Positions 1 through 54,600 of a stretch of 54,600 nt of DNA are shown here, piece after piece (position 1 is the stretch's first letter; each line of letters starts with the position of its first letter). Below the pieces are notes generated by a model. That model did no database searches. It saw only the letters and a list, made by a program, of their open reading frames with translations, and was not told the DNA's origin. The stretch is from the IMG/VR virus record IMGVR_UViG_3300009008_000048, positions 1-54,600 of that record; one strand, written 5' to 3'. Source of the stretch: a virus. The position numbers were made by a program, and so were the translations under genes.

Positions 1-233
1 ACTGTATTATTAACTTCTGTTTGAAGATTACCATCTCCATCTACTATTACCCTATCATCTGTTGTAGCATTCTTTATTTCAACAGCACCTATCTCTATAT
101 CTCCTACTTCTAAGGTAGCGGCAACTTTTAGCTTACCATTATCATCTATACCCAAAGACTGCCAACGATTATTAGTATCATCGTAGCCAAACATGCCCAT
201 TGATTTCATGTTTACTGACTTTGGTGTTGCCAT
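1..233 (-). CDS. Hypothetical virion-associated protein, C-terminus cut by window edge
   Basis: The reading frame starts at an ATG at 233 (MATPKSVNMKSMG...) and stays open for 77 codons to base 1, so the end of the protein is missing. The visible part is polar and beta-rich, with GDIEIGAVEIKNA-like repeats of charged and aliphatic residues, typical of small phage tail or baseplate accessory proteins. The stop of the next gene downstream of its start lies only one base away, so it belongs to the leftward late operon. Function is not recognised. Confidence 0.6.
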   Translation of the reverse strand, partial: MATPKSVNMKSMGMFGYDDTNNRWQSLGIDDNGKLKVAATLEVGDIEIGAVEIKNATTDDRVIVDGDGNLQTEVNNT

Positions 234-234
234 A

Positions 235-681
235 TTATTGTATTAAAGCTACTACTGATAAAGTACCCTTATTAGTATCCACACCAGTTTCATATGCTGC
301 TACTCTTATTTTTTTATAGCAAATTCTACCATCTGCTGTACCCGCCGCACTGTTATTTACTTGAAAGAAAGCATGATATTCTGTTGCTGCTGCTGCACCT
401 ACTATATCGAAGTCTACTACTTGTGTTGTTGCTGTACCTGTACTATGTGTTGTTACACCTATTTGGTTCCAAGCAAAACCATCATACGCTTCAACTTCTA
501 TTGTTGCTGTATTGTTAGTTTCCGCTGTACCAGTAGTATACGTACATGAAAGCATTAGTTGGTCTGCATTAGCTGTATTTAACTGAGTACGGTCTGCTGC
601 TGCCTCTGTTGCAGTTGCAGTACTTTCTAATGTTGTTGCATCAAGTAACTTTGTACTTTGAACTGTTTTTGTTATTGACAT
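235..681 (-). CDS. Hypothetical beta-rich structural protein (148 aa)
   Basis: A 148-residue protein rich in Thr, Ala and Val with alternating hydrophobic pattern (for example QVVDFDIVG and TIEVEAYDG), as in phage virion decoration or tail proteins. There is no signal peptide or membrane segment. It is preceded by an A-rich leader (AAAAAAATATG) without a clear Shine-Dalgarno site, which is the norm for this operon. It resembles in style, though not clearly in sequence, the 100-aa and 144-aa proteins at 1205 and 1867. No family is recognised; virion role is inferred from position and composition. Confidence 0.7.
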   Translation of the reverse strand: MSITKTVQSTKLLDATTLESTATATEAAADRTQLNTANADQLMLSCTYTTGTAETNNTATIEVEAYDGFAWNQIGVTTHSTGTATTQVVDFDIVGAAAATEYHAFFQVNNSAAGTADGRICYKKIRVAAYETGVDTNKGTLSVVALIQ

Positions 682-697
682 ATTTTTTTATAATTAT

Positions 698-997
698 TTA
701 AACTACTTCTTTTATTAAAAAATCTGCTATTTCTCTATTTATATTAGTATTACCTTTACTATTATAAATACGTTTGTTATTTTCTGCTACTCTCCCTATT
801 ATGTTAGTTCTTTGATTATCCATCTTTTGTAGCTTTTTTAAAAGCCACATTCCGCTACCTATATACTGATTTTCTACATTTAATATATCAAAGCTTCTTG
901 TGACCTTAAAGGGACTACGTCTTACTACTTTTTTTGTTCCATCTAGTTGTTTAACAAACTCTAGGAACTTATCATACTTTTTTAATTTATTTTTCAT
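698..997 (-). CDS. Hypothetical small basic protein (99 aa)
   Basis: A 99-residue Lys/Arg/Asn-rich protein starting MKNKLKKYDKF. It has a central VRRSPFKVTRSFDI segment and no membrane segment or obvious motif. Its start overlaps the end of the 70-aa gene upstream by 11 bases, suggesting translational coupling within the late operon. Function is unknown; the charge would allow nucleic-acid or capsid contact, but nothing more can be said. Confidence 0.6.
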   Translation of the reverse strand: MKNKLKKYDKFLEFVKQLDGTKKVVRRSPFKVTRSFDILNVENQYIGSGMWLLKKLQKMDNQRTNIIGRVAENNKRIYNSKGNTNINREIADFLIKEVV

Positions 998-1199
998 CTA
1001 ATAATAATTTAACTATTTCTAATTTACCTCTTAAATAAGCTTTTTCGTTATCGCTTATATTACTATTTAACTGTATTTTTAAACTATCTCTAAGTGCTTC
1101 TATGCGTTTTCTAGGTAAAGTTTTGGTATATATCCTAAGTATTCTCCACTTAGGTTGTAACCAAAACTTTTTTCTTATTTTTATAAATATTTTTAACAT
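987..1199 (-). CDS. Hypothetical small basic protein (70 aa)
   Basis: A 70-residue protein with a strongly basic N-terminal half (MLKIFIKIRKKFWLQPKWR) and a helical C-terminal half (EKAYLRGKLEIVKLLLDEK). It lies between a beta-rich gene and the 99-aa basic gene and overlaps the latter by 11 bases. No family is recognised. Confidence 0.55.
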   Translation of the reverse strand: MLKIFIKIRKKFWLQPKWRILRIYTKTLPRKRIEALRDSLKIQLNSNISDNEKAYLRGKLEIVKLLLDEK

Positions 1200-1204
1200 A
1201 CATA

Positions 1205-1507
1205 TTATCCTCTTCTTAATCCTAAAATAACTTTAAATTCTTCATCTGCTGAAGCATTATCTATTTTAATAGTCCAATTACCACCACTTGGAATTGAAAT
1301 ATCCACATCATTTAATGTTGATTGATTATCTATAGAATTGTAAATAACGTTATCATCATCATCTTCGATACTAAAATCATAAGTAGTACTACTTGTAGTA
1401 GGTTTAACTACTACTTGTAATAAAATAGAGTTATTAGTAATTACTAATTGCTCTGCGCTACCTGTTACAGTAGTCATTGTAAATGGTTGTCTATCTATTA
1501 AAATCAT
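1205..1507 (-). CDS. Hypothetical beta-rich virion protein (100 aa)
   Basis: A 100-residue protein with alternating hydrophobic strands (SILLQVVVKPTTSSTTYDFSI) and an acidic DDDDNVIY turn, consistent with a small beta-sandwich virion protein. Its start codon overlaps the stop of the upstream 99-aa gene by one base (TAATG-type coupling). Together with that gene it mirrors the pair at 1867-2546: a short NGK-containing protein followed by a beta-rich protein, suggesting an old two-gene duplication. Confidence 0.65.
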   Translation of the reverse strand: MILIDRQPFTMTTVTGSAEQLVITNNSILLQVVVKPTTSSTTYDFSIEDDDDNVIYNSIDNQSTLNDVDISIPSGGNWTIKIDNASADEEFKVILGLRRG

Positions 1508-1806
1508 TATTTTTCACTTAGAAAGGCCTCGTTTTTTTCTATTTCTATTGCTACATCTTTCTCTGTTTCAACTTCTTTTTCAACTTCTTTTTCAACTTCT
1601 TTTGTAGATGTTATACCTGCTGTTATTTTTTGTTCTGTTTCTAACGCTTTTGCATTTTGCATTATAACTTCCTTTTCCCACATACCCACTTTTGATAAAA
1701 TATGAGCTCCTAATTCTCTGGTTACCTCAAACTCACCTTCTGGTACGGTATATTCCTTACCATTATAGGTTATATTAAATACTTTGTCTTTGTTTAATAA
1801 AATCAT
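1507..1806 (-). CDS. NGK-motif small protein with charged repeat tail (99 aa)
   Basis: The first 40 residues (MILLNKDKVFNITYNGKEY then VPEGEFEVT) resemble the start of the 79-aa protein at 2307 (MIIINNGKELEMMFNGKTY). The tail is a Glu/Lys/Val repeat (KEVEKEVEKEVETEKD) likely to form an extended or coiled helix. Phages often carry such small charged proteins beside capsid genes, but no named family fits. It is probably a paralogue of the 2307 gene. It is coupled by a 1-base overlap to the next gene. Confidence 0.65.
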   Translation of the reverse strand: MILLNKDKVFNITYNGKEYTVPEGEFEVTRELGAHILSKVGMWEKEVIMQNAKALETEQKITAGITSTKEVEKEVEKEVETEKDVAIEIEKNEAFLSEK

Positions 1807-1835
1807 ACTATTTTTTTTAAATTAATTATTTAAAC

Positions 1836-1855
1836 CCCCTCCCCGAAGAGAGGGG
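1836..1855 (-). terminator. UUCG-capped hairpin in late operon
   Basis: On the minus strand an 8-bp stem (CCCCTCTC with GGGAGGGG, one G-U pair) is capped by a TTCG tetraloop and followed by GTTTAAAT. It sits just after the stop of the 144-aa gene. The U-tract is short, so it may be a partial terminator or an mRNA 3'-end stabiliser rather than a full stop. Confidence 0.5.
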
Positions 1856-1866
1856 ATATAAGTTAT

Positions 1867-2301
1867 TTATTGAGCTTCTATTACGTGAATGTAAACTTTA
1901 CCTACTAAATCACTAGCAGCTTCTACTAGTATCTTCATAGTAACATAATCATTAGTTCCATCTTTACCATCCCATACCCATGCTTTACCTTCACCATTAG
2001 TACCATTGTCTGTACTATTTAATGAATCGAATATACCTGTGCTATTTAAATCAATACCATCAAATATATCATCACCTGTAGAAGTAGAATCAGCTACTAT
2101 ATCTAAATCACCTACTGCTGTAGCTGTGCCACCTGCAGTTGTTAGTCTTACAATAACTCTATCTATAATAAGATCGTTAGTATAAGGATTTTGTGCAGCT
2201 AATGCAATACTGTCTGCAGCACCTGCTGTTAGATCATAGCTTAACCATGTACCTAAGTCTTGTAATAGACTATCTGTGTCTATATTTCTTTTTTTAATCA
2301 T
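1867..2301 (-). CDS. Hypothetical beta-rich virion protein (144 aa)
   Basis: A 144-residue protein with an N-terminal basic patch (MIKKRNIDTDSLL) and a long Thr/Ala/Asp/Gly-rich body of predicted beta strands (DLIIDRVIVRLTTAGG, YVTMKILVEAASDLVGKVY). The composition is that of a phage head-decoration or tail protein. It lies two genes downstream of the glycosyltransferase and is followed by a hairpin. No enzymatic motif is visible. Confidence 0.7.
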   Translation of the reverse strand: MIKKRNIDTDSLLQDLGTWLSYDLTAGAADSIALAAQNPYTNDLIIDRVIVRLTTAGGTATAVGDLDIVADSTSTGDDIFDGIDLNSTGIFDSLNSTDNGTNGEGKAWVWDGKDGTNDYVTMKILVEAASDLVGKVYIHVIEAQ

Positions 2302-2306
2302 ATTTC

Positions 2307-2546
2307 TTATTTTTTACCTTTATTAAATAATTTCTTTTTAACTTCTTTTACTACTTCCTTTTTTTCTTTTTTAACTTCTTTTTTAACCTTTTTTACTCCT
2401 TTAGAAATATCTAATCCTTGTGCTCTTGCCGCTTCTACAAAATGTATTGCAGCATCATCGCAAATATCATTATCTCCATTTTTTAGAATATATGTTTTAC
2501 CATTAAACATCATTTCTAATTCTTTTCCATTATTTATAATTATCAT
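2307..2546 (-). CDS. NGK-motif small protein with Lys-rich tail (79 aa)
   Basis: The N-terminus (MIIINNGKELEMMFNGKTY) matches the pattern of the 99-aa protein at 1507. The C-terminal third is a lysine-rich repeat (KKVKKEVKKEKKEVVKEVKKK), opposite in charge balance to the Glu-rich tail of its paralogue. No known domain. Close spacing (5 bases) to the following beta-rich gene suggests joint expression. Confidence 0.65.
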   Translation of the reverse strand: MIIINNGKELEMMFNGKTYILKNGDNDICDDAAIHFVEAARAQGLDISKGVKKVKKEVKKEKKEVVKEVKKKLFNKGKK

Positions 2547-2579
2547 ATTTTTTTATTATTAATTAACCATATTTATAGT

Positions 2580-3236
2580 TTACCCCTCGACCTTTGTTTT
2601 TGAGGATACTTGGTTTTTAATTATCTCTAATATATCTAATAAATTAACTGTTTTATAATGTGAACATATATAATCCCAGTGCGTCCATACCTCAAATCCT
2701 TTTTTATTAGCTTTCTCACAAAAGTATAAATCACTTCCTTTGCCCCTAGTACCATCTTCGTTCCACTCACTTTCAAATGGTGCTTTCATAGCTTCTAATA
2801 CTTGCCTTTTTATTATTATACACCCAGTACCACCTGTATATATTCTTTGTAATTTTTCTCCTTTATACTTAGCCCCTTTAAAATTATCACCCTCTTTGTT
2901 ATATACTGCAAAATAAATAGGTGGGTTCATCTCTTTTTGTATTATAGGGGTAGGACATACCATTACATCTTTATTTAAATCTAATAGTTCTAATGGATTT
3001 CTGTTTGGTGGGTTATCTTCATCTATCATAATAAGATAATCCCAATTTGACTCTAAAAACTTTTTAACAATATTATTTCTATTATTATCTACCATTATAC
3101 GCTGAGAAGTACCAAATATAATATTATATTTATCACTTTGCATATTTACCATTTGAACTATACTTTTCATTGTTTGTGAATGTACGGTTCCAGTAGTTAA
3201 TACAACTACATTTACATCTAATTTATTATTTGTCAT
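2580..3236 (-). CDS. Glycosyltransferase-like protein (GT-A/GT2 type)
   Basis: A 218-residue protein with the hallmarks of a GT-A glycosyltransferase: an N-terminal beta strand (VNVVVLTTGTVHS), a metal-binding acidic motif after a hydrophobic strand (LIMIDEDNPP), a YTGGTGCIIIKR turn, and a C-terminal DLYFCEKANKKGF / WTHWDYICSHYKT segment typical of phage-encoded family 2 enzymes. No membrane segment is present, so it is probably cytoplasmic. The gene directly follows the capsid gene, and a paralogue of equal length lies at 53514. It could glycosylate capsid or tail proteins, host surface glycans, or modified DNA bases; the sequence does not decide. Confidence 0.75.
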   Translation of the reverse strand: MTNNKLDVNVVVLTTGTVHSQTMKSIVQMVNMQSDKYNIIFGTSQRIMVDNNRNNIVKKFLESNWDYLIMIDEDNPPNRNPLELLDLNKDVMVCPTPIIQKEMNPPIYFAVYNKEGDNFKGAKYKGEKLQRIYTGGTGCIIIKRQVLEAMKAPFESEWNEDGTRGKGSDLYFCEKANKKGFEVWTHWDYICSHYKTVNLLDILEIIKNQVSSKTKVEG

Positions 3237-3252
3237 AATTACATCTTTATTT

Positions 3253-3278
3253 CTACCCCCTACAAATGTAAGGAGTAG
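3253..3278 (-). terminator. Perfect 11-bp hairpin after the capsid gene
   Basis: On the minus strand an 11-bp stem (three G-U pairs) closes an ATTT loop, 15 bases after the capsid stop codon. It is followed by AAATAAAG rather than a long T-run. It probably terminates or trims the abundant capsid transcript. Confidence 0.55.
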
Positions 3279-3293
3279 CGTATAAAAATACTA

Positions 3294-5383
3294 TTATGCG
3301 ATTACATCACGTAATACTGAGTTCTTGTTTGGTGCTGAAATAGCCAAATTAGAATAATATCTTAATGTAGCATTCCAAGCAGGAGTAGTTGAACTTCTGT
3401 CTAGAATTGAACCATCTTCATTTAAGAATGAAATTGGTGCTAAATCTTCTACAGATAAAGTAGAAGGATCTATAAAATATAATTCATCGTAAGGAGCATC
3501 ATAATCAGGAACTATTGCTAATCCATTAAATTCTGTACCAGTAAATCCACCTTTAAGCTTCATGTCTGAAGTATAACGTCTATCTGGACTTAATAATTGT
3601 CCATAAGCACTATATACATCAAAACTAGTTAAAGCATATTTAGGATCACCTTTTTTCTTAGCTTCTAAGTAAGTTGTATGCAATAAAGCATCTGTTAAAC
3701 TTCTTTGAGTTGCGTTAGAACTAACATAAGATTTCCACCAGATATAAGTACTTCTTGAAATTCCTTGTAAAGTAGTTATATTTGTTGAATCATCGATTAA
3801 TCCTTTAAGACCCATCATTTCTTTGCTTTGATTAGAAACAGTAGGTACTCCAGAAGTTTTATGAGCTAGGAATAAATAATCATTATCAGCAATACCACTT
3901 TCAGTTGTTACTGTTACAGAGTCATTACCTACAATAGTAGCAATATGTGTGAATACTGCAGAAGTTTCTGTAGTAGCCTCTGAAGAAGCCATTATAGGAT
4001 CACCTACTTCTAAGTAATCAGTTACATAACGACCTACCATTGGAGTATCAGTAGTAAAACCACTTGATGGTGTGCTAGATACCATACCTATAACACCTGT
4101 TCCCACACCGTATCCTTGTCTTGATAATTGTCTTTGCATATCATTCTTAGCACCATTGTATTCTGCTTCTAAAGCATTTACTAAGAATTCTTTTGACTTC
4201 TTTGAAGCCTGTAAAGCTACATCTGTTAGAGATACTGTATGAAAGTTATATTTCATACTAATATTTCCTTGTACGTAACTTTGGTTGCCAGCTGTTGGTA
4301 AAGTAAAAGACTCTGTACCTGCAGCATGCCCTACATTTCTGCCATAATGAACAGACATGTATTTTGTTGTACTACCTTGATGAGTAGCAACGTTTTTAAG
4401 TATGTTATTATAAAGTACATTCTTTGAAAAAATTTGATCATGAACAACTTTATCATATACTCTCCAGTATATATATAATATATTTCTATATCATCTGGAC
4501 TATCCCTTCATCCTATTACTAGGAGCCGTATTATAGTCTCTGAGCCTCTCTTATTTTTTTTTCTACTTCTTTTATATTATTATTTATATCTCTTTCCCAG
4601 AATCGTAAAACTTTTATGTGCATATTTTTCAATTCCTTATCCACTTGATGGTCTTTTATTGTACCATGCGGATAATTATGCCAATAATCTCCATCTGCAT
4701 ATATAGCTATATGATGATCTGGTAGATATATATCTGACACTGTTATACCTAATAAAGGATGTTGAGGTATATACCTTACTTTTGTTTTTTTAATAATATC
4801 TTCTAATGCTATTTCTATTTTTGTTCTACTTTTACTACTTGCTACTTTTAAACAGCATGCTACACCCCCTTTTATACAGCCTTTAATAAAATTATTATAC
4901 TGTTCTTCGTCATAGTAATTTTTCATTACTAATTCTTTGTTCCATGCTTTTTGTTTATTTTTAAGCCCTTTATTCCAAGGTTTTCTACCATTGTTTAAAG
5001 TATGTCCTTTTTTAAATTGCTTACCCTTTTCCCACTGTTTGTTTTCAATGCTTTTTTTGCTTTGTAGTTTTTTTATTTTATTAGCCTTTTCTATACCATA
5101 TATTTCTTTATATGTCTTTCCTTTTCTCCAGCTTCTAAAATGTTTTTGTGAACAAAATTTACGTTTCTTATCATGTGTTTTAAATTTTTTATCACATGAT
5201 ATACATTTGTTTATTATCATAAGATTTGGTTGCAGATTGTCCAATCTTTTACGTTTTTACACTACTGTGTAGTAAAAGCTCTAAGGAGTTTCCCGCAGTT
5301 TAACGGATTTTACTTATAAATTACTCTATAAGGCGACAAGAGTTTATCGCTGCACCAGCAAGGTTAGTTGTTGATTGTGCCAT
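3294..5383 (-). CDS. Major capsid protein, interrupted by a group I intron
   Basis: The gene is in two exons. Exon 1 (5383 to about 5338) starts MAQSTTNLAGAAI after an A-rich leader. Exon 2 (about 4459 to 3294) continues YDKVVHDQIFSKNV and runs into the long open frame with KYMSVHYGRN and TLPTAGNQ. Joining at these points keeps one frame and gives about 403 residues, a usual length for an HK97-fold capsid protein. The frame from 4358 alone lacks the N-terminal arm, so an internal start at 4358 is not the true start. The scaffold gene lies immediately upstream and the portal two genes upstream, as expected. Exact splice sites are inferred from frame and core structure. Confidence 0.85.
4460..5337 (-). 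ncRNA. Self-splicing group I intron in the capsid gene
   Basis: An 878-base insertion breaks the capsid frame after 15 codons. On the minus strand it carries group I core signatures: GCGGGAAACTCC (5296-5285) near the 5' end, and GAGACTATAATACGG (4540-4526) paired as P7 with GATAGTCC (4504-4497). Between them a TCCTA/TAGGA hairpin fits P8. The segment after the 5' splice site contains AGAG that can pair with the exon end CTCT (P1). The spliced product reads INS-LYDKVV. The endonuclease stop codon overlaps the P7 strand. Splice sites may be off by a few bases. Confidence 0.85.
4531..5220 (-). CDS. Intron-encoded homing endonuclease, Vsr-like (EDxHD type)
   Basis: This is the open frame inside the capsid intron, about 229 residues from the ATG at 5220; an in-frame TTG at 5244 is a weaker start. 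The N-terminus has a CISCDKKF...KFCSQKHF zinc-finger-like pair of cysteines. The middle is Lys/Trp-rich linker (NKGLKNKQKAWNKE). The C-terminal domain matches the Vsr/EDxHD nuclease pattern: KTKIEIALEDII, IYLPDHHIAIYADGDYWHN and KVLRFWERDI. The family is known from phage intron enzymes such as I-Bth0305I. It would cleave intron-less capsid genes and spread the intron. Confidence 0.82.
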   Translation of the reverse strand: MIINKCISCDKKFKTHDKKRKFCSQKHFRSWRKGKTYKEIYGIEKANKIKKLQSKKSIENKQWEKGKQFKKGHTLNNGRKPWNKGLKNKQKAWNKELVMKNYYDEEQYNNFIKGCIKGGVACCLKVASSKSRTKIEIALEDIIKKTKVRYIPQHPLLGITVSDIYLPDHHIAIYADGDYWHNYPHGTIKDHQVDKELKNMHIKVLRFWERDINNNIKEVEKKIREAQRL

Positions 5384-5395
5384 TTTGTTTGCTTG

Positions 5396-6148
5396 TTAAA
5401 TATCTTGCCCTATATTATTCATAGCTTCTTCTACTGCTTGTCTTGTTTCCATGTCATTTTTAGGAATAGTTTCAGCAGGTTCGTGTTGAGCAGGCGCACT
5501 AGATGGCTGCTCTACATTATCTACTGTCTTTTTTCCCGCTAACGCTTGTTTAACTTCGTAATCAATAATTTCTTTTTGATTCATAGCAGAAAAAGCTTCT
5601 TTTGGGGTAAGATATAATTTATTAGACTGCTTCTGCCATTCTAGAACTTTATTGTCATCGTATTTAAGATTTCCATCTTCGCCGTTATATTTTTCAGATA
5701 ACTCTTTAATCTCATTTTGAATAAGAGTACTTCTTTCTTGTTCTATTTTTTCTTGTTTTGATTTTTCGTCTCTTTCATTTAAGATTTGAATTAATCTATC
5801 TTCATCTAAACCATATGTTTCTTGTAATTGTTCTTCTTCTTCAGGTACAAATACATTTTTCATACGATCCATAACGTCTTGAGATTCTTCTAAACGTTGT
5901 TCTAATTGCGCAACCTTTTCTGCATTTTGCTTTTTAGAATCACGTTCTTGAGCTAATGCTTTATTAAGATTACCAATTTGTTCTTCTAGTTTGGTAGAAT
6001 CTACACTTTTAGTTACCTCTGGTTGACTTTCAACTTTTGGTTCCTCAGTTTTTACAGCCTGCGCTGATTCGTCTTCTACTGAATTTGTTGGAGGAGTTTC
6101 AACTGCCTCAGTTGGCTCTTTTACTTCCTCATTGTTGTTTGTGTCCAT
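5396..6148 (-). CDS. Capsid scaffolding protein
   Basis: A 250-residue acidic protein with a disordered Glu/Pro/Thr-rich N-terminus (EVKEPTEAVETPP), a central coiled coil (about residues 55-145, LEEQIGNLNKALAQER, VAQLEQRLEE) and a helical C-terminus. This is the standard composition of phage scaffolds. Position between portal and capsid genes, directly upstream of the capsid start, supports the role. It is expected to act inside the procapsid and be lost on maturation. No protease motif is visible. Confidence 0.8.
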   Translation of the reverse strand: MDTNNNEEVKEPTEAVETPPTNSVEDESAQAVKTEEPKVESQPEVTKSVDSTKLEEQIGNLNKALAQERDSKKQNAEKVAQLEQRLEESQDVMDRMKNVFVPEEEEQLQETYGLDEDRLIQILNERDEKSKQEKIEQERSTLIQNEIKELSEKYNGEDGNLKYDDNKVLEWQKQSNKLYLTPKEAFSAMNQKEIIDYEVKQALAGKKTVDNVEQPSSAPAQHEPAETIPKNDMETRQAVEEAMNNIGQDI

Positions 6149-6186
6149 ACTTTTTTTATGTTAATTATTTAACGAGATTTTGATAA

Positions 6187-6205
6187 CCCAGACACCGAAA
6201 CTGGG
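6187..6205 (-). terminator. Weak hairpin between 120-aa gene and scaffold gene
   Basis: A CCCAG/CTGGG 5-bp stem with a 9-base loop, followed on the minus strand by TTATCAAAAT. It lies in the 63-base gap between two late genes. It could be a partial terminator or an mRNA processing site; the signal is weak. Confidence 0.3.
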
Positions 6206-6211
6206 ATATAA

Positions 6212-6574
6212 TTATTTATCTTTAAATCTAAAAGGTGTTTTTCTTAGTCTAGTTTCTCCAAATCCACTTCCAGTTTGGTTATCATATTTTTTTAACTGAG
6301 ATATAAGATATTCTTTAACACCTTTATAATCACCTTTATCTACTAATTTTTTAATTGCACTTTCTGCTTTTTTAACATTGTTACCATACATATTTAATGG
6401 TAAATAATCCATAGATTTATTAACTGCTTGTTTTCTACTTTTTTTTAATGCCTTTTTTGATTTTCTAGCACCGCTATAAGCCTTAACCATTTTTACAGGA
6501 GAAGCAAACTCTCCGCTTTTAGTATATAGGCGTTTTTTTATACTATCTAAAAAACTTTTTTTATTAATTGCCAT
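6212..6574 (-). CDS. Hypothetical small basic protein (120 aa)
   Basis: A 120-residue Lys-rich protein (KAYSGARKSKKALKKSRKQ) with a helical C-terminal half and a conserved-looking GSGFGETRLRKTPFRFKDK end. It lies between portal and scaffold genes, where many phages encode a minor head protein. No motif gives a function. Internal head location is only inferred from gene order and charge. Confidence 0.65.
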   Translation of the reverse strand: MAINKKSFLDSIKKRLYTKSGEFASPVKMVKAYSGARKSKKALKKSRKQAVNKSMDYLPLNMYGNNVKKAESAIKKLVDKGDYKGVKEYLISQLKKYDNQTGSGFGETRLRKTPFRFKDK

Positions 6575-6590
6575 AATTTTATTGATTATT

Positions 6591-8429
6591 TTATTGATTA
6601 AATTGTTCTTCCTCTTTTATATGTTCATCAAATATATCTTGATGTTGTTGGTATGCATCTTGGTTTTCTTGTATAAATGCTAAATGTAATTGAGTATGTT
6701 CAGGACTCCATAAAGCTTGTGGTGTAGGAGGTACTGGTTGGCCTGCTGCCATTTGCATATTTTCTTGGTCTGCTAAATCTGCTGTATCTTCTGGACCTTC
6801 ACCAGAACTTCTATGTGATTCCTTTTGTTTTGTCATTTCCTGTTTAAACTCTTCTTCTTTACGTTGTTTCATTCTTTCTACAATATCACCTATATTAGAT
6901 ATGTTTAATTTTTCTAATATTGTTTGTGGGTCTATTAAACCACCTTCTGCTAATTGGAATAACCTTTCCATTTTAGCTATTTCACTATAAGCAATTTCTG
7001 GTACTATAACCACTTTAACCTTACCTGCTTTAATAGGTAGTGTATCATCTGGTATGTTTTTAGCATTAGCACCTATATATTTAATTTTTTCGTTATCTTG
7101 TATTACAGTTTCTGAAACAATATTATAATCTTCTATAACCTCTAATATAAACCCACCTATGTCTTCTAACATAAATTCTAAGTTTTCCACTGGCTCAGCT
7201 ACAGAAAATGCATCTGCACCTTGTAAAGCTTCTATAGCCCTACCAGACTGTAAAGATCCAGGTGTTCTACCCAGTGATGCTTCTCTCATACCACCTAACT
7301 CTTCAACCCATCTTTCTAGGTTAGCCATATAAGTAAATGGGCTAGATGGTAATGGTTGTAGATTCATTTGTGTTGGTGGCATATTACCTTTATAGTATAT
7401 CTTTTCAGCGCCTTTATCTGTTATAGAACTTACTTCAACACCCTGCTTAATAAGGTATTTACCAGCCAACATCCTTTGTATATAAGATTCTACTTGTGAA
7501 ACTGTTTTATCTAAAGATTTATTAAGTGATATTAAATTTTTTATCCAAGGTTCTCCATATATAGAACCAGGACTTCTTTCTAGTGTATAAACAAAGAAAG
7601 GATAACGCTTATAGTCTTTATCTGAAACTTTTAATACCTGATCACCTGCAGTAGTTATTACTTTTATTTTAGTTTGCCCATTCTCTGCCCATTTCATCCA
7701 AAATTCCTTTACTATAATAGTTTCTAGGTCTTCTGAGTTTGCGTTGCCACCTTTTTGGTACTTTTCTTGTTCTAATATTTCTGCATACTCTAATGCAGCA
7801 TCTTTATTATCTGCTTTTATATTTTTAATACCATACTTTTCCTTTACAGAACTAATAGGCTTTTTAAAAGTTTTAATAATAAACCTACAATCCTGCACAT
7901 TATGTGCTATAGGGTCAAATACTACATCAAATGTATCATCTACCCAGAAGTCTAATTGTTGTTTACCATTTTTATTAATAACTCCACCCTCTATAATACC
8001 TATAGAAAACTTCATTGAGTTTACTATTTGGTCTGTTAATTTTTGTGGGAATTTTTGATCTTCATAAATACTGCTAATAACTTTATTTTTTTGTTTAGCA
8101 GCTGTTATTGCCTCATCACTAACATCATCTGGTTGTACTTCAAAACGTGGTTGGTTTCTTTTAATAAAATTCTTTACACCTCTAATTTGAGATTTAATCT
8201 TATTAACAGTACGTCTAACTTCTCCGTCACTAACAGGTAATGTTTGTACCTTGTTAAGTGTTTTATTATAAACAACCCAATGTTCGCCTCTTGCAAACCT
8301 TTCATTTATGTACCAATCTCTGTGTTGTTTTAAATAAGTACGTGAAGTTTCATCAAATAATTGATCAATGAATTTGGCAACACCTTTACTTTTAGTATCA
8401 ATGTTTCCTTTAAGATTCTTTAGATTCAT
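6591..8429 (-). CDS. Portal protein
   Basis: A 612-residue protein with the layout of podovirus portals: an N-terminal helical region (FDETSRTYLKQHRDWYINE), NKIKSQIRGVKNFIKRNQPRFEVQP, a DDTFDVVFDP segment, the YPFFVYTLERSPGSIYGEPW region followed by a long helix (LNKSLDKTVSQVESY), and an acidic Gln-rich C-terminal tail likely to sit in the channel. It would form the dodecameric ring for DNA entry and tail attachment. The tail is His/Gln-rich (HTQLHLAFIQENQDAYQQH). Gene order TerL, portal, scaffold, capsid is canonical, apart from inserted chaperonin genes. Confidence 0.88.
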   Translation of the reverse strand: MNLKNLKGNIDTKSKGVAKFIDQLFDETSRTYLKQHRDWYINERFARGEHWVVYNKTLNKVQTLPVSDGEVRRTVNKIKSQIRGVKNFIKRNQPRFEVQPDDVSDEAITAAKQKNKVISSIYEDQKFPQKLTDQIVNSMKFSIGIIEGGVINKNGKQQLDFWVDDTFDVVFDPIAHNVQDCRFIIKTFKKPISSVKEKYGIKNIKADNKDAALEYAEILEQEKYQKGGNANSEDLETIIVKEFWMKWAENGQTKIKVITTAGDQVLKVSDKDYKRYPFFVYTLERSPGSIYGEPWIKNLISLNKSLDKTVSQVESYIQRMLAGKYLIKQGVEVSSITDKGAEKIYYKGNMPPTQMNLQPLPSSPFTYMANLERWVEELGGMREASLGRTPGSLQSGRAIEALQGADAFSVAEPVENLEFMLEDIGGFILEVIEDYNIVSETVIQDNEKIKYIGANAKNIPDDTLPIKAGKVKVVIVPEIAYSEIAKMERLFQLAEGGLIDPQTILEKLNISNIGDIVERMKQRKEEEFKQEMTKQKESHRSSGEGPEDTADLADQENMQMAAGQPVPPTPQALWSPEHTQLHLAFIQENQDAYQQHQDIFDEHIKEEEQFNQ

Positions 8430-8673
8430 GTAATTCTTTATTTATTCTATCTTCTAAGAAAAAGTAAAATTCATTTGTAAGTGGGTAAAATATTTGTATT
8501 TTGTTTTCTCCTACTTTTTTTTCTGGGAATACTAATCTGTACCCCTCTTTATTTAATCTTGAAAATATAGCTATATTACCAAGAAATAAACAATCATCTA
8601 ACACAATATTTACAAAACCTACTAAACCTTCTTTTTCTTCTATTTTTTTTATATTAAACTTTGTAATTTTCAT
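8410..8673 (-). CDS. Hypothetical protein (87 aa)
   Basis: An 87-residue protein (MKITKFNIKKIEEKEG) with alternating strands (VNIVLDDCLFLGNIAIFSRL) and a charged end. It resembles small SpoVG-like regulators in pattern: VRIVLDD near the start and FPEKKVGENK in the middle. This is only a weak similarity by eye. It overlaps the portal gene by 20 bases and the membrane protein gene upstream by 4 bases. Confidence 0.6.
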   Translation of the reverse strand: MKITKFNIKKIEEKEGLVGFVNIVLDDCLFLGNIAIFSRLNKEGYRLVFPEKKVGENKIQIFYPLTNEFYFFLEDRINKELHESKES

Positions 8674-8903
8674 TTCAACTTATTGATAAGTTGCTCTGGG
8701 GCTACTTCTTCTAACTCCATTATTTCATCCTTTATCTCTTCTTCTAAAGGTGTAGGATCTATTGTTACTTCTTCATATTTGTCTATATCTTTAGCTTTTA
8801 CTGACTTTACAAATTCTCTGTAACGCATTTTTTCTAATCTGCCATTATAAATCATTATAAATACTACTAAAGCTATTAAACAAATTATTACTAAATATTC
8901 CAT
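8670..8903 (-). CDS. Small membrane-anchored protein (77 aa)
   Basis: Residues 2-19 (EYLVIICLIALVVFIMIY) form a clear transmembrane helix. The rest is charged, ending in a Glu-rich tail (LEEEIKDEIMELEEV). It is probably anchored in the host membrane with a cytoplasmic tail. It sits between the chaperonin and portal genes. Function is unknown; spanin-like or assembly roles are possible but unsupported. Confidence 0.65.
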   Translation of the reverse strand: MEYLVIICLIALVVFIMIYNGRLEKMRYREFVKSVKAKDIDKYEEVTIDPTPLEEEIKDEIMELEEVAPEQLINKLK

Positions 8904-8904
8904 A

Positions 8905-10473
8905 TTATTTTTCTTTATATGGGGCTATTGTTATAGCCGCACCACTTGTTATTAATATACCTGCAGTTGCTACAGAGTTAGTTATTTCATTTTTTACTAC
9001 TTTAAATGGATCTATAATACCCTTTTCAAATAAATCGACATATTCATTATTAAGTGCATCATATCCTTTACCTGTTCTTAATACTTCTCCTATTATTGCA
9101 TCTGCATTTTCTCCCGCATTCTTTAATATTTTTCTCAAAGGCTTATTAAGCGCCTTTAATACTATTTCCTGCCCTGCTACAAATTCTTTACTGCTATCTA
9201 CAATAGCTATATCTTTACCTGCTTTTAATAATGCTATACCTCCACCCTCTACTATACCTTCTTGTATAGCTGAACGAGTAGCATTTAAAGCATCTTCTAT
9301 TCTATATTTAATTTCTGTTTGGTCTGTTTCTGAAGCTCCGCCTACTTTAATATTAGCTATTTGACCATTTAACTTACCAAGCCTTTCTTTTAACTTTTTA
9401 AGTTTAAATGTATCACCCTCTTCTTTTATTAAAGCTTTAACCTCTTCTATATTACCTTTAACATTTCCTTTGCCACCTGAAATAACTGTACTATCTCTAC
9501 CTATAATAACTTTATCACAAGTACCTAACTCATCTGCACCTGCATCTTCTATTTTAATTGATTCTTCTTTTCCTACTACTGTGGCCTCGGTTAATGTAGC
9601 TAAGTCTCTTAATAGATCCCCCTGATAACCGCCAAATGAAGGGTTATTAACAGGAACTATAGTAAACTTACCTAACATATGATTTTGAGCTAAAAATGCT
9701 AATGCTGCGCCTTCTATTTTATTAGCAAACAAAATTGCTTTATTATGCCCTGCTACTATTAATCTTTCTACTATAGGTATTAATTGGTTTGGATTATCTA
9801 TATCATCGCTACATATAATAACTTGTGGGTTTTCTGCTTCATAAGATAACCTTTTAGGATTATTTATAAAAACATGTGATTGATAACCATTATTTAACTC
9901 AATACCTTTAACATATTCCACTTTTGTTTCCATTTCTGAGGAATTAGTTACTGTAACAACACCATCTACACCTATTTTATTAACTACTTCCATAATAAGT
10001 TTACCCACCTTTTCATCGTTATTAGCAGATATAATAGCTGTTTGTAACTTTTCTTTATTGGTTTTTATTTGCTTTGTTTGTTTTTTAAGGTTCTTTAACA
10101 CTAATTGTAGCGCATAATCCATTCCCCTTTTAATTAAAATTGGGTTCATGCCTGCTACTATATATTTATTAGCCTCATTAACCATAGAGGCCAGCAATAC
10201 TACTGTTGAGGTAGTGCCATCACCAGCCTCTCGGTTCGTATTTTCGGCCGCCTCGCGTGTTATCATTACTCCCATATTCTCGAACTTATCCTTTAAGAAT
10301 ATCTGCTGAGCAACCGTGACCCCATCTTTAGTTATAGTTGGATAAGAACTATCTTCAAAGATAACATTTTGCCCTCTCGGACCCAATGTAGTCGATACAG
10401 CGTCTGCTGTTATATTTAAACCCCGTAGGATTTTTTCTCTAGCTTCTTGTCTAAATTTTAATTCTTTATACAT
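8905..10473 (-). CDS. groEL: Phage GroEL-type chaperonin (Hsp60)
   Basis: A 522-residue chaperonin close to the usual 540. It keeps the ATP-binding signatures STTLGPRGQNV, TKDGVTVAQQI and AGDGTTSTVVL, and the signature EDALNATRSAIQEGIVEGGG with the catalytic Asp. The equatorial, intermediate and apical domains are all present. It lacks the GGM-rich C-terminal tail of cellular GroEL and ends IAPYKEK. It forms a pair with the GroES-like gene directly upstream in transcription (2-base gap). It probably folds large virion proteins such as the capsid protein. Sequence divergence from usual cellular forms suggests long phage residence. Confidence 0.95.
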   Translation of the reverse strand: MYKELKFRQEAREKILRGLNITADAVSTTLGPRGQNVIFEDSSYPTITKDGVTVAQQIFLKDKFENMGVMITREAAENTNREAGDGTTSTVVLLASMVNEANKYIVAGMNPILIKRGMDYALQLVLKNLKKQTKQIKTNKEKLQTAIISANNDEKVGKLIMEVVNKIGVDGVVTVTNSSEMETKVEYVKGIELNNGYQSHVFINNPKRLSYEAENPQVIICSDDIDNPNQLIPIVERLIVAGHNKAILFANKIEGAALAFLAQNHMLGKFTIVPVNNPSFGGYQGDLLRDLATLTEATVVGKEESIKIEDAGADELGTCDKVIIGRDSTVISGGKGNVKGNIEEVKALIKEEGDTFKLKKLKERLGKLNGQIANIKVGGASETDQTEIKYRIEDALNATRSAIQEGIVEGGGIALLKAGKDIAIVDSSKEFVAGQEIVLKALNKPLRKILKNAGENADAIIGEVLRTGKGYDALNNEYVDLFEKGIIDPFKVVKNEITNSVATAGILITSGAAITIAPYKEK

Positions 10474-10475
10474 AT

Positions 10476-10727
10476 TTATTCTTTATACTCAGTTATTGCT
10501 ATAATATCTTCCTCTGGTAAAAAGTAAAACCTTTCACCTTGAATTAATAATTCAAATAAGGAATATTTACCAAACACTACTGATTTACCTTTTAAAGAGC
10601 CTTTTAATACTTCACCAGTAATAAGTGCTTTATCTTCGTCTGATTCTTCGATTGCGATATCTACTTTTACTGCAGTATTTTTATGCTTCTTAATTAATAA
10701 AATACCTTCTTTTGGTTCTATTTTCAT
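10476..10727 (-). CDS. groES: GroES-like co-chaperonin
   Basis: An 83-residue protein, slightly shorter than cellular GroES (about 95). The pattern fits the Cpn10 fold: an N-terminal KEGILLIKK strand, a mobile-loop region (KVDIAIEESDEDKA), then ITGEVLKGSLKGKSVVFGKY and the C-terminal FLPEEDIIAITEY strand, comparable to the DILA motif of GroES. It is adjacent to GroEL in the same operon, which strengthens the call. The mobile loop is short and unlike the usual one, consistent with a phage-specific partner. Confidence 0.85.
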   Translation of the reverse strand: MKIEPKEGILLIKKHKNTAVKVDIAIEESDEDKALITGEVLKGSLKGKSVVFGKYSLFELLIQGERFYFLPEEDIIAITEYKE

Positions 10728-10731
10728 ATAT

Positions 10732-10947
10732 TTACTTCTTTTGTTCCAACGGCGCTGGAGCTACTTCTTCTTGTGGTCTAGCTAAATTAATATCTGGACC
10801 ATAAGGCGTAATAATAGGCCTTAATATTAAATTATACTTTTTTTGCAGAAGTTCTAGGTCTACTAGAAACATTTTAGCATCTCTCTCAAACTCATCTTCT
10901 TTTTTTACATCTTGTTTAGGATCTACATCCTTTTTTTTGTCTTCCAT
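10732..10947 (-). CDS. Hypothetical small charged protein (71 aa)
   Basis: A 71-residue protein with a Lys/Asp-rich start (EDKKKDVDPKQDVKKED), a helix (FLVDLELLQKKYNLILRPII) and a Pro/Ala-rich tail. The YNLILRPIITPYGPDI stretch resembles short C-terminal segments found in other phage small proteins. It lies between the terminase and GroES genes. No function can be assigned. Confidence 0.6.
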   Translation of the reverse strand: MEDKKKDVDPKQDVKKEDEFERDAKMFLVDLELLQKKYNLILRPIITPYGPDINLARPQEEVAPAPLEQKK

Positions 10948-10962
10948 ACTTTTTTATTTAAA

Positions 10963-12990
10963 TTAATTATAATCCCAATCATTAGACATTTTAGGCCTTA
11001 ACAACCCTTCAATATCTTTTTGTATTCGCGTCTTTGGTTTAGGTAGTTTATAAGGAGCATTTGGACGTGTCATAATCATGTATCTTAATGCGTCACAATT
11101 ATGTACTATTACTCCTTGACATGCAAAATTATGAATTCCTTTTACCTCCATATTATATACATATTGCTTTTCCCCTCTTTTTATATCTACTATTTTATGA
11201 TTATACTGTTTCTTTAAAATCGATCTATACTTTTTATAACATTTTAATGAACATGTTTTTGTTGTTGTATACTTATTTATATTAAACTCTTTATTACATA
11301 TGAAGCATTCTCTGTTTATATTATCAATTCCTGAAGCTATTCTGTTTTTAATATAACAAGCACCTGAACAATAAATCCCAGTACCATCTTCTGTTGTAAA
11401 CATTCTTTCACAAACTTTACATTGTTTTTCTTGCCTTCTTTTCTTTCTATTCTCTTCTGACCATGCATTTTTAGCATGTTGTTTATGCCATTTTTTACCT
11501 TCTTCGCTTTTATGCCATGCTTTTGTTAAATGCCTAATACTGTCTAAGTGATTAATACCAGCTATTCGATAATCTTTACGTATCCAATTTTTAATACTTG
11601 CAATACCTAATTTTCGTTTCGTAGTCTTAGAACATTTCCTATTCTTTGAATGTATCGCACAATGATCTGCTCTTGTTAATAATTGTAAATTATCAGGGTT
11701 ATTATTTAACTTATCTTCATTTAAATGATGAATATTCCATTTCCAGCTATCTTCTGGTAATTCGCCTATAATATCTTGATATACTAGTCTATGTGCTGAT
11801 TTTGTACTGCCATTATTTAAATTTATATGTAAATGACCATTACTATCTATGTTTCTATATAAAGGCATTAAACTATCTCCTATTTTAAGTTTACCTGCTT
11901 CTTTATACTCTCCATTTCGTAATAATACTGGATGATCTTCTGTTAATACAAGTTTTTCTTTATTATCTAATATTATTTGTATTGTTTCTCTTTTTCCTGT
12001 TTTAGCAACATTATTGAAAGGAGCTACTGTTATTCTTTCTAATTGCTGACTAAACCCATAAACATGCCCTTTTTTGCCCACTAAATCTTTAATAGCTATA
12101 TCTCCGTCTGTGGTATGTACTATACTACTTCCTATAACACATGCATGATCATCCTTTTTTACTGGTTCTTCACTCATGTTACGTGTTTTTTGTTGCAATT
12201 CAGTTAATTCTTTATACCTGTAATTCTGTAGCTCTGTACATAGGTTTGGACATTTATCACGAAATACATATAAATGCGACTTACTATCTGCATCTAATTG
12301 AAAATATTCTCTTATTCTGTTAATACCAGCTGCAACATCGTTATTTCCACGTTCAAATTCCCATCCATTATCATAAAACTCTTCTACAACAGAGTAAGGT
12401 ATCTCTTCTCCTTCTGTTATTTTAGACCTATTCTTATGACCTGTTGTTGGATCTATAACTCGAATCTGAAAATAAGTGTTTGCTATATCTCTTAACTGTC
12501 GCAAAGATTTACCTTCTATGTTGTCTTTACCCCCTAATAAGTAATCAAAGTGCTGAAACATACTTTTTGATGACTTTGACGGTAGTGCTGCTTCATAATA
12601 CTCATCTATTATATACAATTCTTGGTTTTTTGTCCAAGCACCTACTAAAGCGGCAGTTGGATTTCTCTGTCCAAAATCTAATGCAAGTATTAATTCATAT
12701 GGTTGTTCTAACTCAAAGCTGTTAATAAGGTGTACTTCTGGCTTAAAATCACAGTAATCTGAACCATATATTAACTTACCAGACTTTGTAGCAAAATCTA
12801 TTTCGTATTCTTTATCCCACAGTGCTTTTAATGTACCCTTCTTTTCTCTATCATACCACTTTTTACCTTTTCTTTGTGGGTCTTTTTCAGGATCTGCAGT
12901 ATAATGTAGCATTAAAACAGTGAAACCATTCTTGTTTTCCCACTTTTTAATACCTCTTACTATTGGTTTTTTCTTTATATCGTCGTACAT
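10963..12990 (-). CDS. Terminase large subunit, nuclease half, with an intein
   Basis: A 675-residue frame. Residues 1-283 and 632-675 are the C-terminal RNase H-like nuclease half of TerL: LMLHYTADPEKDP, EYEIDFATKSGKLIYG, first metal Asp in LILALDFGQRNP (D105), IIDEYYEA, and the third Asp in DHA-CDALRYM. Residues 284-631 are an intein inserted between DHA and CDALRY. The ATPase half is a separate gene whose TAA overlaps this ATG by one base. The two halves together align along a usual TerL. Splicing of the intein restores the metal-binding motif needed for DNA cutting during packaging. Confidence 0.9.
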   Translation of the reverse strand: MYDDIKKKPIVRGIKKWENKNGFTVLMLHYTADPEKDPQRKGKKWYDREKKGTLKALWDKEYEIDFATKSGKLIYGSDYCDFKPEVHLINSFELEQPYELILALDFGQRNPTAALVGAWTKNQELYIIDEYYEAALPSKSSKSMFQHFDYLLGGKDNIEGKSLRQLRDIANTYFQIRVIDPTTGHKNRSKITEGEEIPYSVVEEFYDNGWEFERGNNDVAAGINRIREYFQLDADSKSHLYVFRDKCPNLCTELQNYRYKELTELQQKTRNMSEEPVKKDDHACVIGSSIVHTTDGDIAIKDLVGKKGHVYGFSQQLERITVAPFNNVAKTGKRETIQIILDNKEKLVLTEDHPVLLRNGEYKEAGKLKIGDSLMPLYRNIDSNGHLHINLNNGSTKSAHRLVYQDIIGELPEDSWKWNIHHLNEDKLNNNPDNLQLLTRADHCAIHSKNRKCSKTTKRKLGIASIKNWIRKDYRIAGINHLDSIRHLTKAWHKSEEGKKWHKQHAKNAWSEENRKKRRQEKQCKVCERMFTTEDGTGIYCSGACYIKNRIASGIDNINRECFICNKEFNINKYTTTKTCSLKCYKKYRSILKKQYNHKIVDIKRGEKQYVYNMEVKGIHNFACQGVIVHNCDALRYMIMTRPNAPYKLPKPKTRIQKDIEGLLRPKMSNDWDYN
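11098..12141 (-). mobile_element. HNH-containing intein in TerL
   Basis: A 348-residue intein with Cys1 (CVIGSSIVHTTDGD, block A), block B (LVLTEDHPVLLRNGEYKEAG), an HNH nuclease core (WNIHHLNEDKLNNNPDNL), paired cysteine motifs (CKVCERMF, CFICNKEF) and the C-terminal blocks F and G (VYNMEVKGIHNFAC, VHN). The next extein residue is Cys+1. All residues for standard class 1 splicing are present. Boundaries follow from the extein match DHA/CDALRY. It disrupts a nuclease active-site motif. Confidence 0.92.
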
Positions 12991-13691
12991 TATTCTACTG
13001 CTAACTTATCAAACACTAAAGCTTCAAAAAATGTCCTGTCTTCTGCGGTACTAACACCTGTAAAACGACCTTTAGCAGATATTGTAGGTTTTGCTGCTGT
13101 ATAAGCATTCTTTGCTTCTGGTTGAAATGCCATCTCATCTGCAAATATACCACTAGCAGTATGCATACGAATAACATCGCCACCTTCAGGAATACCTCTA
13201 ATTTCGCTATGAATATCCGGAAACGTCATTTTACACCTAACGTGCTGGCCATTATGCTGTGGATTGCACTGTAGGGGCTTAAAAACACCGTTCTCTCGGT
13301 ATCTTTTAAGGAACTTAGGCATTTGGTCCCATATAAACTTTGTACGCTTTATAAGGTCGTCTGCGTCCTCTTCCCTTTTACTTTGAAAAAAGGTTAACCT
13401 GCCTTTATGAAAAAACGTATCCCAACCATATAATGCGGTAAATATCCAAGATATCATCATTTGACGACTCTTAGGTACTAGCAATAAAGGGTTTTTTAAC
13501 CAAATTTTTACTATTGTTTCAAGGTACTTCTTTTCCGGAAACGGTTTAATAGGATTATCCCTGTCATGTACATCTAAAGTATATGCCCAATTAGTTAAGA
13601 AATAATATGGGTCGTTTTTACACTTATCCCACTCTAAATCTTGTAATACTTTACTTTTTTTTAACTTCTTTAAATATTCAACTTTTAACAT
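12990..13691 (-). CDS. Terminase large subunit, ATPase half
   Basis: A 233-residue protein corresponding to the N-terminal ATPase domain of TerL. It has the variant Walker A PKSRQMMIS, a conserved FFQSKREEDAD segment, RMHTASGIFADEMAF as Walker B with the catalytic Glu, and the coupling motif GVSTAED. It stops at TAA exactly where the linker to the nuclease domain would begin; the next gene starts in another frame (TAATG). The split could be a genuine two-gene terminase or, less likely, a sequencing frameshift. It would power DNA packaging together with the nuclease half. Confidence 0.9.
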   Translation of the reverse strand: MLKVEYLKKLKKSKVLQDLEWDKCKNDPYYFLTNWAYTLDVHDRDNPIKPFPEKKYLETIVKIWLKNPLLLVPKSRQMMISWIFTALYGWDTFFHKGRLTFFQSKREEDADDLIKRTKFIWDQMPKFLKRYRENGVFKPLQCNPQHNGQHVRCKMTFPDIHSEIRGIPEGGDVIRMHTASGIFADEMAFQPEAKNAYTAAKPTISAKGRFTGVSTAEDRTFFEALVFDKLAVE

Positions 13692-13845
13692 TTAATGCTA
13701 TTATTACTGCTAATTTACGTTTTGCGTCTTCATAGCTAATATTATGCTTTTTCGCATACGTTTTAATAGCCTTATCTCTTGGTTGAGAAGGCTCTGTTCT
13801 TATTAATTCTTCTACATCTTTTTTAACATTTCCTGTTAACGGCAT
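13678..13845 (-). CDS. Small hypothetical protein upstream of TerL (55 aa)
   Basis: An ATG at 13845 opens a 55-residue frame (MPLTGNVKKDVEELIR ... SYEDAKRKLA) ending at TGA 13678, overlapping the TerL start by 14 bases. The sequence is helical and charged, and reads as a real protein (IKTYAKKHNISYEDAKRKL is like a small helix-turn-helix). The tight overlap suggests coupled translation with TerL. Short, so confidence is moderate. Confidence 0.55.
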   Translation of the reverse strand: MPLTGNVKKDVEELIRTEPSQPRDKAIKTYAKKHNISYEDAKRKLAVIIALNVKS

Positions 13846-13860
13846 ATCTTTAATGCTTAA

Positions 13861-13955
13861 GAGGCAATATAAATCCTGGGCTTGGATTGCCTCTCGCTTA
13901 TATAATTAAATTATTAAGCCTTTATATAGCCCCGTAAGCATTAAAAAAAGGCTTA
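13861..13955 (-). other. Two hairpins between TerS and TerL
   Basis: GAGGCAA/TTGCCTC (13861-13893) with inner AATCC/GGATT pairing, and TAAGCCTTT/AAAGGCTTA (13915-13955), which overlaps the TerS stop. Neither has a good T-run on the minus strand. They may process the mRNA to separate TerS from TerL levels, or may mark a packaging site, since pac/cos sites often lie near terS. Confidence 0.45.
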
Positions 13956-14411
13956 TAATTCTTTAAGAATCTTAGCCTTTAATGCATCTTTCTCTTTACC
14001 ACTCATTTTTGTTATATCTACCTCTTGTTCCTCTATTTTAACTATTTGTTTCTCCGGTTCAAAACCACCTGTTAACTTAGCATAAGTGACAATAGCCGCA
14101 TTTATAGCAGTAGCATCATCTATATTATCTACTAAAGCACCTTGAAAATATATAGGTTTTTTAGTATTTAACAAGCTTTTAACCTTTTTCATTATCAGCT
14201 TCTTATCTATACCAGCCTTTAAACCAACCAGCTCATAGCTGCCTTGTATTTGCTGTATCTTATCTAATACACGCTGATCTTGTAATAATTTATGTGCCTC
14301 GCTAGTACATATATTGCTTTTACTTTGGTTATAAGCCTTTTTATAAGCTTTAGACCCATTAAAGCCATTAGCAACATATTCCTCGCAGAATGCTGTCATT
14401 TTATCAGTCAT
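13953..14411 (-). CDS. Terminase small subunit
   Basis: A 152-residue protein with the Terminase_2-type N-terminal DNA-binding helix-turn-helix: MTAFCEEYVANGFNGSKAY then KKAYNQS, followed by a coiled oligomerisation region and an acidic C-terminal helix (MSGKEKDALKAKILKEL). It recognises the packaging site and regulates TerL. It is the first gene of the leftward late arm, a classic position, and its start lies just downstream of a promoter-like sequence at 14430-14458. Confidence 0.87.
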   Translation of the reverse strand: MTDKMTAFCEEYVANGFNGSKAYKKAYNQSKSNICTSEAHKLLQDQRVLDKIQQIQGSYELVGLKAGIDKKLIMKKVKSLLNTKKPIYFQGALVDNIDDATAINAAIVTYAKLTGGFEPEKQIVKIEEQEVDITKMSGKEKDALKAKILKEL

Positions 14412-14429
14412 ATTTTTAACTTCAATGGT

Positions 14430-14458
14430 ATTTTACCATAGATTCAGAAAAATAGCAA
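14430..14458 (-). promoter_or_regulatory. Candidate late promoter for the terminase operon
   Basis: On the minus strand TTGCTA, a 17-bp spacer, and TAAAAT lie about 20 bases upstream of the TerS start. This gives a short leader. The -35 TTGCT core matches that of the two rightward promoters at 14739 and 15494. Confidence 0.55.
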
Positions 14459-14518
14459 GTACCCCCCCCCTTATAGATATCAGATACCCCCACCATTTCT
14501 GTGACATCCCCCCCGTCT

Positions 14519-14595
14519 AAGTTGTCATGAAGTTGTCATGAAGTTGTCATGAAGTTGTCATGAAGTTGTCATGAAGTTGTCATGAAGTTGTCATG
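14519..14595. repeat. Seven tandem copies of an 11-bp unit
   Basis: AAGTTGTCATG is repeated seven times without a mismatch (77 bp). An 11-bp period places each copy on nearly the same DNA face. This is the layout of iterons or of a cooperative repressor/activator array. It lies between divergent promoters, about 60 bp upstream of the leftward -35. Confidence 0.95.
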
Positions 14596-14738
14596 GGTGT
14601 GGGTGTGTTGTGGTATATAGTATATATATAATAGGGTAGGAATAAGTTTGTGAATTGTGTTTTTGTATCCCCAGGAGACTATCCTTTATTTTTTATATTA
14701 TTATTTTATTACTATATTATATGGCTTGTAGTTTCAGG

Positions 14739-14767
14739 TTGCTTTTATTTTTTATATATGCTATAAT
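14739..14767 (+). promoter_or_regulatory. Rightward promoter P1 (TTGCTT-17-TATAAT)
   Basis: TTGCTT and TATAAT are separated by exactly 17 bp, and preceded by GTTTCAGG. The same arrangement, with GTTTTAGG and an ATATATG before the -10, recurs at 15494. It drives the 69-aa gene after a leader of about 210 bases. Confidence 0.7.
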
Positions 14768-14987
14768 GTATATGTAAGTTAATACAACCTAGCACATTAA
14801 AAAACATATGTAAAAGTTATATATAATAACCATAATAAGTAAGTAATATTAAAAGCTGGGGCTGTTATGGTGTAAATTAAAAATTCTGTAATATTCTGGC
14901 TGGTTGTGTGCTAAGCAACACATTAAAAGGTTTATTTAATTAGTAATTACTACTTAATAAAAGTAGTAAAAGAAAGGGGACATTAAT

Positions 14988-15197
14988 ATGTCAGAATACA
15001 CAGATGCACAAATGTTAGCAGCGGGCAAAAAAGCCCTGGAAGCTAAGGATAGGCAAATTGCCTACGATAAAGTTTACAATTTAGGTAAACGCATCGAGTT
15101 AGCAACCTTACGAGAACATTATGTGCAAGCTGGCGGGTCTTTGGCACAATTAGTAAAGGACTCAAAAGCGGAAGCTATTAAGCAACTAGGCGAATAG
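14988..15197 (+). CDS. Small helical protein, paralogue A (69 aa)
   Basis: A 69-residue helical protein starting MSEYTDAQMLAAGKKALEA, with a purine-rich Shine-Dalgarno (AAAGGGG) before the ATG, one of the clearer ones here. It is a paralogue of the 87-aa protein at 15673, sharing MSEYT, a KALE/KTLE helix and an AYDKVYN / VYDRLYN motif. As the first rightward gene with its own promoter it is probably expressed immediately after infection. It may be a regulator or host-takeover factor; no known family is recognised. Confidence 0.75.
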   Translation: MSEYTDAQMLAAGKKALEAKDRQIAYDKVYNLGKRIELATLREHYVQAGGSLAQLVKDSKAEAIKQLGE

Positions 15198-15200
15198 CTT

Positions 15201-15254
15201 TAGGTGCTGGGCAACACGTTAAACTGCCCAAAGGGTAGTTATGGGCTGCCCTTT
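15201..15254 (+). terminator. 54-bp structured repeat copy 1, with terminator hairpin
   Basis: Starts four bases after the paralogue A stop. It folds into two hairpins: TGGGCA/TGCCCA, then AAAGGGTAG/CTGCCCTTT (15230-15254), the latter followed by TTAATAATT. An exact copy lies 89 bp downstream. The second hairpin acts like a Rho-independent terminator. The GGGCA and TGCCC segments could also pair in alternative ways. Confidence 0.7.
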
Positions 15255-15289
15255 TTAATAATTAACAGTAATTATATGTAAGATTTTTA

Positions 15290-15343
15290 TAGGTGCTGGG
15301 CAACACGTTAAACTGCCCAAAGGGTAGTTATGGGCTGCCCTTT
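15290..15343 (+). repeat. 54-bp structured repeat copy 2
   Basis: An exact second copy of 15201-15254, offset 89 bp. Here the terminator-like stem is followed by GCGTC, not a T-run. No gene lies between the copies. The GTGCT..GCAACAC..TTAAA core is also found at 14908-14927. Confidence 0.9.
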
Positions 15344-15493
15344 GCGTCTTTGGTAGGGGTTAGTAAGGGCAACTAGGCTTTGTGACTTACGTTGGGATGG
15401 GGATAAGATGAGAGCGGAGAGCAAACGCGAGCACGAACCAATTCTAACTTCCAACTATGCTGATATCTCAGAGATTTATTTGGGGGTTTTAGG

Positions 15494-15522
15494 TTGCTTA
15501 AATTATAAATATATGTTATAAT
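15494..15522 (+). promoter_or_regulatory. Rightward promoter P2 (TTGCTT-17-TATAAT)
   Basis: TTGCTT, 17 bp, TATAAT, preceded by GTTTTAGG. The spacer ends ATATATGT, almost as at 14739. It serves the paralogue B gene after a 140-base leader containing a doubled CATCGTTCATT. The shared extended motif argues that both are true promoters. Confidence 0.7.
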
Positions 15523-15672
15523 TATATTGTAAATGCTAAAATAGTCTTAATTATCATTAACATCGTTCATTCATCGTTCATTCACAACATTCATATATGC
15601 AAGTCATATATATTTAATCATTAATTTCTGTCTATTATAATAGTAGATAGAAAAGGGAAAGGGACATGATAT

Positions 15673-15936
15673 ATGTCAGAATACACTAATGAGCAACTAA
15701 TAGAATTGGGTCGTAAAACACTCGAAACTAGAGAAGCTCAAAAAGTCTATGATAGACTGTATAATGCTCGTATTAAATGGGTAAATCAACAACTGATTGA
15801 TTCTTACAACGAGCTAGCAGATCAGTCATACAATCAACTAGTTCTAGCAAGCAAAGAAATGTCACTGTCAGAGTTGGTTCAAGTAGACCACGAGTGTCGT
15901 GGTTTATCTGCTACTTCTACGGAACTACATGTTTAA
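15673..15936 (+). CDS. Small helical protein, paralogue B (87 aa)
   Basis: An 87-residue protein starting MSEYTNEQLIELGRKTLET, homologous to paralogue A in its first 35 residues (VYDRLYNARIKWV) and then diverging into a longer tail ending GLSATSTELHV. A GGGAAAGGGACAT ribosome site precedes the ATG. The gene has its own promoter, an AT-rich leader, and a strong terminator, so it is a monocistronic unit. Early regulator or host-takeover role is inferred only from position. Confidence 0.75.
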   Translation: MSEYTNEQLIELGRKTLETREAQKVYDRLYNARIKWVNQQLIDSYNELADQSYNQLVLASKEMSLSELVQVDHECRGLSATSTELHV

Positions 15937-15958
15937 TGTTGTTAGAGGCATAGACACT

Positions 15959-15990
15959 AAAAGAGGGAGCTTTAATCAGCTTCTTCTTTT
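15959..15990 (+). terminator. Rho-independent terminator after paralogue B
   Basis: A 13-bp stem (AAAAGAGGGAGCT with AGCTTCTTCTTTT, two G-U pairs) with a 6-base loop, ending in TTTTGTTGTTT. It lies 23 bases after the stop codon. Confidence 0.75.
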
Positions 15991-16475
15991 GTTGTTTAAC
16001 ATATGAATAGATCTAAGGGGGGTATGAGGTATGTTTTATATACAATCAGAGGTATCAGAGTATACCTGAGGTATCAGAGTATACCTTCAGAGTATACCAG
16101 GAGACAGAGTAATAAAGACTGTTCGTGGTCATAGCGCCAATTCAGTCACTATTTATTATTCTATACCATACAGCCTCAAATCCTCTTTATATAGCCGAGA
16201 AAATACTATGTCGAGGAGCTAATCATAAAATCATATAATAGCTATCACATATGATCTAGGTTATCTATTCAGTATAGAAGCTTGTCCTATACAACTGACG
16301 GAGGGGTTTATACCTCTCTGTTGGTTGTTATCTAAAAAGTTCTCTATATAGCCGAGAAATATCAGGTGATTCAAACATATGAAAAAGTAAGAAAAGTTCT
16401 TATATTATAATGTTTTTATTCATCTCAGCATATTTCCAAGTTATGGTGAGATTCTAATTATTAACAACCAGACCT
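15991..16475 (+). other. Gene-free region with repeats and hairpins
   Basis: No open frame of note. It contains the 19-bp tandem repeat at 16049-16098, two copies of TATAGCCGAGAAAT/A near 16190 and 16348, a hairpin CAAC..GAGG/CCTC..GTTG around 16289-16327, and an isolated TATAAT at 16406 that may serve the gene at 16476 but lacks a good -35. It is probably a regulatory leader or encodes a small RNA; no tRNA was recognised. Confidence 0.5.
16049..16098. repeat. 19-bp tandem repeat with inverted GGTAT/ATACC arms
   Basis: GAGGTATCAGAGTATACCT occurs twice in perfect tandem (16049-16067, 16068-16086), followed by a partial third TCAGAGTATACC. Each unit has GGTAT/ATACC dyad symmetry, as in an operator for a dimeric regulator. 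Confidence 0.85.
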
Positions 16476-16721
16476 ATGCCTAAGAAAAACATTCTGAATA
16501 TAGTTCAGATGCAACAACTAGAAACTTTACGATATGTCCAAAAAGAGATCTATTGTAAGCAAGAAAATAGACTAATAGTCTTAAAGAAAATTAATCCAAC
16601 TTTAGAAGAAATTGGTCGTCTTTATGGTGAACCAGAAACACAAACAGATAGAGACTTCGACAAATTTCTGAACCCATCAAAGTATGGGCTAATGTCATGG
16701 AAAGAAAGATGGGGATTATGA
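16476..16721 (+). CDS. Hypothetical protein (81 aa)
   Basis: An 81-residue protein (MPKKNILNIVQMQQLETLR) with a helical N-terminal half and a NPTLEEIGRLYG segment that resembles a short helix-turn-helix. The end is rich in aromatic residues (MSWKERWGL). It overlaps the next gene by ATGA, so three short genes from here to 17133 form an operon. No family recognised. Confidence 0.6.
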   Translation: MPKKNILNIVQMQQLETLRYVQKEIYCKQENRLIVLKKINPTLEEIGRLYGEPETQTDRDFDKFLNPSKYGLMSWKERWGL

Positions 16722-16903
16722 ATTATGATGAAGAAATAATTCGTCATTATGATAAACAAACAGATGTGACTATAGAAGAGGAATACGGTCCTGCTGACCA
16801 ATGTCCTCAATGTAAGGAGACGTCTTATCAACCTGTAATGCTAGAAGGAAGTAATACAGGTGAATGGATATGTAATAAATGTAATTATCAAGATGTAATA
16901 TGA
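16718..16903 (+). CDS. Small zinc-ribbon protein (61 aa)
   Basis: Starts at the ATG of an ATGA overlap with the previous stop (an upstream in-frame ATG at 16697 is less likely). It has two cysteine pairs, CPQCKE and CNKCNYQ, about 30 residues apart, forming a zinc ribbon. It ends in an ATGA overlap with the next gene. Zinc-ribbon proteins of this size in phages often bind nucleic acids or protein partners; no more specific role is visible. Confidence 0.65.
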   Translation: MNYDEEIIRHYDKQTDVTIEEEYGPADQCPQCKETSYQPVMLEGSNTGEWICNKCNYQDVI

Positions 16904-17133
16904 AAAAAGCAAAGAAAGACAATTTAGAGCATATATTGAGTGCTCTATATAAAATTAAGAAGATAAATAGAAAGAAACAATATACAGAACAAGAGCTAAT
17001 AGAACTAGTAAGTAATGATCCGGCAGGTCAGAATGTTATAAAGCAATTACAAGAGATGAAGGTTAGTAGTTCTCAGTTATTTAACAGAGGATACTATTTA
17101 GCTTCTACTATATTAGAGGGATTTATAGACTAA
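16900..17133 (+). CDS. Hypothetical helical protein (77 aa)
   Basis: A 77-residue Lys-rich helical protein starting MKKAKKDNLEHILSAL, coupled to the zinc-ribbon gene by ATGA. The segment YTEQELIELVSNDPAGQNVI could be a small winged-helix or SAM-like fold. It is the last gene before the structured leader of the ubiquitin-like cassette. Confidence 0.6.
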   Translation: MKKAKKDNLEHILSALYKIKKINRKKQYTEQELIELVSNDPAGQNVIKQLQEMKVSSSQLFNRGYYLASTILEGFID

Positions 17134-17283
17134 GTCTCTTTATACAGCCGACTTTACGCCACCAAAGTCACAATCTGCCCGAAGGTTAGCCAATTCCATT
17201 GGTTTCTTTTGGATAGCTTGTCATAGCTATGACTTAATAATTAAGTGATATCTTATGGTATCACAAGGAAAGGTTTTTTCAAT
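17134..17283 (+). promoter_or_regulatory. Structured leader upstream of the Ubl gene
   Basis: In 150 bases there are five dyads: GACTTT/AAAGTC (17150-17169), CCAAT/ATTGG (17190-17202), TCATAGCTATGA (17221-17232), CTTAATAATTAAG (17233-17245) and GTGATA/TATCAC (17245-17264). They are followed by an AAGGAAAGG ribosome site before the ATG at 17284. It looks like a regulated 5' leader or an operator cluster; I could match no known riboswitch class. Confidence 0.55.
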
Positions 17284-17625
17284 ATGAGAAAAACAACAAC
17301 AGAGACTACAGATACTATTTCTGTAGAAGTGGGTCGTTTTAACGAACCAACAAGAGGCATCGACATTGCTGAAGGTGCTACTATTCAAGAAGTAATAAAA
17401 GTATTAGACATTACATTGTCTGATACTGAAACTTTATGGGTAGACGGAGAAAAGGCTGAAGCTAATGATATCGTTGAAAATAACGATAGAATTCAAATCG
17501 TTGGTAAAAAAGAAGGTGGTAATTATGAAGACATTACACCAGAAGTAGAAGTGCCAACAGAAGAAGTTAAAGACGAGGAAGAAACTCCTGCTTTAACCGA
17601 TGAAGATGCTCCAGTTCAAGAATAA
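17284..17625 (+). CDS. Ubiquitin-like (ThiS/MoaD-type) precursor protein
   Basis: A 113-residue protein from the ATG with a good ribosome site (GTG at 17245 is in frame but has none). Residues 10-79 follow a beta-grasp pattern: strands TISVEVGRFN, DIAEGATIQEVIKVLDI helix, ETLWVDGEKAEANDIVENND and RIQIVGKKEGG. The GG at 78-79 corresponds to the mature C-terminus of ThiS/ubiquitin-like modifiers. A 34-residue acidic tail (to PVQE) follows, so a protease must remove it before activation. The JAMM protease, E1-like and E2-like genes follow directly. The nearest known cassettes are PRTRC and BIL-type operons. Confidence 0.8.
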   Translation: MRKTTTETTDTISVEVGRFNEPTRGIDIAEGATIQEVIKVLDITLSDTETLWVDGEKAEANDIVENNDRIQIVGKKEGGNYEDITPEVEVPTEEVKDEEETPALTDEDAPVQE

Positions 17626-17634
17626 ACAAATTAT

Positions 17635-17666
17635 AGAGGGTTAAGGAGACTTAGCCCTCTTTTTTT
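17635..17666 (+). terminator. Terminator between Ubl and E2-like genes
   Basis: An AGAGGG/CCCTCT stem extended by TTAA/TTAG pairing, followed by seven Ts. It lies 10 bases after the Ubl stop. Read-through would feed the downstream enzymes, so it likely makes the modifier more abundant than its enzymes. Confidence 0.8.
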
Positions 17667-17688
17667 GTTGATTATTAAATCAAATAAT

Positions 17689-18810
17689 ATGATAAAAGTA
17701 GAAAAGAAAAAAGAAAAAAAAGAAAAAAAGGAGAAAAAGGTCGAAAAATTAGAAACTATTTACTACGGAGATGAAATAGTTACTACAGATAAATGTATCT
17801 TAGGAGAAGGTAAAAAAGGAATAGTAAGAGTAAAAAAGTTAGACTTCTTTGGTATAGAATTTAAGGATATAGTCTTAGATAAGGAGTTACCAAAGAATGA
17901 GCAGCTTCATAATATCAGTAGTGTATTACAGAAAAATGAAGGGTATATGTTATCTAGAGACGAATTTAAGGTAATCAATAGAAAAGAATATGATGATAAG
18001 ACTAAAGAGAGATTAGTTAATATTCTCAAAGAACAAGGGTTTAATGATTTTCATGAACTACCAAAGACCATAGCATCTATCAAAGATAGTATAGGGTATG
18101 CTACTTCTAGAATACATGAAATGACACAAGATGTGAGAAGAACAAATAAAGATAAAGACCTAAATATATTAAAACTAAAAGAATTAGAAAGTAAAACTTT
18201 AGAATTTGATTATTCACAAGCAGAAAATGTTTTTAATAAGATATCTGGTAATAAGAAAGTTCATAAGTTTTCTATTACTGATAACTATTTAGTTATAACG
18301 ACCAAAAATCTTACATACAGCCAGAATGTTTCAGAGCTACCAGACTTTGATTTAGGTAGATTTAAGATATTTATACCTATTAACGATCCTAATAAAAGTA
18401 TAAAAGCAGTTAATATATCCAGACATCTAAGCAAAGGATACTATGGACATCCTTGTTTAGAAAACTCATTAAATATTTGTATGGGTCTTGATGTATCTGA
18501 CGTTGTTCATAATTATAAAAATAGCGGAGACTATTACGGACTTGTTTTAGTTTTAATAAACTTCTTTGAACAACCAGACTATGGAGAGCCTTATAGAAAA
18601 GACTATGAGTTTTATTGTGCTCAAGATATTGACATACATGATGAAATAAAAGATGAAGAAGACTGGTTAAGTAGAGATATATTGGCTAAATCTTCTTGGG
18701 ACGAAGAACAATTCTTAAAGGATTTAACTAACATTAAAGAACAAATTGATGTAGATATAGACAGATGCGGGAACTGTGATAACTACATAGACGAATGTTC
18801 ATGCGAATAA
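17689..18810 (+). CDS. E2-like (ubiquitin-conjugating-type) protein with C-terminal zinc motif
   Basis: A 373-residue protein from the ATG at 17689. The N-terminus is a Lys/Glu stretch. Residues about 200-305 resemble the prokaryotic E2/PRTRC-B fold: FKIFIPINDPNKSIKAV, then HPCLENSLNICMGLD with Cys256 and Cys264, then a helix (YYGLVLVLINFF). In bacterial E2s an HPH..CLG-type motif carries the catalytic cysteine; here HPC and ICMG fit, with Cys264 the better candidate. The C-terminus has CGNC..CSC, a possible zinc knuckle. Position between Ubl and JAMM/E1 genes supports an E2 role. Sequence similarity is low, so this is the least certain of the four enzymes. Confidence 0.7.
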   Translation: MIKVEKKKEKKEKKEKKVEKLETIYYGDEIVTTDKCILGEGKKGIVRVKKLDFFGIEFKDIVLDKELPKNEQLHNISSVLQKNEGYMLSRDEFKVINRKEYDDKTKERLVNILKEQGFNDFHELPKTIASIKDSIGYATSRIHEMTQDVRRTNKDKDLNILKLKELESKTLEFDYSQAENVFNKISGNKKVHKFSITDNYLVITTKNLTYSQNVSELPDFDLGRFKIFIPINDPNKSIKAVNISRHLSKGYYGHPCLENSLNICMGLDVSDVVHNYKNSGDYYGLVLVLINFFEQPDYGEPYRKDYEFYCAQDIDIHDEIKDEEDWLSRDILAKSSWDEEQFLKDLTNIKEQIDVDIDRCGNCDNYIDECSCE

Positions 18811-18820
18811 TAAAAAAATT

Positions 18821-19654
18821 ATGGATTTAATTATTACAAAAGAAGCATATCTTAAGCTCAAGTATTATATTGGGCTTGTAGATACTGAAATTTCTGGTAT
18901 GGGTAAAAGCCATATCGACAAGGACGGAGATATAATACTGTCAGACGTTATTATATTTCATCAAGAAGTCTCTGGGTCTAGCACGGATTTAGATGAAGCA
19001 TCAATGGCTAAGTTTTTATCTGAGCTAATGAAAAAGGGGGAAAAGACAGAGGAATGGAATGTTTGGTGGCACAGTCATGCAGACATGGATGTATTTTGGT
19101 CTTCTACAGATGATGATACAATAGCAGAACATTGTAATCACCAGAGTCATCTAATAAGTTTAGTTGGAAATAGAAAAGGCAAGTTCAAAGCTCGTTTAGA
19201 TTTATTTCCTAAAGATACTTCACCTTTTAATTACCAAGAAATACATTACAAGGAAGATGTAGATGTAAAAATAGAGGAAGACGATAGTAATACAGATGCT
19301 ATAGACAAGTTAGAAGACGCTATAGAGAAGGCATATCAAAAAATAGATAAGTATAAAGGTAAGAGCGATCCTGCTATACAAAAGGCTTGTCAAAAGGAAA
19401 TAGACGACAAGGTAACGGAGTATGTTGTCCCCAACAAAGTCACTAACAAATGGTCATGGACTGGTGATAATCAAGATGCTATAACTTATGACAATCAAGA
19501 TTGGAATGGTAGTCATTATAAAAATTATTACGATGATTATTATGGTGGCTATGAAATATGTATTGATTGTGGATATACACTAGAACAATGTGCTAAAAAC
19601 AAACAATGTCCTACATCAGAAGAAAATGATTCATTATTAAAATTAAACATATGA
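18821..19654 (+). CDS. JAMM/JAB metalloprotease (deubiquitinase-like)
   Basis: A 277-residue protein with an intact JAMM motif: Glu23 in DTEISGMG, then H84-S-H86, seven residues, S94-x2-D97 (HSHADMDVFWSSTD). These bind zinc and activate water in the JAB/MPN+ family. The C-terminal part is acidic and ends with a cysteine cluster (CIDCGYTLEQCAKNKQC) that may bind zinc. The gene lies between the E2-like and E1-like genes and overlaps the latter by ATGA. Likely roles are maturing the Ubl precursor at its GG and/or removing it from targets. Confidence 0.88.
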   Translation: MDLIITKEAYLKLKYYIGLVDTEISGMGKSHIDKDGDIILSDVIIFHQEVSGSSTDLDEASMAKFLSELMKKGEKTEEWNVWWHSHADMDVFWSSTDDDTIAEHCNHQSHLISLVGNRKGKFKARLDLFPKDTSPFNYQEIHYKEDVDVKIEEDDSNTDAIDKLEDAIEKAYQKIDKYKGKSDPAIQKACQKEIDDKVTEYVVPNKVTNKWSWTGDNQDAITYDNQDWNGSHYKNYYDDYYGGYEICIDCGYTLEQCAKNKQCPTSEENDSLLKLNI

Positions 19655-20280
19655 CAAATGAAAGACACAAGAGGTCATTAGATATAATTGACCCAGACAA
19701 ATTAGACTTTCCAATTCATATATTGGGAGTAGGAGGCATAGGAAGCTGGACTGCCCTAATCTTAGCCAAGATGGGAGCTTTAGATATTACTGTATATGAC
19801 GATGACGTAGTAGAAGACCATAATGTAGCTTCTCAATTTTACAAAGAAAGCCAATTAGGAGAAGAAAAGACAAAGGCTTTGGCTGATAATGTTTCAGAAC
19901 AGACAGGTGTTAAAATATTACCTATGCCTATATCAGGAGAAAGAAATATAAAAAAAGGTATAGTTATTATTGCTATAGATTCTATGGAAAGACGTCATAA
20001 AATAGCTGATAAATTAGAATATAGTATAAATTGGATAATAGATGGTCGTATGGGAGGCACACAATTTGAGATATATAGTCAACAAACAGAACTATATAAA
20101 GAAACTTTAGTAAATCCAGATGATGTTCATCCAGATGCCTGCACAGCGAAAGCTATAAGTTTCAATTGTTCTGTTATAGCAGGTATGATAGCTAATTATA
20201 TTAGATTATATGCTGATGGTAATAGAGATAAACACGCTATCACCTTTGGCTTTAACGATGTTGAATTATTAAAAGAATAA
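19651..20280 (+). CDS. ThiF/E1-like adenylyltransferase
   Basis: A 209-residue minimal E1-like protein: the nucleotide-binding motif GVGGIGSW (residues 26-32), YDDDVVEDHNVASQF with the conserved Asp and Asn, a K in GEEKTKAL, AIDSMERR, the DGRMGG turn, and a DACTAK motif whose Cys164 may accept the Ubl. It lacks the extra domains of eukaryotic E1s, as is usual for PRTRC and BIL-type ThiF proteins. It would adenylate the Gly-Gly end of the Ubl. It is translationally coupled to the JAMM gene. Confidence 0.88.
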   Translation: MTNERHKRSLDIIDPDKLDFPIHILGVGGIGSWTALILAKMGALDITVYDDDVVEDHNVASQFYKESQLGEEKTKALADNVSEQTGVKILPMPISGERNIKKGIVIIAIDSMERRHKIADKLEYSINWIIDGRMGGTQFEIYSQQTELYKETLVNPDDVHPDACTAKAISFNCSVIAGMIANYIRLYADGNRDKHAITFGFNDVELLKE

Positions 20281-20284
20281 ATAT

Positions 20285-20593
20285 ATGAAAAAACAAGAAA
20301 TTTATATCACTAATTTGAATGAAGGTATGATAAATGAAGACAATCATGTAATAGTAGGAGTAATTCATAGTATAAAAGACAATGTAATTACTCTTACTCA
20401 TACTAAACATTTTTATGAAATTGATATGTCGTATAATAATATGCTTCACACCTATACCAAATACTTATTTAATAATCAACTATATTCGTCTGATATATGG
20501 AAAGTTAAAAAGACAAATAAAAAGGGAAGTATGCTTAAGAGATTAAATATAAATATGAAACTAATTAACCAAATCTACAATGACACAAACTAA
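20285..20593 (+). CDS. Hypothetical protein (102 aa)
   Basis: A 102-residue protein with a short beta-rich core (GMINEDNHVIVGVIHSIKDNVITLTH) followed by an aromatic, basic C-terminal half. The core has the look of a small SH3-like or OB barrel. It starts four bases after the E1-like stop, so it may belong to the same transcript. No family recognised; a fifth cassette component is possible. Confidence 0.6.
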   Translation: MKKQEIYITNLNEGMINEDNHVIVGVIHSIKDNVITLTHTKHFYEIDMSYNNMLHTYTKYLFNNQLYSSDIWKVKKTNKKGSMLKRLNINMKLINQIYNDTN

Positions 20594-20990
20594 AATAATC
20601 ATACCAATAACACTGCTAATGGTATCGACTGCTGTATTGATACCTCTTTTAGCTAAAAAGCCCTTAGAAGTGCTACCAAACGCGTCAGATAGCAAAATAG
20701 AATCGCCAATTAAGTCACAATTTGGTGTTGCTTCTTATTATGACTACATTTTAGACTCTGGTTGGTCAAGTTTAGGACACAGGGTATGTGCTACTAGAGA
20801 CTGGGAAAGGTATTCGTATATTAAAGTGACAAATATAGACAATGGATTATCTGTTGTATGTAAGGTGACAGACTACGGTCCAGACGAATCCATATTCCCA
20901 GAAAGAATAGTAGATCTTTCTAGCTTTGCTTTTAGCCAAATAGCAGAACTGAAGCTGGGAATAATAAATATAAAGATAGAAAATTATTAA
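20580..20990 (+). CDS. RlpA-like double-psi beta-barrel protein, membrane-anchored or secreted
   Basis: Residues about 5-25 form a hydrophobic signal or anchor helix (IIIPITLLMVSTAVLIPLL). Residues 48-136 match the RlpA/expansin-like double-psi barrel: GVASYYD, a Cys (RVCATR), VTNIDNGLSVVCKVTDYGPDE, and RIVDLSSFAF with a final LKLGIINIKI strand. The family includes septal lytic transglycosylases; the barrel Asp (in TDYGPD and RIVDLS) is kept. The two cysteines could form a disulfide outside the cell. It could remodel host peptidoglycan or act in lysis or superinfection control. Confidence 0.78.
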   Translation: MTQTKIIIPITLLMVSTAVLIPLLAKKPLEVLPNASDSKIESPIKSQFGVASYYDYILDSGWSSLGHRVCATRDWERYSYIKVTNIDNGLSVVCKVTDYGPDESIFPERIVDLSSFAFSQIAELKLGIINIKIENY

Positions 20991-21009
20991 ATAGAAAGGG
21001 AACAAAATT

Positions 21010-21438
21010 ATGGGAGACAGAGTAAGTATTGCCTTTAAGAAGGGCAAAGAAGAAAGTGTATCACTGTTTAATCATTGGGGAGGCAAAGAGTTTGCTTCAG
21101 ATGCTATTAAATATGTGAACGAATTAAAGAAAGAAGTAGGCGATAATAAAGTTCAACCATTAGAAAGGTTAGAGCCTCATACGGTAATGGTGGACTTTAT
21201 AAGAGAAATTACTCAAAAAGAAAAAAGAGTTATGAGCTCTTTATATTTGGGTAAAGACGAAGAAGATGGAGATAACAGCGATAATGGGCATTTTAATATA
21301 CATTTAGATAGAAACATATGTCCAATATGCTTAGAACCATTTGATGAATATCCCGCTCTAAGCAGAGTAGACAATAAAACGAATATATGTTCTGCCTGCG
21401 GGGTGAAAGAAGCTTTAACTAACTTTAACGATAAATAA
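21010..21438 (+). CDS. Zinc-ribbon protein (142 aa)
   Basis: A 142-residue protein with a GAAAGGG ribosome site. The N-terminal half has MGDRVSIAFKKGKEESVSLF and a NHWGG motif seen in phage proteins of unknown role. The C-terminal half has CPICLEPF and CSACGVKEAL, with the PALSRVDNKTNIC core that recurs in many small phage zinc-ribbon proteins. Function is unknown; a regulator or nucleic-acid binder is possible. Confidence 0.7.
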   Translation: MGDRVSIAFKKGKEESVSLFNHWGGKEFASDAIKYVNELKKEVGDNKVQPLERLEPHTVMVDFIREITQKEKRVMSSLYLGKDEEDGDNSDNGHFNIHLDRNICPICLEPFDEYPALSRVDNKTNICSACGVKEALTNFNDK

Positions 21439-21439
21439 T

Positions 21440-21694
21440 ATGTCAAATGAAGCAAGATGCCCAGAGTGCAATGATGTTATAGAACATCTTAATTATAGTG
21501 CAGATGTAAGAGAATGGGGAACGTGTAGTTTATATGGTGACGATTTTAATTATAGTGATGCTGACACAGGAGATACTTATTACCAATGTCCTGAATGTGA
21601 GAAAGATATAAACCCAGATGATATACAGTATGAAGAAATAGAACCACCTCCACCACCTACTGCTAAAACATTAAATCAAGAGATGAACCGTTAA
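21440..21694 (+). CDS. Small acidic zinc protein (84 aa)
   Basis: An 84-residue acidic protein with CPECND near the start and CPECEKDIN near the middle, probably one zinc ribbon split by an acidic loop. It ends in a poly-Pro stretch (PPPPPTAKTL). It starts one base after the previous stop and is the last gene before the minus-strand 119-aa frame, whose end overlaps it by four bases. Confidence 0.65.
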   Translation: MSNEARCPECNDVIEHLNYSADVREWGTCSLYGDDFNYSDADTGDTYYQCPECEKDINPDDIQYEEIEPPPPPTAKTLNQEMNR

Positions 21695-22050
21695 AGATCA
21701 GATATAGAAGGTAGGTATTCAAATTTCTTTTTAATATGTTTTATCTTAGGAAACTTATATCCTTTATAGCATATAGTGGCTTCAGTTTTACCATCAAGGT
21801 GTTTAGAATCCATTTTTCTTCCATTTTGTAAGAACATTATACCTTTTTTGTATTTGACACCACATACATTTATTTCGTTCTTTTTATATTTTTTAGTTGG
21901 TTCATCGTTACATATTTCTAGTCTATCTAATATAGTTTGAATTAAAATACACCTATCTTTTACAGTAGATTTAAATGTCTTAATCTTAATATTCTTATAT
22001 TTGTTCCTATTAGTTTGAGATGATTGTTCTAAGTTCTTAAATATTCCCAT
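21691..22050 (-). CDS. Hypothetical protein on the opposite strand (119 aa)
   Basis: A 119-residue basic protein (MGIFKNLEQSSQTNRNK) with a CGVKYKKGIMFLQNGRKM core and KTEATICYKGYKFPKIK. The frame is not a low-complexity shadow, as no plus-strand gene underlies it. Convergent, it overlaps the 84-aa gene by four bases. It is the only leftward gene inside the rightward arm, so it may be a late insertion or a separately controlled regulator. No family recognised. Confidence 0.55.
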   Translation of the reverse strand: MGIFKNLEQSSQTNRNKYKNIKIKTFKSTVKDRCILIQTILDRLEICNDEPTKKYKKNEINVCGVKYKKGIMFLQNGRKMDSKHLDGKTEATICYKGYKFPKIKHIKKKFEYLPSISDL

Positions 22051-22499
22051 ATAACTTTATTACTGATATAATGTTTTTTAGTCGCTACGACGACCTTTAC
22101 CTTTTTAATACCCTGTAAGTATAGAACTGTATTAGAACTATAACAAGTAAGAGTATTAAAGATATTGTTTATATTATTCGTGCGTAGAATTTTATAAACT
22201 TTGATATATTAATTGATTAAGCTCTGCAGTATCCACATACCATTACTTAACCTGTGATATTACGATACATATTAGATGGGGCAGGTGACAGGTCGTCGGC
22301 CATTTTCCTACCCTTTCGCATATATACCTTAATATCTGCTTGGTGCTCTCAATTGCCCAGAGAACGTTTGTCAAAGATAACCATTAAAGAGTTAGACGTC
22401 TGTTATTGTTTATTACACTTTACCTGATCGATAGTGGCTCCTATAATTTGGAGTGTTTTACTTCCTATCCCCAACTGAAGGTTCTTAATATATATTTGT
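22051..22499. other. Gene-free region, about 450 bases
   Basis: No frame over about 25 codons reads as a convincing protein; a 24-codon minus-strand frame (about 22249-22323, start MRKGRKMADD) is too short to call. Base composition is less AT-rich than the flanks, with GC-richer patches near 22280-22310 and 22440-22480, so another structured RNA is possible. No tRNA clover-leaf was recognised. Confidence 0.45.
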
Positions 22500-22530
22500 A
22501 AAAAAAGATAACCCGAATTAACGAGTTATC
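22500..22530 (-). terminator. Rho-independent terminator of the minus-strand small RNA
   Basis: On the minus strand a 9-bp stem GATAACTCG/CGGGTTATC (one G-U pair) with a TTAATT loop is followed by seven Ts. Confidence 0.8.
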
Positions 22531-22610
22531 CTTTCATGAAATATAACAATACCACAATCCACTAACTTTGCAGTGAATGAATTATTGAATTGTGGGTTAA
22601 CATATTTCAT
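22500..22610 (-). ncRNA. Candidate small structured RNA (about 110 nt)
   Basis: A consensus promoter (22645-22617) should start transcription near 22610, exactly at the first base of a long imperfect hairpin. The outer stem is ATGAAATAT/ATATTTCAT, then an internal loop, then CCACAAT/ATTGTGG, then an inner CACT/AGTG hairpin. A Rho-independent terminator follows. No start codon with a usable frame lies inside. The long rod with internal bulges recalls 6S-type RNAs in shape, but that function is only a guess. It faces against the surrounding early genes. Confidence 0.72.
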
Positions 22611-22616
22611 GATTTA

Positions 22617-22645
22617 ATTATATATTATTTTTTAATTGTTGTCAA
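22617..22645 (-). promoter_or_regulatory. Perfect sigma-70 consensus promoter (TTGACA-17-TATAAT)
   Basis: On the minus strand TTGACA (22645-22640), a 17-bp spacer and TATAAT (22622-22617) match the consensus at all 12 positions. The predicted start at 22610 coincides with the small RNA hairpin. Confidence 0.85.
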
Positions 22646-22718
22646 GTGTTTAGATAATAGCTAACAAGGAGCTTGTCTTATATCTAGTGATATACCCTTA
22701 CTAACTATTACCTGAACA

Positions 22719-22848
22719 TTTGTTAGTCGTGCGAGTAGTATATACTACTTTTAGAAAAAAAGCAAGTTTTTTTTAAGAGCAAGTTTGTTAGTCGTGCGAG
22801 TAGTATATACTACTTTTAGAAAAAAAGCAAGTTTTTTTTGAGAGCAAG
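22719..22848. repeat. Two tandem copies of a 65-bp unit
   Basis: Units 22719-22783 and 22784-22848 differ at one base. Each has a perfect 16-bp palindrome AGTAGTATATACTACT, an A7 run and a T8 run. It lies between the small RNA and the promoter of the 22992 operon. It could be an operator pair, a replication element or bent DNA. Confidence 0.9.
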
Positions 22849-22953
22849 GCTGTTCGCCATATAAGTCACAAGCAAATGTCTTAGGTTTTTATCAAATATA
22901 AAAAAGTAAAAAGTGTAGATATAGCCCAATAAATATAGGATATACAGGGGGGC

Positions 22954-22982
22954 TTGACTTTTTCTTAAATATAATATATAAT
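22954..22982 (+). promoter_or_regulatory. Promoter of the replication/recombination operon (TTGACT-17-TATAAT)
   Basis: TTGACT, 17 bp, TATAAT: 11 of 12 consensus positions with ideal spacing. The expected start is near 22989, only about three bases before the ATG at 22992, so the message would be nearly leaderless. Confidence 0.8.
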
Positions 22983-22991
22983 GTAATCATA

Positions 22992-23423
22992 ATGGAATTA
23001 AGAGGCAAAAAATTATTCAATAAAATAGGTAATAGAAAGTATTTATTCTGGGCATATAAAAATGCTAAGCATAAACATCAGAAAATAATATTACTATTTG
23101 CTATTATGAAAAGGTATGAGTTTGCCAATTATGATCAGTTATCATTTTTCTTTAATAGGTATTTAAGAGCAGCTAAAAGGTTAGAGCCATTTCCTATGTC
23201 TAAGATAAAAGCAACTATAGAACATTTAATAACAGATGACAATATAAACTTTAAGATAGGTGTAGAAACAATAGAGAAGTATATTATGGACATAGAAGTA
23301 CCTAAAGATGAAGTTATATTAACATTAGACAATGGAGAGCGTATTACAAATGTAAAAAGATTACAAGAATTAGAAAAATTAAATAAAATATATTATGAAA
23401 ATGGAAAATGGTATGAGTATTAA
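22992..23423 (+). CDS. Hypothetical protein, first gene of operon (143 aa)
   Basis: A 143-residue basic protein (MELRGKKLFNKIGNRKYLFW) with a helical N-terminal half resembling a replication-initiator or DnaD-like helix bundle in composition, and a C-terminal acidic/beta part (VILTLDNGERITNVKRL). No diagnostic motif. It is the first gene after a strong promoter and is predicted to be translated from a nearly leaderless message. It overlaps the next gene. Confidence 0.65.
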   Translation: MELRGKKLFNKIGNRKYLFWAYKNAKHKHQKIILLFAIMKRYEFANYDQLSFFFNRYLRAAKRLEPFPMSKIKATIEHLITDDNINFKIGVETIEKYIMDIEVPKDEVILTLDNGERITNVKRLQELEKLNKIYYENGKWYEY

Positions 23424-23808
23424 AAACATTTTAGACAATATAGTAGGTGACAATAAAAAGATTGCTAACTTTATTAAATGGTCAAAGAAATGGTATGAAA
23501 AAAAGGTCGAACAGGGCTGGGAAGAAACAGAATTTGGTTTACTTAGCCCAGAAGAGATAAAAGATAGTGGTATGGTAAAGCAACAAGATGGTTCTTATGC
23601 TATTCCAATACAAGAACGTATAGCAGAATCTAAAAGTGGTGGTCATCGTAAAGGTGAAAAATACATTACTATAGATGATAAGTTTATGAGATGGAATAGA
23701 AAAAGAAATAATAATGTTACTAATGAAGATCATATACATAATGAAACTCAAAAACAAATAAGGGATGATGATTTACCAGAAGTAAACATCGATGATATCC
23801 CATTTTAA
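23413..23808 (+). CDS. Hypothetical protein with SSB-like C-terminal tip (131 aa)
   Basis: Several in-frame ATGs exist (23395, 23401, 23413); the last overlaps the preceding stop and is preferred. The protein is basic through the middle (SKSGGHRKGEKY, DDKFMRWNRKR) and ends DLPEVNIDDIPF. An acidic stretch ending in Ile-Pro-Phe is the signature of bacterial SSB C-terminal tips, which recruit repair and replication proteins. The basic body suggests DNA binding. The next gene has the same ending. Confidence 0.7.
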   Translation: MSIKNILDNIVGDNKKIANFIKWSKKWYEKKVEQGWEETEFGLLSPEEIKDSGMVKQQDGSYAIPIQERIAESKSGGHRKGEKYITIDDKFMRWNRKRNNNVTNEDHIHNETQKQIRDDDLPEVNIDDIPF

Positions 23809-23827
23809 TAATTAAAACAACAAACAA

Positions 23828-24658
23828 ATGACAGAACAAAAAAACGAACTTATGGACCTAGAAACAATTAAAATGGCTAAGGCTATGGCTGGGTCAGGTG
23901 GTGATAAGGTGTCTATACCTTTCATACCTGTTATAAGAATTAACAATAAGTCAGAAGAAAAAGAAGTAGAAATAGACGGAGAAAAGAAATTAGTGGAAGT
24001 TCCTGCTAAAAAAGGCTTCTTATTAAAAACTAAAGATGATAACGGTGATTATAAAGAAGAGTATTGGCAAGAAGATTTAAGTGGTGTAATACTTAAAGAA
24101 CGTTACGAGATACAATCTAAGTATGGCACAGAAGACTTTTATTATTCTTATGAGTTTGATACTTGGGTAGAACCTATTAAAGTTTATGACAAAAACAAAC
24201 AAGTTTTAATAGAAGGTTCTTATTCAGATCTTAAAAACCATTTTAGTATAGAAGAGTTAGATAGTAGAGGTAATAAAAAGAAAAGCTTTGAATTATTTTT
24301 GGTATTATATCTTAATGTAGATGGTGAAGTTAAAAGGTATAGAGCTAAAATGAATCAAAATAATAAGTGGTTTGATTATAAAAATGAGTTTGGTACTGAT
24401 GATACTTATGTAGCCTACAAAACTAACTTTGAACTAGAACAAAAGAAAGCAGGAGATAATAAGTTTTGGGTTGCTAACTATGTTAAAGGAGAGAAAGTTA
24501 ATATAAAAGAACAAATAGATTTACAAAAGGAAATGTTATCTTATATGGGAGCATTAAAAGATACTTTTAATCAAGGAGAAAGTAAAGAGACAGGTGTGCA
24601 ACAAGAGGTAGAAGTATTAGATGCAGAAGATATTAACATAGAAGATATTCCATTTTAA
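23828..24658 (+). CDS. Putative single-stranded DNA-binding protein with SSB-like tip (276 aa)
   Basis: A 276-residue protein with a predicted beta-rich body (YYSYEFDTWVEPIKVYD, FELFLVLYLNVDGEVKRYRAKM) and an acidic C-terminal tail ending DAEDINIEDIPF. This layout (OB-like core, flexible acidic tail, IPF tip) matches phage SSBs. It lies among nuclease and resolvase genes, as usual for SSB/recombination modules. The core fold is inferred by pattern only; a recombination mediator with a borrowed tip is an alternative. Confidence 0.65.
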   Translation: MTEQKNELMDLETIKMAKAMAGSGGDKVSIPFIPVIRINNKSEEKEVEIDGEKKLVEVPAKKGFLLKTKDDNGDYKEEYWQEDLSGVILKERYEIQSKYGTEDFYYSYEFDTWVEPIKVYDKNKQVLIEGSYSDLKNHFSIEELDSRGNKKKSFELFLVLYLNVDGEVKRYRAKMNQNNKWFDYKNEFGTDDTYVAYKTNFELEQKKAGDNKFWVANYVKGEKVNIKEQIDLQKEMLSYMGALKDTFNQGESKETGVQQEVEVLDAEDINIEDIPF

Positions 24659-24668
24659 ATAAAAACCT

Positions 24669-24989
24669 ATGAAAGCAAAATTAAGAATACCTACTAAGAC
24701 TCAATATGCCTTTATAGAGGTAGAAGTAGATGGTAATGCTAAGGAAATTGTAGCAGCTTACCAAGAGCTATCTCAAGAATATTGGGGAGAAATAGTAGAG
24801 AAAAAGAAAAAGGTCGCCACCAAAGTCACTAATGGTTTGGTAAAGAAAATTGAATGTATCCACACTGTTACAGACTTAGAAGCATTAGATAGTGAAATTA
24901 AAGCTATTAAAGATAGTGCAGAACAAAAAGAAATCATTAAGTTGTATAATGACAAGAAAATTAAATTAATCGACAAAGAAAATGTTTAG
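24669..24989 (+). CDS. Hypothetical protein (106 aa)
   Basis: A 106-residue protein: N-terminal KLRIPTKTQYAFIEVEVDG strands, AKEIVAAYQELS helix, then a charged helix (LEALDSEIKAIKDSAEQKEIIKLYNDKK). The first half resembles a small domain common in phage recombination operons next to RecB-like nucleases. It overlaps the next gene by eight bases. Function unknown. Confidence 0.65.
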   Translation: MKAKLRIPTKTQYAFIEVEVDGNAKEIVAAYQELSQEYWGEIVEKKKKVATKVTNGLVKKIECIHTVTDLEALDSEIKAIKDSAEQKEIIKLYNDKKIKLIDKENV

Positions 24990-25227
24990 TTCAGATGAAG
25001 ATATAAAAAAATTACCAAAAGAAACTCAAAAGGTAATGAAAAAGGTATTAAAAAGGCGTGATGAGTTAGAGACTAAATCTAATTTAATATGGGCTCTAGT
25101 TGCAATAGCAGAGTCTATGGATATTTTTTTATCTGAAAAAGATAATAGAACAACAGGAGAACAAATAGAATTTCTTTTAGGCACATTAATATCTTTAGAA
25201 CGTAAAGGATTTATAAAAATAAAATGA
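24982..25227 (+). CDS. Hypothetical helical protein (81 aa)
   Basis: An 81-residue all-helical protein (KKLPKETQKVMKKVLKRRD, LIWALVAIAESMDIFL). It overlaps both neighbours by a few bases, so the three genes are translated together. It may be a nuclease partner; nothing in the sequence fixes a role. Confidence 0.6.
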   Translation: MFSSDEDIKKLPKETQKVMKKVLKRRDELETKSNLIWALVAIAESMDIFLSEKDNRTTGEQIEFLLGTLISLERKGFIKIK

Positions 25228-25949
25228 TAAAACGAATAAGCGCATCATCGATAAAGTTATACGAAGAATGTCCATACTGTTGGAAGCTGAGGTACATATA
25301 CAGGCTATTACAGCCCCCTGTCAAGGCTTTCCTTATAGGAACGGCTTTCCATAGGGGTTGTGAGCTTTACCACCTTAAAACGCCCGAGAAGGCTATATGG
25401 CAAGAGCTAAAAAGGGACTATTTAGATGGCTCAGATGGTAGTGAAGAAAGGTTTGAAATGATAGAGAAGTTGGTTAGCTTTTATTTAAAAAATCCTTTAG
25501 ATATTAAAACATTACATCCAGAAAAGATGTTTAGTATCAAAATAAAGGGTGTGCCTGTTCCTTTGTTCGGTTTTATAGATGGAGTAGTAGAAGGTGGTAT
25601 AAAAGAATACAAGACCACAAGTACAGATTATAAGCAAGAGGATATAGATAATATACAGACAAAGATATACAGCTATGCTTATTATAAGTTATATGGAGAA
25701 ATACCTCTAGTAACTTACTACATTATAAACAAGAAAAAGGTTCATCAAAAGAAGTATAAACCACAGATTTTAACAATTAAAAAGGATGAAACTGTAATAC
25801 AAGAAGTAGAACAAATGGTCAAGGAATTTTACACCAAGATTAAAAGTAACGACTTTAGTCCTGGAAGTGGATTTCATTGGGCATCTGTTCCTGGATATTG
25901 TCCTACAGGTTTTATTCCTGGAAAGAAAAAAGAAAATGTTGACAAATAA
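25224..25949 (+). CDS. RecB/Cas4-like PD-(D/E)XK exonuclease
   Basis: A 241-residue nuclease with all PDDEXK/RecB motifs: SASSIKLYEECPYCWKLRY, GTAFHRG (His43), FGFIDG (Asp119), IKEYKTT (Glu128, Lys130) and the QTKIYSYAYY motif. Cysteines (Cys16, Cys19 and CPTG near the end) could hold an iron-sulfur cluster as in Cas4/AddB, but only three are visible. It probably trims DNA ends for phage recombination, working with the SSB-like proteins and resolvases of the operon. Confidence 0.85.
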   Translation: MIKRISASSIKLYEECPYCWKLRYIYRLLQPPVKAFLIGTAFHRGCELYHLKTPEKAIWQELKRDYLDGSDGSEERFEMIEKLVSFYLKNPLDIKTLHPEKMFSIKIKGVPVPLFGFIDGVVEGGIKEYKTTSTDYKQEDIDNIQTKIYSYAYYKLYGEIPLVTYYIINKKKVHQKKYKPQILTIKKDETVIQEVEQMVKEFYTKIKSNDFSPGSGFHWASVPGYCPTGFIPGKKKENVDK

Positions 25950-26151
25950 CTTACCAACAGATGTAAAAACATTTATAGATGTTTTAGGGGGATTATCAGA
26001 AAGGGATAGAGACTTATTAATTAACAGGTTTTTTAAAGGCATGTCAATGAAAGAAGTAGCAAAACAAATAGGCGTAACTGACAGTAGAGTAAAACAATTA
26101 GAAGACAAGCTAATAAGAGAAATAGAATTGTCCTTTGAATTACACCTTTAA
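25936..26151 (+). CDS. Sigma-70 region 4-like helix-turn-helix protein (71 aa)
   Basis: The ATG at 25936 lies inside the end of the nuclease gene; an in-frame start at 25867 would give an extra segment that reads as a frame shadow. The body matches sigma region 4: LSERDRDLLINRFFKGMSMKEVAKQIGVTDSRVKQLEDKLIREI. No region 2 is present, so it cannot be a full sigma factor. It may bind -35 elements or RNA polymerase to switch phage transcription. The phage -35 variant TTGCTT is a possible target. Confidence 0.78.
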   Translation: MLTNNLPTDVKTFIDVLGGLSERDRDLLINRFFKGMSMKEVAKQIGVTDSRVKQLEDKLIREIELSFELHL

Positions 26152-26153
26152 TT

Positions 26154-26194
26154 ATAAAGAGAGGTAAACTTGTCGGGGGTTTGCTTTCTCTTAT
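26154..26194 (+). other. Bulged hairpin between sigma-like gene and 26255 gene
   Basis: A stem of about 15 pairs with two single-base bulges (ATAAAGAGAGGTAAAC with GTTTGCTTTCTCTTAT) and a TTGTCGGGG loop. There is no T-run after it, so it is more likely a processing or regulatory structure than a terminator. The remaining gap to 26255 holds no gene. Confidence 0.55.
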
Positions 26195-26254
26195 AGGGGC
26201 TTTAGATTATTCATCTTGGTCTAGAGCTTCTATAAAAGTAATAATAAAAAAAAT

Positions 26255-26560
26255 ATGCAAATGGAAAGAATATGGGCTATATTAGATAAATTTAATGTCT
26301 ATGGTCCTGAAAGACAAAAAATAGAAAATGAAATAATACTTCTTATAAAAGAAGAAGCAGGTAGAGTAAAAGGCTATAAGAATAGACTAGCTAACTGTAG
26401 AAAGAGAGTTGATCTATTAACAAGCAATAAAAAAACTAAATGGAAACAGTTTGCTAAAAGTGAATTAACCAAAAAAGAAGCTAATGAGTTAATTGATATG
26501 GCTAAGGAAGAAGTTGCGGAATGGAAAACATTTATTAGATATATTAATAAAAAAATATGA
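26255..26560 (+). CDS. Hypothetical helical protein (101 aa)
   Basis: A 101-residue protein, almost entirely helical and basic (ILLIKEEAGRVKGYKNRLANCRKRV). An alternative ATG lies six bases downstream. It overlaps the next gene by ATGA. No recognised domain; likely coiled coil. Confidence 0.6.
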   Translation: MQMERIWAILDKFNVYGPERQKIENEIILLIKEEAGRVKGYKNRLANCRKRVDLLTSNKKTKWKQFAKSELTKKEANELIDMAKEEVAEWKTFIRYINKKI

Positions 26561-26748
26561 ACTGTAAAAAATGTAATTCAAAAAACATAGTAATGGTAGA
26601 ATATGGTTTAATAGATAGACCAGATGCTGATAAGTATTATTATGATGGATGGTCGGAATATGAGTGCCGAGATTGTAAAGTTAGAATAGGTAGATGGTCA
26701 AAAAAAGAACTTAAAAAAGGAGAATTAGAAACTAAATATAATAAATAA
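26557..26748 (+). CDS. Small zinc-ribbon protein (63 aa)
   Basis: A 63-residue protein with CKKCNSKN at the start and CRDCKVR 30 residues later, a single zinc ribbon. The C-terminus is Lys/Glu-rich. It is coupled to the preceding gene by ATGA. Such ribbons occur in many phage early operons; no specific role is visible. Confidence 0.65.
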   Translation: MNCKKCNSKNIVMVEYGLIDRPDADKYYYDGWSEYECRDCKVRIGRWSKKELKKGELETKYNK

Positions 26749-26760
26749 GATGAAACAAGT

Positions 26761-27411
26761 ATGCTACAACCACAACAAATTTTAGAGATTGGCTTAACTG
26801 CCAAAGATGAAACAATAACTTATAGAGAAATGGGAGAAACGTATGGTATAACAAGAGAACGCATAAGGCAGATACTTGTTAAACATTTTCCATATGTTAT
26901 TAAGCAAAGAAAAGATAGTAAGTTTCAATTATGTCCAGTATGTGAAACTCCTAAAAAGACAGTAAATAAAAGAGGTAGGTATTATTCTTGTTTTGAATGT
27001 CATCAAAAAAGAGTAGAAAGAAATAAAAATAGATGGGCTAGAGAACATGATAAATGTATAGACTGTGGAACTACAAAAATAAAACATCATCATAGTGGTA
27101 GATGTAAAATATGTTCATCGAGACATAGATATTATACAGACCCTAGAAGAAGAGAATACGCAAAAGAATATTCTAAAAAATGGGCTAAGAATAATCCTGA
27201 TAAAATAAAAGTTATTCAAGATAAAGCTGTTAGAAAATATCACGAGAAACTAAAAGCAGACCCAATTAGGTATGCTAAATACCTACAGAAACAAAGAGAT
27301 AGGCATCATAAAAATATGCAAGACCCAGAATATAGAAAAAACAGAAGAGCATATTATAAAAAACTATGGCGTAAGAACCATCCTAAAAAACTTAAATGGA
27401 AAATATTATGA
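26761..27411 (+). CDS. HTH plus double zinc-finger DNA-binding protein (216 aa)
   Basis: The N-terminus carries a sigma-4-like helix-turn-helix (YREMGETYGITRERIRQILVK). Two zinc units follow: CPVCETP...CFECHQKR and CIDCGTTKIKHHHSGRCKIC. The rest is a long basic helix with repeated Lys/Arg/Tyr (KYHEKLKAD, KYLQKQRDRHHKN). The second zinc unit is shared with the 115-aa protein at 35153 (KCIDCGTTK..G.C..C..R.RY). This looks like a mobile DNA-binding family, possibly a regulator or an endonuclease-derived protein. Confidence 0.72.
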   Translation: MLQPQQILEIGLTAKDETITYREMGETYGITRERIRQILVKHFPYVIKQRKDSKFQLCPVCETPKKTVNKRGRYYSCFECHQKRVERNKNRWAREHDKCIDCGTTKIKHHHSGRCKICSSRHRYYTDPRRREYAKEYSKKWAKNNPDKIKVIQDKAVRKYHEKLKADPIRYAKYLQKQRDRHHKNMQDPEYRKNRRAYYKKLWRKNHPKKLKWKIL

Positions 27412-27905
27412 ACAAAACAATAGAAAAATTTAAAATGATTAAAGCTCAATTTGAAAAAGATAGAGCACAAGAAGATGGCTGGAAGGTAATGAAAAAGGTT
27501 ACTGATATAGTAATTGTGCTAGGACAAGAGTTTAATAGCTTAGATGGTACTGAGTTAGCTGAGATGCAAATGAAATTAGCTGGCTATAAGTTTTACTTAG
27601 CCGATTACTTAGCAGAGTTAAATCGTATATCAGAGTCTCTTAAACTAGAGCTTAAAAATATTAAGGCTAAAAGATGGGACGAGATAACACAGGACATTAA
27701 ATCGGTGGATGGTAAAGTAAAAAATAAAGACCAAATAGAAAATGTACTAATGATAGAAACAAAAGAGTTACATAGTGAACAAATACTGTATGAAACATTA
27801 TGGTATAAATATAAGTTAAAGCTATCGTCTATAGATGATATATTAACTACTTTAGTTCAACGTATTGCAGAATTAAAACGTCAAATAGAACAAACTAAAA
27901 TGTAA
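27408..27905 (+). CDS. Hypothetical coiled-coil protein (165 aa)
   Basis: Starts at the ATGA overlapping the previous stop. The protein is helical throughout, with heptad-like stretches (LAEMQMKLAGYKFYLADYLAEL and an end IAELKRQIEQTKM). Phage proteins of this size in recombination operons are often structural partners of nucleases, but none is recognised here. Confidence 0.65.
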   Translation: MNKTIEKFKMIKAQFEKDRAQEDGWKVMKKVTDIVIVLGQEFNSLDGTELAEMQMKLAGYKFYLADYLAELNRISESLKLELKNIKAKRWDEITQDIKSVDGKVKNKDQIENVLMIETKELHSEQILYETLWYKYKLKLSSIDDILTTLVQRIAELKRQIEQTKM

Positions 27906-27910
27906 ATAAT

Positions 27911-28381
27911 ATGACAGAAGCCCCACAAAGGTCACAAGTAGAATTTAATCAAAAACTTGCCTATGGCAAAGACTTTGAAGAACGTTTTAGTGACTATTTA
28001 GTACAAAGAGATTGGGGTGTAATACCTTACTATTTGTTAAATAAGAGCGGGGCTCCATTAATGTTAGGTAAAACAAAATACATACTTCCAGATATGTTAG
28101 CCTATAAAAACGGTAAGGGTGTATGGTTTGAATGTAAAAGAAAAACAAGAATGAGTAATGGCTTAACAGGTTATAAAGTTCATAACCATGATAGCTATAA
28201 AAGCATACAAGAAAAGACAGGACATGATGTATTTGTAATATGGGAAGATAACAAAGAATGGTATGGCAATTATATAGATAATTTAGAAAGTTGCCCAAAA
28301 ACACAAAGGTTTAAATGTCAAGGGGATATGAATATAATGTTTCAATACCCAGACGCATTTTTAAAAATATATGAAAAATAA
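27911..28381 (+). CDS. PD-(D/E)XK nuclease, VRR-NUC/resolvase-like (156 aa)
   Basis: A 156-residue protein with the catalytic core GKTKYILPDMLAYKNGKGVWFECKRK: Asp61, Glu74, Lys76. A conserved Glu lies in the N-terminal helix (FEERFSDYL). Further HDVFVIWED and YGNYIDNL strands complete the fold. It resembles phage Holliday-junction or structure-specific nucleases; a restriction-endonuclease-like function is also possible. It overlaps the HNH gene downstream by 11 bases. Confidence 0.75.
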   Translation: MTEAPQRSQVEFNQKLAYGKDFEERFSDYLVQRDWGVIPYYLLNKSGAPLMLGKTKYILPDMLAYKNGKGVWFECKRKTRMSNGLTGYKVHNHDSYKSIQEKTGHDVFVIWEDNKEWYGNYIDNLESCPKTQRFKCQGDMNIMFQYPDAFLKIYEK

Positions 28382-28709
28382 TTTTACACCACAGACAAGA
28401 GATTTATTTGATTATGGTGGTTATTCTAGAGATTGGGAGGATGGTAGGAATGATGCGGATGCATTGCATCACATTGTTGGTCGATCCTCAAATAGTCCGT
28501 ATAATGCGGCTCCGCTCAATAACTTTAGAAACCATATACCAGAAGGTCGAAAGCACTTGTCTGCAATAAATAGTGTAGAAGTTCGTAAAAAGTATTTAAT
28601 TAAAACAAAGAAATATCTAGATTCTATTAAGTATAAACCTACTGATAAGGATACAGAGTTTCTTAATAAATGGAAGGAGTATTATGATAAAAGTAAACAC
28701 AAAGATTAA
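28371..28709 (+). CDS. HNH nuclease-like protein (112 aa)
   Basis: The sequence DALHHIVGRSSNSPYNAAPL then NFRNH matches the HNH core (first His pair, central Asn, final His). The rest is helical and basic. At 112 residues it is a small, probably free-standing nuclease, either a homing endonuclease or a packaging or repair HNH. It sits between two DNA-related genes and overlaps both slightly. Confidence 0.7.
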   Translation: MKNNFTPQTRDLFDYGGYSRDWEDGRNDADALHHIVGRSSNSPYNAAPLNNFRNHIPEGRKHLSAINSVEVRKKYLIKTKKYLDSIKYKPTDKDTEFLNKWKEYYDKSKHKD

Positions 28710-29019
28710 TGAATTGTTTATTACTAACACATTAATCGATATAAAAGAATTGTTAACTAAACTAGTTAAACAAGATAAAAAATCAGTTAAACAAGATAAA
28801 AAATTAAAAAATTATCACATCGTTAGAAATCCATGGACAAAAGATGAAATATGGACAATATATAGTAATGATGATTTATCTTTTAAAAATTTATATGACT
28901 TAGGGTTGGGTAAAAAACATTCATTGGGTGCTATAAGTAGAATGAAGCATAGAGTGTTTAATAAGCCAACTGAACAAAGCAAAAAGGTACAAAAATGGTT
29001 GCATGAATTTAATAATTAA
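28684..29019 (+). CDS. Hypothetical protein with SANT/Myb-like helix-turn-helix (111 aa)
   Basis: A clear AAGGAG ribosome site precedes the ATG. The first half is Lys/Asp repeat (KQDKKSVKQDKK, a short internal duplication). The second half has RNPWTKDEIWTIYSNDDLSFKN with Trp spacing like a Myb/SANT DNA-binding helix. It may be a regulator or part of an endonuclease. It precedes the deazaguanine genes. Confidence 0.6.
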   Translation: MIKVNTKINELFITNTLIDIKELLTKLVKQDKKSVKQDKKLKNYHIVRNPWTKDEIWTIYSNDDLSFKNLYDLGLGKKHSLGAISRMKHRVFNKPTEQSKKVQKWLHEFNN

Positions 29020-29030
29020 TATAAAAAAAC

Positions 29031-29405
29031 ATGAGATTAAAAGTACAACATTTCTTTGATGCTAGTCATCAGTTACCAGACTCAGATGATTTAGTAACAA
29101 AGGCCTGTGCAACGATGCACGGCCACACTTACAAAGTTGTCGTGGACATAGAAGGAGAGAATAACAGGGGCGGAATGGTTGTAGATTTCAAAGCTGTTAA
29201 ACAAATAATAGATATATTTGACCATCAACACATTAATAAAGTATTAGATGAAAATCACTTTAAAGGTGAGGCTACTGCAGAAAATATGGCAATATTTCTA
29301 TTTAATAAAATAAAGGTCGATCTAAAATTAAACGTAAAAGGTGTTGCTGTATGTGAGGGCTATAAAGGAGAAGACAAAGCTTCGTGGGCAATTTATAATG
29401 GATAA
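29031..29405 (+). CDS. queD: QueD, 6-carboxytetrahydropterin synthase
   Basis: A 124-residue protein of the PTPS/QueD family. Zinc ligands are His13 (DASHQL), His30 and His32 in ATMHGH; catalytic Cys26 lies in KACATMHGH, the CxxxHGH motif that marks QueD. Also present are GMVVDFKAVK, FDHQHINKV and an EGYKGE end. It converts dihydroneopterin triphosphate to 6-carboxytetrahydropterin, the second step to preQ0. QueE, QueC, GTP cyclohydrolase I and QueF follow within five kilobases. Confidence 0.92.
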   Translation: MRLKVQHFFDASHQLPDSDDLVTKACATMHGHTYKVVVDIEGENNRGGMVVDFKAVKQIIDIFDHQHINKVLDENHFKGEATAENMAIFLFNKIKVDLKLNVKGVAVCEGYKGEDKASWAIYNG

Positions 29406-29688
29406 TATGAAACATTTATTAAGTGCGGGTGATTATTATATTTTTTCTGGTAAATTTCAGTATACCGTTAAGAAGTTTGAAAACTTTTTAGACAATGGTG
29501 AAAGAGAGTATAGTGATCCAACATATCATACAACATTAATATCTGCACTAGAAGAATTAAACGAACGAATTAAAAAAGATAAGTTTACTAAATGTAAAGA
29601 TATTAAAGACATTATAACTCAACAAAAAGCAATAAACAAACAATTTTTAAAAGATATGAAAAAATATGAGAATAGCAAAAATGCCTAA
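29398..29688 (+). CDS. Hypothetical protein between queD and queE (96 aa)
   Basis: Starts within the queD stop region (ATG at 29398 or 29407). It has KHLLSAGDYYIFSGKFQYTVKKFENF and a helical, basic C-terminus (KAINKQFLKDMKK). It overlaps queE by 23 bases. No pathway enzyme matches; it may be an accessory or an unrelated small insert. Confidence 0.6.
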   Translation: MDNMKHLLSAGDYYIFSGKFQYTVKKFENFLDNGEREYSDPTYHTTLISALEELNERIKKDKFTKCKDIKDIITQQKAINKQFLKDMKKYENSKNA

Positions 29689-30397
29689 CGGCGAACCCGA
29701 GATATATGTTGCTGTACAAGGAGAAGGTAAGACAATAGGTGTACCATCTGTATTTGTAAGGTTATCGGGATGCAACTTACACTGTAAATGGTGTGACACA
29801 GCATATACTTGGAACTTTGAAAACACTCCATGGAAACATGATATAGAGGATAAACATAAAATAGATGAAATGCAATATGAAATAAGTGTTAAAAAGGTAG
29901 TAAAGAAAATTAAAGAAATAGCTCCACCTAATAAAAATGTAGTTTTCACAGGTGGTGAACCATTATTACAACAAGTAGAATTGTGGCAAGTAATGAAAGA
30001 ATTTAGTAACGATTGGACATTTGAAATAGAAACTAATGGCACTATAGAGTTTAACAAACAATTACTTCATAATGTGCTTGTTAATTGTAGTCCTAAGTTA
30101 GCTAATTCAGGTAATGATATAAACAAGCGATTAAACTATGATGTGTTGAACGCCATTAAAGTCGCTAATAGTATATTCAAATTTGTAATAGATGGTGAAG
30201 AGAGTTTAGCAGAAGTAGAAAAAATAGTTGAACAATTACAAATACCAAGAAACAAAATTTATTTAATGCCAGAAGGTATTGAAACAAATGATATTATAAA
30301 TGGAACTAGAGCACTATCTATTATATGTGCAGAACGAGGGTGGAATTTAAGTACTCGTCTACAAGTGATATTATATAATACAAAAAGAGCAGTTTAA
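29666..30397 (+). CDS. queE: QueE, 7-carboxy-7-deazaguanine synthase (radical SAM)
   Basis: A 243-residue radical-SAM enzyme. The cluster motif is SGCNLHCKWCDTAYTW (Cys36, Cys40, Cys43; the CxxxCxxC form of QueE). Substrate motifs VAVQGEGKTIG and VFTGGEPLLQ and ETNGTIE are also present. It converts 6-carboxytetrahydropterin to CDG. The start overlaps the previous gene; a short A-rich leader precedes the ATG. Confidence 0.93.
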   Translation: MRIAKMPNGEPEIYVAVQGEGKTIGVPSVFVRLSGCNLHCKWCDTAYTWNFENTPWKHDIEDKHKIDEMQYEISVKKVVKKIKEIAPPNKNVVFTGGEPLLQQVELWQVMKEFSNDWTFEIETNGTIEFNKQLLHNVLVNCSPKLANSGNDINKRLNYDVLNAIKVANSIFKFVIDGEESLAEVEKIVEQLQIPRNKIYLMPEGIETNDIINGTRALSIICAERGWNLSTRLQVILYNTKRAV

Positions 30398-30417
30398 TCA
30401 ATTAACATAAAAAAATT

Positions 30418-30654
30418 ATGCCTCCAGTAAAAGGAAAAAAGAACCCTAATATGGCTCGTAAAGGTAAAGATAACGGGCGATGGAAGGGCGGTAAGTCTTC
30501 AGATTATAGACGTAGAATTACCAACGCTAAAAAAGGTGAAGTGGTACACCATAAAGACCACAACAAAGCTAATAATACTAAATCTAATTTAAAGAAATTA
30601 TCTTCTATAGGTGCTCATAATAAAGCACATCCAGAGAAAGGAGGAAGACACTAA
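30418..30654 (+). CDS. Small HNH homing endonuclease-like protein (78 aa)
   Basis: Residues 36-70 (NAKKGEVVHHKDHNKANNTK then SNLKKL..HNKAH) match the HNH core of phage homing endonucleases (HH..DHN..N). The N-terminal half has NGRWKGGKSSDY, a DNA-binding linker common to this family. It sits between queE and queC, splitting the pathway genes, and probably inserted itself there. Confidence 0.8.
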   Translation: MPPVKGKKNPNMARKGKDNGRWKGGKSSDYRRRITNAKKGEVVHHKDHNKANNTKSNLKKLSSIGAHNKAHPEKGGRH

Positions 30655-30888
30655 ATGATTAAAGCAAAAGAACAATGGGTAGATGTTGAAATGGTAGATA
30701 TATGTTTTGATAACAACGAACAAAATATGGCTTTAATTAAATTCGATGATTTATTAGATCTTAATATGTACTTAGAACATGCTCAGAATGTAAAAAAAGT
30801 AAAGCTATTAACAGAGGGTAACCTATGGAAACTTAAAACAGTTTACTATGTGTTAGTGGACTATAAGGAGGAATACCAAAATGAGTAA
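30655..30888 (+). CDS. Hypothetical protein upstream of queC (77 aa)
   Basis: A 77-residue alpha/beta protein (KEQWVDVEMVDICFDNNEQN, DDLLDLNMYLEHAQNV). It starts one base after the HNH stop and overlaps queC by eight bases. No recognised family. Confidence 0.55.
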   Translation: MIKAKEQWVDVEMVDICFDNNEQNMALIKFDDLLDLNMYLEHAQNVKKVKLLTEGNLWKLKTVYYVLVDYKEEYQNE

Positions 30889-31591
30889 TGGCAAAGCACT
30901 AGTTATACTCTCGGGGGGTATGGACAGTACTACATTATTACATGATGTAGCTAATGGATATGCTGTACCAAGCATACTGGCATTAACTTTTGATTATGGT
31001 TCTAAACATAATAAAAAAGAGATAAGACAAGCTAAATATAATTGTAAAGTTTTAGGAATAGAACATATAATTATAAGAATGCAAGATGTATTTAAACACT
31101 TTAAATCTTCTTTATTAGAATCGGGAGATGATATACCAGAAGGACATTATAAAGATAGCAGTATGAAATCTACAGTAGTACCTTTTAGAAATGGTATATT
31201 ATTATCTATAGCAGCAGGTATAGCAGAATCTAAAAGTATTAGTAAAGTATTTTATGGTGCTCATGCAGGCGACCATGCTATATATCCAGATTGTACAGAT
31301 GAATTTGCACATAAGTTTAATGAGGCCACTCAGTTAGGTACTTATAATAATGTAGAAATATATGCACCTTACGAGGGTAAGAACAAGATAGATATAATTA
31401 AAAAAGGTATTGCTATAGGTGTTGATTATGGACATACTTGGACTTGTTATAAAGGCAAAGAGAATCCATGTGGTAAATGTGGTAGCTGTGTAGAACGTAC
31501 CGAAGCATTTATTAAAAATGATTTGAAAGATCCCTTATACACAGATAAACAATGGAAAGAAGCTGTAGAATTTTACAATAAATCTAAATAA
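30881..31591 (+). CDS. queC: QueC, 7-cyano-7-deazaguanine (preQ0) synthase
   Basis: A 236-residue ATP-dependent enzyme. The PP-loop motif LSGGMDSTTLLH (residues 10-21), DYGSKHNKKE and VVPFRNGILLSIA match QueC; the C-terminal CGKCGSCVERTEAF carries the zinc cysteines. It converts CDG to preQ0 with ammonia and ATP. An AAGGAGGA ribosome site precedes the ATG. A strong hairpin lies just downstream. Confidence 0.94.
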   Translation: MSNGKALVILSGGMDSTTLLHDVANGYAVPSILALTFDYGSKHNKKEIRQAKYNCKVLGIEHIIIRMQDVFKHFKSSLLESGDDIPEGHYKDSSMKSTVVPFRNGILLSIAAGIAESKSISKVFYGAHAGDHAIYPDCTDEFAHKFNEATQLGTYNNVEIYAPYEGKNKIDIIKKGIAIGVDYGHTWTCYKGKENPCGKCGSCVERTEAFIKNDLKDPLYTDKQWKEAVEFYNKSK

Positions 31592-31597
31592 ACTAAT

Positions 31598-31655
31598 TCC
31601 CCCTCTTTAACAGGGCAGATAACCCCCTTTCCTGTCTGCTCTGTTATGGGGGGGC
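31598..31655 (+). other. Strong GC-rich hairpin after queC
   Basis: An 11-bp stem (AACAGGGCAGA with TCTGCTCTGTT, one G-U pair) is extended outward by CCCCC/GGGGG pairing across the gap. No T-run follows, so it is a processing or attenuator structure more than a terminator. PreQ1 riboswitch class I features (short stem plus A-rich tail over a ribosome site) were not seen. Confidence 0.55.
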
Positions 31656-31666
31656 AATAATGTAGT

Positions 31667-31810
31667 ATGAAAAAAACACACAATAAACTTTTAAAAAAAT
31701 ATAACAGCTTTTTTAATTATGCAGAAGTACCTCATCTAAAAAGTATACCTTATCTAATATTTTCTTGTATATATGTGATTGGTATATATTTATTTTTAAA
31801 AAATTTATGA
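31667..31810 (+). CDS. Small membrane protein (47 aa)
   Basis: An ATG at 31667 opens 47 codons: a basic N-terminus (MKKTHNKLLKKY), then a transmembrane helix (IPYLIFSCIYVIGIYLFL) and a short tail. It ends in an ATGA overlap with the next gene. Function unknown. Confidence 0.55.
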   Translation: MKKTHNKLLKKYNSFFNYAEVPHLKSIPYLIFSCIYVIGIYLFLKNL

Positions 31811-32082
31811 TAGATATACAAATATATAGCAAAGGTAAAAATATATTCTACAGACAGAATATGCATTGGAAACAAGCACACGCTTGGCTGTATGAAAAAG
31901 AAAGTAAGAATAAAGAATTTGATAAAATAGATATACAGTTACATAGCAGCCAGGATATGCCTGTAGATGATGTAGAAGATTTAATAACTTTTAATGCTGC
32001 CCATACTTGGATAGCTACTAGTTTAACTAAGGCCAAAAATGGGTATTATGATTTTATATTGAATCCCCATAAAGGTCACTAA
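31807..32082 (+). CDS. Hypothetical protein (91 aa)
   Basis: Starts at the ATGA overlapping the small membrane gene (an earlier in-frame start at 31765 lies inside that gene). It has MIDIQIYSKGKNIFYRQ and DMPVDDVEDLITFNAAHTW, with many aromatics. No family recognised. Its place between queC and the GTP cyclohydrolase gene suggests the same transcript. Confidence 0.6.
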   Translation: MIDIQIYSKGKNIFYRQNMHWKQAHAWLYEKESKNKEFDKIDIQLHSSQDMPVDDVEDLITFNAAHTWIATSLTKAKNGYYDFILNPHKGH

Positions 32083-32102
32083 GATAATTAACAATAAAAA
32101 AA

Positions 32103-32669
32103 ATGCAAGATCAAACAAAACTTAAAAAAATAGCCGAAGAATTATTAAAGGAAATAGGTGATAATCCAAAAAGAATTGGGCTAAAAGATACACCTAAGCG
32201 TATGGCTAATATGTGGCAAGAGGTATTTAAAGGATACAATAGAAAACAAATGCCTGTAGTAACAGTATTTCCTAACAACGATGATGGTATTGTTTATGAT
32301 CAAATAGTAACTGATGAAGGTAAGTTTCATTCACACTGTGAACATCACATGGCTGTATTTTACGGCGATTATTACTTTGGTTATATACCAGATAAACATA
32401 TTATAGGCTTATCTAAAATAGCTAGATTAATAGAATATTTCGCCTCTAGATTACAGGTACAAGAAAGATTAGGTGCTAACATAGTAGATTACCTAGAAAA
32501 GAAATTACAACCAAAAGGTATTATACTTATAATGAAAGCACATCATACTTGTAAGGAAGCTAGGGGTGTTAAAAAAGAAGGCATAATGACAACCTCTGTA
32601 GTAAGGGGAGTATTTGCTAATGACGCATCCGCTAAAGAAGAGTTTTTATCATTAATTAACACTAAATAG
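32103..32669 (+). CDS. folE: GTP cyclohydrolase I (FolE)
   Basis: A 188-residue enzyme, usual length. Signatures: [18 protein letters not shown], the zinc and active-site motif FHSHCEHHM (Cys79, His81, His82), [29 protein letters not shown] and [11 protein letters not shown] with the second zinc cysteine. It makes dihydroneopterin triphosphate from GTP, the first step to both folate and 7-deazaguanine; here the neighbours show it feeds QueD. It ends one base before the queF start. Confidence 0.95.
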
Positions 32670-32670
32670 T

Positions 32671-34122
32671 ATGAGCGACAAATTAAAATCCCTTGGTAGT
32701 GGTAAAACTACCTACGAGTTCAAAAAAGAAGCACAACCAGAACTATTAGAATCTTTTACTAATAAACATCCTGGAGAAGATTATCTAATACCATTTAATA
32801 TGGAACGTGATGAGTTCACTTCATTGTGTGTATCAGGAGATACAAAAATAGATGTTGTTGGCAAAGATTTTCAAGGTAACATTAAAATAAAAGATTTAGT
32901 AGGCAAAACTGGTTATGCTTATTCATACTCTAACATAGAAAAAAGAATAGTATTACGTAAATTTAGTGATGTAAGAAAAACACAAAAAGATGCTGAATTA
33001 ATTGAAATTGAATACATAAATAAAAAAGGTAAAAAGTTTACATTAAAGCTAACAAAAGAACATCCTGTTATGTTACATAATGGAATATTTATTCCTGCCA
33101 GTGAATTAAACGAAAATGATAGTATTATGAGTTTCGGTAAATATACAATAAAAGGATATACTAATTTACATGATAAGAAAAATTATTATGCAGAACATAA
33201 ATTTATAGCAAAAGAATTACAAATTGATAATGAAATTATACATCATAAAAATCACAACAAACTGGATAACTGTTTAAATAATTTACTTCCTATGACATTA
33301 TCTAAACACAATCAACATCATAGATATAAACAATATAAGTATGAAGGAAAAATAACAAAAAAAATATTAGAACAAAAGTATTTAAAAGAATTAGAAACTA
33401 TAAGTAATATTGCTAGATATTTTAAATGTGATGATTCTACTATTTTTAATAGACTAATTAGATACAATATTCCTATAAGAACTAAAAAAGAAATATACGC
33501 TATTCAAAAAACACCTAACAAGATTAAAAAAAATATCGACCAAGTTATTAAATGGTATAAACAAGGATATTTATTATCTGAAATTGCAAGTGTGTTTAAT
33601 TGTCATAGTACAACAGTAAGTTCATGGCTTAAAGATGCGGGTGTTAAAATAAAAGAAAGCAATATTCAAAGATATAGTAGAAAAAAATTGTTGTTACCTG
33701 AATTAAATCACAAGATTGTTTCTATAAAATCAATACCTAAAGAAGATGTATATAATATGGAAGTACAAGATACTAATAACTTTGTAGCCAATGAAGCCGT
33801 ATTACATAATTGTCCTATGACAGGGCAACCAGACCAAGCACGTATGGAGATAGTATATGTGCCCAACAATAAATGTGTGGAATCTAAATCATTAAAACTA
33901 TATTTAATGTCTTACCGTATGTCTGGTGAGTTCCACGAAGATGTATGCAACAGAATAGCAAATGATTTATTTAATTTATTAGAACCTAAATACTTAAGAG
34001 TATATGGTGATTTTAGCCCTAGAGGTGGAATTGCTATAAGACCTATAGTACAACGCTGGGGTCATAGTTGGGTTGATAATAATATTATAAATCTAGTTAA
34101 TATGTGGGATATAAAGAAATGA
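32671..34122 (+). CDS. queF: QueF (preQ0 reductase), interrupted by an intein
   Basis: A 483-residue frame. Residues 1-52 and 381-483 join to a 155-residue QueF of the short YkvM type: [22 protein letters not shown], with the catalytic Cys and the Asp seven residues on, then [23 protein letters not shown] and FSPRGGIAI. It reduces preQ0 to preQ1 with NADPH. Residues 53-380 are an intein whose Cys+1 is the catalytic cysteine, so no activity is possible before splicing. It overlaps the DpdA-like gene by ATGA. PreQ1 would be the base offered to that enzyme. Confidence 0.93.
32827..33810 (+). mobile_element. HNH intein inserted at the QueF catalytic cysteine
   Basis: A 328-residue intein. Block A starts [13 protein letters not shown]; block B is [16 protein letters not shown]; the HNH core is [21 protein letters not shown]; helix-turn-helix segments follow ([34 protein letters not shown]); blocks F and G are [14 protein letters not shown] and LHN. 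The two DNA-binding helix-turn-helix units are unusual additions that may guide target recognition. Extein junctions FTSL/CPMTG are exact. It is related in type, not in close sequence, to the TerL intein. Confidence 0.93.
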
Positions 34123-35138
34123 TACATAACAAATTTAACTTATTCTTCGCTGTAGCAGCTAAACAGTTCATGGAGTATGTGCTTACTTGTAATGTTAAGC
34201 ATATACTAATATCTTTTGCATACAAAGAACCGTGGCAAATGAAAGAACTGCTAAAGCGTAACAATGTAGATATTTTACTAGATAGTGGAGCATTCACAGC
34301 ATGGAACCAAGCACAGAAAAAGAAACAAGAAGGTAATACTAACTGGGAAAAGTACTTAATTGATATAGACGAATATGCTGCTTTTATGGAAGAGCATAAA
34401 GATATAATATGGCGTGCTGTAAACTTAGATGTTATTCCTGGAGAACAAGGTAAAGAACCTACAAAAGAACAATATATAGAATCAGCAGAACAAGGTTGGA
34501 AGAACTACTTGTACTTAAAAGAAAAAGGCTTTAATACTATTCATGTATTTCATCAAGGCGAACCATTAAAATATCTTACTCAAATGATAGATGGTGGCTG
34601 TGATTATATAGGTATAAGTCCTAATAACGATTACAGTGATAAAAAGAAAATGCTATGGCTTGATAGGGCATTTAGGCATATTAAAAATTCTAGTAATCCT
34701 GCAATTAAAACTCATGGCTTTGGTGTTACATCTAACGCCCTTATAGACAGGTATCCTTGGTTTAGCTGTGATAGTGCAGCTTATTGCTTATCAGCCGCTC
34801 TAGGCACTGTAGCAACGCCCTATGGCAAGGTTAATACCAGTGATAGAGATACAACAGATGCTAAACACATAGAGCAAAAACCAGCAATGGTTCAAAAGCA
34901 TATAGATGATTACCTAAAAAAGGAAATAGGCTATGGTTTAGGGTCTATGACCAAAACAGTAGAAGAACATAAGTTCGCATGCTCTAATTGTGATTACGAA
35001 ATAACAACACCTATTAAAATACAGGCTTACAAGGCTAGGAATTTTGCTAATATAGTCCACTTAATGAATAAGGAAAAAGAAATACAAGATAACCCAGAAC
35101 CTAATATGAGATTTGATGCTCAAAAAACATTATTATAA
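34119..35138 (+). CDS. dpdA: DpdA-like DNA deazaguanine transglycosylase
   Basis: A 339-residue protein from the ATGA overlap with queF (GTG at 34104 is weaker). It has TGT-superfamily motifs: [11 protein letters not shown] (Asp55), [10 protein letters not shown] (Asp104), VFHQGEP, IGISPNN, and [25 protein letters not shown]-terminal CSNCDYEI may be part of a zinc site. Phage DpdA proteins exchange guanine in DNA for 7-deazaguanine bases. The adjacent pathway suggests preQ0 or preQ1 as substrate. A clearly related domain is inside the giant virion protein at 35836-43185. Confidence 0.82.
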
Positions 35139-35152
35139 TTAACTAAAAACGT

Positions 35153-35500
35153 ATGAAAAAATGGCAAAGAAATCACAAAAAGTGCATAGACTGTGGAACC
35201 ACAAAAAAACCTTACTATGCTAAAGGTATGTGTACAGCGTGTTATTCTCGTAATAGATACGCCTCAGATAAACATTACAGGAAACAACACAAGGAGTATG
35301 TTTATAATTGGATTGATAAAAACCCAGAAGGTTGGAAAAAAATAACCGCTAAAGCTAGTGCTAGGTGGCGAAGTAAAAATAAAGACAAATTAAGAAAGTA
35401 TAGTAAAGAATATTATAAGAAAAATAGAGATAAAATAAATGAATACTACAGAGAGTATTATAGAAATAACTATTCCAGGAAAGCCAAAAGCACAGCCTAG
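35153..35500 (+). CDS. Zinc-finger basic protein (115 aa)
   Basis: A 115-residue protein with KCIDCGTTKKPYYAKGMCTACYSRNRY, the same zinc unit as the 216-aa protein at 26761. The rest is Lys/Arg/Tyr-rich helix (RKYSKEYYKKNRDKINEYY). It probably binds DNA. Such proteins are often found next to homing endonucleases; a nuclease core is not visible. It overlaps the RusA gene by about 60 bases. Confidence 0.7.
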   Translation: MKKWQRNHKKCIDCGTTKKPYYAKGMCTACYSRNRYASDKHYRKQHKEYVYNWIDKNPEGWKKITAKASARWRSKNKDKLRKYSKEYYKKNRDKINEYYREYYRNNYSRKAKSTA

Positions 35501-35867
35501 ACCTAGATTTAGGCGTTGTGGGTCATTTGTAAATACTTATGATACTGCTAAGGCGGACAAGGAAGTTGTTCAACAAATAGTAAAACTTAAATATAAACCG
35601 AGTATTATAAAACCACCAATTAAAATGAAACTGGTGGCTTATATGCCTATTCCTAAATCTTTATCTAATAAAAAGAAAGAGGAGTTATTAGGCGAGTATC
35701 ATACTAAACGCCCTGATTTAGATAATATTGTTAAGTTTTATAAGGATGCTTTAGAGGGTATATGCTATAAAGATGATAGCCACATAAGTCACGAAGTATC
35801 TAAAAAGGTTTATGACAAAAACCCTAGAGTAGAAATTACCTTTCTAAGTCTTTGTAAAGATCTATAA
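35439..35867 (+). CDS. rusA: RusA-type Holliday junction resolvase
   Basis: A 142-residue RusA: EITIPGKPKAQPRPRFRR at the start, then HTKRPDLDNIVKFYKDAL (Asp93, Asp95 and the catalytic Asp cluster) and YKDDSHISHEV (Asp112/113). These Asp residues bind magnesium. It resolves junctions during replication or before packaging. It is the last rightward gene; its 3' end overlaps the convergent giant gene by 32 bases. Confidence 0.9.
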   Translation: MNTTESIIEITIPGKPKAQPRPRFRRCGSFVNTYDTAKADKEVVQQIVKLKYKPSIIKPPIKMKLVAYMPIPKSLSNKKKEELLGEYHTKRPDLDNIVKFYKDALEGICYKDDSHISHEVSKKVYDKNPRVEITFLSLCKDL

Positions 35868-38800
35868 ATTCATCTCCGAAATTTTTTAAAGTAGGGTCAG
35901 CTGTTCTTAAAAGTTCTACATATTGTTTATGATATCTAGCTGTTGTATCTACTAATTTTTCTATTTGTTTTATTTTTTGGGCCTCACTTAATGTGTGGTC
36001 TTTTCTAATATTGTATATTTCCCATTCAACCTTTTTAGAAGCCTTTTTTATTTTATTTAATTGTATTTTTTTAGACTCGGATATATTTAAAGCTTTTACT
36101 TTTAAACCAAGCATAGTAGATAATATAGTAGAATTCAAAGATTGTAGCCTGCCTGTATAATCTGTATATTTATCTTTTTTAATAGTAATTTCTTTTATTT
36201 TCTGCTCTTTTTCTTTAATTGATAAATCAAGATCGTTTTGTATACTATCTAATTTATGTTGGTAGTAATTACCCATAATAGCTTTTTTAAGTTTTTCCCA
36301 ACCATAATTTCCAGGAGCCATTGAGGGCATTATTTGTTTGTAAGCATGTTCAGATGATGCACCTATTATTTGTTTAACACTACTGGATGTTGTATTGGTT
36401 AAATCTGGATCATATAGTTCTTCACCAGTAAATAATGATTTATTAAAGTATATCTCGGAAGGTATTCTGTATATAGGGTTTCCAAAAACCCAATTTTCAA
36501 GTAACTTAGAGGGGTCTTTAACTTCTTGAGAATAAGGAACAATATATGTTAAATCTATAAATTGAGGATCTCCGTTTTTATCTAGTGTAGGAGCTAGTAT
36601 AAAAAGCCCCTTTTTCATATAACTAGGAAATGATTTTTTTGCATTTTCAACATCTTCATCGTCCCATCCAAGAGCTGCTTTTGATATCGCTTGTATTGCT
36701 TTTGAAACAGCCCACCATTTAGCTAATGTTACTGGTCTGGTTGCAGCTGCTTCTACTAGTCTAGGAGCCACCAATACTGGAAATCTTAAAAAAGGAATAC
36801 CATACCATTTAGTACTATACTTTTGCCAGAAAGTTGTTACGGCACTATAATCTAACCCCCACTTTTTAGCAAATTTTGCTGCATCGCTAGGTGTCATTTT
36901 TAAATCTTTTCTAGCATACAAATATAGCCCCATTTTATTCCATTGTTCTTCTGCTTCATATAATTCTGTTAACTTGGCATCTCCTTTAGCAACTATATTT
37001 TTAGTATTTTCTAAAATATCTTTAATAGTTAACGTACCTTCTTTTAATTGTAATGCTTGTTTCTTACTCATTACAGTACTTAACTCATTGCCAGCCCAAC
37101 TACTTTTAAATAGTAATGCTTTTCTTGCTTCAGTATAAAGATCTCCCTTTTTAAGTACTTGTTCAAAGGCTTCTGTCCATATATCTACTCTAGTAGGAGA
37201 TAGCCCAGCTATATCAGATAATATAAAGTTAAAATACATATTTCTAAAATGAGTACTAGGATTATAAATAACTTTCCATTTCTTCCATATCATCAACCCT
37301 TTATTCATTACTTTTTTAGATTGTTCTTGTATTTCAAAAGTACCAACAACATCTTTGTATATTTCGGATTTTACAAACATACCTTTTAAATCTCCGTAAG
37401 CATCGTTTCTGGGCATTAATTCAAATCCCTTTTTATATTCTTTAGATGCAAACTCTTTATTTTCTGCTATTTTTTTAAGAAAAGATAAATATGCTACATC
37501 ATGCCCTACGGTTTTTGCAGTTTTATATACAACCCATTCAGGAGAATCTAAAATTGCCCCCATTTCTTCTTTCTCTTTTTTAGTCCAATCTCTCCACATA
37601 ACAACTTCACCCTTTTTAGCATTTTTTTGTTCTTTAGATATTTTCCAACCCATACCTTTTTCTGAGTATTTTTTTACTTGTTTTTCAGGCACTGCCTCTG
37701 TAACACCCTTTGACATAGCTCTTTTTAATGAAGCTTTAGAGCCACCTTTATTTAAATAATTTTTAACAACATTAAACATGGATTTATTATAATAAAAACT
37801 AGCCAAATAATATCCTTTATTAGCCTCGTAAACTTCTTGAGATATTGCACCAGATTTATAATATTGTTCACCCAACCTATCAATCAACCGTCTGGCTGCT
37901 TTAGCCCTTGCTTGTATATCAGCGTCTGGATGATTACCATTATTAACTATAGCTTGGTGTAGTTGTATTTTTTGTTCTATATCTAATCCATTGGATAGAT
38001 TTTCAAGCATTTCTTCGGCTAATAAATCTATATGTACTTTTTCTTTTTCTAATATTTCTTTAGCGTTTTTATACCAATCTGGCCAGTTATGTTCATGTAT
38101 AAATTTACCACCAAACCATTTATAAAATGGTTGTTCATTTATCCATTTACTAGTTGCTGTCCATACATTTTGTGCTCCACTAGTTTTCCATGCTGCATCT
38201 CTAGCCTTTAGAAATACTTTATTAAGATTTTGTTCTAGTTCATTGATTGGCCTAGATACTTCCTGAACTATTTTACCAACTGGTTTAGCTACCCTACCAA
38301 TTACCTTACCAGCAACCTTACCAACTGGTTTAGCTACTTTACCAACAACCCTACCAACTGGTGGAGCTACTTTAGCAATTATATTTGCAGGAATTAATAT
38401 AGGAGCATATAATAGTGACTCTAAAGTTATAAACCCGTAATTATTTTCTATGTATCTACCCAATATTACAGATTTTGAAAATAAGGGCTTAACATTAGTC
38501 TTTTTTTCTTTTTCAGATTCTTTTTTAAATGAATCTATAAAGTACTTTTTAGTCTTACCTCTACTTTTTAAAGCCTCAAGTTCTTCCATGTATTTATCTT
38601 CTGCTTTTTCTTTTGCTTGCTTTTTAACTTCATCTTTTATAGACCTATCCTTTTCTATTTTTTTAATATCAGTTATTTTTGTTTGTTTTGAATTCCAATT
38701 ATATAAAAAGTCTTCTATTATTTGTGCTTTTTCATAGTTTTCCTTTTCAAATTCTTTATCATACATTTCTTGAAATACGTCTATGGTTAAACCTCTATCT

Positions 38801-41800
38801 TTTAATGTTTGTAAATGTTTACTATAATCCTGTTCCGCTTTTGGCTCAGATTTAAAATCTTTTTCTGTTGTTATTTTTCCAGTATTAGTATTAACCAAAA
38901 GTGTTTGCTCAACCATTTTTTCAGCCTCTTTTAAACTATTAGCTCCACCCATATCATATATATATTTGGCCTTAGATTCTGGAGTACCATTTTTATAATC
39001 AACTTCATACCTAGATGCTTTCTTTTTAAGCTCTTTTTCCTTTTTTATAGTTTCTCGTCTTTTAGCCTCCCTACGTTTACTTCTTTCAAAGTTTAGTCTT
39101 TGCATTTCAGTATGTTTATCTTTTCCTATAAAAATGCCTTGTTTCCTATCTCGTGCCTCTCTGAATAAGCGCTTACGTAATTGTGCATCACTTTCAGCTT
39201 TCTTAGGTCTGCCAACTGGTTTAACTGTTTTCTTTTTTTCAAGTTGTAATCTACCTGCTTCTAGTAATTCTTTCTGTGCCTTGTTCCATATGTCGGTGAG
39301 TTGTTGTCCTTCTGAAATATAGTCAACCCATATTCCATCGTCAACCTTGCTTTGTAACTTTCTTAATGCTTTTAATGAATCTTTAAATCGCCATTCTCCA
39401 TAAGCAACTATTGCATCTTGGGCTGTTTTTTGTGCATCATTGTAAACTGGTAACTTCTTATGTTCTTCTGTATAATTTTTAGAAAGTTCTTTTATTTTTT
39501 TTGTTTGCGATGCTACTGTTTCTCCTTCTAATTTACCTTGGCTTTGTCTATACCTGAGATTACTTTCTATCTGTTCTCTTACTTCCTTTTCGAACCCATA
39601 CTCCCTTGATAAATATCTTATAAGATTTCTAATCTTTGGCTTTGCATACTCGCCCTTAAGACTTGACTGCTTTTCATTCATTCTGTGAGTTAAATCTCCT
39701 ATATGCTCTAGCCCCCATCCATATAGTTGGGATATTTGAGAATGAGCGGCTTTTAGCATAGCAGATTCTGGTTTAACCCTTTGTTGTTGTGCCAAGTCAT
39801 CAAAAGTTTTTTGCTTGAACTCCTCAGCACTCTTATACTTCTTGGCTTCTTGAATTAGGGATTGGTTTGGTTTGACTTCTTCTGTATATTTTTTAGGTTT
39901 TTTAGCAAGTTTTTTATCTATATAGAAATTCTTTTTAGCAACCTTACCCATAAAAGAACGACTACCTTGTCTGCCTGCAGTAAAGGTTCTAGCAGAACCA
40001 CTTGATGTAAACGGTGTTGATGCACCCTTAGATATTGCTTTTCTCTTAGTAACAGGCTCTTTAACAGTTGTTCTCGCAGCCGTAACAGGCCTTTTAACGG
40101 CTTTAACAGCTTTTTTGGTAGTAGGCACTGGCTTTATCTTTTTAACCCTTGTAACAGCCTTTAAAGTATCTGCGACACTTATAGGTTTTTCATCTACTTG
40201 TATTTTGCTAGGTTTTTCATCTACTTGTATTTTGCTAGGTTTTTCATCTACTTGTATTTTGCTAGGTGCAACCTTTTTAGTTCCTGTATGTTTAATTGTT
40301 CTTCCTGAAGCACTTAAATGATAATTTTTAGCAGTTTCTTTTTTGTCTGCAAAAAATTCATTCTTTTGTAAATCAAAATATTCTACACCTTTTTGTGGCT
40401 TATGAGAATTATTAAATTTAATAGTATTAAAAGTATTTTTATAATAACTTCTTAAAAAGTTACTAGAATTAACCCAAAAGTCTTTGCTTGTTAATATAAC
40501 AGTTATCTCATTAGCAACTTTTTTATCATTAGTAGTTTTATATATATCTTTTAATGCGTCAATTTGGTCATTTTTAAATTCTTTAATATTATCAAAAGAA
40601 CGTTTAGTTTTAGTAACACCCTCAACTGTTCCTCTATACACTGTAACAGCACTAATTGTTTTTTGTCTTTTGCTAGGACTAACAGTCTTTTGTACTCTGC
40701 TAACAGCACTACTATCACCTCGTAAATTAAACGTTCTTGCCGTTTTCGGTATTTTTGAATAACCCCCCTCTTTACCAGTAAGCGCAGATATATTAGCTAT
40801 ACGTAGTTCGTTTGTGTTTCTTTTTTGTTTAATAACATTATCTAGTCCTTGACCAGTAGTATCATAAAACCAAGATTTAATTTGTTCTTGTACTTCAGGA
40901 GATTTGTTACCTATATAAGATTTACTTTTAGGACTTAATGAAACATACCCATAAGGTGTAGCTATTTGTTTAAACGCAGCTGAAAGATATGGTGTTGCTG
41001 CATCAACAGAATTAAAAGGGAATTTATTTAATAACCTTTTAGCCCCTACCCCTAGTGCATGAGTGCTAACATTAGGATTACTAGAGTTTTTAATATGATC
41101 AAATACTTTTGTTAACCATTTATCTTTTACATTGATACTTACACTATTATTTGGACTAATAGCTATATAGTTATATTCTTTATGAGCTTCTGCTAATAAT
41201 TCATCTAAGTAATCCATTGATTCACCTTGGTGAAATACTTGCATAACTTTATGCCCTTTAGATTTTAGATATTTATAGTTCTCTTTACTTTTTTGTTGTG
41301 CTTTTAATGCCTGTGCTTTAGTAACCTTTTTACCAGGACTAGAAGGTATTACATCTAAGTTAATAGCTGTAAAATAATTGCCATCCATACTATCTAAAAA
41401 TTCGGAATATTCTTCCACTGTAGCAGGTTTATTTCCTTTATTCCATGTAGTAAAAGCACCAGAGTCTATAATTAAGTTAACCCCTTTACTTTTTAGACTT
41501 TTTATATAATTGGGTGTGAACTTACCTTTATAAGCATAACTTATAAGTACATCTTTATTTCCAGATTGTATTGCATTTTCCGCTGCTACTTTAGTTCCTG
41601 CAGAAACAAATTTTCTAGTTTCTGGTTTATAAGGCGCTGTTTCAGGACCATACACTGTTTTCTCTTTTTCTCTTTTTGCAATAGTATTTTCTACGTTATT
41701 TATAATTTTTGACAAAACTTCTTGTTGTTTCTTATTACCACTTTTTTTTGCTTTAGCTAATTCATTTTTTAAGTTAGCAATAAGTCGCTTTGATTTATCA

Positions 41801-43185
41801 ATTTCTTCAACCTGTGCAGTATCTGTCATTTGAAATGCATAAGAGTTTAATCTATTTGAAGGTTTTGGTATAAATACCGATGCTGTTGTTGGATCAGCAG
41901 CAGGTAGCCCTAACGGTTTTTGTTGCGTAGGTAATTCAGTAAATTTTTCTGGTGTAGGTAGTTCTAATGGTTTATCAAGCACTTCAGGTTGGTTTTTATT
42001 TTTATCATATTTAGAATAACCATATTGTGATACTGATATACCTGCTTGTGAAATTAGTAATACTGATATTTCTACACCTAGATCATCTACAGTTAACCCT
42101 TCGAAAGGCTGGTCGCCTAACCCTAATTTATATAATGCATCATTTAAAATATCTGCATCTCTTTCTTCAAAAAACTCATTAACAAAACCATTCCAACCAA
42201 CCATTTTAGTTAATTTAGTAAACTTATTAGGTGTAAGTTTAGGAATTTTCTTTTGCATTGCTTTATAAATAGCAGTTTTAACGATTACTGTTCTAGCAGG
42301 CTTTGTTAATAATGCAGTAACCTTTTTAGGAAGTTTACCTGAAACACCACTCATTCTTTCTGATAATATTTCAACTGCGTGTCCAGTAGATGCATTAACA
42401 ATTGATTCTAATATACCTTGGCCCTCTTCAAGTACTTCTCCAGTTTCTGTATCTATAACACCTATTTGTCTTTGTAATGCTTCGTGTGGAATATTAAATA
42501 CACCAGTAATAGCTATTTCTTTAGCTGTTTTTACTGCTGCTTTTTTTACATGTTCTTTAACAACCTTTCTTAATGCCTTATCTTTTACTACATTTTTAAG
42601 AGCTTCTAATACAGCTTTTTTACCTGATTTCTTGGCAACAAGAGCCCATAATGAACCAGTCCCAGTAGGTCCAGCCATAAGAGCAGCAAGCCCAAGTTCT
42701 GCAGCAAAAGTAGCGGTTTCTCTTAATCCGCTACCTATTTCATAGCCCCATCCCCCTGATTCTCTTAATTCTTGTTGTCTGTCAAGCTCGTTATAATAAT
42801 TGTCTAAAATTTTATAGTGTTTATCTTCGGCTGTTTTATTTTTTATTTTATTTGATGCTAAAAGGACTATACCCAAATCTGTTGTTTCTTTAATATCTCC
42901 AGCAAATGGAATATCATAAGTACTAGCTTCTTCACCCCATCCTTTATGAAAATCACCTAACTCGGTTCTTTTTTTAGTTTGTATATCTTTTTCTACTTGC
43001 TGTGGCTGTTGTTGCCGTTGTTGCTGTGGCTGTTGTTGCCGTTGTTGCTGTAATTGTGTTAACTGCTGTGATTTAGCTACATTATGCTTGTCAAACACAC
43101 TTTCAGACACAGTTAAATCAAATATACTAGGTCTTTTTTGTTGAAGTTGTTTACGTTCTTTTATTAGTTCTTCTAATGTTTTCAT
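35836..43185 (-). CDS. Giant multidomain virion protein with a DpdA-like domain (2449 aa)
   Basis: Layout: Gln-rich N-terminus; hydrophobic helices about 145-180; a region like internal virion proteins to about 400; a DpdA-like domain about 525-788 (LIIDSGAFTTWN Asp574, INLDVIPSS Asp611, [22 protein letters not shown]); a possible ADP-ribosyltransferase-like segment about 850-960 (TVYRGT, NEFFADKKETAKNY); three KPSKIQVDE repeats; long charged helices; a PVGKVAGKV repeat near 1620; and a C-terminal part with NPSTHFRNMYFNF and ISKAALG helices typical of large ejected/polyvalent phage proteins. It is in the tail/internal protein cluster, so it is probably packed in the virion and ejected with the DNA. 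Confidence 0.8.
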   Translation of the reverse strand: MKTLEELIKERKQLQQKRPSIFDLTVSESVFDKHNVAKSQQLTQLQQQRQQQPQQQRQQQPQQVEKDIQTKKRTELGDFHKGWGEEASTYDIPFAGDIKETTDLGIVLLASNKIKNKTAEDKHYKILDNYYNELDRQQELRESGGWGYEIGSGLRETATFAAELGLAALMAGPTGTGSLWALVAKKSGKKAVLEALKNVVKDKALRKVVKEHVKKAAVKTAKEIAITGVFNIPHEALQRQIGVIDTETGEVLEEGQGILESIVNASTGHAVEILSERMSGVSGKLPKKVTALLTKPARTVIVKTAIYKAMQKKIPKLTPNKFTKLTKMVGWNGFVNEFFEERDADILNDALYKLGLGDQPFEGLTVDDLGVEISVLLISQAGISVSQYGYSKYDKNKNQPEVLDKPLELPTPEKFTELPTQQKPLGLPAADPTTASVFIPKPSNRLNSYAFQMTDTAQVEEIDKSKRLIANLKNELAKAKKSGNKKQQEVLSKIINNVENTIAKREKEKTVYGPETAPYKPETRKFVSAGTKVAAENAIQSGNKDVLISYAYKGKFTPNYIKSLKSKGVNLIIDSGAFTTWNKGNKPATVEEYSEFLDSMDGNYFTAINLDVIPSSPGKKVTKAQALKAQQKSKENYKYLKSKGHKVMQVFHQGESMDYLDELLAEAHKEYNYIAISPNNSVSINVKDKWLTKVFDHIKNSSNPNVSTHALGVGAKRLLNKFPFNSVDAATPYLSAAFKQIATPYGYVSLSPKSKSYIGNKSPEVQEQIKSWFYDTTGQGLDNVIKQKRNTNELRIANISALTGKEGGYSKIPKTARTFNLRGDSSAVSRVQKTVSPSKRQKTISAVTVYRGTVEGVTKTKRSFDNIKEFKNDQIDALKDIYKTTNDKKVANEITVILTSKDFWVNSSNFLRSYYKNTFNTIKFNNSHKPQKGVEYFDLQKNEFFADKKETAKNYHLSASGRTIKHTGTKKVAPSKIQVDEKPSKIQVDEKPSKIQVDEKPISVADTLKAVTRVKKIKPVPTTKKAVKAVKRPVTAARTTVKEPVTKRKAISKGASTPFTSSGSARTFTAGRQGSRSFMGKVAKKNFYIDKKLAKKPKKYTEEVKPNQSLIQEAKKYKSAEEFKQKTFDDLAQQQRVKPESAMLKAAHSQISQLYGWGLEHIGDLTHRMNEKQSSLKGEYAKPKIRNLIRYLSREYGFEKEVREQIESNLRYRQSQGKLEGETVASQTKKIKELSKNYTEEHKKLPVYNDAQKTAQDAIVAYGEWRFKDSLKALRKLQSKVDDGIWVDYISEGQQLTDIWNKAQKELLEAGRLQLEKKKTVKPVGRPKKAESDAQLRKRLFREARDRKQGIFIGKDKHTEMQRLNFERSKRREAKRRETIKKEKELKKKASRYEVDYKNGTPESKAKYIYDMGGANSLKEAEKMVEQTLLVNTNTGKITTEKDFKSEPKAEQDYSKHLQTLKDRGLTIDVFQEMYDKEFEKENYEKAQIIEDFLYNWNSKQTKITDIKKIEKDRSIKDEVKKQAKEKAEDKYMEELEALKSRGKTKKYFIDSFKKESEKEKKTNVKPLFSKSVILGRYIENNYGFITLESLLYAPILIPANIIAKVAPPVGRVVGKVAKPVGKVAGKVIGRVAKPVGKIVQEVSRPINELEQNLNKVFLKARDAAWKTSGAQNVWTATSKWINEQPFYKWFGGKFIHEHNWPDWYKNAKEILEKEKVHIDLLAEEMLENLSNGLDIEQKIQLHQAIVNNGNHPDADIQARAKAARRLIDRLGEQYYKSGAISQEVYEANKGYYLASFYYNKSMFNVVKNYLNKGGSKASLKRAMSKGVTEAVPEKQVKKYSEKGMGWKISKEQKNAKKGEVVMWRDWTKKEKEEMGAILDSPEWVVYKTAKTVGHDVAYLSFLKKIAENKEFASKEYKKGFELMPRNDAYGDLKGMFVKSEIYKDVVGTFEIQEQSKKVMNKGLMIWKKWKVIYNPSTHFRNMYFNFILSDIAGLSPTRVDIWTEAFEQVLKKGDLYTEARKALLFKSSWAGNELSTVMSKKQALQLKEGTLTIKDILENTKNIVAKGDAKLTELYEAEEQWNKMGLYLYARKDLKMTPSDAAKFAKKWGLDYSAVTTFWQKYSTKWYGIPFLRFPVLVAPRLVEAAATRPVTLAKWWAVSKAIQAISKAALGWDDEDVENAKKSFPSYMKKGLFILAPTLDKNGDPQFIDLTYIVPYSQEVKDPSKLLENWVFGNPIYRIPSEIYFNKSLFTGEELYDPDLTNTTSSSVKQIIGASSEHAYKQIMPSMAPGNYGWEKLKKAIMGNYYQHKLDSIQNDLDLSIKEKEQKIKEITIKKDKYTDYTGRLQSLNSTILSTMLGLKVKALNISESKKIQLNKIKKASKKVEWEIYNIRKDHTLSEAQKIKQIEKLVDTTARYHKQYVELLRTADPTLKNFGDEFIDLYKDLER

Positions 43186-43209
43186 ATATGTAATATATTA
43201 ATTTTATTA

Positions 43210-44643
43210 TCAATTAGTAGCTAGCCATTCTCCATTTATTGACTTTGTATAACCAGCACCAAGCATAGCCGACTCTAAGCCACTTGGGTCTAAAACTGAT
43301 CCAAAAAGTCTATTTAATGCACCGTACATTACATCACCAGATAGATTTTTGTCTTTATTTTTGTTCAAATAACTAGTTGCACTATCTATATTTTGTTGTC
43401 TTATTGTTTGTTCGGCGGCAAGTCTTTGTTCCATTGTTAAGCTAGAAAAATCTTCAGCGCTTATATTAAATTCACCATCATCATTTACTAATTGATTTTT
43501 TAATATGTTCCTTTCCCATCCTTCTAGGTCTGTAGGATTTGTTGCTAGCATTTGTCCATTAGAATTCCAACCCTCCAACTGCGTCATTGTTTGTACAAGA
43601 AGAGTTAATTCTTCTCGGTTTAAATCTTTTATTGTTATAGTATTTGGATCACGTCTTATTCCCACATATGACATATTAGCATATGACATTATATCATCTT
43701 TTTTGTATAGTGAGTCACCGAATTTAAATCCTTTATTTAATAATTCTTGTAATCCATAAGCATTTGGATCTCCTTTATAATCACCACTCCATAGCTTCAT
43801 TGCATCATTTAAGGTTAAGTTTTTATATGTAGACCCTAATAATAAATCAACTCCTGCATCAAGTCCTTGTTGTACTGAAACAAAATTAGTAAAATGGCTA
43901 CCATCTGGGCTTGCTGATAAAGTGCCTTTTTGCGCCCCCCCATAACTTTTACCAAAAGCACCCCATTTAATATTTAATGGATTATTGTTACGCCATGAAG
44001 CACTACCACCTTTTTTTGTAGATGTAACATATGGATCATTTGGATATATATCTTTAAAAGTAACACCAACACCTAAATTAACCATTTTTGCTAAATTATC
44101 CATTCTTGAAGCCTCTGCTAGTCTATTTTCCTGTCTGTCTGCTCTAGCGTCTGCTTGTTGTTCTCTGTATTCTTGATGCCCTTTTGTTATCATATTAGTA
44201 ACATCTTCCATTCTAGTACCTCTGTATGCTTCCTCTTCTTGTAGCCCCCTACTATAAGCTTGTAAAGCACCTCTTCTAGATTGCCTTACAGCTGCTTGGT
44301 CTGCAGGACTTAACTCTGCAAATCTAGCATTAGTAATACCACCTACTATAGGTTTACCATATTCATCCACTGTAGGTGCGCCAAAAGCACCAGTAGCTTG
44401 ACCTAATGATCTAACCCACTTCTTTCTATCTGCTATATCTTTATTAAAGTTTTGTTTTCTACGAATTATTTCTTTCGCAGCTTCAGTTAATGTATTTTTG
44501 TTTTTAAAGTCTTCCAAATTAAAACTATAAGGTTGACTAGCCATTTTATATCCTGAACCATCTCTAGATATACCACCAGAATTACTTCTAGGATCTGCTA
44601 CTTCAGAATAGCTACCATTTGTTTGATAAAAATTTATTGCCAT
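43210..44643 (-). CDS. Internal virion protein with a muramidase-like domain
   Basis: A 477-residue protein. The middle (about 205-330) has SWRNNNPLNIKWGAFG, DGSHFTNFVSVQQGLDAGVDLLL and NLTLNDAMKLWSGDY, a pattern found in phage virion peptidoglycan-hydrolase domains (NNPGN-type). The flanks are helical and Gln/Arg-rich, as in ejected internal proteins. It probably opens the cell wall during DNA entry. No separate endolysin was found, so it may be the only visible murein hydrolase other than the RlpA-like protein. Confidence 0.72.
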   Translation of the reverse strand: MAINFYQTNGSYSEVADPRSNSGGISRDGSGYKMASQPYSFNLEDFKNKNTLTEAAKEIIRRKQNFNKDIADRKKWVRSLGQATGAFGAPTVDEYGKPIVGGITNARFAELSPADQAAVRQSRRGALQAYSRGLQEEEAYRGTRMEDVTNMITKGHQEYREQQADARADRQENRLAEASRMDNLAKMVNLGVGVTFKDIYPNDPYVTSTKKGGSASWRNNNPLNIKWGAFGKSYGGAQKGTLSASPDGSHFTNFVSVQQGLDAGVDLLLGSTYKNLTLNDAMKLWSGDYKGDPNAYGLQELLNKGFKFGDSLYKKDDIMSYANMSYVGIRRDPNTITIKDLNREELTLLVQTMTQLEGWNSNGQMLATNPTDLEGWERNILKNQLVNDDGEFNISAEDFSSLTMEQRLAAEQTIRQQNIDSATSYLNKNKDKNLSGDVMYGALNRLFGSVLDPSGLESAMLGAGYTKSINGEWLATN

Positions 44644-44661
44644 ATATTTGTTAATTATTTA

Positions 44662-45570
44662 TTAATACCAATATCCAGGAGCTGTAGGAGCTATTCTGCC
44701 CCATTTACTCTTATATATCTCTGCTTCTCTTTCTGCACCTATATCACCTTGTATACCACCTCTTAAGTTATAAAATTTACCACTACCATAAGGTGAGCTA
44801 TAAGAACCAAAGTTAACACCTTCGTTTTGTAATTTTTGAGTACCAAACCTTCTTTCTGCTTCTAATCCTAAATCTCTTACTTTAGTTTTGTATGTATTTA
44901 ATGCTTTTGTATAATCTATTTTTCTTTGAGTTGGTACTGTACCTTCTACACCCCTAGATGCTAATGCGCCTTCTTCTCCAAGCTGTGCTCTAGATTTACC
45001 AGAAAATGTCATACCTCTAGCCCTTAAAGACTTTTTAGTATTAGCTAGTGTTTGTTTATAGTTTGCTGCTTCTTGTTCTTTGTAGCCTGAAAACTGGTCT
45101 CTAATGTCTGCTAGCTGGTCTTTTAAATCACTTATTTCTCTACCAGATATTTTATCATAGTAAGTACCTATGTCTTGTTCTGCCCCTGTAGCTGCATCGG
45201 CTATTATTTGAGCAAACTCTTCATTGCTAGGCATAGTATTGCCATAATACTGTGATGCTAAATGACGTAACATTTGTGTTTCGCCTCTTGAATATCCTAG
45301 ACTATCTATATAATCATATAGTCCTTGCATTTGATCTTCATATAGTTGTTCAGCATCACTTACTTCTTCTTGTTGGCCTTGTTGGTTTTGTTGTTGGCCA
45401 CCAAATGTATCCCCTTGTGCTTGTAATAATTGTAGTAGTTGAATATTTTGTTGTGCAGTTCCTTGGTAATTCTGTATGCCATACTGAGAAGCAAGCTGTT
45501 CTCTTGCAGCATATGAACTAGGTTGCCCAATTGAATTTAGATAATCAACTATTGATGTAAAATTTGGCAT
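44662..45570 (-). CDS. Internal virion or tail protein, Gln-rich helical (302 aa)
   Basis: A 302-residue protein with a Gln-rich segment (about 45-65), long helices (DLKDQLADIRDQFSGYKEQE) and a Gly/Tyr-rich C-terminus (GSYSSPYGSGKFYNLRGG). It shares the composition of small internal proteins coded upstream of larger ejection proteins in podoviruses. No enzymatic motif. Confidence 0.68.
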   Translation of the reverse strand: MPNFTSIVDYLNSIGQPSSYAAREQLASQYGIQNYQGTAQQNIQLLQLLQAQGDTFGGQQQNQQGQQEEVSDAEQLYEDQMQGLYDYIDSLGYSRGETQMLRHLASQYYGNTMPSNEEFAQIIADAATGAEQDIGTYYDKISGREISDLKDQLADIRDQFSGYKEQEAANYKQTLANTKKSLRARGMTFSGKSRAQLGEEGALASRGVEGTVPTQRKIDYTKALNTYKTKVRDLGLEAERRFGTQKLQNEGVNFGSYSSPYGSGKFYNLRGGIQGDIGAEREAEIYKSKWGRIAPTAPGYWY

Positions 45571-45571
45571 A

Positions 45572-46033
45572 TTATTTCTTATTATTTAAATTATTTATTT
45601 GTGTTTGTAAATCATCTACTTGTTGTTGTAAATCATTACATCTATGAGCTATTATAAGGTATAAGTCTTGTTTGCTTTCAAACATTCCTATCATTTGTCC
45701 CTCTCTCGTTTCTTTAGGATTTAATCCTTGTGTTGGTAATTGTTTGGGAGGTTTAATTCTTGGTCTATATGCTAATTCTGCTTCTCTGCGTGGACCCATT
45801 GGTTGCCATGTTTCAGGATCAAATTCATTCTGGTTTATGGGATTCATTACTTTATCCATATTCTGTTTATAAAGAGCTTTTCTTACATTTAGCGGTTTAG
45901 TTTCATCAAACCATGGTAAAACAACAGGAGGTATATTATCTGAAGGAACATCTAATTTTTTATCCCTTCTTTCTTGTTTTTCTTCTTCACTTAAAATTCT
46001 TGTCATATATTTATTAATAATTTGTTGTATCAA
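45572..46033 (-). CDS. Hypothetical protein, possible tail chaperone or connector (153 aa)
   Basis: A 153-residue protein: Pro-rich middle (DNIPPVVLPWFDETKPL, RIKPPKQLPTQGL) and a C-terminal coiled coil (LQQQVDDLQTQINNLNNKK) able to trimerise. It overlaps the tail-fibre gene upstream in transcription by 20 bases. Coiled-coil tip proteins can join fibres to the tail, but no direct evidence exists here. Confidence 0.62.
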   Translation of the reverse strand: MIQQIINKYMTRILSEEEKQERRDKKLDVPSDNIPPVVLPWFDETKPLNVRKALYKQNMDKVMNPINQNEFDPETWQPMGPRREAELAYRPRIKPPKQLPTQGLNPKETREGQMIGMFESKQDLYLIIAHRCNDLQQQVDDLQTQINNLNNKK

Positions 46034-47300
46034 AGTAAACTGTTTGTGCTTCAGCCATACCTACATAATATCCCTGAGAACCATCATTATCTGAATATCT
46101 AAATCCACCTTCAGATGTAGCATCAACATCTCCAGAATTATATACAAATACTTCACTCCAAGGATAAGTACTATTACCGAGTTTATATCCAGCCACTGTA
46201 CCTGTAAAATCTCCACGACATTGTACAATTTCTTGTCCAGCATCATAATAATCTTTATTAGAATACAAAAGTAATCTATTAGCTCCACTTATTACTAAAC
46301 TATTATCTATTGAATTTTGATATATTGTACTTTCATTAGAACTAGAATCATAATCAAAAAGTTCTATAGCATCAATATCTCCATATACCTGAATATTTCC
46401 GCTTGATTCGTTACCTCCGGTTTCTGTTATCTTCACACCTCTATTAGGATCTGAATTTGTTTGCAATGTATTACCAGTTATTGTACCACTAGCAGCAATA
46501 TCATTGGCTGTAAGAACTCCCCTAATTGTCAACGTTGAACCATCCCATGTAAGCTTATTTGTTGAAGCATCTCCTATGCTAAACTTTGCCCCACTAGAAT
46601 ATCCTAGCCAAAATCCTGTTCCTGTATCATAAGCTGTTTGTCCTGATTTAATATGACCACTAGAATTTAATGTTATTGTTCCAGCTTCAATAGTTCCTAA
46701 ATCAGCAAAGATGCCAGATAAAATCTCTCCAGTAATTTCAGAACTTGTAATAGTATTGGCTAGAATTTCATTAGCAGTAATTGTATTTGCAGCTATATTA
46801 TCAGCTGTTATTAAAGTGCCTACACCTTGACCACCAAATGCTTGAAATATAGCATCCTTTGGTGATGTAGAATCTTCAGCAACAGCCACTAATATTTTAT
46901 TAGTGCCAACCGCATCACTAGCTGTTGTGCTTGTTTGTAATGCTGTAGTTGATGTATCTGTATCTAAATACATATAAGTAATAGCACTCATATTACCTGT
47001 ATTACTACCAGTTATGCTATAGGTTGTACCATCTGCTAATGAAATTGTACCACTACTCCATGCAACTGTATCACTATCAGTAGCACTCCAAGCCATATTC
47101 TGACTCCAACCAAGTATACTAGGTCCTGCTGTATTAGTAACAGCAGTAGAAGATAAAGCATCTCCTCCAATAGCACCCTCGGCTATAAAAGAATCTACAT
47201 TAGCATCTGTGATTTGTTCATCGCCGAAAGTATCACTTAAAGGATTGCTTAGTGAATCTATTTGTAAAAATTGGTTGTACCCATTATCTATATAACTCAT
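46014..47300 (-). CDS. Tail fibre / receptor-binding-type protein (428 aa)
   Basis: A 428-residue protein with repeated short beta modules: TLITADNIAANTITANEILANT and TSSEITGEILSG, GTIEAGTITLNSSG, TIRGVLTANDIAASGTITGNTL. These are typical of the shaft of phage tail fibres and host-specificity proteins. The C-terminal part (IQVYGDIDAIELFDYDSS, GYKLGNSTYPWSEVFVYN) is a likely tip. It acts on the outside of the particle. Confidence 0.78.
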   Translation of the reverse strand: MSYIDNGYNQFLQIDSLSNPLSDTFGDEQITDANVDSFIAEGAIGGDALSSTAVTNTAGPSILGWSQNMAWSATDSDTVAWSSGTISLADGTTYSITGSNTGNMSAITYMYLDTDTSTTALQTSTTASDAVGTNKILVAVAEDSTSPKDAIFQAFGGQGVGTLITADNIAANTITANEILANTITSSEITGEILSGIFADLGTIEAGTITLNSSGHIKSGQTAYDTGTGFWLGYSSGAKFSIGDASTNKLTWDGSTLTIRGVLTANDIAASGTITGNTLQTNSDPNRGVKITETGGNESSGNIQVYGDIDAIELFDYDSSSNESTIYQNSIDNSLVISGANRLLLYSNKDYYDAGQEIVQCRGDFTGTVAGYKLGNSTYPWSEVFVYNSGDVDATSEGGFRYSDNDGSQGYYVGMAEAQTVYFDTTNY

Positions 47301-47309
47301 AATTTTATA

Positions 47310-48764
47310 TTAAAGTTCCTCTTCTTTAGCATCGGTATTTATAACAAAACCTTCAAATGTCCATGATTGATTAGAACTCTTTTCTGCAAATTTAAATCTA
47401 TATCTATAACCTCCACCCATTATATCTAATTCTTCTACATTATTTTTAAGTATTGTTTTTCTACCTTGATTAAATTCATCTTTATTATCTACATCTACTG
47501 ACATTATCATGCCTTGTGGGTTATTTGTAAACACTGTCATGTGATTACTATATTTAATTATACTAGGTACTTTAAAGTCTAAGTTATTAGTAATAAAGAA
47601 ACTGTCTATGTCATTACTATTATCTGAATATACTTCATCTACTTTAGTTGCAAACTTAAATACCCAACCATTATCATCTCCAAAGTAAGCTCTTGTCTTA
47701 TCACTTTGCTCAAATATACAAGCACTTTTAACTTCATCGTATGTACACCTAATATACCATTTTTCTTTTTGTGTGTCGAAGCATAACCAAGTATTATCAT
47801 AGGCTACTCCTTTAACTGTTACACTACCTATAAATACTCTATATTCATCTCCGTGTTGTATTCCTATTTGTTCTCCTAGTGTGCTTTGGTCTATTGCATC
47901 TATAAAATATTTTACTTTATTTGATATTAACTGTGGCCTAGATCCACCCCATCTCCAAATACCTTGTCTACTAAACCAATAAGGAACACCATTTATTTTA
48001 GCTATTGACCTATAAGAATCACAGCCTATATCTGCTATTTGTTTTCTTTCATCTTCATCGTATTTCCACATTGAATAATGTTTAAATACTATTAGTTTAT
48101 CAAATGCTTCTACACCACCTGTTATTTCATCTCCATTATCATAACCAAATTCTACAAAATCAGTAGTAGGTGTCCAAGTAATAGCTCCATCTGTAGGAGT
48201 GCTACAAAAGTAACCTCTACTAGGACGAGTTGTACTATCTTCGTAAGCATTTAACACATATAATAAATCTCTATATCTAACTATATATTTACCTGTAGGC
48301 ATATCTGTTAAATCTGAATCAGCTGTACTATATGTAGTTCCTTCTACTGTTGCATTATCTAGAAAAGTGCCATTATCATGCCCTACTATAAAAGCTTTAT
48401 CTAAATAGTTTACTGCTGATATTTCTGCTCCAGCTCTATCTGTATATGTAGCACTTGCTAGAGTATTCCAAGTAGTATCATCATCGTCTACATATTTTAA
48501 TATATAATCACTACCAGAATCTGATCCTGCTATCATATATTTATCTTGTGTAGTGGACCTATAATAATAATGTAAGTAATTAACTGATTTATCATTAACT
48601 ACTTGGTCTGTTACTGCTTTACTATATCCAGGAACTTTTTCTAATTTACCAATTTCATATTCGTAACAATTTTTCATTGCACTTAACTCATTGGCTGGTT
48701 TAGCAAAGTCAGTTACACCAATATTTAATTGGCCACTAAATTCTGTATATTGTACTTTTGGCAT
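47310..48764 (-). CDS. Tail nozzle/stabilisation-type protein (484 aa)
   Basis: A 484-residue protein with an N-terminal GQLNIGVTDFAKPANELSAMKN and EIGKLEKVPGYSK, the start pattern of podovirus nozzle proteins (T7 gp12/P22 gp10-like), followed by repeated beta-propeller-like blades (KYMIAGSDSGSDYILKY, RVFIGSVTVKGVAYDNTW). It probably forms the end of the short tail. It is next to the adaptor gene, as in podoviruses. Confidence 0.72.
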   Translation of the reverse strand: MPKVQYTEFSGQLNIGVTDFAKPANELSAMKNCYEYEIGKLEKVPGYSKAVTDQVVNDKSVNYLHYYYRSTTQDKYMIAGSDSGSDYILKYVDDDDTTWNTLASATYTDRAGAEISAVNYLDKAFIVGHDNGTFLDNATVEGTTYSTADSDLTDMPTGKYIVRYRDLLYVLNAYEDSTTRPSRGYFCSTPTDGAITWTPTTDFVEFGYDNGDEITGGVEAFDKLIVFKHYSMWKYDEDERKQIADIGCDSYRSIAKINGVPYWFSRQGIWRWGGSRPQLISNKVKYFIDAIDQSTLGEQIGIQHGDEYRVFIGSVTVKGVAYDNTWLCFDTQKEKWYIRCTYDEVKSACIFEQSDKTRAYFGDDNGWVFKFATKVDEVYSDNSNDIDSFFITNNLDFKVPSIIKYSNHMTVFTNNPQGMIMSVDVDNKDEFNQGRKTILKNNVEELDIMGGGYRYRFKFAEKSSNQSWTFEGFVINTDAKEEEL

Positions 48765-48773
48765 ATATTTATT

Positions 48774-49922
48774 TTAAAAATCTCCTAATTCTTGTTCTTG
48801 GTAATTATGATTTGTTCTTTCTATTGATTCAGCGTCTCCTAATTGTTGAGGACCACTAAATTCTTCTACTTGTTGTTCTAATGTTTTTTGAAACATTGCA
48901 TACATCTTATCACCTCTTTTATCATTACCTCTAATGTAACTAATTTGTGATGCACAATAATAAATAAGTATTGCTACAAATTCTCTATCTAAAGAATCGG
49001 TTAATGCATCTATACGTGTAGGATATTTGTAATACTCATATATAATTGCTTTAGCTGCGCTTGGTGTAGGATATAAGTAATACTTATTGTTTTTCATTGT
49101 AAAATGTGTAGGACTTCCCGTAGATACTGTTGTACCAGCTTTAGTATAATCATCATATTTATAATGTGACATCCATTCTAACTTATAGTTGTCTACTATT
49201 AAATGTTCTAAAATTGCTGCATCTGATGGTTTACTTATATAAGCTTGATTAGTAATTGTATTTGTGCCAGAACTTATACTGTGTAAAAAGGACCATTTTC
49301 TTTTTCTTATAAATATTTCATCTATACCATCATTTAAGATATCAATTGCTATATCCCAAGTTAATAATGAATTTGGTGTTTCATCTATTGAAGTCATTGC
49401 TTTTCTTACTGCTGATTCAATAACCTTTTTAGCACTTGTTTGTCCAAATGTAGTTGATGTTATTTCTTCTGAGAATGCTGATTCCTCTGTATCTTGACTG
49501 TTGTAATATGATGTTACAAAATAAGAATAACTATCACCATCATATATATAATCTGTATGTTGATTAGTGGTATCTATATCTAACGTTGTTACTAGATTAT
49601 TTGATCCACCCGATGTAGCTCTACCATAAACTTTTATTTGGTTATACTCTATAAATGTTACAGGTGTAGAACTTGTATGGGAATTGGATAATGCAGCAAT
49701 AGTAAATGTATTACCAGTAAATGATGATACTAATTTTATTTCTGCTTTTTCTTCTCCATAGTCTCCTATTAAAACATAAAAGTTAGTACCAGAAAATCCA
49801 GAGGAAGACATTACTGCAATTGAAGTATCTCCACTGTCTACATCCGATGTTAAATAACTTCTATCATTCCCATCTACAGGAGGATTAGCTATGTTGAATT
49901 TTTGAATTGTTGGTTGTGACAT
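48774..49922 (-). CDS. Head-tail adaptor-like protein with an N-terminal beta domain (382 aa)
   Basis: The C-terminal two thirds matches podovirus connector/tail-tube proteins: VIESAVRKAMTSIDE, WDIAIDILNDGIDEI, YYLYPTPSAAKAIIYEYYKYP and DREFVAILIYYCASQISY with a helical end. The first 140 residues are an extra beta domain (GDTSIAVMSSSGFSGTNFYV), possibly immunoglobulin- or fibronectin-like. It would bind under the portal and connect to the nozzle. Confidence 0.7.
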   Translation of the reverse strand: MSQPTIQKFNIANPPVDGNDRSYLTSDVDSGDTSIAVMSSSGFSGTNFYVLIGDYGEEKAEIKLVSSFTGNTFTIAALSNSHTSSTPVTFIEYNQIKVYGRATSGGSNNLVTTLDIDTTNQHTDYIYDGDSYSYFVTSYYNSQDTEESAFSEEITSTTFGQTSAKKVIESAVRKAMTSIDETPNSLLTWDIAIDILNDGIDEIFIRKRKWSFLHSISSGTNTITNQAYISKPSDAAILEHLIVDNYKLEWMSHYKYDDYTKAGTTVSTGSPTHFTMKNNKYYLYPTPSAAKAIIYEYYKYPTRIDALTDSLDREFVAILIYYCASQISYIRGNDKRGDKMYAMFQKTLEQQVEEFSGPQQLGDAESIERTNHNYQEQELGDF

Positions 49923-49927
49923 ATATT

Positions 49928-52783
49928 TTATTTAAAAATTTTAGGTTTCTTATCTTTTATAAATTTTGTTATTTTAGGTTTCTTATCTTCAATAAATGAT
50001 ATTATTTTAGGTACTATAGCTACAACATCTTGAAGCACACCAAGCGCACTACTTAATGTTAAAGATGCTAATAGTGTTTTAACTCTACCTATCGTTTTAT
50101 TACCCGCTAAAGTTATTGCAGTGCTTATTGTTCTGTATATTTCTAACAGTCTATTATAGCTTGGTGTTAATGTTATTGTAGTAGCATAAGATTTAAAAAA
50201 TCCTATTATATTACTTTGTTGCACACTTAATGTTAATGTTGCTAGTAGTGTTTTTGCTTTGCCTATTATTTTATTACCCGCTAAAGTTATTGTAGTGCTT
50301 ATTGTTCTGTATATTTCTAACAACCTACTATGGCTAGGTGTCACTGTTATTATTGTTGTATATGTTTCTGTGTAATCAGTACTACTTGATGCTGTATATT
50401 CTACCCATAGGTAAGGGTCTTTAGTTTGTGCGGGGGTTTCTTCTTTTGTATGTATATTTGTGCCAGTGACATCTTCTGCTGGTTTATGAACAAGAAAACC
50501 ATAATTATCCCAAGTACCATCTGCCCAGTTTGTTATAATTGATGATATATCTATTTGTTTAAACCCACTTCCAGAAGATACAGTTTCTGTTACATTGCCA
50601 GTTCCTGTATAAGCTGAACTAAAATTTGCCCAAGTTACAGTTCCTTCTGCCCAATCTGATGTAATTCTATTATATGTTAATTCTGATACACCATTATAAT
50701 AATAACCATTAAATTCTCCTATAGTTATATTTATATCAGAAGATGGTAAGTTTGTTACTCCAGCAAATTTGAATAAAGCATCTACTTCACTACTAACTGA
50801 ATGATAAATATTTACTAATGCTAAACCACCATAATTATTAGCAGTATTAACACTTTCTATATAACTATCATCTGTACTCCAATACTTTGCACTTACTGTT
50901 CCACTATAATATTTAGCTATTTCTTCTGCTGATTTTATTCTTGTGGAGATTTTAACTTCGTCTATTCTTCCGTCCCAATATCCAGAACCAGCACTATCAT
51001 CTAATCCAATCTTTAAGTCTGCTCCTGTAGAATTTATTGCTCCAGTTTGACTTGTTGAGCTTGTTCCTTGTGATACTCCATCTACATAAAGTGTTGCTGT
51101 GCCAGTTGATTGGTCATAGGTTACAGCCAAATAATACCATTGACTTGCTGATAAACTATATGCCCAACTAGCTTCTCCTTCTCCACCAGATGTATCTACT
51201 CTAAATGCTAGTCCTGCTGTAGAACCACCTATATCTTTATTTAAGAATCTATATGCTTCATTACTTCCAGCCCATTTAGCCACTATTCCCCTTTGGTTTG
51301 TTGATGGAGTTGAGTCTGCATAAACCCAAGCTTCAATGGTCATATCACCAGTAATATCTAAAGCTGCATTATCTGCTACTGAAAGATATTCACTACTACT
51401 AGCTGTAAGTTGATAAGCACCATTAGCTTCTCCATCAAATCCAGTTGCAGCAGTTGGTGTATTTACTTCTGTTAAAGATAGATAATTTGAACTAGAATCA
51501 TCTCGTTTACTAATATCATACAAATAAACATTGTCTATGTAATACTCATCACCACTACCTATACTATCTCCACTAAATCTTATGTTTGTATCAGTCGGAA
51601 CAGTTACACCAGTTGTACTTGCTGTTACAGAAGATGGCTTTGTTGATGATGTACTAACATAAACATTTATATCTACTGTTGTTGAACTTGCTGGTATACA
51701 GTCAATCCAAACATATTGTGTTGTTGTAAAGTTAGCACTAAAAGTATCCACAGAAACACCACCATGAGTAACAAGTGAATTGTTAGAACCATTCGTTCCC
51801 ATCTGCCACCTAATACCTATTAAACTTCCTGTAGCAACTGTTTCGTCTGCATAATATCCAGCATAACCCTGCCTAGCAGTTCCACTACTTGGTATTATTG
51901 TAAAATGTAATGATGTTGAACCACTTAATGTTCCATGGTCTTGGTATACAATCGGTGCCTGGGAACCACCAACAGCACCAACAAACAATCTGTTTGTATC
52001 TATTTTTACTGTTTCTGCTCCATCTGTCCAATCTCCACCAACACTTGCTGAATCAGCCCTATTAAAATCATCTGAAATAAGTGTTTCTTCTAAAGCACCA
52101 TTACAATGCCATAAAGCTACTGTATCATCATCTACACAGTGTTCTATTTCTTCTTTGGTAAGAGCTGGTCGAAATGTGACTGCTAATGCTCCAAGTGTAG
52201 TAGAAGACATTGTATTGGTTATTGTATTTGTTCCAACATCTGCTATTGCTTCATTTGTATCAACTATAACATGTCCACCAGCATCTGTGTTTAATCTTAT
52301 TGTATCACCCGTAGTATTTGTATAAGTAATATTACCAGCACCATCTTTAGAAAACATTAACATCCAACAATTATTAACAGTTGTTGTTATATCAGTAGAA
52401 ATTGTTGTTACTGAATTACCAGTAGATGTGTCTGTTCCTTCTGGTTGTCCTGTTTGTGATGCTCCAGTATAAGATACAGCAGAAAAACGAAGATTATCTG
52501 ATTCACTTGCACTAACTACTACATTATTACTTCCAGTAGCAGGTGCTATTAAATACCATAATGTTATTGCTCTATCATTTTGTCCAGCACCACCATTAAG
52601 AGTATTTACTTGTGTCATTGCAACACCACCATAAGTAATACCAGTAATAATTGTTGCTGAATTACTCTTATCGTGTCCCATTACAAATAAAATCCTATCA
52701 CTTCCAGTACATGTATGTGAAAATGTTAGAGATGTCCCATTTGTATATTGGGCATAAGTTCCTGAATCAAATGCTATAGCCAT
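49928..52783 (-). CDS. Tail fibre/spike with LamG and DNRLRE-like domains (951 aa)
   Basis: Domains in order: an N-terminal galactose-binding-like beta region, a second jelly-roll near 215-420, a LamG/concanavalin-like domain about 450-640 (DITGDMTIEAWVYADS, WYYLAVTYDQSTGTATLYVDG, DGRIDEVKISTRI), a DNRLRE-like region about 640-800 (DSYIESVNTANNYGG, ITNWADGTWDNYGF), and a C-terminal repeat (LLEIYRTISTTITLAGNK occurs twice). It probably binds host surface glycans. Confidence 0.78.
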   Translation of the reverse strand: MAIAFDSGTYAQYTNGTSLTFSHTCTGSDRILFVMGHDKSNSATIITGITYGGVAMTQVNTLNGGAGQNDRAITLWYLIAPATGSNNVVVSASESDNLRFSAVSYTGASQTGQPEGTDTSTGNSVTTISTDITTTVNNCWMLMFSKDGAGNITYTNTTGDTIRLNTDAGGHVIVDTNEAIADVGTNTITNTMSSTTLGALAVTFRPALTKEEIEHCVDDDTVALWHCNGALEETLISDDFNRADSASVGGDWTDGAETVKIDTNRLFVGAVGGSQAPIVYQDHGTLSGSTSLHFTIIPSSGTARQGYAGYYADETVATGSLIGIRWQMGTNGSNNSLVTHGGVSVDTFSANFTTTQYVWIDCIPASSTTVDINVYVSTSSTKPSSVTASTTGVTVPTDTNIRFSGDSIGSGDEYYIDNVYLYDISKRDDSSSNYLSLTEVNTPTAATGFDGEANGAYQLTASSSEYLSVADNAALDITGDMTIEAWVYADSTPSTNQRGIVAKWAGSNEAYRFLNKDIGGSTAGLAFRVDTSGGEGEASWAYSLSASQWYYLAVTYDQSTGTATLYVDGVSQGTSSTSQTGAINSTGADLKIGLDDSAGSGYWDGRIDEVKISTRIKSAEEIAKYYSGTVSAKYWSTDDSYIESVNTANNYGGLALVNIYHSVSSEVDALFKFAGVTNLPSSDINITIGEFNGYYYNGVSELTYNRITSDWAEGTVTWANFSSAYTGTGNVTETVSSGSGFKQIDISSIITNWADGTWDNYGFLVHKPAEDVTGTNIHTKEETPAQTKDPYLWVEYTASSSTDYTETYTTIITVTPSHSRLLEIYRTISTTITLAGNKIIGKAKTLLATLTLSVQQSNIIGFFKSYATTITLTPSYNRLLEIYRTISTAITLAGNKTIGRVKTLLASLTLSSALGVLQDVVAIVPKIISFIEDKKPKITKFIKDKKPKIFK

Positions 52784-52794
52784 TTTAGCTTAAG

Positions 52795-52941
52795 TTAATT
52801 ATTTATGAATTTAATTATTGTTTTACTTGTCATATCTTCAACTTCAGGTCCTTTTTTCTTCTTTTTGAAAATACTTTTTATAGCACTTCTTATACAAGCA
52901 CTTAAACCCATTATAGTATTTAATGATTTTTTATGTTTCAT
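52795..52941 (-). CDS. Small basic protein (48 aa)
   Basis: An ATG at 52941 opens a 48-residue frame (MKHKKSLNTIMGLSACIRS then a KKKKK patch) ending just before the fibre gene. It is the only frame in this 205-base gap. An A-rich leader precedes it. Function unknown. Confidence 0.5.
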   Translation of the reverse strand: MKHKKSLNTIMGLSACIRSAIKSIFKKKKKGPEVEDMTSKTIIKFINN

Positions 52942-52956
52942 TGTTTTAAATACTTA

Positions 52957-52978
52957 TCCTTGCCCCCGTAAAGAAGCA
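52957..52978 (-). terminator. Hairpin after the 125-aa tail gene
   Basis: CTTGC/GCAAG stem with an 11-base-plus loop on the minus strand, 10 bases after the stop codon. No T-run follows, so termination is uncertain. Confidence 0.4.
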
Positions 52979-52988
52979 AGAGAAATAT

Positions 52989-53366
52989 TTAAGATACTGT
53001 TATTTTATAAGTAACTTGAATAGTATCATCACTGGATACAGTAATAGTATTAAAATCACTGTGTGCTAATAATACTTGATCTGCAGAAGTATTTAAGTCC
53101 GAAACTCCACATTCTTCGATACCTTTAGTATCACTTGCTGTCCACAAATGTTGTAATTGAATTATATTAGCATCATCTGTAGTTACAGTTGAAGCTGCTC
53201 TAGCCAAACCACTATCTGTGATTTCAGTGCCTAACTCAGTATCTCCTGCTACAGCTGTATCACCACCAGTACCTACTGCTAAGTAAGTCCAATCAGTAAC
53301 ACTACCCAATCCTCCTATCATTTCTGCCACCGCATTTTTACCTACGGTTGTTATTATGTCTGCCAT
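52989..53366 (-). CDS. Phage tail/structural protein of a common small family (125 aa)
   Basis: A 125-residue protein: MADIITTVGKNAVAEMIGG, WTYLAVGTGGDTAV, TELGTEITDSGLARA and a C-terminal DTIQVTYKITVS. This order (TYLAVGTG, LGTEI, GLARA, a GVSDL turn, VTYKI) recurs in many phage virion-associated proteins near tail-fibre genes. It probably sits on the tail or fibre base. Confidence 0.72.
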   Translation of the reverse strand: MADIITTVGKNAVAEMIGGLGSVTDWTYLAVGTGGDTAVAGDTELGTEITDSGLARAASTVTTDDANIIQLQHLWTASDTKGIEECGVSDLNTSADQVLLAHSDFNTITVSSDDTIQVTYKITVS

Positions 53367-53517
53367 ATTTTTTTATGTTTAAATGTTTAATTAAATACCA
53401 CAACTTTCTTATAAACGCGAATTTCTTATTTGTTAAAAAACGTCTTCCTATTACTTTACCTTTTCTTTTGTGAAGTATTTCTACCTCTATGTTTTTTAGG
53501 TTTGTTTTTGTTATCAT
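53338..53517 (-). CDS. Small basic protein (59 aa)
   Basis: Begins at an ATGA overlap with the glycosyltransferase stop and ends 29 bases inside the 125-aa gene. It is basic (HKRKGKVIGRRFLTNKK). The ATGA overlap and its coverage of an otherwise empty gap support it. Function unknown. Confidence 0.5.
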   Translation of the reverse strand: MITKTNLKNIEVEILHKRKGKVIGRRFLTNKKFAFIRKLWYLIKHLNIKKYGRHNNNRR

Positions 53518-54170
53518 ACTTTTTTAGTTACTTGTTTTAATACAAGTTTAGCTATTTTGTTTAAATCTATTGTTTTATAGTGTGAACAAGAATAACCCCA
53601 GTGTGTCCATAGTTTAAAACCTTTTTGTTCTACTTTTTCACAAAATGCTAAATCTTCACCCATTACTCTTTCCCCTGTTTCCTTATTAATTATAGATTCA
53701 AAAGGCCTTTTCATACCCTCTAAAACTTCCCTTTTAATAAGAATGCACCCAGTTCCCCCTCTATCTATGCGTACTAATTTACGCCCACCAGTATACAGCA
53801 TAGTTATAAGCCCTTTATCATGCTGTTTAAACACGTTGTAAGCCATTTTATCGCCTTTATACATTAAAGTGGGGCATACTATCACATCTTTATTAAAAGC
53901 TATTAAATCTAACGGATTATTTAATGGAGCATTATCATCATCCATCATAAGAAGCCATTTACAATCTGTTTTAAGGAACTCTGTTACAATTTTATTTCTA
54001 TTATGATCTATACCACATAATTGAGAATATCTTACTGTTGGTTCATATTTTTTAGTTGTAATACAATGTGTTACAATATCTACCATCATATTAGCTACAC
54101 TAATTGTTACGCTACCTTGATTTGGTATTGCTACAAATATAGGTATAGGACTACATTTTCTTTTTGACAT
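53514..54170 (-). CDS. Glycosyltransferase-like protein, paralogue of the 2580 gene
   Basis: A 218-residue GT-A-like protein equal in length to the 2580 gene. Shared motifs: the DxD strand LLMMDDDNAP, NPLDLIAFNKDVIVCPT, GGTGCILIKREVLEGMK, and EDLAFCEKVEQKGF / WTHWGYSCSHYKT. The donor-side motif is DDD instead of DED. It lies next to the holin candidate and upstream of tail genes. Two copies flanking the presumed circular junction may act on different substrates. Confidence 0.75.
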   Translation of the reverse strand: MSKRKCSPIPIFVAIPNQGSVTISVANMMVDIVTHCITTKKYEPTVRYSQLCGIDHNRNKIVTEFLKTDCKWLLMMDDDNAPLNNPLDLIAFNKDVIVCPTLMYKGDKMAYNVFKQHDKGLITMLYTGGRKLVRIDRGGTGCILIKREVLEGMKRPFESIINKETGERVMGEDLAFCEKVEQKGFKLWTHWGYSCSHYKTIDLNKIAKLVLKQVTKKV

Positions 54171-54171
54171 A

Positions 54172-54450
54172 CTATTTTTTAAATACTTTTTTTGTTACTG
54201 GCACTATGCCTTCTTTTAATAACCATTTAATAATTACTTCATATGTTGCTATTGCTCCAGCTACATATGTTATAAATTGTTTAATAAATTCTGGTGTTAT
54301 AATATTATTTGTTGTAACAAATGTCCATATAAAAGATATCACTGCTACGCCTAATAGCACTGACCATTTTGTTGCTTCTTGACCAAACTTCTTAGAAGAC
54401 CATTTATAACCTTCTATTAAAAGTGTGGTTACTAAAAATAAAAATTCCAT
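54172..54450 (-). CDS. Holin-like membrane protein (92 aa)
   Basis: A 92-residue protein with three hydrophobic segments: MEFLFLVTTLLIEGY, WSVLLGVAVISFIWTFV and FITYVAGAIATYEVIIKWL, and a basic C-terminus (PVTKKVFKK). Size, charge and topology match holins. No endolysin is adjacent, but the start of the operon may lie outside the window. A general membrane protein is an alternative. Confidence 0.65.
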   Translation of the reverse strand: MEFLFLVTTLLIEGYKWSSKKFGQEATKWSVLLGVAVISFIWTFVTTNNIITPEFIKQFITYVAGAIATYEVIIKWLLKEGIVPVTKKVFKK

Positions 54451-54468
54451 AATGTTTTTTTTAATTAA

Positions 54469-54600
54469 TTAATTATTTATCTTATTTAATGATAAATCAT
54501 ATTTATCTAAACTATCCCATTGTTCTTTATTCAAAACTTTAAATCTACCTACAATATCTCCTTGTGTTCTTGTTAGAAGTGTTAATAACATTTTAGCACT
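54469..54600 (-). CDS. Partial hypothetical protein at right window edge
   Basis: An open frame runs from base 54600 to a TAA at 54469, giving at least 43 residues (SAKMLLTLLTRTQGDIVGRF..., ends DLSLNKINN). The start lies outside the window or at an internal ATG (54591). It directly precedes the holin-like gene. If the window is circular it would follow the gene cut at base 1, but the two frames differ by one base, so they may be separate overlapping genes. Confidence 0.55.
   Translation of the reverse strand, partial: SAKMLLTLLTRTQGDIVGRFKVLNKEQWDSLDKYDLSLNKINN

What the first reader, a model, noticed from the sequence alone, without database searches (positions are those of the whole stretch)
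17284..20280. Phage-borne ubiquitin-like conjugation cassette (Ubl, E2, JAMM, E1)
Four consecutive genes encode a beta-grasp modifier ending in an internal GG, an E2-like protein with candidate catalytic Cys264, a JAMM protease with intact E/HxH/Sx2D motif, and a minimal ThiF/E1 with GVGGIGS. The same set is known in PRTRC and BIL-type bacterial operons; BIL acts against phages. Here it is on a phage, in the early/middle arm with its own structured leader. It could tag host defence or virion proteins, or counter host Ubl-based immunity.
Basis: partly seen in the sequence, partly recalled or inferred. Interest (0 to 1): 0.92.

Follow-up and report, generated by a model that had tools for sequence, protein, structure and literature searches.

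The report
Phage-encoded ubiquitin-like tagging cassette
This virus of bacteria carries four adjacent genes that look like a complete, minimal ubiquitin system (a small protein tag, two enzymes to attach it, one to trim or remove it), and the same set recurs in many unrelated phages, so tagging proteins in this way may be an overlooked part of phage infection.

Summary
Window 17284-20280 (+) encodes, in order, a beta-grasp modifier (Ubl, 113 aa, Gly-Gly at 78-79 inside a precursor), an E2-like protein (373 aa, catalytic-type Cys264), a JAMM protease (277 aa) and a minimal ThiF-type E1 (209 aa). The Ubl profile matches SAMP2 in the PDB (E=4.6e-6) and its AlphaFold model is a confident beta-grasp. 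The E2 profile matches human UBE2L3 (E=5.5e-4; pairwise hhalign E=5.9e-7), Cys264 falling on the catalytic Cys. JAMM and E1 active-site residues are intact.

The set is not unique to this phage. About 15 other phage contigs carry all four genes; crAss-like and cultured Flavobacterium phages carry JAMM-E1 behind candidate Ubl and E2 genes. New observations: an RNA hairpin or terminator directly after the Ubl gene in most loci, and a Cys-rich tail on several E2s.

It is not PRTRC by curated models and lacks BIL or CBASS anatomy, but PRTRC has the same gene order. Best reading: a working phage Ubl conjugation/deconjugation pathway expressed with the replication genes, targets unknown. New variant of a known kind.

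The parts
17134..17283 (+). structured 5' leader of the Ubl gene, with a hairpin just before the purine-rich ribosome-binding stretch
   Evidence: RNA fold of 17134-17300 z = -3.64, 0 of 200 shuffles as stable; no Rfam match
17284..17625 (+). Ubl precursor, 113 aa; predicted mature form residues 1-79 (to 17520), ending KKEGG
   Evidence: Pfam Ub-Mut7C 0.0028 and ThiS 0.02, below cut-off; profile vs SAMP2 4.6e-6; beta-grasp model, pLDDT 92-97 per block over residues 11-70; fold hits
17521..17622 (+). 34-aa acidic C-terminal tail after Gly79, predicted to be removed by the JAMM protease
   Evidence: relatives end at the same Gly with 0 to about 10 extra residues; model pLDDT about 60; cleavage is inferred
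17635..17660 (+). intrinsic-terminator-like hairpin with T-run between Ubl and E2 genes (possible attenuator giving excess Ubl)
   Evidence: 11-bp stem plus TTTTTT; gap fold z = -6.7; a hairpin at this place recurs in other loci
17689..18810 (+). E2-like protein, 373 aa: N-terminal KOW/SH3-like domain (residues ~18-101), long helix (103-171), UBC-like core (~175-310), C-terminal CxxC...CxC tail
   Evidence: A11 profile vs UBE2L3 5.5e-4, Cys aligned, hhalign 5.9e-7; model element order; KOW match Z 9.6, rmsd 1.8, 63 aligned
18448..18486 (+). E2 active-site motif HPCLENSLNICMG (His254 to Gly266), Cys264 = codon 18478-18480
   Evidence: His254, Pro255, Cys264, Gly266 invariant in 11 rows
18821..19654 (+). 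JAMM metalloprotease, 277 aa; Glu23, His84/His86, Ser94, Asp97; C-terminal Cys247/250/257/263 cluster
   Evidence: phmmer vs Caldiarchaeum Rpn11-like 2.8e-5; Pfam Prok-JAB 0.0024, below cut-off; alignment with phage relatives
19651..20280 (+). minimal E1 / ThiF-type adenylyltransferase, 209 aa; GVGGIGS 26-32; candidate thioester Cys164 (codon 20140-20142)
   Evidence: Pfam ThiF 4.7e-19, over cut-off; PDB matches incl. UBA5 and Uba1; Cys164 invariant

Best explanation
A phage-encoded, self-contained ubiquitin-like conjugation and deconjugation pathway. Most likely steps: (1) the Ubl gene is transcribed from its own leader, and a terminator-like hairpin after it keeps Ubl in excess over the enzymes; (2) JAMM trims the precursor after Gly79; (3) E1 adenylates the C-terminal Gly and takes it as a thioester on Cys164; (4) the Ubl passes to Cys264 of E2; (5) E2, whose KOW-like N-domain, long helix and Cys-rich tail may choose partners in place of an E3, joins it to target lysines; (6) JAMM also removes it. 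Shown here: the genes, folds or families, intact catalytic residues, co-conservation across phages, and the hairpin. Inferred: steps 1-6 as chemistry, and that targets are intracellular proteins of genome replication or host takeover rather than virion proteins.
For: Ubl: profile to SAMP2 running to its terminal GG, beta-grasp model and SUMO/SAMP1/ThiS fold hits. E2: UBE2L3 match with catalytic Cys and HP motif aligned; helix-4 strands-HPxC-helix-helix order. JAMM: Rpn11-like with all ligands. E1: ThiF family over cut-off, adenylation residues and Cys164 invariant. The four genes stay together in gene order or permuted order across deep divergence. Replication/recombination genes flank the cassette in several phages: PD-(D/E)XK exonuclease (window, L064), SNF2 helicase and DNA polymerase A (L001), DnaB-type helicase/primase (L041), Rad50-like (L065), DNA primase and uracil-DNA glycosylase (crAss001). 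Hairpin after Ubl in 10 of 14 loci at z < -3 against 7 of 31 other gaps, Fisher p 0.003, post hoc.
Against: No biochemistry. E2 fold not confirmed by structure search: the list was filled by the KOW-like domain and Ubc13 appears only at rank 31 with E 0.18. The canonical Asn of HPN is Cys here and His in most relatives. Some relatives have Gly-Asn rather than Gly-Gly at the Ubl end, or neither. Flanking genes were read in only a handful of loci, so the target guess is weak.
Confidence: 0.72

Rival explanations
1. Sulfur-carrier system: the Ubl is thiocarboxylated by the E1 and delivers sulfur to tRNA, DNA or a cofactor, as ThiS, MoaD, Urm1/SAMP2 do; JAMM only processes the carrier.
For: The Ubl is closest to SAMP2, ThiS and Mut7-C ubiquitin families, some of which carry sulfur. 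The phage also encodes base-modification genes (QueE-like and TGT-like).
Against: A dedicated E2-like gene with an invariant Cys accompanies the set in every full locus read; no rhodanese or sulfurtransferase was seen in the cassette. SAMP2 itself does both jobs.
Confidence: 0.1
2. Competitor exclusion: a phage-borne relative of BIL that tags virion proteins of superinfecting phages.
For: Same four activities as BIL, which attaches Ubl to a phage central tail fibre (as told in PMC11364771).
Against: Cassette lies with replication genes in many lytic-looking phages and is deeply conserved in crAss-like phages, unlike an accessory defence gene; single Ubl domain here.
Confidence: 0.08
3. Counter-defence: the cassette modifies host immune proteins or short-circuits host Ubl-based immunity (CBASS Cap2/Cap3, BIL, Bub).
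For: Hosts use such systems against phages; a phage JAMM could strip host conjugates.
Against: A stripping role needs only the JAMM, yet Ubl, E2 and E1 are kept too. No evidence on hosts.
Confidence: 0.1

Closest known systems
PRTRC cassette (PRTRC-C, -B, -A, ThiF) of plasmids and integrative elements
   Same: Gene order Ubl, E2-like, JAB, ThiF in the Polaromonas JS666 plasmid; E2-like Cys motif GSVCWG; E1 of the same superfamily, 30% identity over half.
   Different: PRTRC models not met; PRTRC E1s form their own clade (100/98) apart from the window; PRTRC-B here lacks the His-Pro; an extra gene lies between C and B; the window E2 has KOW-like and Cys-rich parts.
BIL (bacterial ISG15-like) anti-phage operon
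   Same: Separate Ubl, E1, E2 and JAMM protease; conjugates Ubl to proteins (PMC11364771).
   Different: Chromosomal defence, not phage; BIL's modifier has two Ubl domains (own knowledge), the window's has one. No BIL sequence was available to compare.
Bacterial operon type 6d of Iyer et al. 2006 (PMC1779556)
   Same: Stand-alone Ubl with C-terminal Gly, E1-like, E2-like and JAB in one operon.
   Different: 6d E2s lack the His near the Cys and have a downstream His; 6d JAB has an extra N-terminal domain; an alpha-helical partner gene is present. The window E2 keeps His-Pro and no such partner was seen.
crAss-like and Flavobacterium phage 'thiamine biosynthesis protein' locus (crAss001 gp79-gp76; Fpv phages)
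   Same: Same order: candidate Ubl, candidate E2 (HSH...PCxGxGPI), JAMM, ThiF E1.
   Different: Ubl and E2 there are only tentatively alike (hhalign P about 5e-4 for E2, 3e-3 for Ubl; no PDB match for the Ubl); Ubl has a long helical extension.
Archaeal SAMP2/UbaA/JAMM and Caldiarchaeum ubiquitin systems
   Same: Modifier closest to SAMP2; JAMM closest to Caldiarchaeum Rpn11-like.
   Different: SAMP pathway has no E2 (own knowledge); Caldiarchaeum uses a RING E3 (PMC5654768 abstract).
Lambda tail assembly TAPI (Ubl) / TAPK (JAB)
   Same: Phage Ubl plus JAB pair (PMC1779556).
   Different: No E1 or E2; lies among tail genes, whereas this cassette lies in the opposite arm.

Membership tests
PRTRC | ThiF protein over NCBIfam TIGR03736 cut-off | tested here: not met
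   36-38 bits against 144.75
PRTRC | PRTRC A, B, C proteins by NCBIfam models | tested here: not met
   no PRTRC model matched P0001-P0003 at E up to 1
PRTRC | gene order Ubl - E2 - JAB - E1 | tested here: met
PRTRC | ParB-related partner gene | not tested
   ParB models were not run on all window proteins
BIL | modifier with two tandem Ubl domains | tested here: not met
   one beta-grasp domain, then a disordered tail; that BIL has two is own knowledge
BIL | separate E1, E2 and JAMM genes beside the Ubl | tested here: met
BIL | protects cells from phage by tagging virions | not testable with these tools
   needs infection assays
Type II CBASS Cap2/Cap3 | E1-E2 fusion with a CD-NTase | tested here: not met
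   E1 and E2 are separate genes; PADLOC E1-E2 models match only the adenylation stretch of P0004; no CD-NTase among the four
Ubiquitin-like modifier (beta-grasp) | beta-grasp fold ending in Gly(-Gly) | tested here: met
UBC / E2 superfamily | catalytic Cys aligned with known E2s | tested here: met
UBC / E2 superfamily | UBC fold by structure comparison | tested here: inconclusive
   element order fits; fold search filled by the N-terminal domain
JAMM/MPN+ protease | Glu and HxH-x7-S-x2-D | tested here: met
E1 / ThiF-MoeB superfamily | adenylation fold signature and conserved Cys | tested here: met
   Pfam ThiF 68.9 bits over 28.1
Lambda TAPI/TAPK | Ubl and JAB inside the tail assembly cluster, no E1/E2 | tested here: not met
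   E1 and E2 present; cassette outside the structural genes

The most novel reading that the evidence does not exclude
Protein tagging by a phage's own ubiquitin-like system is a widespread, ancient phage core function, from crAss-like to 180-kb phages, acting on replication or takeover proteins; in some phages the tag feeds a phage-encoded ClpC-like unfoldase (as in L062, where such a gene directly follows the E1), making a viral counterpart of ubiquitin-dependent unfolding or degradation.
Probability: 0.15. Interest if true: 0.95.

Novelty: new variant of a known kind. Interest (0 to 1): 0.83.

Why it matters
Bacterial Ubl conjugation is known from defence operons and plasmid cassettes. A complete set in lytic-type phages, conserved over deep divergence, would mean phages themselves use ubiquitin-like tagging. 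It gives a function to the 'thiamine biosynthesis protein' ThiF annotated in crAss-like and Flavobacterium phages, some of which are cultured, so the question can be tested now. It also adds a stand-alone E2 lineage with His-Pro and catalytic Cys, useful for tracing the origin of ubiquitin systems.

Tried and rejected
Direct searches with the window's E2, JAMM and Ubl found no relatives in viral contigs or cultured phages; the family was reached through the E1. A six-row E1 alignment was too diverse to scan with. The global E2 alignment with crAss proteins was unreliable and not used. Foldseek/VIA hits of the Ubl model to transcobalamin share only a common arrangement. Thiamine biosynthesis was rejected as a function: no thiamine genes and an E2 is present. 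Hit L079 (Muribaculaceae contig) clusters with PRTRC E1s and was dropped. PRTRC-B and -C profile comparisons with the window E2 and Ubl gave only the Cys motif or nothing, with single sequences, so they are weak either way. Paper searches found no description of a full phage Ubl/E1/E2/JAMM cassette, but the BIL and Bub papers are not held, so prior description cannot be excluded. A jumbo-phage survey (PMC7824862) mentions no ThiF, JAB or Ubl.

Full report
WHAT IS THERE. The window is one virus record of 54,600 bases of a tailed phage: major head protein, portal and terminase are on the minus strand, along with a GroEL. The plus-strand arm from about 15 to 36 kb holds small genes, a PD-(D/E)XK exonuclease and a set of queuosine-type genes. 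The four genes of the finding sit in that arm at the stated coordinates.

THE MODIFIER. Single-sequence matches are below curated cut-offs (Ub-Mut7C 0.0028, ThiS 0.02). A 17-row alignment of Ubl genes found beside E1 genes in other phages finds SAMP2 (4.6e-6), PF1061 and ThiS in the PDB, aligned to SAMP2's last Gly. The AlphaFold model, from 13 rows, has block pLDDT of 92-97 over residues 11-70 with two strands, a helix and further strands, and a floppy tail. Foldseek gives 54 matches at E<=0.001, led by SUMO and archaeal Ubl proteins. The last conserved residue is Gly79; after it relatives have nothing or a few residues, whereas the window has 34 acidic residues. A precursor that needs trimming is the simplest reading.

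THE E2. Pfam gives nothing for the window protein. With relatives the pattern is plain: HP[HC]-x(5-6)-[GN]-x-x-C-[LFWM]-G, with His254, Pro255, Cys264 and Gly266 invariant in 11 rows. The profile finds UBE2L3 (5.5e-4) with its catalytic Cys and HPN aligned; hhalign to UBE2L3 alone gives 92% probability and 5.9e-7. The model (mean pLDDT 73.7) shows helix 175-186, strands 191-242, the HPC..C264 loop, then helices 266-279 and 282-294, which is the order of the UBC fold. The whole-chain structure search instead reported the N-terminal domain, a KOW/SH3-like barrel (Spt5 KOW, Z 9.6, rmsd 1.8, 63 residues), so the UBC fold rests on sequence profile and element order. The C-terminus carries Cys360, 363, 370, 372; several relatives have 11-15 Cys there, a possible zinc module that could stand in for an E3. 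Pfam does not recognise it.

THE PROTEASE AND E1. JAMM: Caldiarchaeum Rpn11-like is the best PDB match (2.8e-5), and all metal ligands are conserved in phage relatives. E1: ThiF family, over cut-off. Cys164 is invariant and sits where ThiF has its catalytic Cys (own knowledge of the ThiF sequence). The overlapping stop and start of JAMM and E1 suggest coupled translation.

RELATIVES. E1 searches found close cassettes in L052/L060 (E1 53%, JAMM 47%, E2 32%, Ubl 46%) and L061, and more distant full sets in L001, L003, L007, L030, L041, L046, L062-L070 and L076 (L063 without a Ubl recognised; L061 cut before it), some in 178-183 kb contigs. An independent DNA motif for E1 alone gave 38 usable contigs, 28 with JAMM within 1.5 kb. 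In the E1 tree the window sits with L052 and L061 (100/99), inside a loose group of environmental phage E1s (91/78). The crAss-like E1s form a clade (100/99) that also holds the Flavobacterium phage, and PRTRC E1s form another (100/98). In crAss001 and Fpv3 the order is candidate Ubl, candidate E2, JAMM, E1; JAMM and E1 are certain, Ubl and E2 tentative.

REGULATION. In addition a terminator-like hairpin lies at 17635-17660 directly after the Ubl stop. The same gap holds an unusually stable hairpin in 10 of 14 loci at z < -3, against 7 of 31 other intergenic gaps (Fisher p 0.003, Mann-Whitney p 0.002). This test was made after seeing the window hairpin, with small numbers and mechanical gene calls. 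A modifier is needed in excess of its enzymes, so partial termination makes sense, but no transcript data exist.

MECHANISM AND COMPARISON. See Best explanation. The set works like PRTRC, BIL and type 6d operons (PMC1779556), and PRTRC shares the gene order, but curated PRTRC models are not met and the modifier has one domain, unlike BIL's two (own knowledge). It is therefore filed as a new variant of bacterial Ubl conjugation systems, not as a member of any named one. The placement among replication and recombination genes in several phages favours intracellular targets, at low weight.

LIMITS. No experiment; no proof of conjugation; the host is unknown; prior description in papers not held here is possible.

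Noticed in passing
L062:6962-9481: A ClpC/ClpB-like AAA+ unfoldase gene (839 aa, Clp_N, AAA_2, ClpB_D2-small) with an N-terminal CxxC segment directly follows the Ubl-E2-JAMM-E1 cassette in a 178-kb phage contig.
   Followed up: partly
L063:3744-5280 and L052:2809-4743: Two E2-like genes in tandem in the same cassette (both with the HPH/HPC...C-x-G motif).
   Followed up: no
window 29031-35138: Queuosine/7-deazaguanine-type genes: QueE-like (29666-30397) and TGT/DpdA-like (34104-35138) by PHROGs; QueD-, QueC- and FolE-like ORFs by reading only. Possible deazaguanine DNA modification.
   Followed up: partly
window 35836-43185: A 2449-aa minus-strand protein whose inner part reads like the TGT/DpdA-like protein at 34104-35138, so a second copy may ride in a giant, possibly virion, protein.
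   Followed up: no
window 10963-12990 and 32671-34122: Two ORFs, one terminase-like and one QueF-like by reading, seem to be split by intein-like inserts (C...HNC ends; HNH-like middle).
   Followed up: no
window 8905-10473: Phage-encoded GroEL (PHROG 3.6e-128) among the structural genes.
   Followed up: partly
L003:5864-7201: A reverse-transcriptase-like ORF (YADDMMFS) directly downstream of the cassette in a human faecal phage record.
   Followed up: no
window 14988-15197 and 15673-15936: Two short paralogous ORFs (MSEYT-x-x-Q...) with several hairpins nearby at the start of the plus-strand arm; seven terminator-like sites in 14400-21500 against 2.2 expected.
   Followed up: no

What the first reader, a model, noticed from the sequence alone, without database searches (positions are those of the whole stretch)
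17284..17625. Ubl precursor with a cleavable 34-residue acidic tail after GG
The modifier ends at Gly78-Gly79 followed by an acidic Pro/Glu/Thr tail, unlike ThiS/MoaD, which end at GG. This implies proteolytic maturation, and the JAMM gene is two positions downstream. A precursor of this kind is closer to eukaryotic-style modifiers.
Basis: partly seen in the sequence, partly recalled or inferred. Interest (0 to 1): 0.7.

Follow-up and report, generated by a model that had tools for sequence, protein, structure and literature searches.

The report
Phage ubiquitin-like precursor with removable tail
This virus of bacteria carries a complete four-gene ubiquitin-like tagging kit whose tag protein is made with extra residues after its reactive glycine end, so it probably has to be trimmed by the kit's own protease before use, and distant viral relatives show the same layout.

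Summary
ORF 17284-17625 encodes 113 residues: a beta-grasp (ubiquitin-like) domain, Gly78-Gly79, then 34 acidic residues (net -13). The next genes are an E2-fold protein with a conserved Cys, a JAMM protease with an intact motif, and a ThiF-type E1. Relatives were found in about 37 viral and bacterial loci. In 35 profile-matched, non-redundant Ubls, a Gly sits at or beside the window's G78-G79, the two C-terminal glycines of ThiS and SAMP2. 32 of the 35 do not end in Gly: they carry further residues (GG-R, GG-KI, GG-NK, KG-N, KG-NA, up to 34), including tandem di-Ubls with KG-N at both repeat ends. Long tails share no sequence. The one GG-ended Ubl whose genome yielded no JAMM has no tail. JAMM maturation of a phage pro-Ubl before E1/E2 conjugation is the best reading, though no cleavage was tested. 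'Closer to eukaryotic modifiers' is not supported: sequence points to SAMP2/ThiS, and JAMM-matured precursors are already known in archaea (CsUb/CsRpn11) and bacteria (BilA/BilC). What looks new is a widespread phage-borne version with Gly-Asn ends and polyubiquitin-like tandems.

The parts
17245..17264 (+). small perfect inverted repeat GTGATA-N8-TATCAC just upstream of the ribosome-binding-like site
   Evidence: read directly; function unknown
17265..17273 (+). AAGGAAAGG, Shine-Dalgarno-like site for the ATG at 17284
   Evidence: sequence
17284..17625 (+). Ubl precursor gene (113 aa)
   Evidence: relatives aligned; profile hit within own genome E=2.5e-26
17314..17505 (+). beta-grasp (ubiquitin-like) domain, residues 11-74
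   Evidence: AlphaFold2 model; Foldseek to SUMO, CsUb, SAMP1 at E about 2e-4; profile to SAMP2 3e-6 and ThiS 1.6e-4
17515..17520 (+). Gly78-Gly79, aligned with the terminal GG of ThiS/SAMP2; predicted reactive C-terminus
17521..17622 (+). 34-residue acidic tail, predicted to be disordered and removed
   Evidence: relatives carry unrelated tails of 1-24 residues
17635..17660 (+). strong intrinsic-terminator-like hairpin plus T run between the Ubl gene and the E2 gene
   Evidence: RNA fold -21.8 kcal/mol, z = -7.1
17689..18810 (+). E2-like (ubiquitin-conjugating fold) protein, 373 aa; putative catalytic Cys264 (codon 18478-18480), C-terminal Cys cluster
   Evidence: Cys invariant in 16-17 aligned sequences; all top 50 VIA-align matches are E2s, Z up to 8.5 over 123 residues
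18821..19654 (+). JAMM/JAB metalloprotease, 277 aa; motif HSHADMDVFWSSTD at residues 84-97 (19070-19111), upstream Glu23
   Evidence: family profile to RPN11 1.3e-9, CSN5 6.6e-5, JAMM1 1.2e-3
19651..20280 (+). ThiF/MoeB-type E1 adenylating enzyme, 209 aa; invariant Cys164 (codon 20140-20142)
   Evidence: Pfam ThiF 4.7e-19; invariant G26 G28 D50 K73 D110 R133 C164

Best explanation
A phage-encoded protein-tagging module. The Ubl is translated as an inactive precursor. The JAMM protease encoded two genes downstream cuts after the conserved glycine, most likely G79|N80 in the window, and discards the disordered acidic tail. The E1 then adenylates the exposed glycine and passes it, probably as a thioester through Cys164, to Cys264 of the E2, which attaches it to amino groups of phage or host proteins. 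The same JAMM can later remove it. The tail works as a cap that prevents use before processing, as in pro-ubiquitin and pro-SUMO. Shown here: gene set, motifs, fold predictions, position of GG, and the comparative tail pattern. Inferred: cleavage, its exact bond, thioester transfer, conjugation and targets.
For: Complete adjacent gene set Ubl, E2, JAMM, E1. Gly at G78's column in 25 of 25 aligned Ubl domains. In a wider set of 35, 32 proteins do not end in Gly, so most members of this family would need trimming. Fourteen have GG at the ThiS-terminal position; twelve of these carry a tail of 1, 1, 1, 1, 1, 2, 2, 2, 2, 3, 22 or 34 residues. The two tail-less ones are a Xanthomonas phage in which no JAMM was found and a Nitrospinae locus. 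Long tails share no sequence: acidic in the window, lysine-rich in L016, basic in L040, as expected for a discarded cap. Tandem di-Ubls have KG-[N/S] at both repeat ends, like polyubiquitin precursors. The last strand ends at residue 74 and GG lies in an exposed flexible stretch. Precedents: CsRpn11 cuts CsUb precursor precisely after Gly-Gly, removing nine residues (PMC6043591); BilC exposes BilA's C-terminal glycine (PMC11354881).
Against: No biochemical evidence. L030 and L036 (JAMM present) have Ubls ending in bare Gly (KGG*, KAG*), so JAMM is not kept only for maturation. In the KG-N class the residue at ThiS's terminal-Gly position is Asn, and six proteins end exactly at that column with Asn or Ala, so either the mature end is one residue shorter or a non-Gly end is used; this leaves the window's exact bond (G78|G79 or G79|N80) uncertain. 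The E2 assignment rests on a moderate model (mean pLDDT 68), and sequence profile searches did not find E2s in PDB or Pfam. The window's E2 has HPC where most relatives have HPH.
Confidence: 0.7

Rival explanations
1. The tail is permanent and functional: the Ubl acts as a non-conjugated adaptor, or the acidic tail binds a partner, and the JAMM acts only elsewhere.
For: The tail is the most acidic C-terminus of the 69 ORFs examined. Crassvirales relatives carry a Ubl domain followed by a conserved 130-200 residue extension after ..KKIKSG, which looks like a real domain rather than a disposable tail.
Against: Tails in nearer relatives are mostly 1-3 residues and unrelated in sequence. Gly is invariant right at the tail junction. 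A complete E1/E2/JAMM set is present in nearly every locus.
Confidence: 0.13
2. The module is a sulfur-carrier system: the Ubl is thiocarboxylated by E1 like ThiS/MoaD and feeds a sulfur-transfer reaction, for example on the phage's 7-deazaguanine products; JAMM trims the carrier.
For: The Ubl family is nearest to ThiS and SAMP2. The phage carries preQ0-type genes. In known bacterial systems JAB proteins accompany ThiS-like carriers without E2 (PMC1779556).
Against: An E2-fold protein with an invariant Cys is found in nearly all related loci. No rhodanese, ThiG or MoaE gene was seen next to the operon.
Confidence: 0.1
3. Maturation is done by a host protease or is autocatalytic, and the JAMM serves only to remove Ubl from targets.
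For: JAMM is retained where the Ubl already ends in Gly (L030, L036).
Against: JAMM lies in the same operon in almost every case. The precedent CsRpn11 does both jobs and BilC matures BilA. No other protease was seen in these operons.
Confidence: 0.12

Closest known systems
Caldiarchaeum subterraneum pro-ubiquitin (CsUb) and Rpn11 homologue (PMC6043591)
   Same: beta-grasp modifier with Gly-Gly followed by a short tail, cut by a cognate JAMM; E1 and E2 encoded together
   Different: archaeal chromosome; tail of nine residues against 34; the operon also has a RING E3, none recognised here; modifier sequence closer to eukaryotic ubiquitin
Bacterial BilABCD antiphage operon (via review PMC11354881)
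   Same: Ubl, E2, JAMM and E1 in one operon; the DUB exposes the Ubl's C-terminal glycine before activation
   Different: BilA has two Ubl domains while the window's has one; BilD has paired adenylation domains and a Cys domain while this E1 is 209 aa; Bil defends against phage while this one is encoded by a phage
SAMP2 and JAMM1 of archaea; ThiS of bacteria
   Same: best sequence matches of the Ubl family; the GG coincides with their terminal GG
   Different: the ThiS and SAMP2 chains aligned end at GG without a tail; SAMP conjugation in archaea needs no E2 (PMC11354881)
Prokaryotic Ubl/E1/E2/JAB operon types 6a-6e and phage lambda TAPI/TAPK (PMC1779556)
   Same: JAB was predicted there to cut Ubls at the C-terminal-most glycine, including a phage tail-assembly Ubl; multi-Ubl proteins are described there too
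   Different: TAPI lies in tail-assembly genes without E1/E2; the 6a-6e types are bacterial operons, and no Pfam E2 family matches these proteins
Crassvirales gene block (crAss001 gp79-gp76, DAC15)
   Same: same order Ubl-domain protein, E2-like, JAMM, E1
   Different: Ubl domain ends ..KSG and is followed by a long conserved extension; annotated only as hypothetical, metalloprotease, ThiF; the E2-like assignment there was not tested by structure

Membership tests
Prokaryotic Ubl-E1-E2-JAMM conjugation operon | beta-grasp Ubl with C-terminal Gly motif | tested here: met
Prokaryotic Ubl-E1-E2-JAMM conjugation operon | ThiF-type E1 with ATP-site residues and invariant Cys | tested here: met
   Pfam 4.7e-19; invariant residues including C164
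Prokaryotic Ubl-E1-E2-JAMM conjugation operon | E2 fold with catalytic-type Cys | tested here: met
   all top 50 VIA-align rows are E2s, Z up to 8.5; Cys invariant; model confidence moderate; sequence profile search negative
Prokaryotic Ubl-E1-E2-JAMM conjugation operon | JAMM motif E...HxH(x)7SxxD | tested here: met
   HSHADMDVFWSSTD and Glu23; RPN11 1.3e-9
Prokaryotic Ubl-E1-E2-JAMM conjugation operon | Ubl is conjugated to proteins | not testable with these tools
   needs biochemistry
BilABCD | BilA with two Ubl domains | tested here: not met
   single domain, residues 11-74
BilABCD | BilD with inactive plus active adenylation domains and Cys domain | tested here: not met
   E1 is 209 aa, one ThiF domain
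BilABCD | antiphage defence in a bacterial genome | tested here: not met
   window is a virus record with terminase and structural genes; no PADLOC match except a partial CBASS E1-E2 match of the E1
ThiS/MoaD sulfur carriers | protein ends at GG | tested here: not met
   34 residues follow GG
ThiS/MoaD sulfur carriers | sulfur-transfer partners nearby (ThiG, MoaE, rhodanese) | tested here: not met
   none seen next to the operon
Pro-ubiquitin type precursor (CsUb, eukaryotic pro-Ub/SUMO) | residues after GG removed by a cognate protease | not testable with these tools
   tail and JAMM are present; cleavage needs an assay
Lambda TAPI Ubl | lies in tail-assembly genes beside TAPK | tested here: not met
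   lies among E1/E2/JAMM and replication-type genes

The most novel reading that the evidence does not exclude
A widespread, largely undescribed class of phage-borne ubiquitin-like conjugation systems in which the tag is nearly always encoded as a capped precursor (single Ubl with a tail, or polyubiquitin-like di-Ubl), matured by the phage's own JAMM and used to tag host or phage proteins during infection. A large subgroup conjugates through a single Gly, with Asn taking the place of the usual terminal glycine.
Probability: 0.45. Interest if true: 0.82.

Novelty: new variant of a known kind. Interest (0 to 1): 0.6.

Why it matters
Ubiquitin-like conjugation in bacteria is known mainly as an anti-phage weapon (Bil, CBASS E1/E2). 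A complete module in phages, with counterparts in culturable Crassvirales and Flavobacterium phages, would mean phages also tag proteins, and the tail gives a simple test: precursor cleavage at one glycine. The tandem KG-N proteins suggest that polyubiquitin-like precursors occur in phages.

Tried and rejected
tblastn of the Ubl and of the E2 against phage records found nothing, and single-protein scans of viral contigs mostly failed; profile and E1-based searches solved this. Alignments of all E1s or JAMMs were too divergent to scan with. 'GG is just a chance dipeptide' was rejected: it falls on the ThiS/SAMP2-terminal columns. 'Homologues lack GG' was first suggested by L002, L004 and L011, then corrected when L041-L057 were found. 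A strict rule 'tail if and only if JAMM' was rejected because L030 and L036 have JAMM with a Gly-ended Ubl. A sequence search of PDB with the E2 profile gave only DARPin noise, and plain Foldseek was weak; the VIA-align comparison resolved it. Plasmid records gave no match to the L011 E1. No Rfam or tRNA feature in the window. Papers found do not describe a complete phage-encoded module, but only an open-licence library was searched, and the primary Bil papers were not held.

Full report
What is there. The window is a 54.6-kb virus record. ORF 17284-17625 encodes 113 residues: a Ubl domain, Gly78-Gly79 and 34 further residues with net charge -13. The ORF starts with ATG behind AAGGAAAGG and is followed directly by a strong terminator-like hairpin at 17635-17660 (z = -7.1). 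The Ubl may thus be transcribed separately from, and in excess of, its enzymes (inference). Then come an E2-like gene (17689-18810), a JAMM gene (18821-19654) and an E1 gene (19651-20280).

The parts. Ubl: single-sequence Pfam hits are weak, but a profile of relatives matches SAMP2 (3e-6) and ThiS (1.6e-4) in PDB, ending on their last residue. AlphaFold2 gives a beta-grasp for residues 11-74 with everything after it disordered; Foldseek finds SUMO, CsUb and SAMP1. JAMM: full motif with Glu23, His84, His86, Ser94 and Asp97; the family profile matches RPN11 at 1.3e-9. E1: ThiF 4.7e-19, with ATP-site residues and Cys164 invariant in the first eight homologues. E2: no Pfam or PDB sequence match, but a Cys in a G-H-P...C-x-G context is invariant among relatives, and all fifty best structural matches are E2 enzymes, Z up to 8.5 over 123 residues. 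This is a complete Ubl, E1, E2, JAMM set without a recognised E3.

Relatives. E1- and JAMM-based scans gave L002, L011-L031 and L035-L057, and phage records gave crAss001, DAC15, FpV4, Dulem, bajarodcaudo and PhiXhv-12. Ubl genes were found by profile in 35 non-redundant loci including the window, and two more by eye (L048 ..SGGGMSTNVHIV, L056 ..AGGLKGAR). Gene order varies. Profile scores for L035, L042 and L051 are weak and rest partly on operon position.

The C-terminal pattern. Two profile columns (83-84) align with the terminal GG of ThiS and SAMP2. Column 83 is Gly in 32 of the 35; the other three end ..AG..AGLVA and ..AGRE and were not aligned through that column. Column 84 is Gly in 14 (including the window), Asn or Ser in 15, and Ala in 3. 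Of the 14 GG proteins, 12 continue: R (five times), KI, NK, AR, IR, NVS, a 22-residue basic tail (L040) and the window's 34 residues. Of the Asn/Ser group, five end there, seven one residue later, one two residues later, L023 adds 21 and L016 adds 24 lysine-rich residues. Seven loci have two Ubl domains in tandem, each ending KG-N or KG-S. Only 3 of 35 proteins end in Gly: PhiXhv-12, where two searches found no JAMM (the first profile also missed one known JAMM, so this is suggestive only), the Nitrospinae locus L030, and L035/L036. So most Ubls in these operons cannot be activated by an E1 as translated, if a free C-terminal Gly is required as in characterised Ubl systems (established knowledge).

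Mechanism. The simplest account is maturation by the operon's JAMM, then activation and transfer. It has direct precedents: CsRpn11 cuts CsUb precursor precisely after Gly-Gly and also removes CsUb from conjugates (PMC6043591); BilC exposes BilA's glycine (PMC11354881); and Iyer et al. predicted JAB processing of prokaryotic Ubls including a phage one (PMC1779556). The freedom of tail length and charge argues that the tail is a cap. The exact bond in the window is open: G79 equals the ThiS end, while G78 equals the only Gly in the KG-N class. The module lies beside replication and recombination genes here and in Crassvirales, which suggests early or middle expression (inference); targets are unknown.

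Limits. No cleavage, thioester or conjugate was tested. The sample was collected by similarity to a few E1s and one JAMM pair and is not a census. The E1 tree is weakly resolved around the window (nearest L055, L039, L041), so independent gains of tails cannot be counted. Only an open-licence library was searched for prior reports.

Verdict. Observation confirmed; maturation reading likely; eukaryotic affinity not supported. It is a phage variant of the known prokaryotic Ubl conjugation operons, interesting because it appears widespread and because of the Gly-Asn and tandem forms.

Noticed in passing
L018 8761-9270, L020 8718-9182, L022 8752-9240, also L023-L026: Tandem di-Ubl proteins with KG-N or KG-S at the end of each repeat, resembling polyubiquitin precursors, in JAMM/E1/E2 operons of viral contigs.
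   Followed up: partly
L003 3926-8333 (crAss001 gp79-gp76), also L005-L009: Crassvirales and Flavobacterium phages carry the same four-gene order; the Ubl-domain protein has a long C-terminal extension after ..KSG, and the Ubl and E2-like genes are annotated as hypothetical.
   Followed up: partly
window 17635-17660: Very stable terminator-like hairpin separates the Ubl gene from its enzymes, suggesting separate, higher expression of the modifier.
   Followed up: partly
window 29031-35138: QueD, QueE, QueC, FolE, QueF (with an intein) and a queuine tRNA-ribosyltransferase-like gene: a preQ0 / 7-deazaguanine cassette.
   Followed up: partly
window 35836-43185 (-): 2449-aa ORF contains a segment resembling the transglycosylase-like protein at 34119-35138 (LIIDSGAFTTWN against [12 protein letters not shown]), so a second copy may sit inside a giant virion-type protein.
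   Followed up: no
window 10963-12990 (-): Large terminase-type gene interrupted by an intein with an HNH endonuclease.
   Followed up: partly
window 8905-10727 (-): Phage-encoded GroEL (Cpn60, 2.7e-57) and a GroES-like gene next to the structural block.
   Followed up: partly
window 14988-15197 and 15673-15936: Two paralogous small ORFs beginning MSEYT upstream of the operon.
   Followed up: no

Follow-up and report, generated by a model that had tools for sequence, protein, structure and literature searches.

The window, that is, the whole 54,600-nt stretch of viral DNA that was analyzed, harbors a candidate small-RNA gene. On one side lies an early/replication-type operon that is read in the opposite direction; on the other lies a single ORF that is read in the same direction as the RNA. 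The features of this locus, with the means by which each was identified, are as follows:

22500–22610, minus strand: predicted small RNA of ~111 nt (sequence, minimum free energy (MFE), strand bias)
22617–22645, minus strand: σ70 promoter, TTGACA-17-TATAAT, 12/12 consensus positions (sequence match, Markov expectation)
22536–22610, minus strand: 5′ bulged hairpin of 75 nt with a 12-nt apical loop (predicted fold)
22500–22534, minus strand: intrinsic terminator with a 13-bp stem (22534–22503), a 6-nt loop, and a run of seven T residues (T7; 22506–22500) (sequence, fold)
22518–22610, minus strand: 30-codon ORF with its ATG at +1, judged to be non-coding (codon score)
21691–22050, minus strand: ORF of unknown function, the sole nearby gene in the direction of the RNA (ORF list; codon score 0.28)
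22719–22848, no strand assigned: two tandem repeats of 65 bp (98%), both containing a perfect 16-bp palindrome, AGTAGTATATACTACT, located between the divergent promoters (repeat search)
22954–22982, plus strand: divergent promoter of the early/replication-type operon, TTGACT-17-TATAAT (promoter search)
22992–25949, plus strand: operon behind the divergent promoter, comprising ORFs of unknown function and a phage exonuclease, PHROG 69 (annotation)

Genetic surroundings of the unit

The divergent promoter is situated 308 bp from that of the RNA and faces the other way; the -10 regions of the two share 21 of 24 positions, constituting an inverted repeat (I1). The operon was called replication-type because it contains the exonuclease and because two of its ORFs end in an acidic DIPF tail, which we take to be reminiscent of single-strand binding proteins (SSBs). 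The first-pass annotation of this DNA had held that the unit opposes the flanking early genes. This is true of the operon on the right (22992 onward) and of the genes at 17.2–21.7 kb, but the nearest gene on the left (21691–22050) shares the strand of the RNA. No ORF of at least 40 aa overlaps 22500–22610; antisense action on an overlapping gene was rejected, as there is no such ORF opposite the RNA. The intergenic stretch 22051–22502 contains no further unit of this kind (z = -2.8 on the minus strand; z = 0.03 on the plus strand of 22100–22460).

Other neighboring genes, at 17245–20280, are reminiscent of a cassette for ubiquitin-like conjugation. Their matches are to a ubiquitin-like β-grasp protein (Ub-Mut7C) and a JAB-like protease, both below the cut-off, and to a ThiF/E1 enzyme, which exceeds it by a wide margin. 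The related loci L054 and L055 contain, in unchanged order, genes like those at 17665, 18821, and 19651. To the right of the operon, the ORF at 25930–26151 encodes a 73-aa protein that comprises little beyond σ70 region 4 (Pfam E = 7e-12). The ORF at 26761–27411 matches region 4 as well, though weakly; it is possible that both are phage transcription regulators.

Elsewhere in the window, a phage-encoded GroEL-type chaperonin (Pfam Cpn60) occupies 8905–10473; it has a relative in L057, and a similar 519-aa ORF is found in L042. The region 14411–17245 is repeat-rich, with seven perfect 11-bp repeats at 14519–14595, a structured element of ~50 nt that occurs twice (at about 15202 and 15293), and several very stable plus-strand folds. 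The translations of two ORFs (10963–12990 and 32671–34122) include inserted stretches that start with Cys and end with HN before Cys; by this motif, both ORFs appear to bear inteins. From their translations, the genes at 29031–35138 resemble those of a 7-deazaguanine (preQ0) pathway together with a TGT-like base-modifying enzyme, and a similar TGT-like stretch appears to be embedded in the 2449-aa protein encoded at 35836–43185. Among 31 long genes of the window, the stop codons are TAA (25), TGA (5), and TAG (1). A 14.7-kb contig from another sample (L002) is identical to positions 1–14460 of the window; the 117 C bases at its start are probably an assembly artefact.

Promoter, fold, and coding potential

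The promoter of the unit matches the σ70 consensus at all 12 positions, as had been annotated: on the minus strand, a -35 element (TTGACA, 22645–22640) is separated from a -10 element (TATAAT, 22622–22617) by a 17-nt spacer. No other site in the entire window reaches 12/12. In 200 first-order Markov copies of the window, such sites arose by chance at a mean of 0.165 per copy when spacings of 16–18 were allowed and 0.07 per copy at a spacing of 17, the latter corresponding to at least one site in 14 of the 200 copies. Strong σ70 promoters are a habit typical of this phage family: across the window and its related loci, 41 non-redundant sites with at least 11/12 matches were located outside of long ORFs. 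A terminator-like hairpin follows within 260 nt in six of these 41 instances. We regard those in the window and in L051 as good, that in L042 as doubtful, and those in L009, L026, and L038 as likely due to chance. The L042 promoter has a spacer that resembles the one in the window; the RNA downstream of it is only mildly structured (z = -2.6).

The +1 position of the predicted RNA, which we placed 7 nt past the -10 box, is 22610. This is also the first base of the 5′ hairpin (a start at 22611 would add one pair). The hairpin is interrupted by small internal loops only (1×1, 1×2, and 1×1 nt), and a single base separates it from the terminator stem. The extent that had been described for the unit, about 110 nt from the first base of a hairpin to a stem and T7 run, was therefore confirmed: it spans 22610–22500, or 111 nt. 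RNAfold yielded an MFE of -40.0 kcal/mol for this RNA, compared to -16.4 ± 2.8 for shuffled sequences (z = -8.5; none of 200 shuffles was as good). Among 728 sampled 120-nt stretches from both strands of the window, the one over the RNA unit had the lowest z-score (-7.7), the next being -6.1. No alternative antiterminator fold was predicted; without its 3′ arm, the 5′ arm of the terminator stays unpaired. A self-contained attenuator switch was rejected for lack of such an alternative fold.

These features raise the question of whether the arrangement has no function, a consensus promoter having arisen by chance in AT-rich sequence beside a commonplace terminator hairpin. By raw energy, three of 13,568 non-overlapping 111-nt windows are at least as stable as the RNA, and raw stability alone is thus not unique. 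Further, this phage group has many hairpin/T-run sites with z < -3.5. A scan of the window and related loci found 64, several with z-scores below that of the RNA unit, and many of them are plain terminators. The stability by itself is unexceptional; it is the combination of features that is exceptional. Because the only perfect promoter, a hairpin that begins at +1, a terminator, and a strand bias all coincide here, we consider a functionless arrangement very unlikely.

The strand bias is evident from the fold of the opposite strand: the MFE of the plus-strand version of the same stretch is only -23.4. Six of the 42 pairs in the fold, four of them within the 5′ hairpin, are G-U pairs, which become mismatches when read on the other strand; the fold is consequently strand-specific. 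This asymmetry favors an RNA over a DNA palindrome as the thing under selection.

The unit had also been described as lacking a gene, which is not wholly accurate. A 30-codon ORF does start at +1, with its stop codon falling in the terminator loop, but this ORF was judged to be non-coding. Its codon score is 0.07 per codon; values that low or lower were obtained for 2.2% of 403 30-codon pieces of true genes and for 49% of 568 open intergenic pieces, i.e., its codon usage resembles that of non-coding DNA. The encoded peptide had no match in Pfam, and a tblastn search of the related loci uncovered no relative (best E = 0.83). The position of the ATG, exactly at +1, nonetheless allows a leaderless micro-protein gene to be contemplated. 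Shine-Dalgarno-like sites precede only three of the 50 window genes of at least 100 aa (the background is 4.7% of 922 ATGs), and the first ATG of the divergent operon is likewise only ~3 nt past its predicted +1. The lack of Shine-Dalgarno sites in the phage's genes and the nearly leaderless ATG of that operon both speak for the leaderless reading; given the codon usage and the search results, however, we hold it to be extremely improbable.

The promoter, the predicted fold, the terminator, the strand bias, and the missing coding signal were all established from the sequence. With its own promoter and terminator and without a coding signal, the unit has the hallmarks of a phage small non-coding RNA. 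The sequence, the structural statistics, and the strand asymmetry agree with its annotation as a candidate small RNA, and we conclude, on sequence grounds, that it is probably a real small non-coding RNA in an uncultured phage.

Relatives of the locus and known RNAs

Nucleotide-level searches returned no copy of the RNA. Searches with blastn (near and distant settings) using the surrounding 2.2 and 4.1 kb gave no matches in phages, and an exact 22-base pattern was not found in viral contigs. When 221 bases were compared to phages and plasmids, the blastn matches (8 and 3 records, with E = 0.005–0.06 and 0.01–0.05, respectively) covered only ~40–50 bases, from the promoter into the very start of the RNA. 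When 6 and 17 related records were searched at the DNA level, three weak matches appeared (E = 0.003–0.07), one of which was confined to the promoter region. An nhmmer search of the related loci with the RNA found no copy. A single-sequence covariance model, run over 69 related loci (a set that excluded loci repeating others and L066, a 0.6-kb piece) plus the window, recovered nothing but the RNA, the strand complementary to it, and a terminator that matched by chance (E = 1.1).

The related loci were identified by means of proteins. Protein-guided scans for the neighbors at 22992, 23828, and 25224 returned no loci, while scans with the portal protein and two downstream proteins did find related loci. 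The portal-protein search of viral contigs gave 6 and then 41 related loci, and 2 more were present in MAG contigs. The exonuclease is encoded in five of the 17 larger related records searched, and these five, with two more contigs, furnished a handful of syntenic places; within this set, G008 appears to be a near-duplicate of G010, and the G015 sequence begins too near the gene for a judgment. In the relatives, the genes that surround those for the SSB-like protein and the exonuclease are in conserved order, with identities of 31–42% for the two proteins. Because the relatives are so distant, the missing RNA copy neither confirms nor refutes conservation.

Two relatives have promoter-hairpin-T7 units of their own. 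One, in the L051/L052 pair, is upstream of the same SSB-like gene; in L051 it spans 1065–1150 (z = -3.0). The other, in L058 (2168–2030, minus strand; z = -5.7), has a 12/12 promoter followed by a hairpin of 22 bp, including one mismatch, that ends in a T7 run; it is not included in the count of six of 41 sites above. Both stand directly before small ORFs, and they therefore look more like leaders than free small RNAs. Could the unit in the window also be a terminated leader, whose promoter serves the minus-strand gene at 21691–22050 when some factor overrides the terminator? In λ, the leader terminator downstream of pR′ is overridden by a factor in this way. The gene does run in the direction of the RNA, and the L051 and L058 units lend this reading some precedent. 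However, the gene begins 450 nt beyond the RNA's terminator, and it has its own candidate promoter (TTGTTA-17-TATACT at 22146, 9/12). Coupled with the lack of an antiterminator fold, these observations make a leader quite unlikely.

Other motifs accompany the early promoters of the relatives. In L054 (10383, before 10466) and L078 (1343 and 1382, before 1429), the equivalent early promoters are preceded by exact TTATCCACA boxes. The window has no such box. Taken together, exact TTATCCACA boxes, or elsewhere GCTAATATTAGC-type palindromes, were noted a short distance before strong early promoters in L054 (10383), L078 (1343 and 1382), L034 (343 and 354), and L037 (2599 and 2649); it is possible that they are regulatory or origin sites shared by the related phages. 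The GCTAATATTAGC motif is absent from 21.5–23.1 kb of the window, even when three mismatches are allowed. L054 also has a branched, strongly structured stretch (5285–5400; z = -5.2) after a TTGACA-18-TATACT promoter, ~140 nt before a tRNA-Met gene.

Among known RNA families, the 111-nt RNA had no Rfam match at the gathering threshold; weaker rows, with E values from 0.04 to 3.6 and none reaching that threshold, were set aside as chance matches. The first-pass annotation had likened the unit's shape to 6S-like polymerase decoys. 6S RNA has a large central bubble that mimics an open promoter. The two are alike in being highly structured, and RNA polymerase was the partner suggested for the phage RNA. 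Nevertheless, the phage RNA has no open-promoter-like bubble, it is shorter at 111 nt, and it matched no Rfam 6S model at gathering, nor even at E ≤ 5. Membership of the 6S family was thus rejected, and the reading as a 6S-like polymerase decoy is not supported.

A closer parallel in layout is the OOP RNA of λ, a 77-nt transcript located beside replication genes and pointing away from them. The window RNA, too, is a short, terminated RNA with its own promoter, pointing away from an adjacent replication-type operon in a repeat-containing region; that it diverges from a replication operon depends on the assignment of the operon by its exonuclease and presumed SSB-like tails. At ~111 nt, it is longer than OOP. 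OOP is antisense to cII, whereas no ORF of at least 40 aa lies opposite the window RNA. The OOP promoter of lambdoid phages is reported to matter for replication control, even though OOP RNA is not a primer (PMC12197685).

Three further phage RNAs were compared. In lactococcal Ceduovirus phages, the origin lies between the promoters PE1 and PE2, and PE1 gives rise to PE1-T, a non-coding early transcript at the origin, in a promoter-flanked, ORF-free, fast-diverging region beside early genes (PMC7150918). The candidate in the window is likewise a putative non-coding transcript beside early genes, next to an ORF-poor region with two promoters; however, these promoters diverge, and the RNA runs away from the repeats, outside of the interval between the promoters. 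A PhiKZ non-coding RNA (PMC8545117) is similar in length (~100 nt) and has two predicted stem-loops, the second of which is possibly a Rho-independent terminator; it is believed to arise by processing of a 3′ UTR, whereas the window RNA has its own promoter. Finally, Racr anti-CRISPR RNAs, which mimic CRISPR repeats (PMC10651486), resemble the present candidate in being small phage non-coding RNAs immediately behind a strong promoter.

Possible roles of the RNA

Does the RNA act by pairing with mRNAs? Bulged stems and strong promoters are frequent in plasmid and phage antisense RNAs, and both are present here. We examined 70 start regions of the phage's own mRNAs and found no pairing target beyond shuffled controls: 96, 47, 84, and 54 of 100 shuffles equaled the whole RNA, the loop, the 5′ arm, and the 3′ arm, respectively. 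The complement of the 12-nt apical loop is not enriched in phage mRNAs. Hence, among phage mRNAs, complementarity to mRNA starts beyond chance, as would mark a seed-pairing trans-acting small RNA, was not detected. A trans-acting RNA that uses its apical loop to pair with host mRNAs would share the bulged stem and strong promoter of those antisense RNAs; with no phage target that beats the shuffles and no enrichment of the loop complement, we deem this distinctly unlikely.

The same data bear on the main rival of our preferred reading, namely, that the RNA binds and titrates a protein of the host or the phage (an RNA-binding protein, a defence nuclease, or RNA polymerase). Nearly all of its bases are paired, no accessible seed to phage mRNAs stands out, and the strong promoter suggests abundance, all of which would suit a decoy. 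On the other hand, no known RNA family matches, the bubble of 6S RNA is missing, and any ligand is only putative. We view a protein-binding role as rather unlikely.

We favor, tentatively, the view that the early/replication control region of the phage contains a self-standing gene whose product is a short, stable hairpin RNA that does not code for protein. An early regulatory RNA of the replication region is preferred because of the layout, which is like those of OOP and the Ceduovirus phages, and because of the TTATCCACA boxes in the relatives. Beyond the promoter, the fold, and the terminator, each step of this account, from transcription through action as an RNA to the link with replication, is one that we infer. 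Host RNA polymerase with the main σ factor would initiate at 22610 and terminate at the T7 run after ~111 nt. The long bulged stem would lock the 5′ end, resulting in a stable RNA in which only the apical loop of 12 nt and the small bulges would be exposed. Like OOP, the RNA gene would be located in the control region of a replication-type operon and point away from it, and its likeliest role would be early control of replication or of the divergent operon. This control might be exerted by the RNA itself, with its loop or fold touching a protein or another RNA; alternatively, the divergent transcription might open the repeat region between the two promoters. The link of the RNA to replication, considered alone, is doubtful in our analysis. 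A link to an origin is weak because the window has no exact DnaA boxes and because the GC skew keeps its sign at 22 kb. Also counting against the account as a whole are the missing homologue, and with it any covariation, in the sequences searched, and the hairpin units of the relatives, whose place immediately ahead of ORFs is more suggestive of leaders.

A more far-reaching notion is that the RNA exemplifies a new class: a hairpin RNA with a perfect promoter and almost no seed, which would capture a protein of the host or the phage, or a defence system, soon after infection begins. The L051 and L058 units, at the early promoters of relatives, would then be functional analogues of it without homology. 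We would call this a long shot.

The RNA described here is a well-formed but isolated candidate, and its kind, the phage small non-coding RNA, is already known. Few phage non-coding RNAs have been described, however, and most come from cultured hosts; this candidate is clean and self-contained. The phage group to which it belongs is represented here solely by metagenomic contigs and two contigs from MAGs, and its genes lack Shine-Dalgarno sites. In such a group, the candidate would be a testable example of early control at the level of RNA, and it would suggest that units of this sort turn over quickly between related phages.
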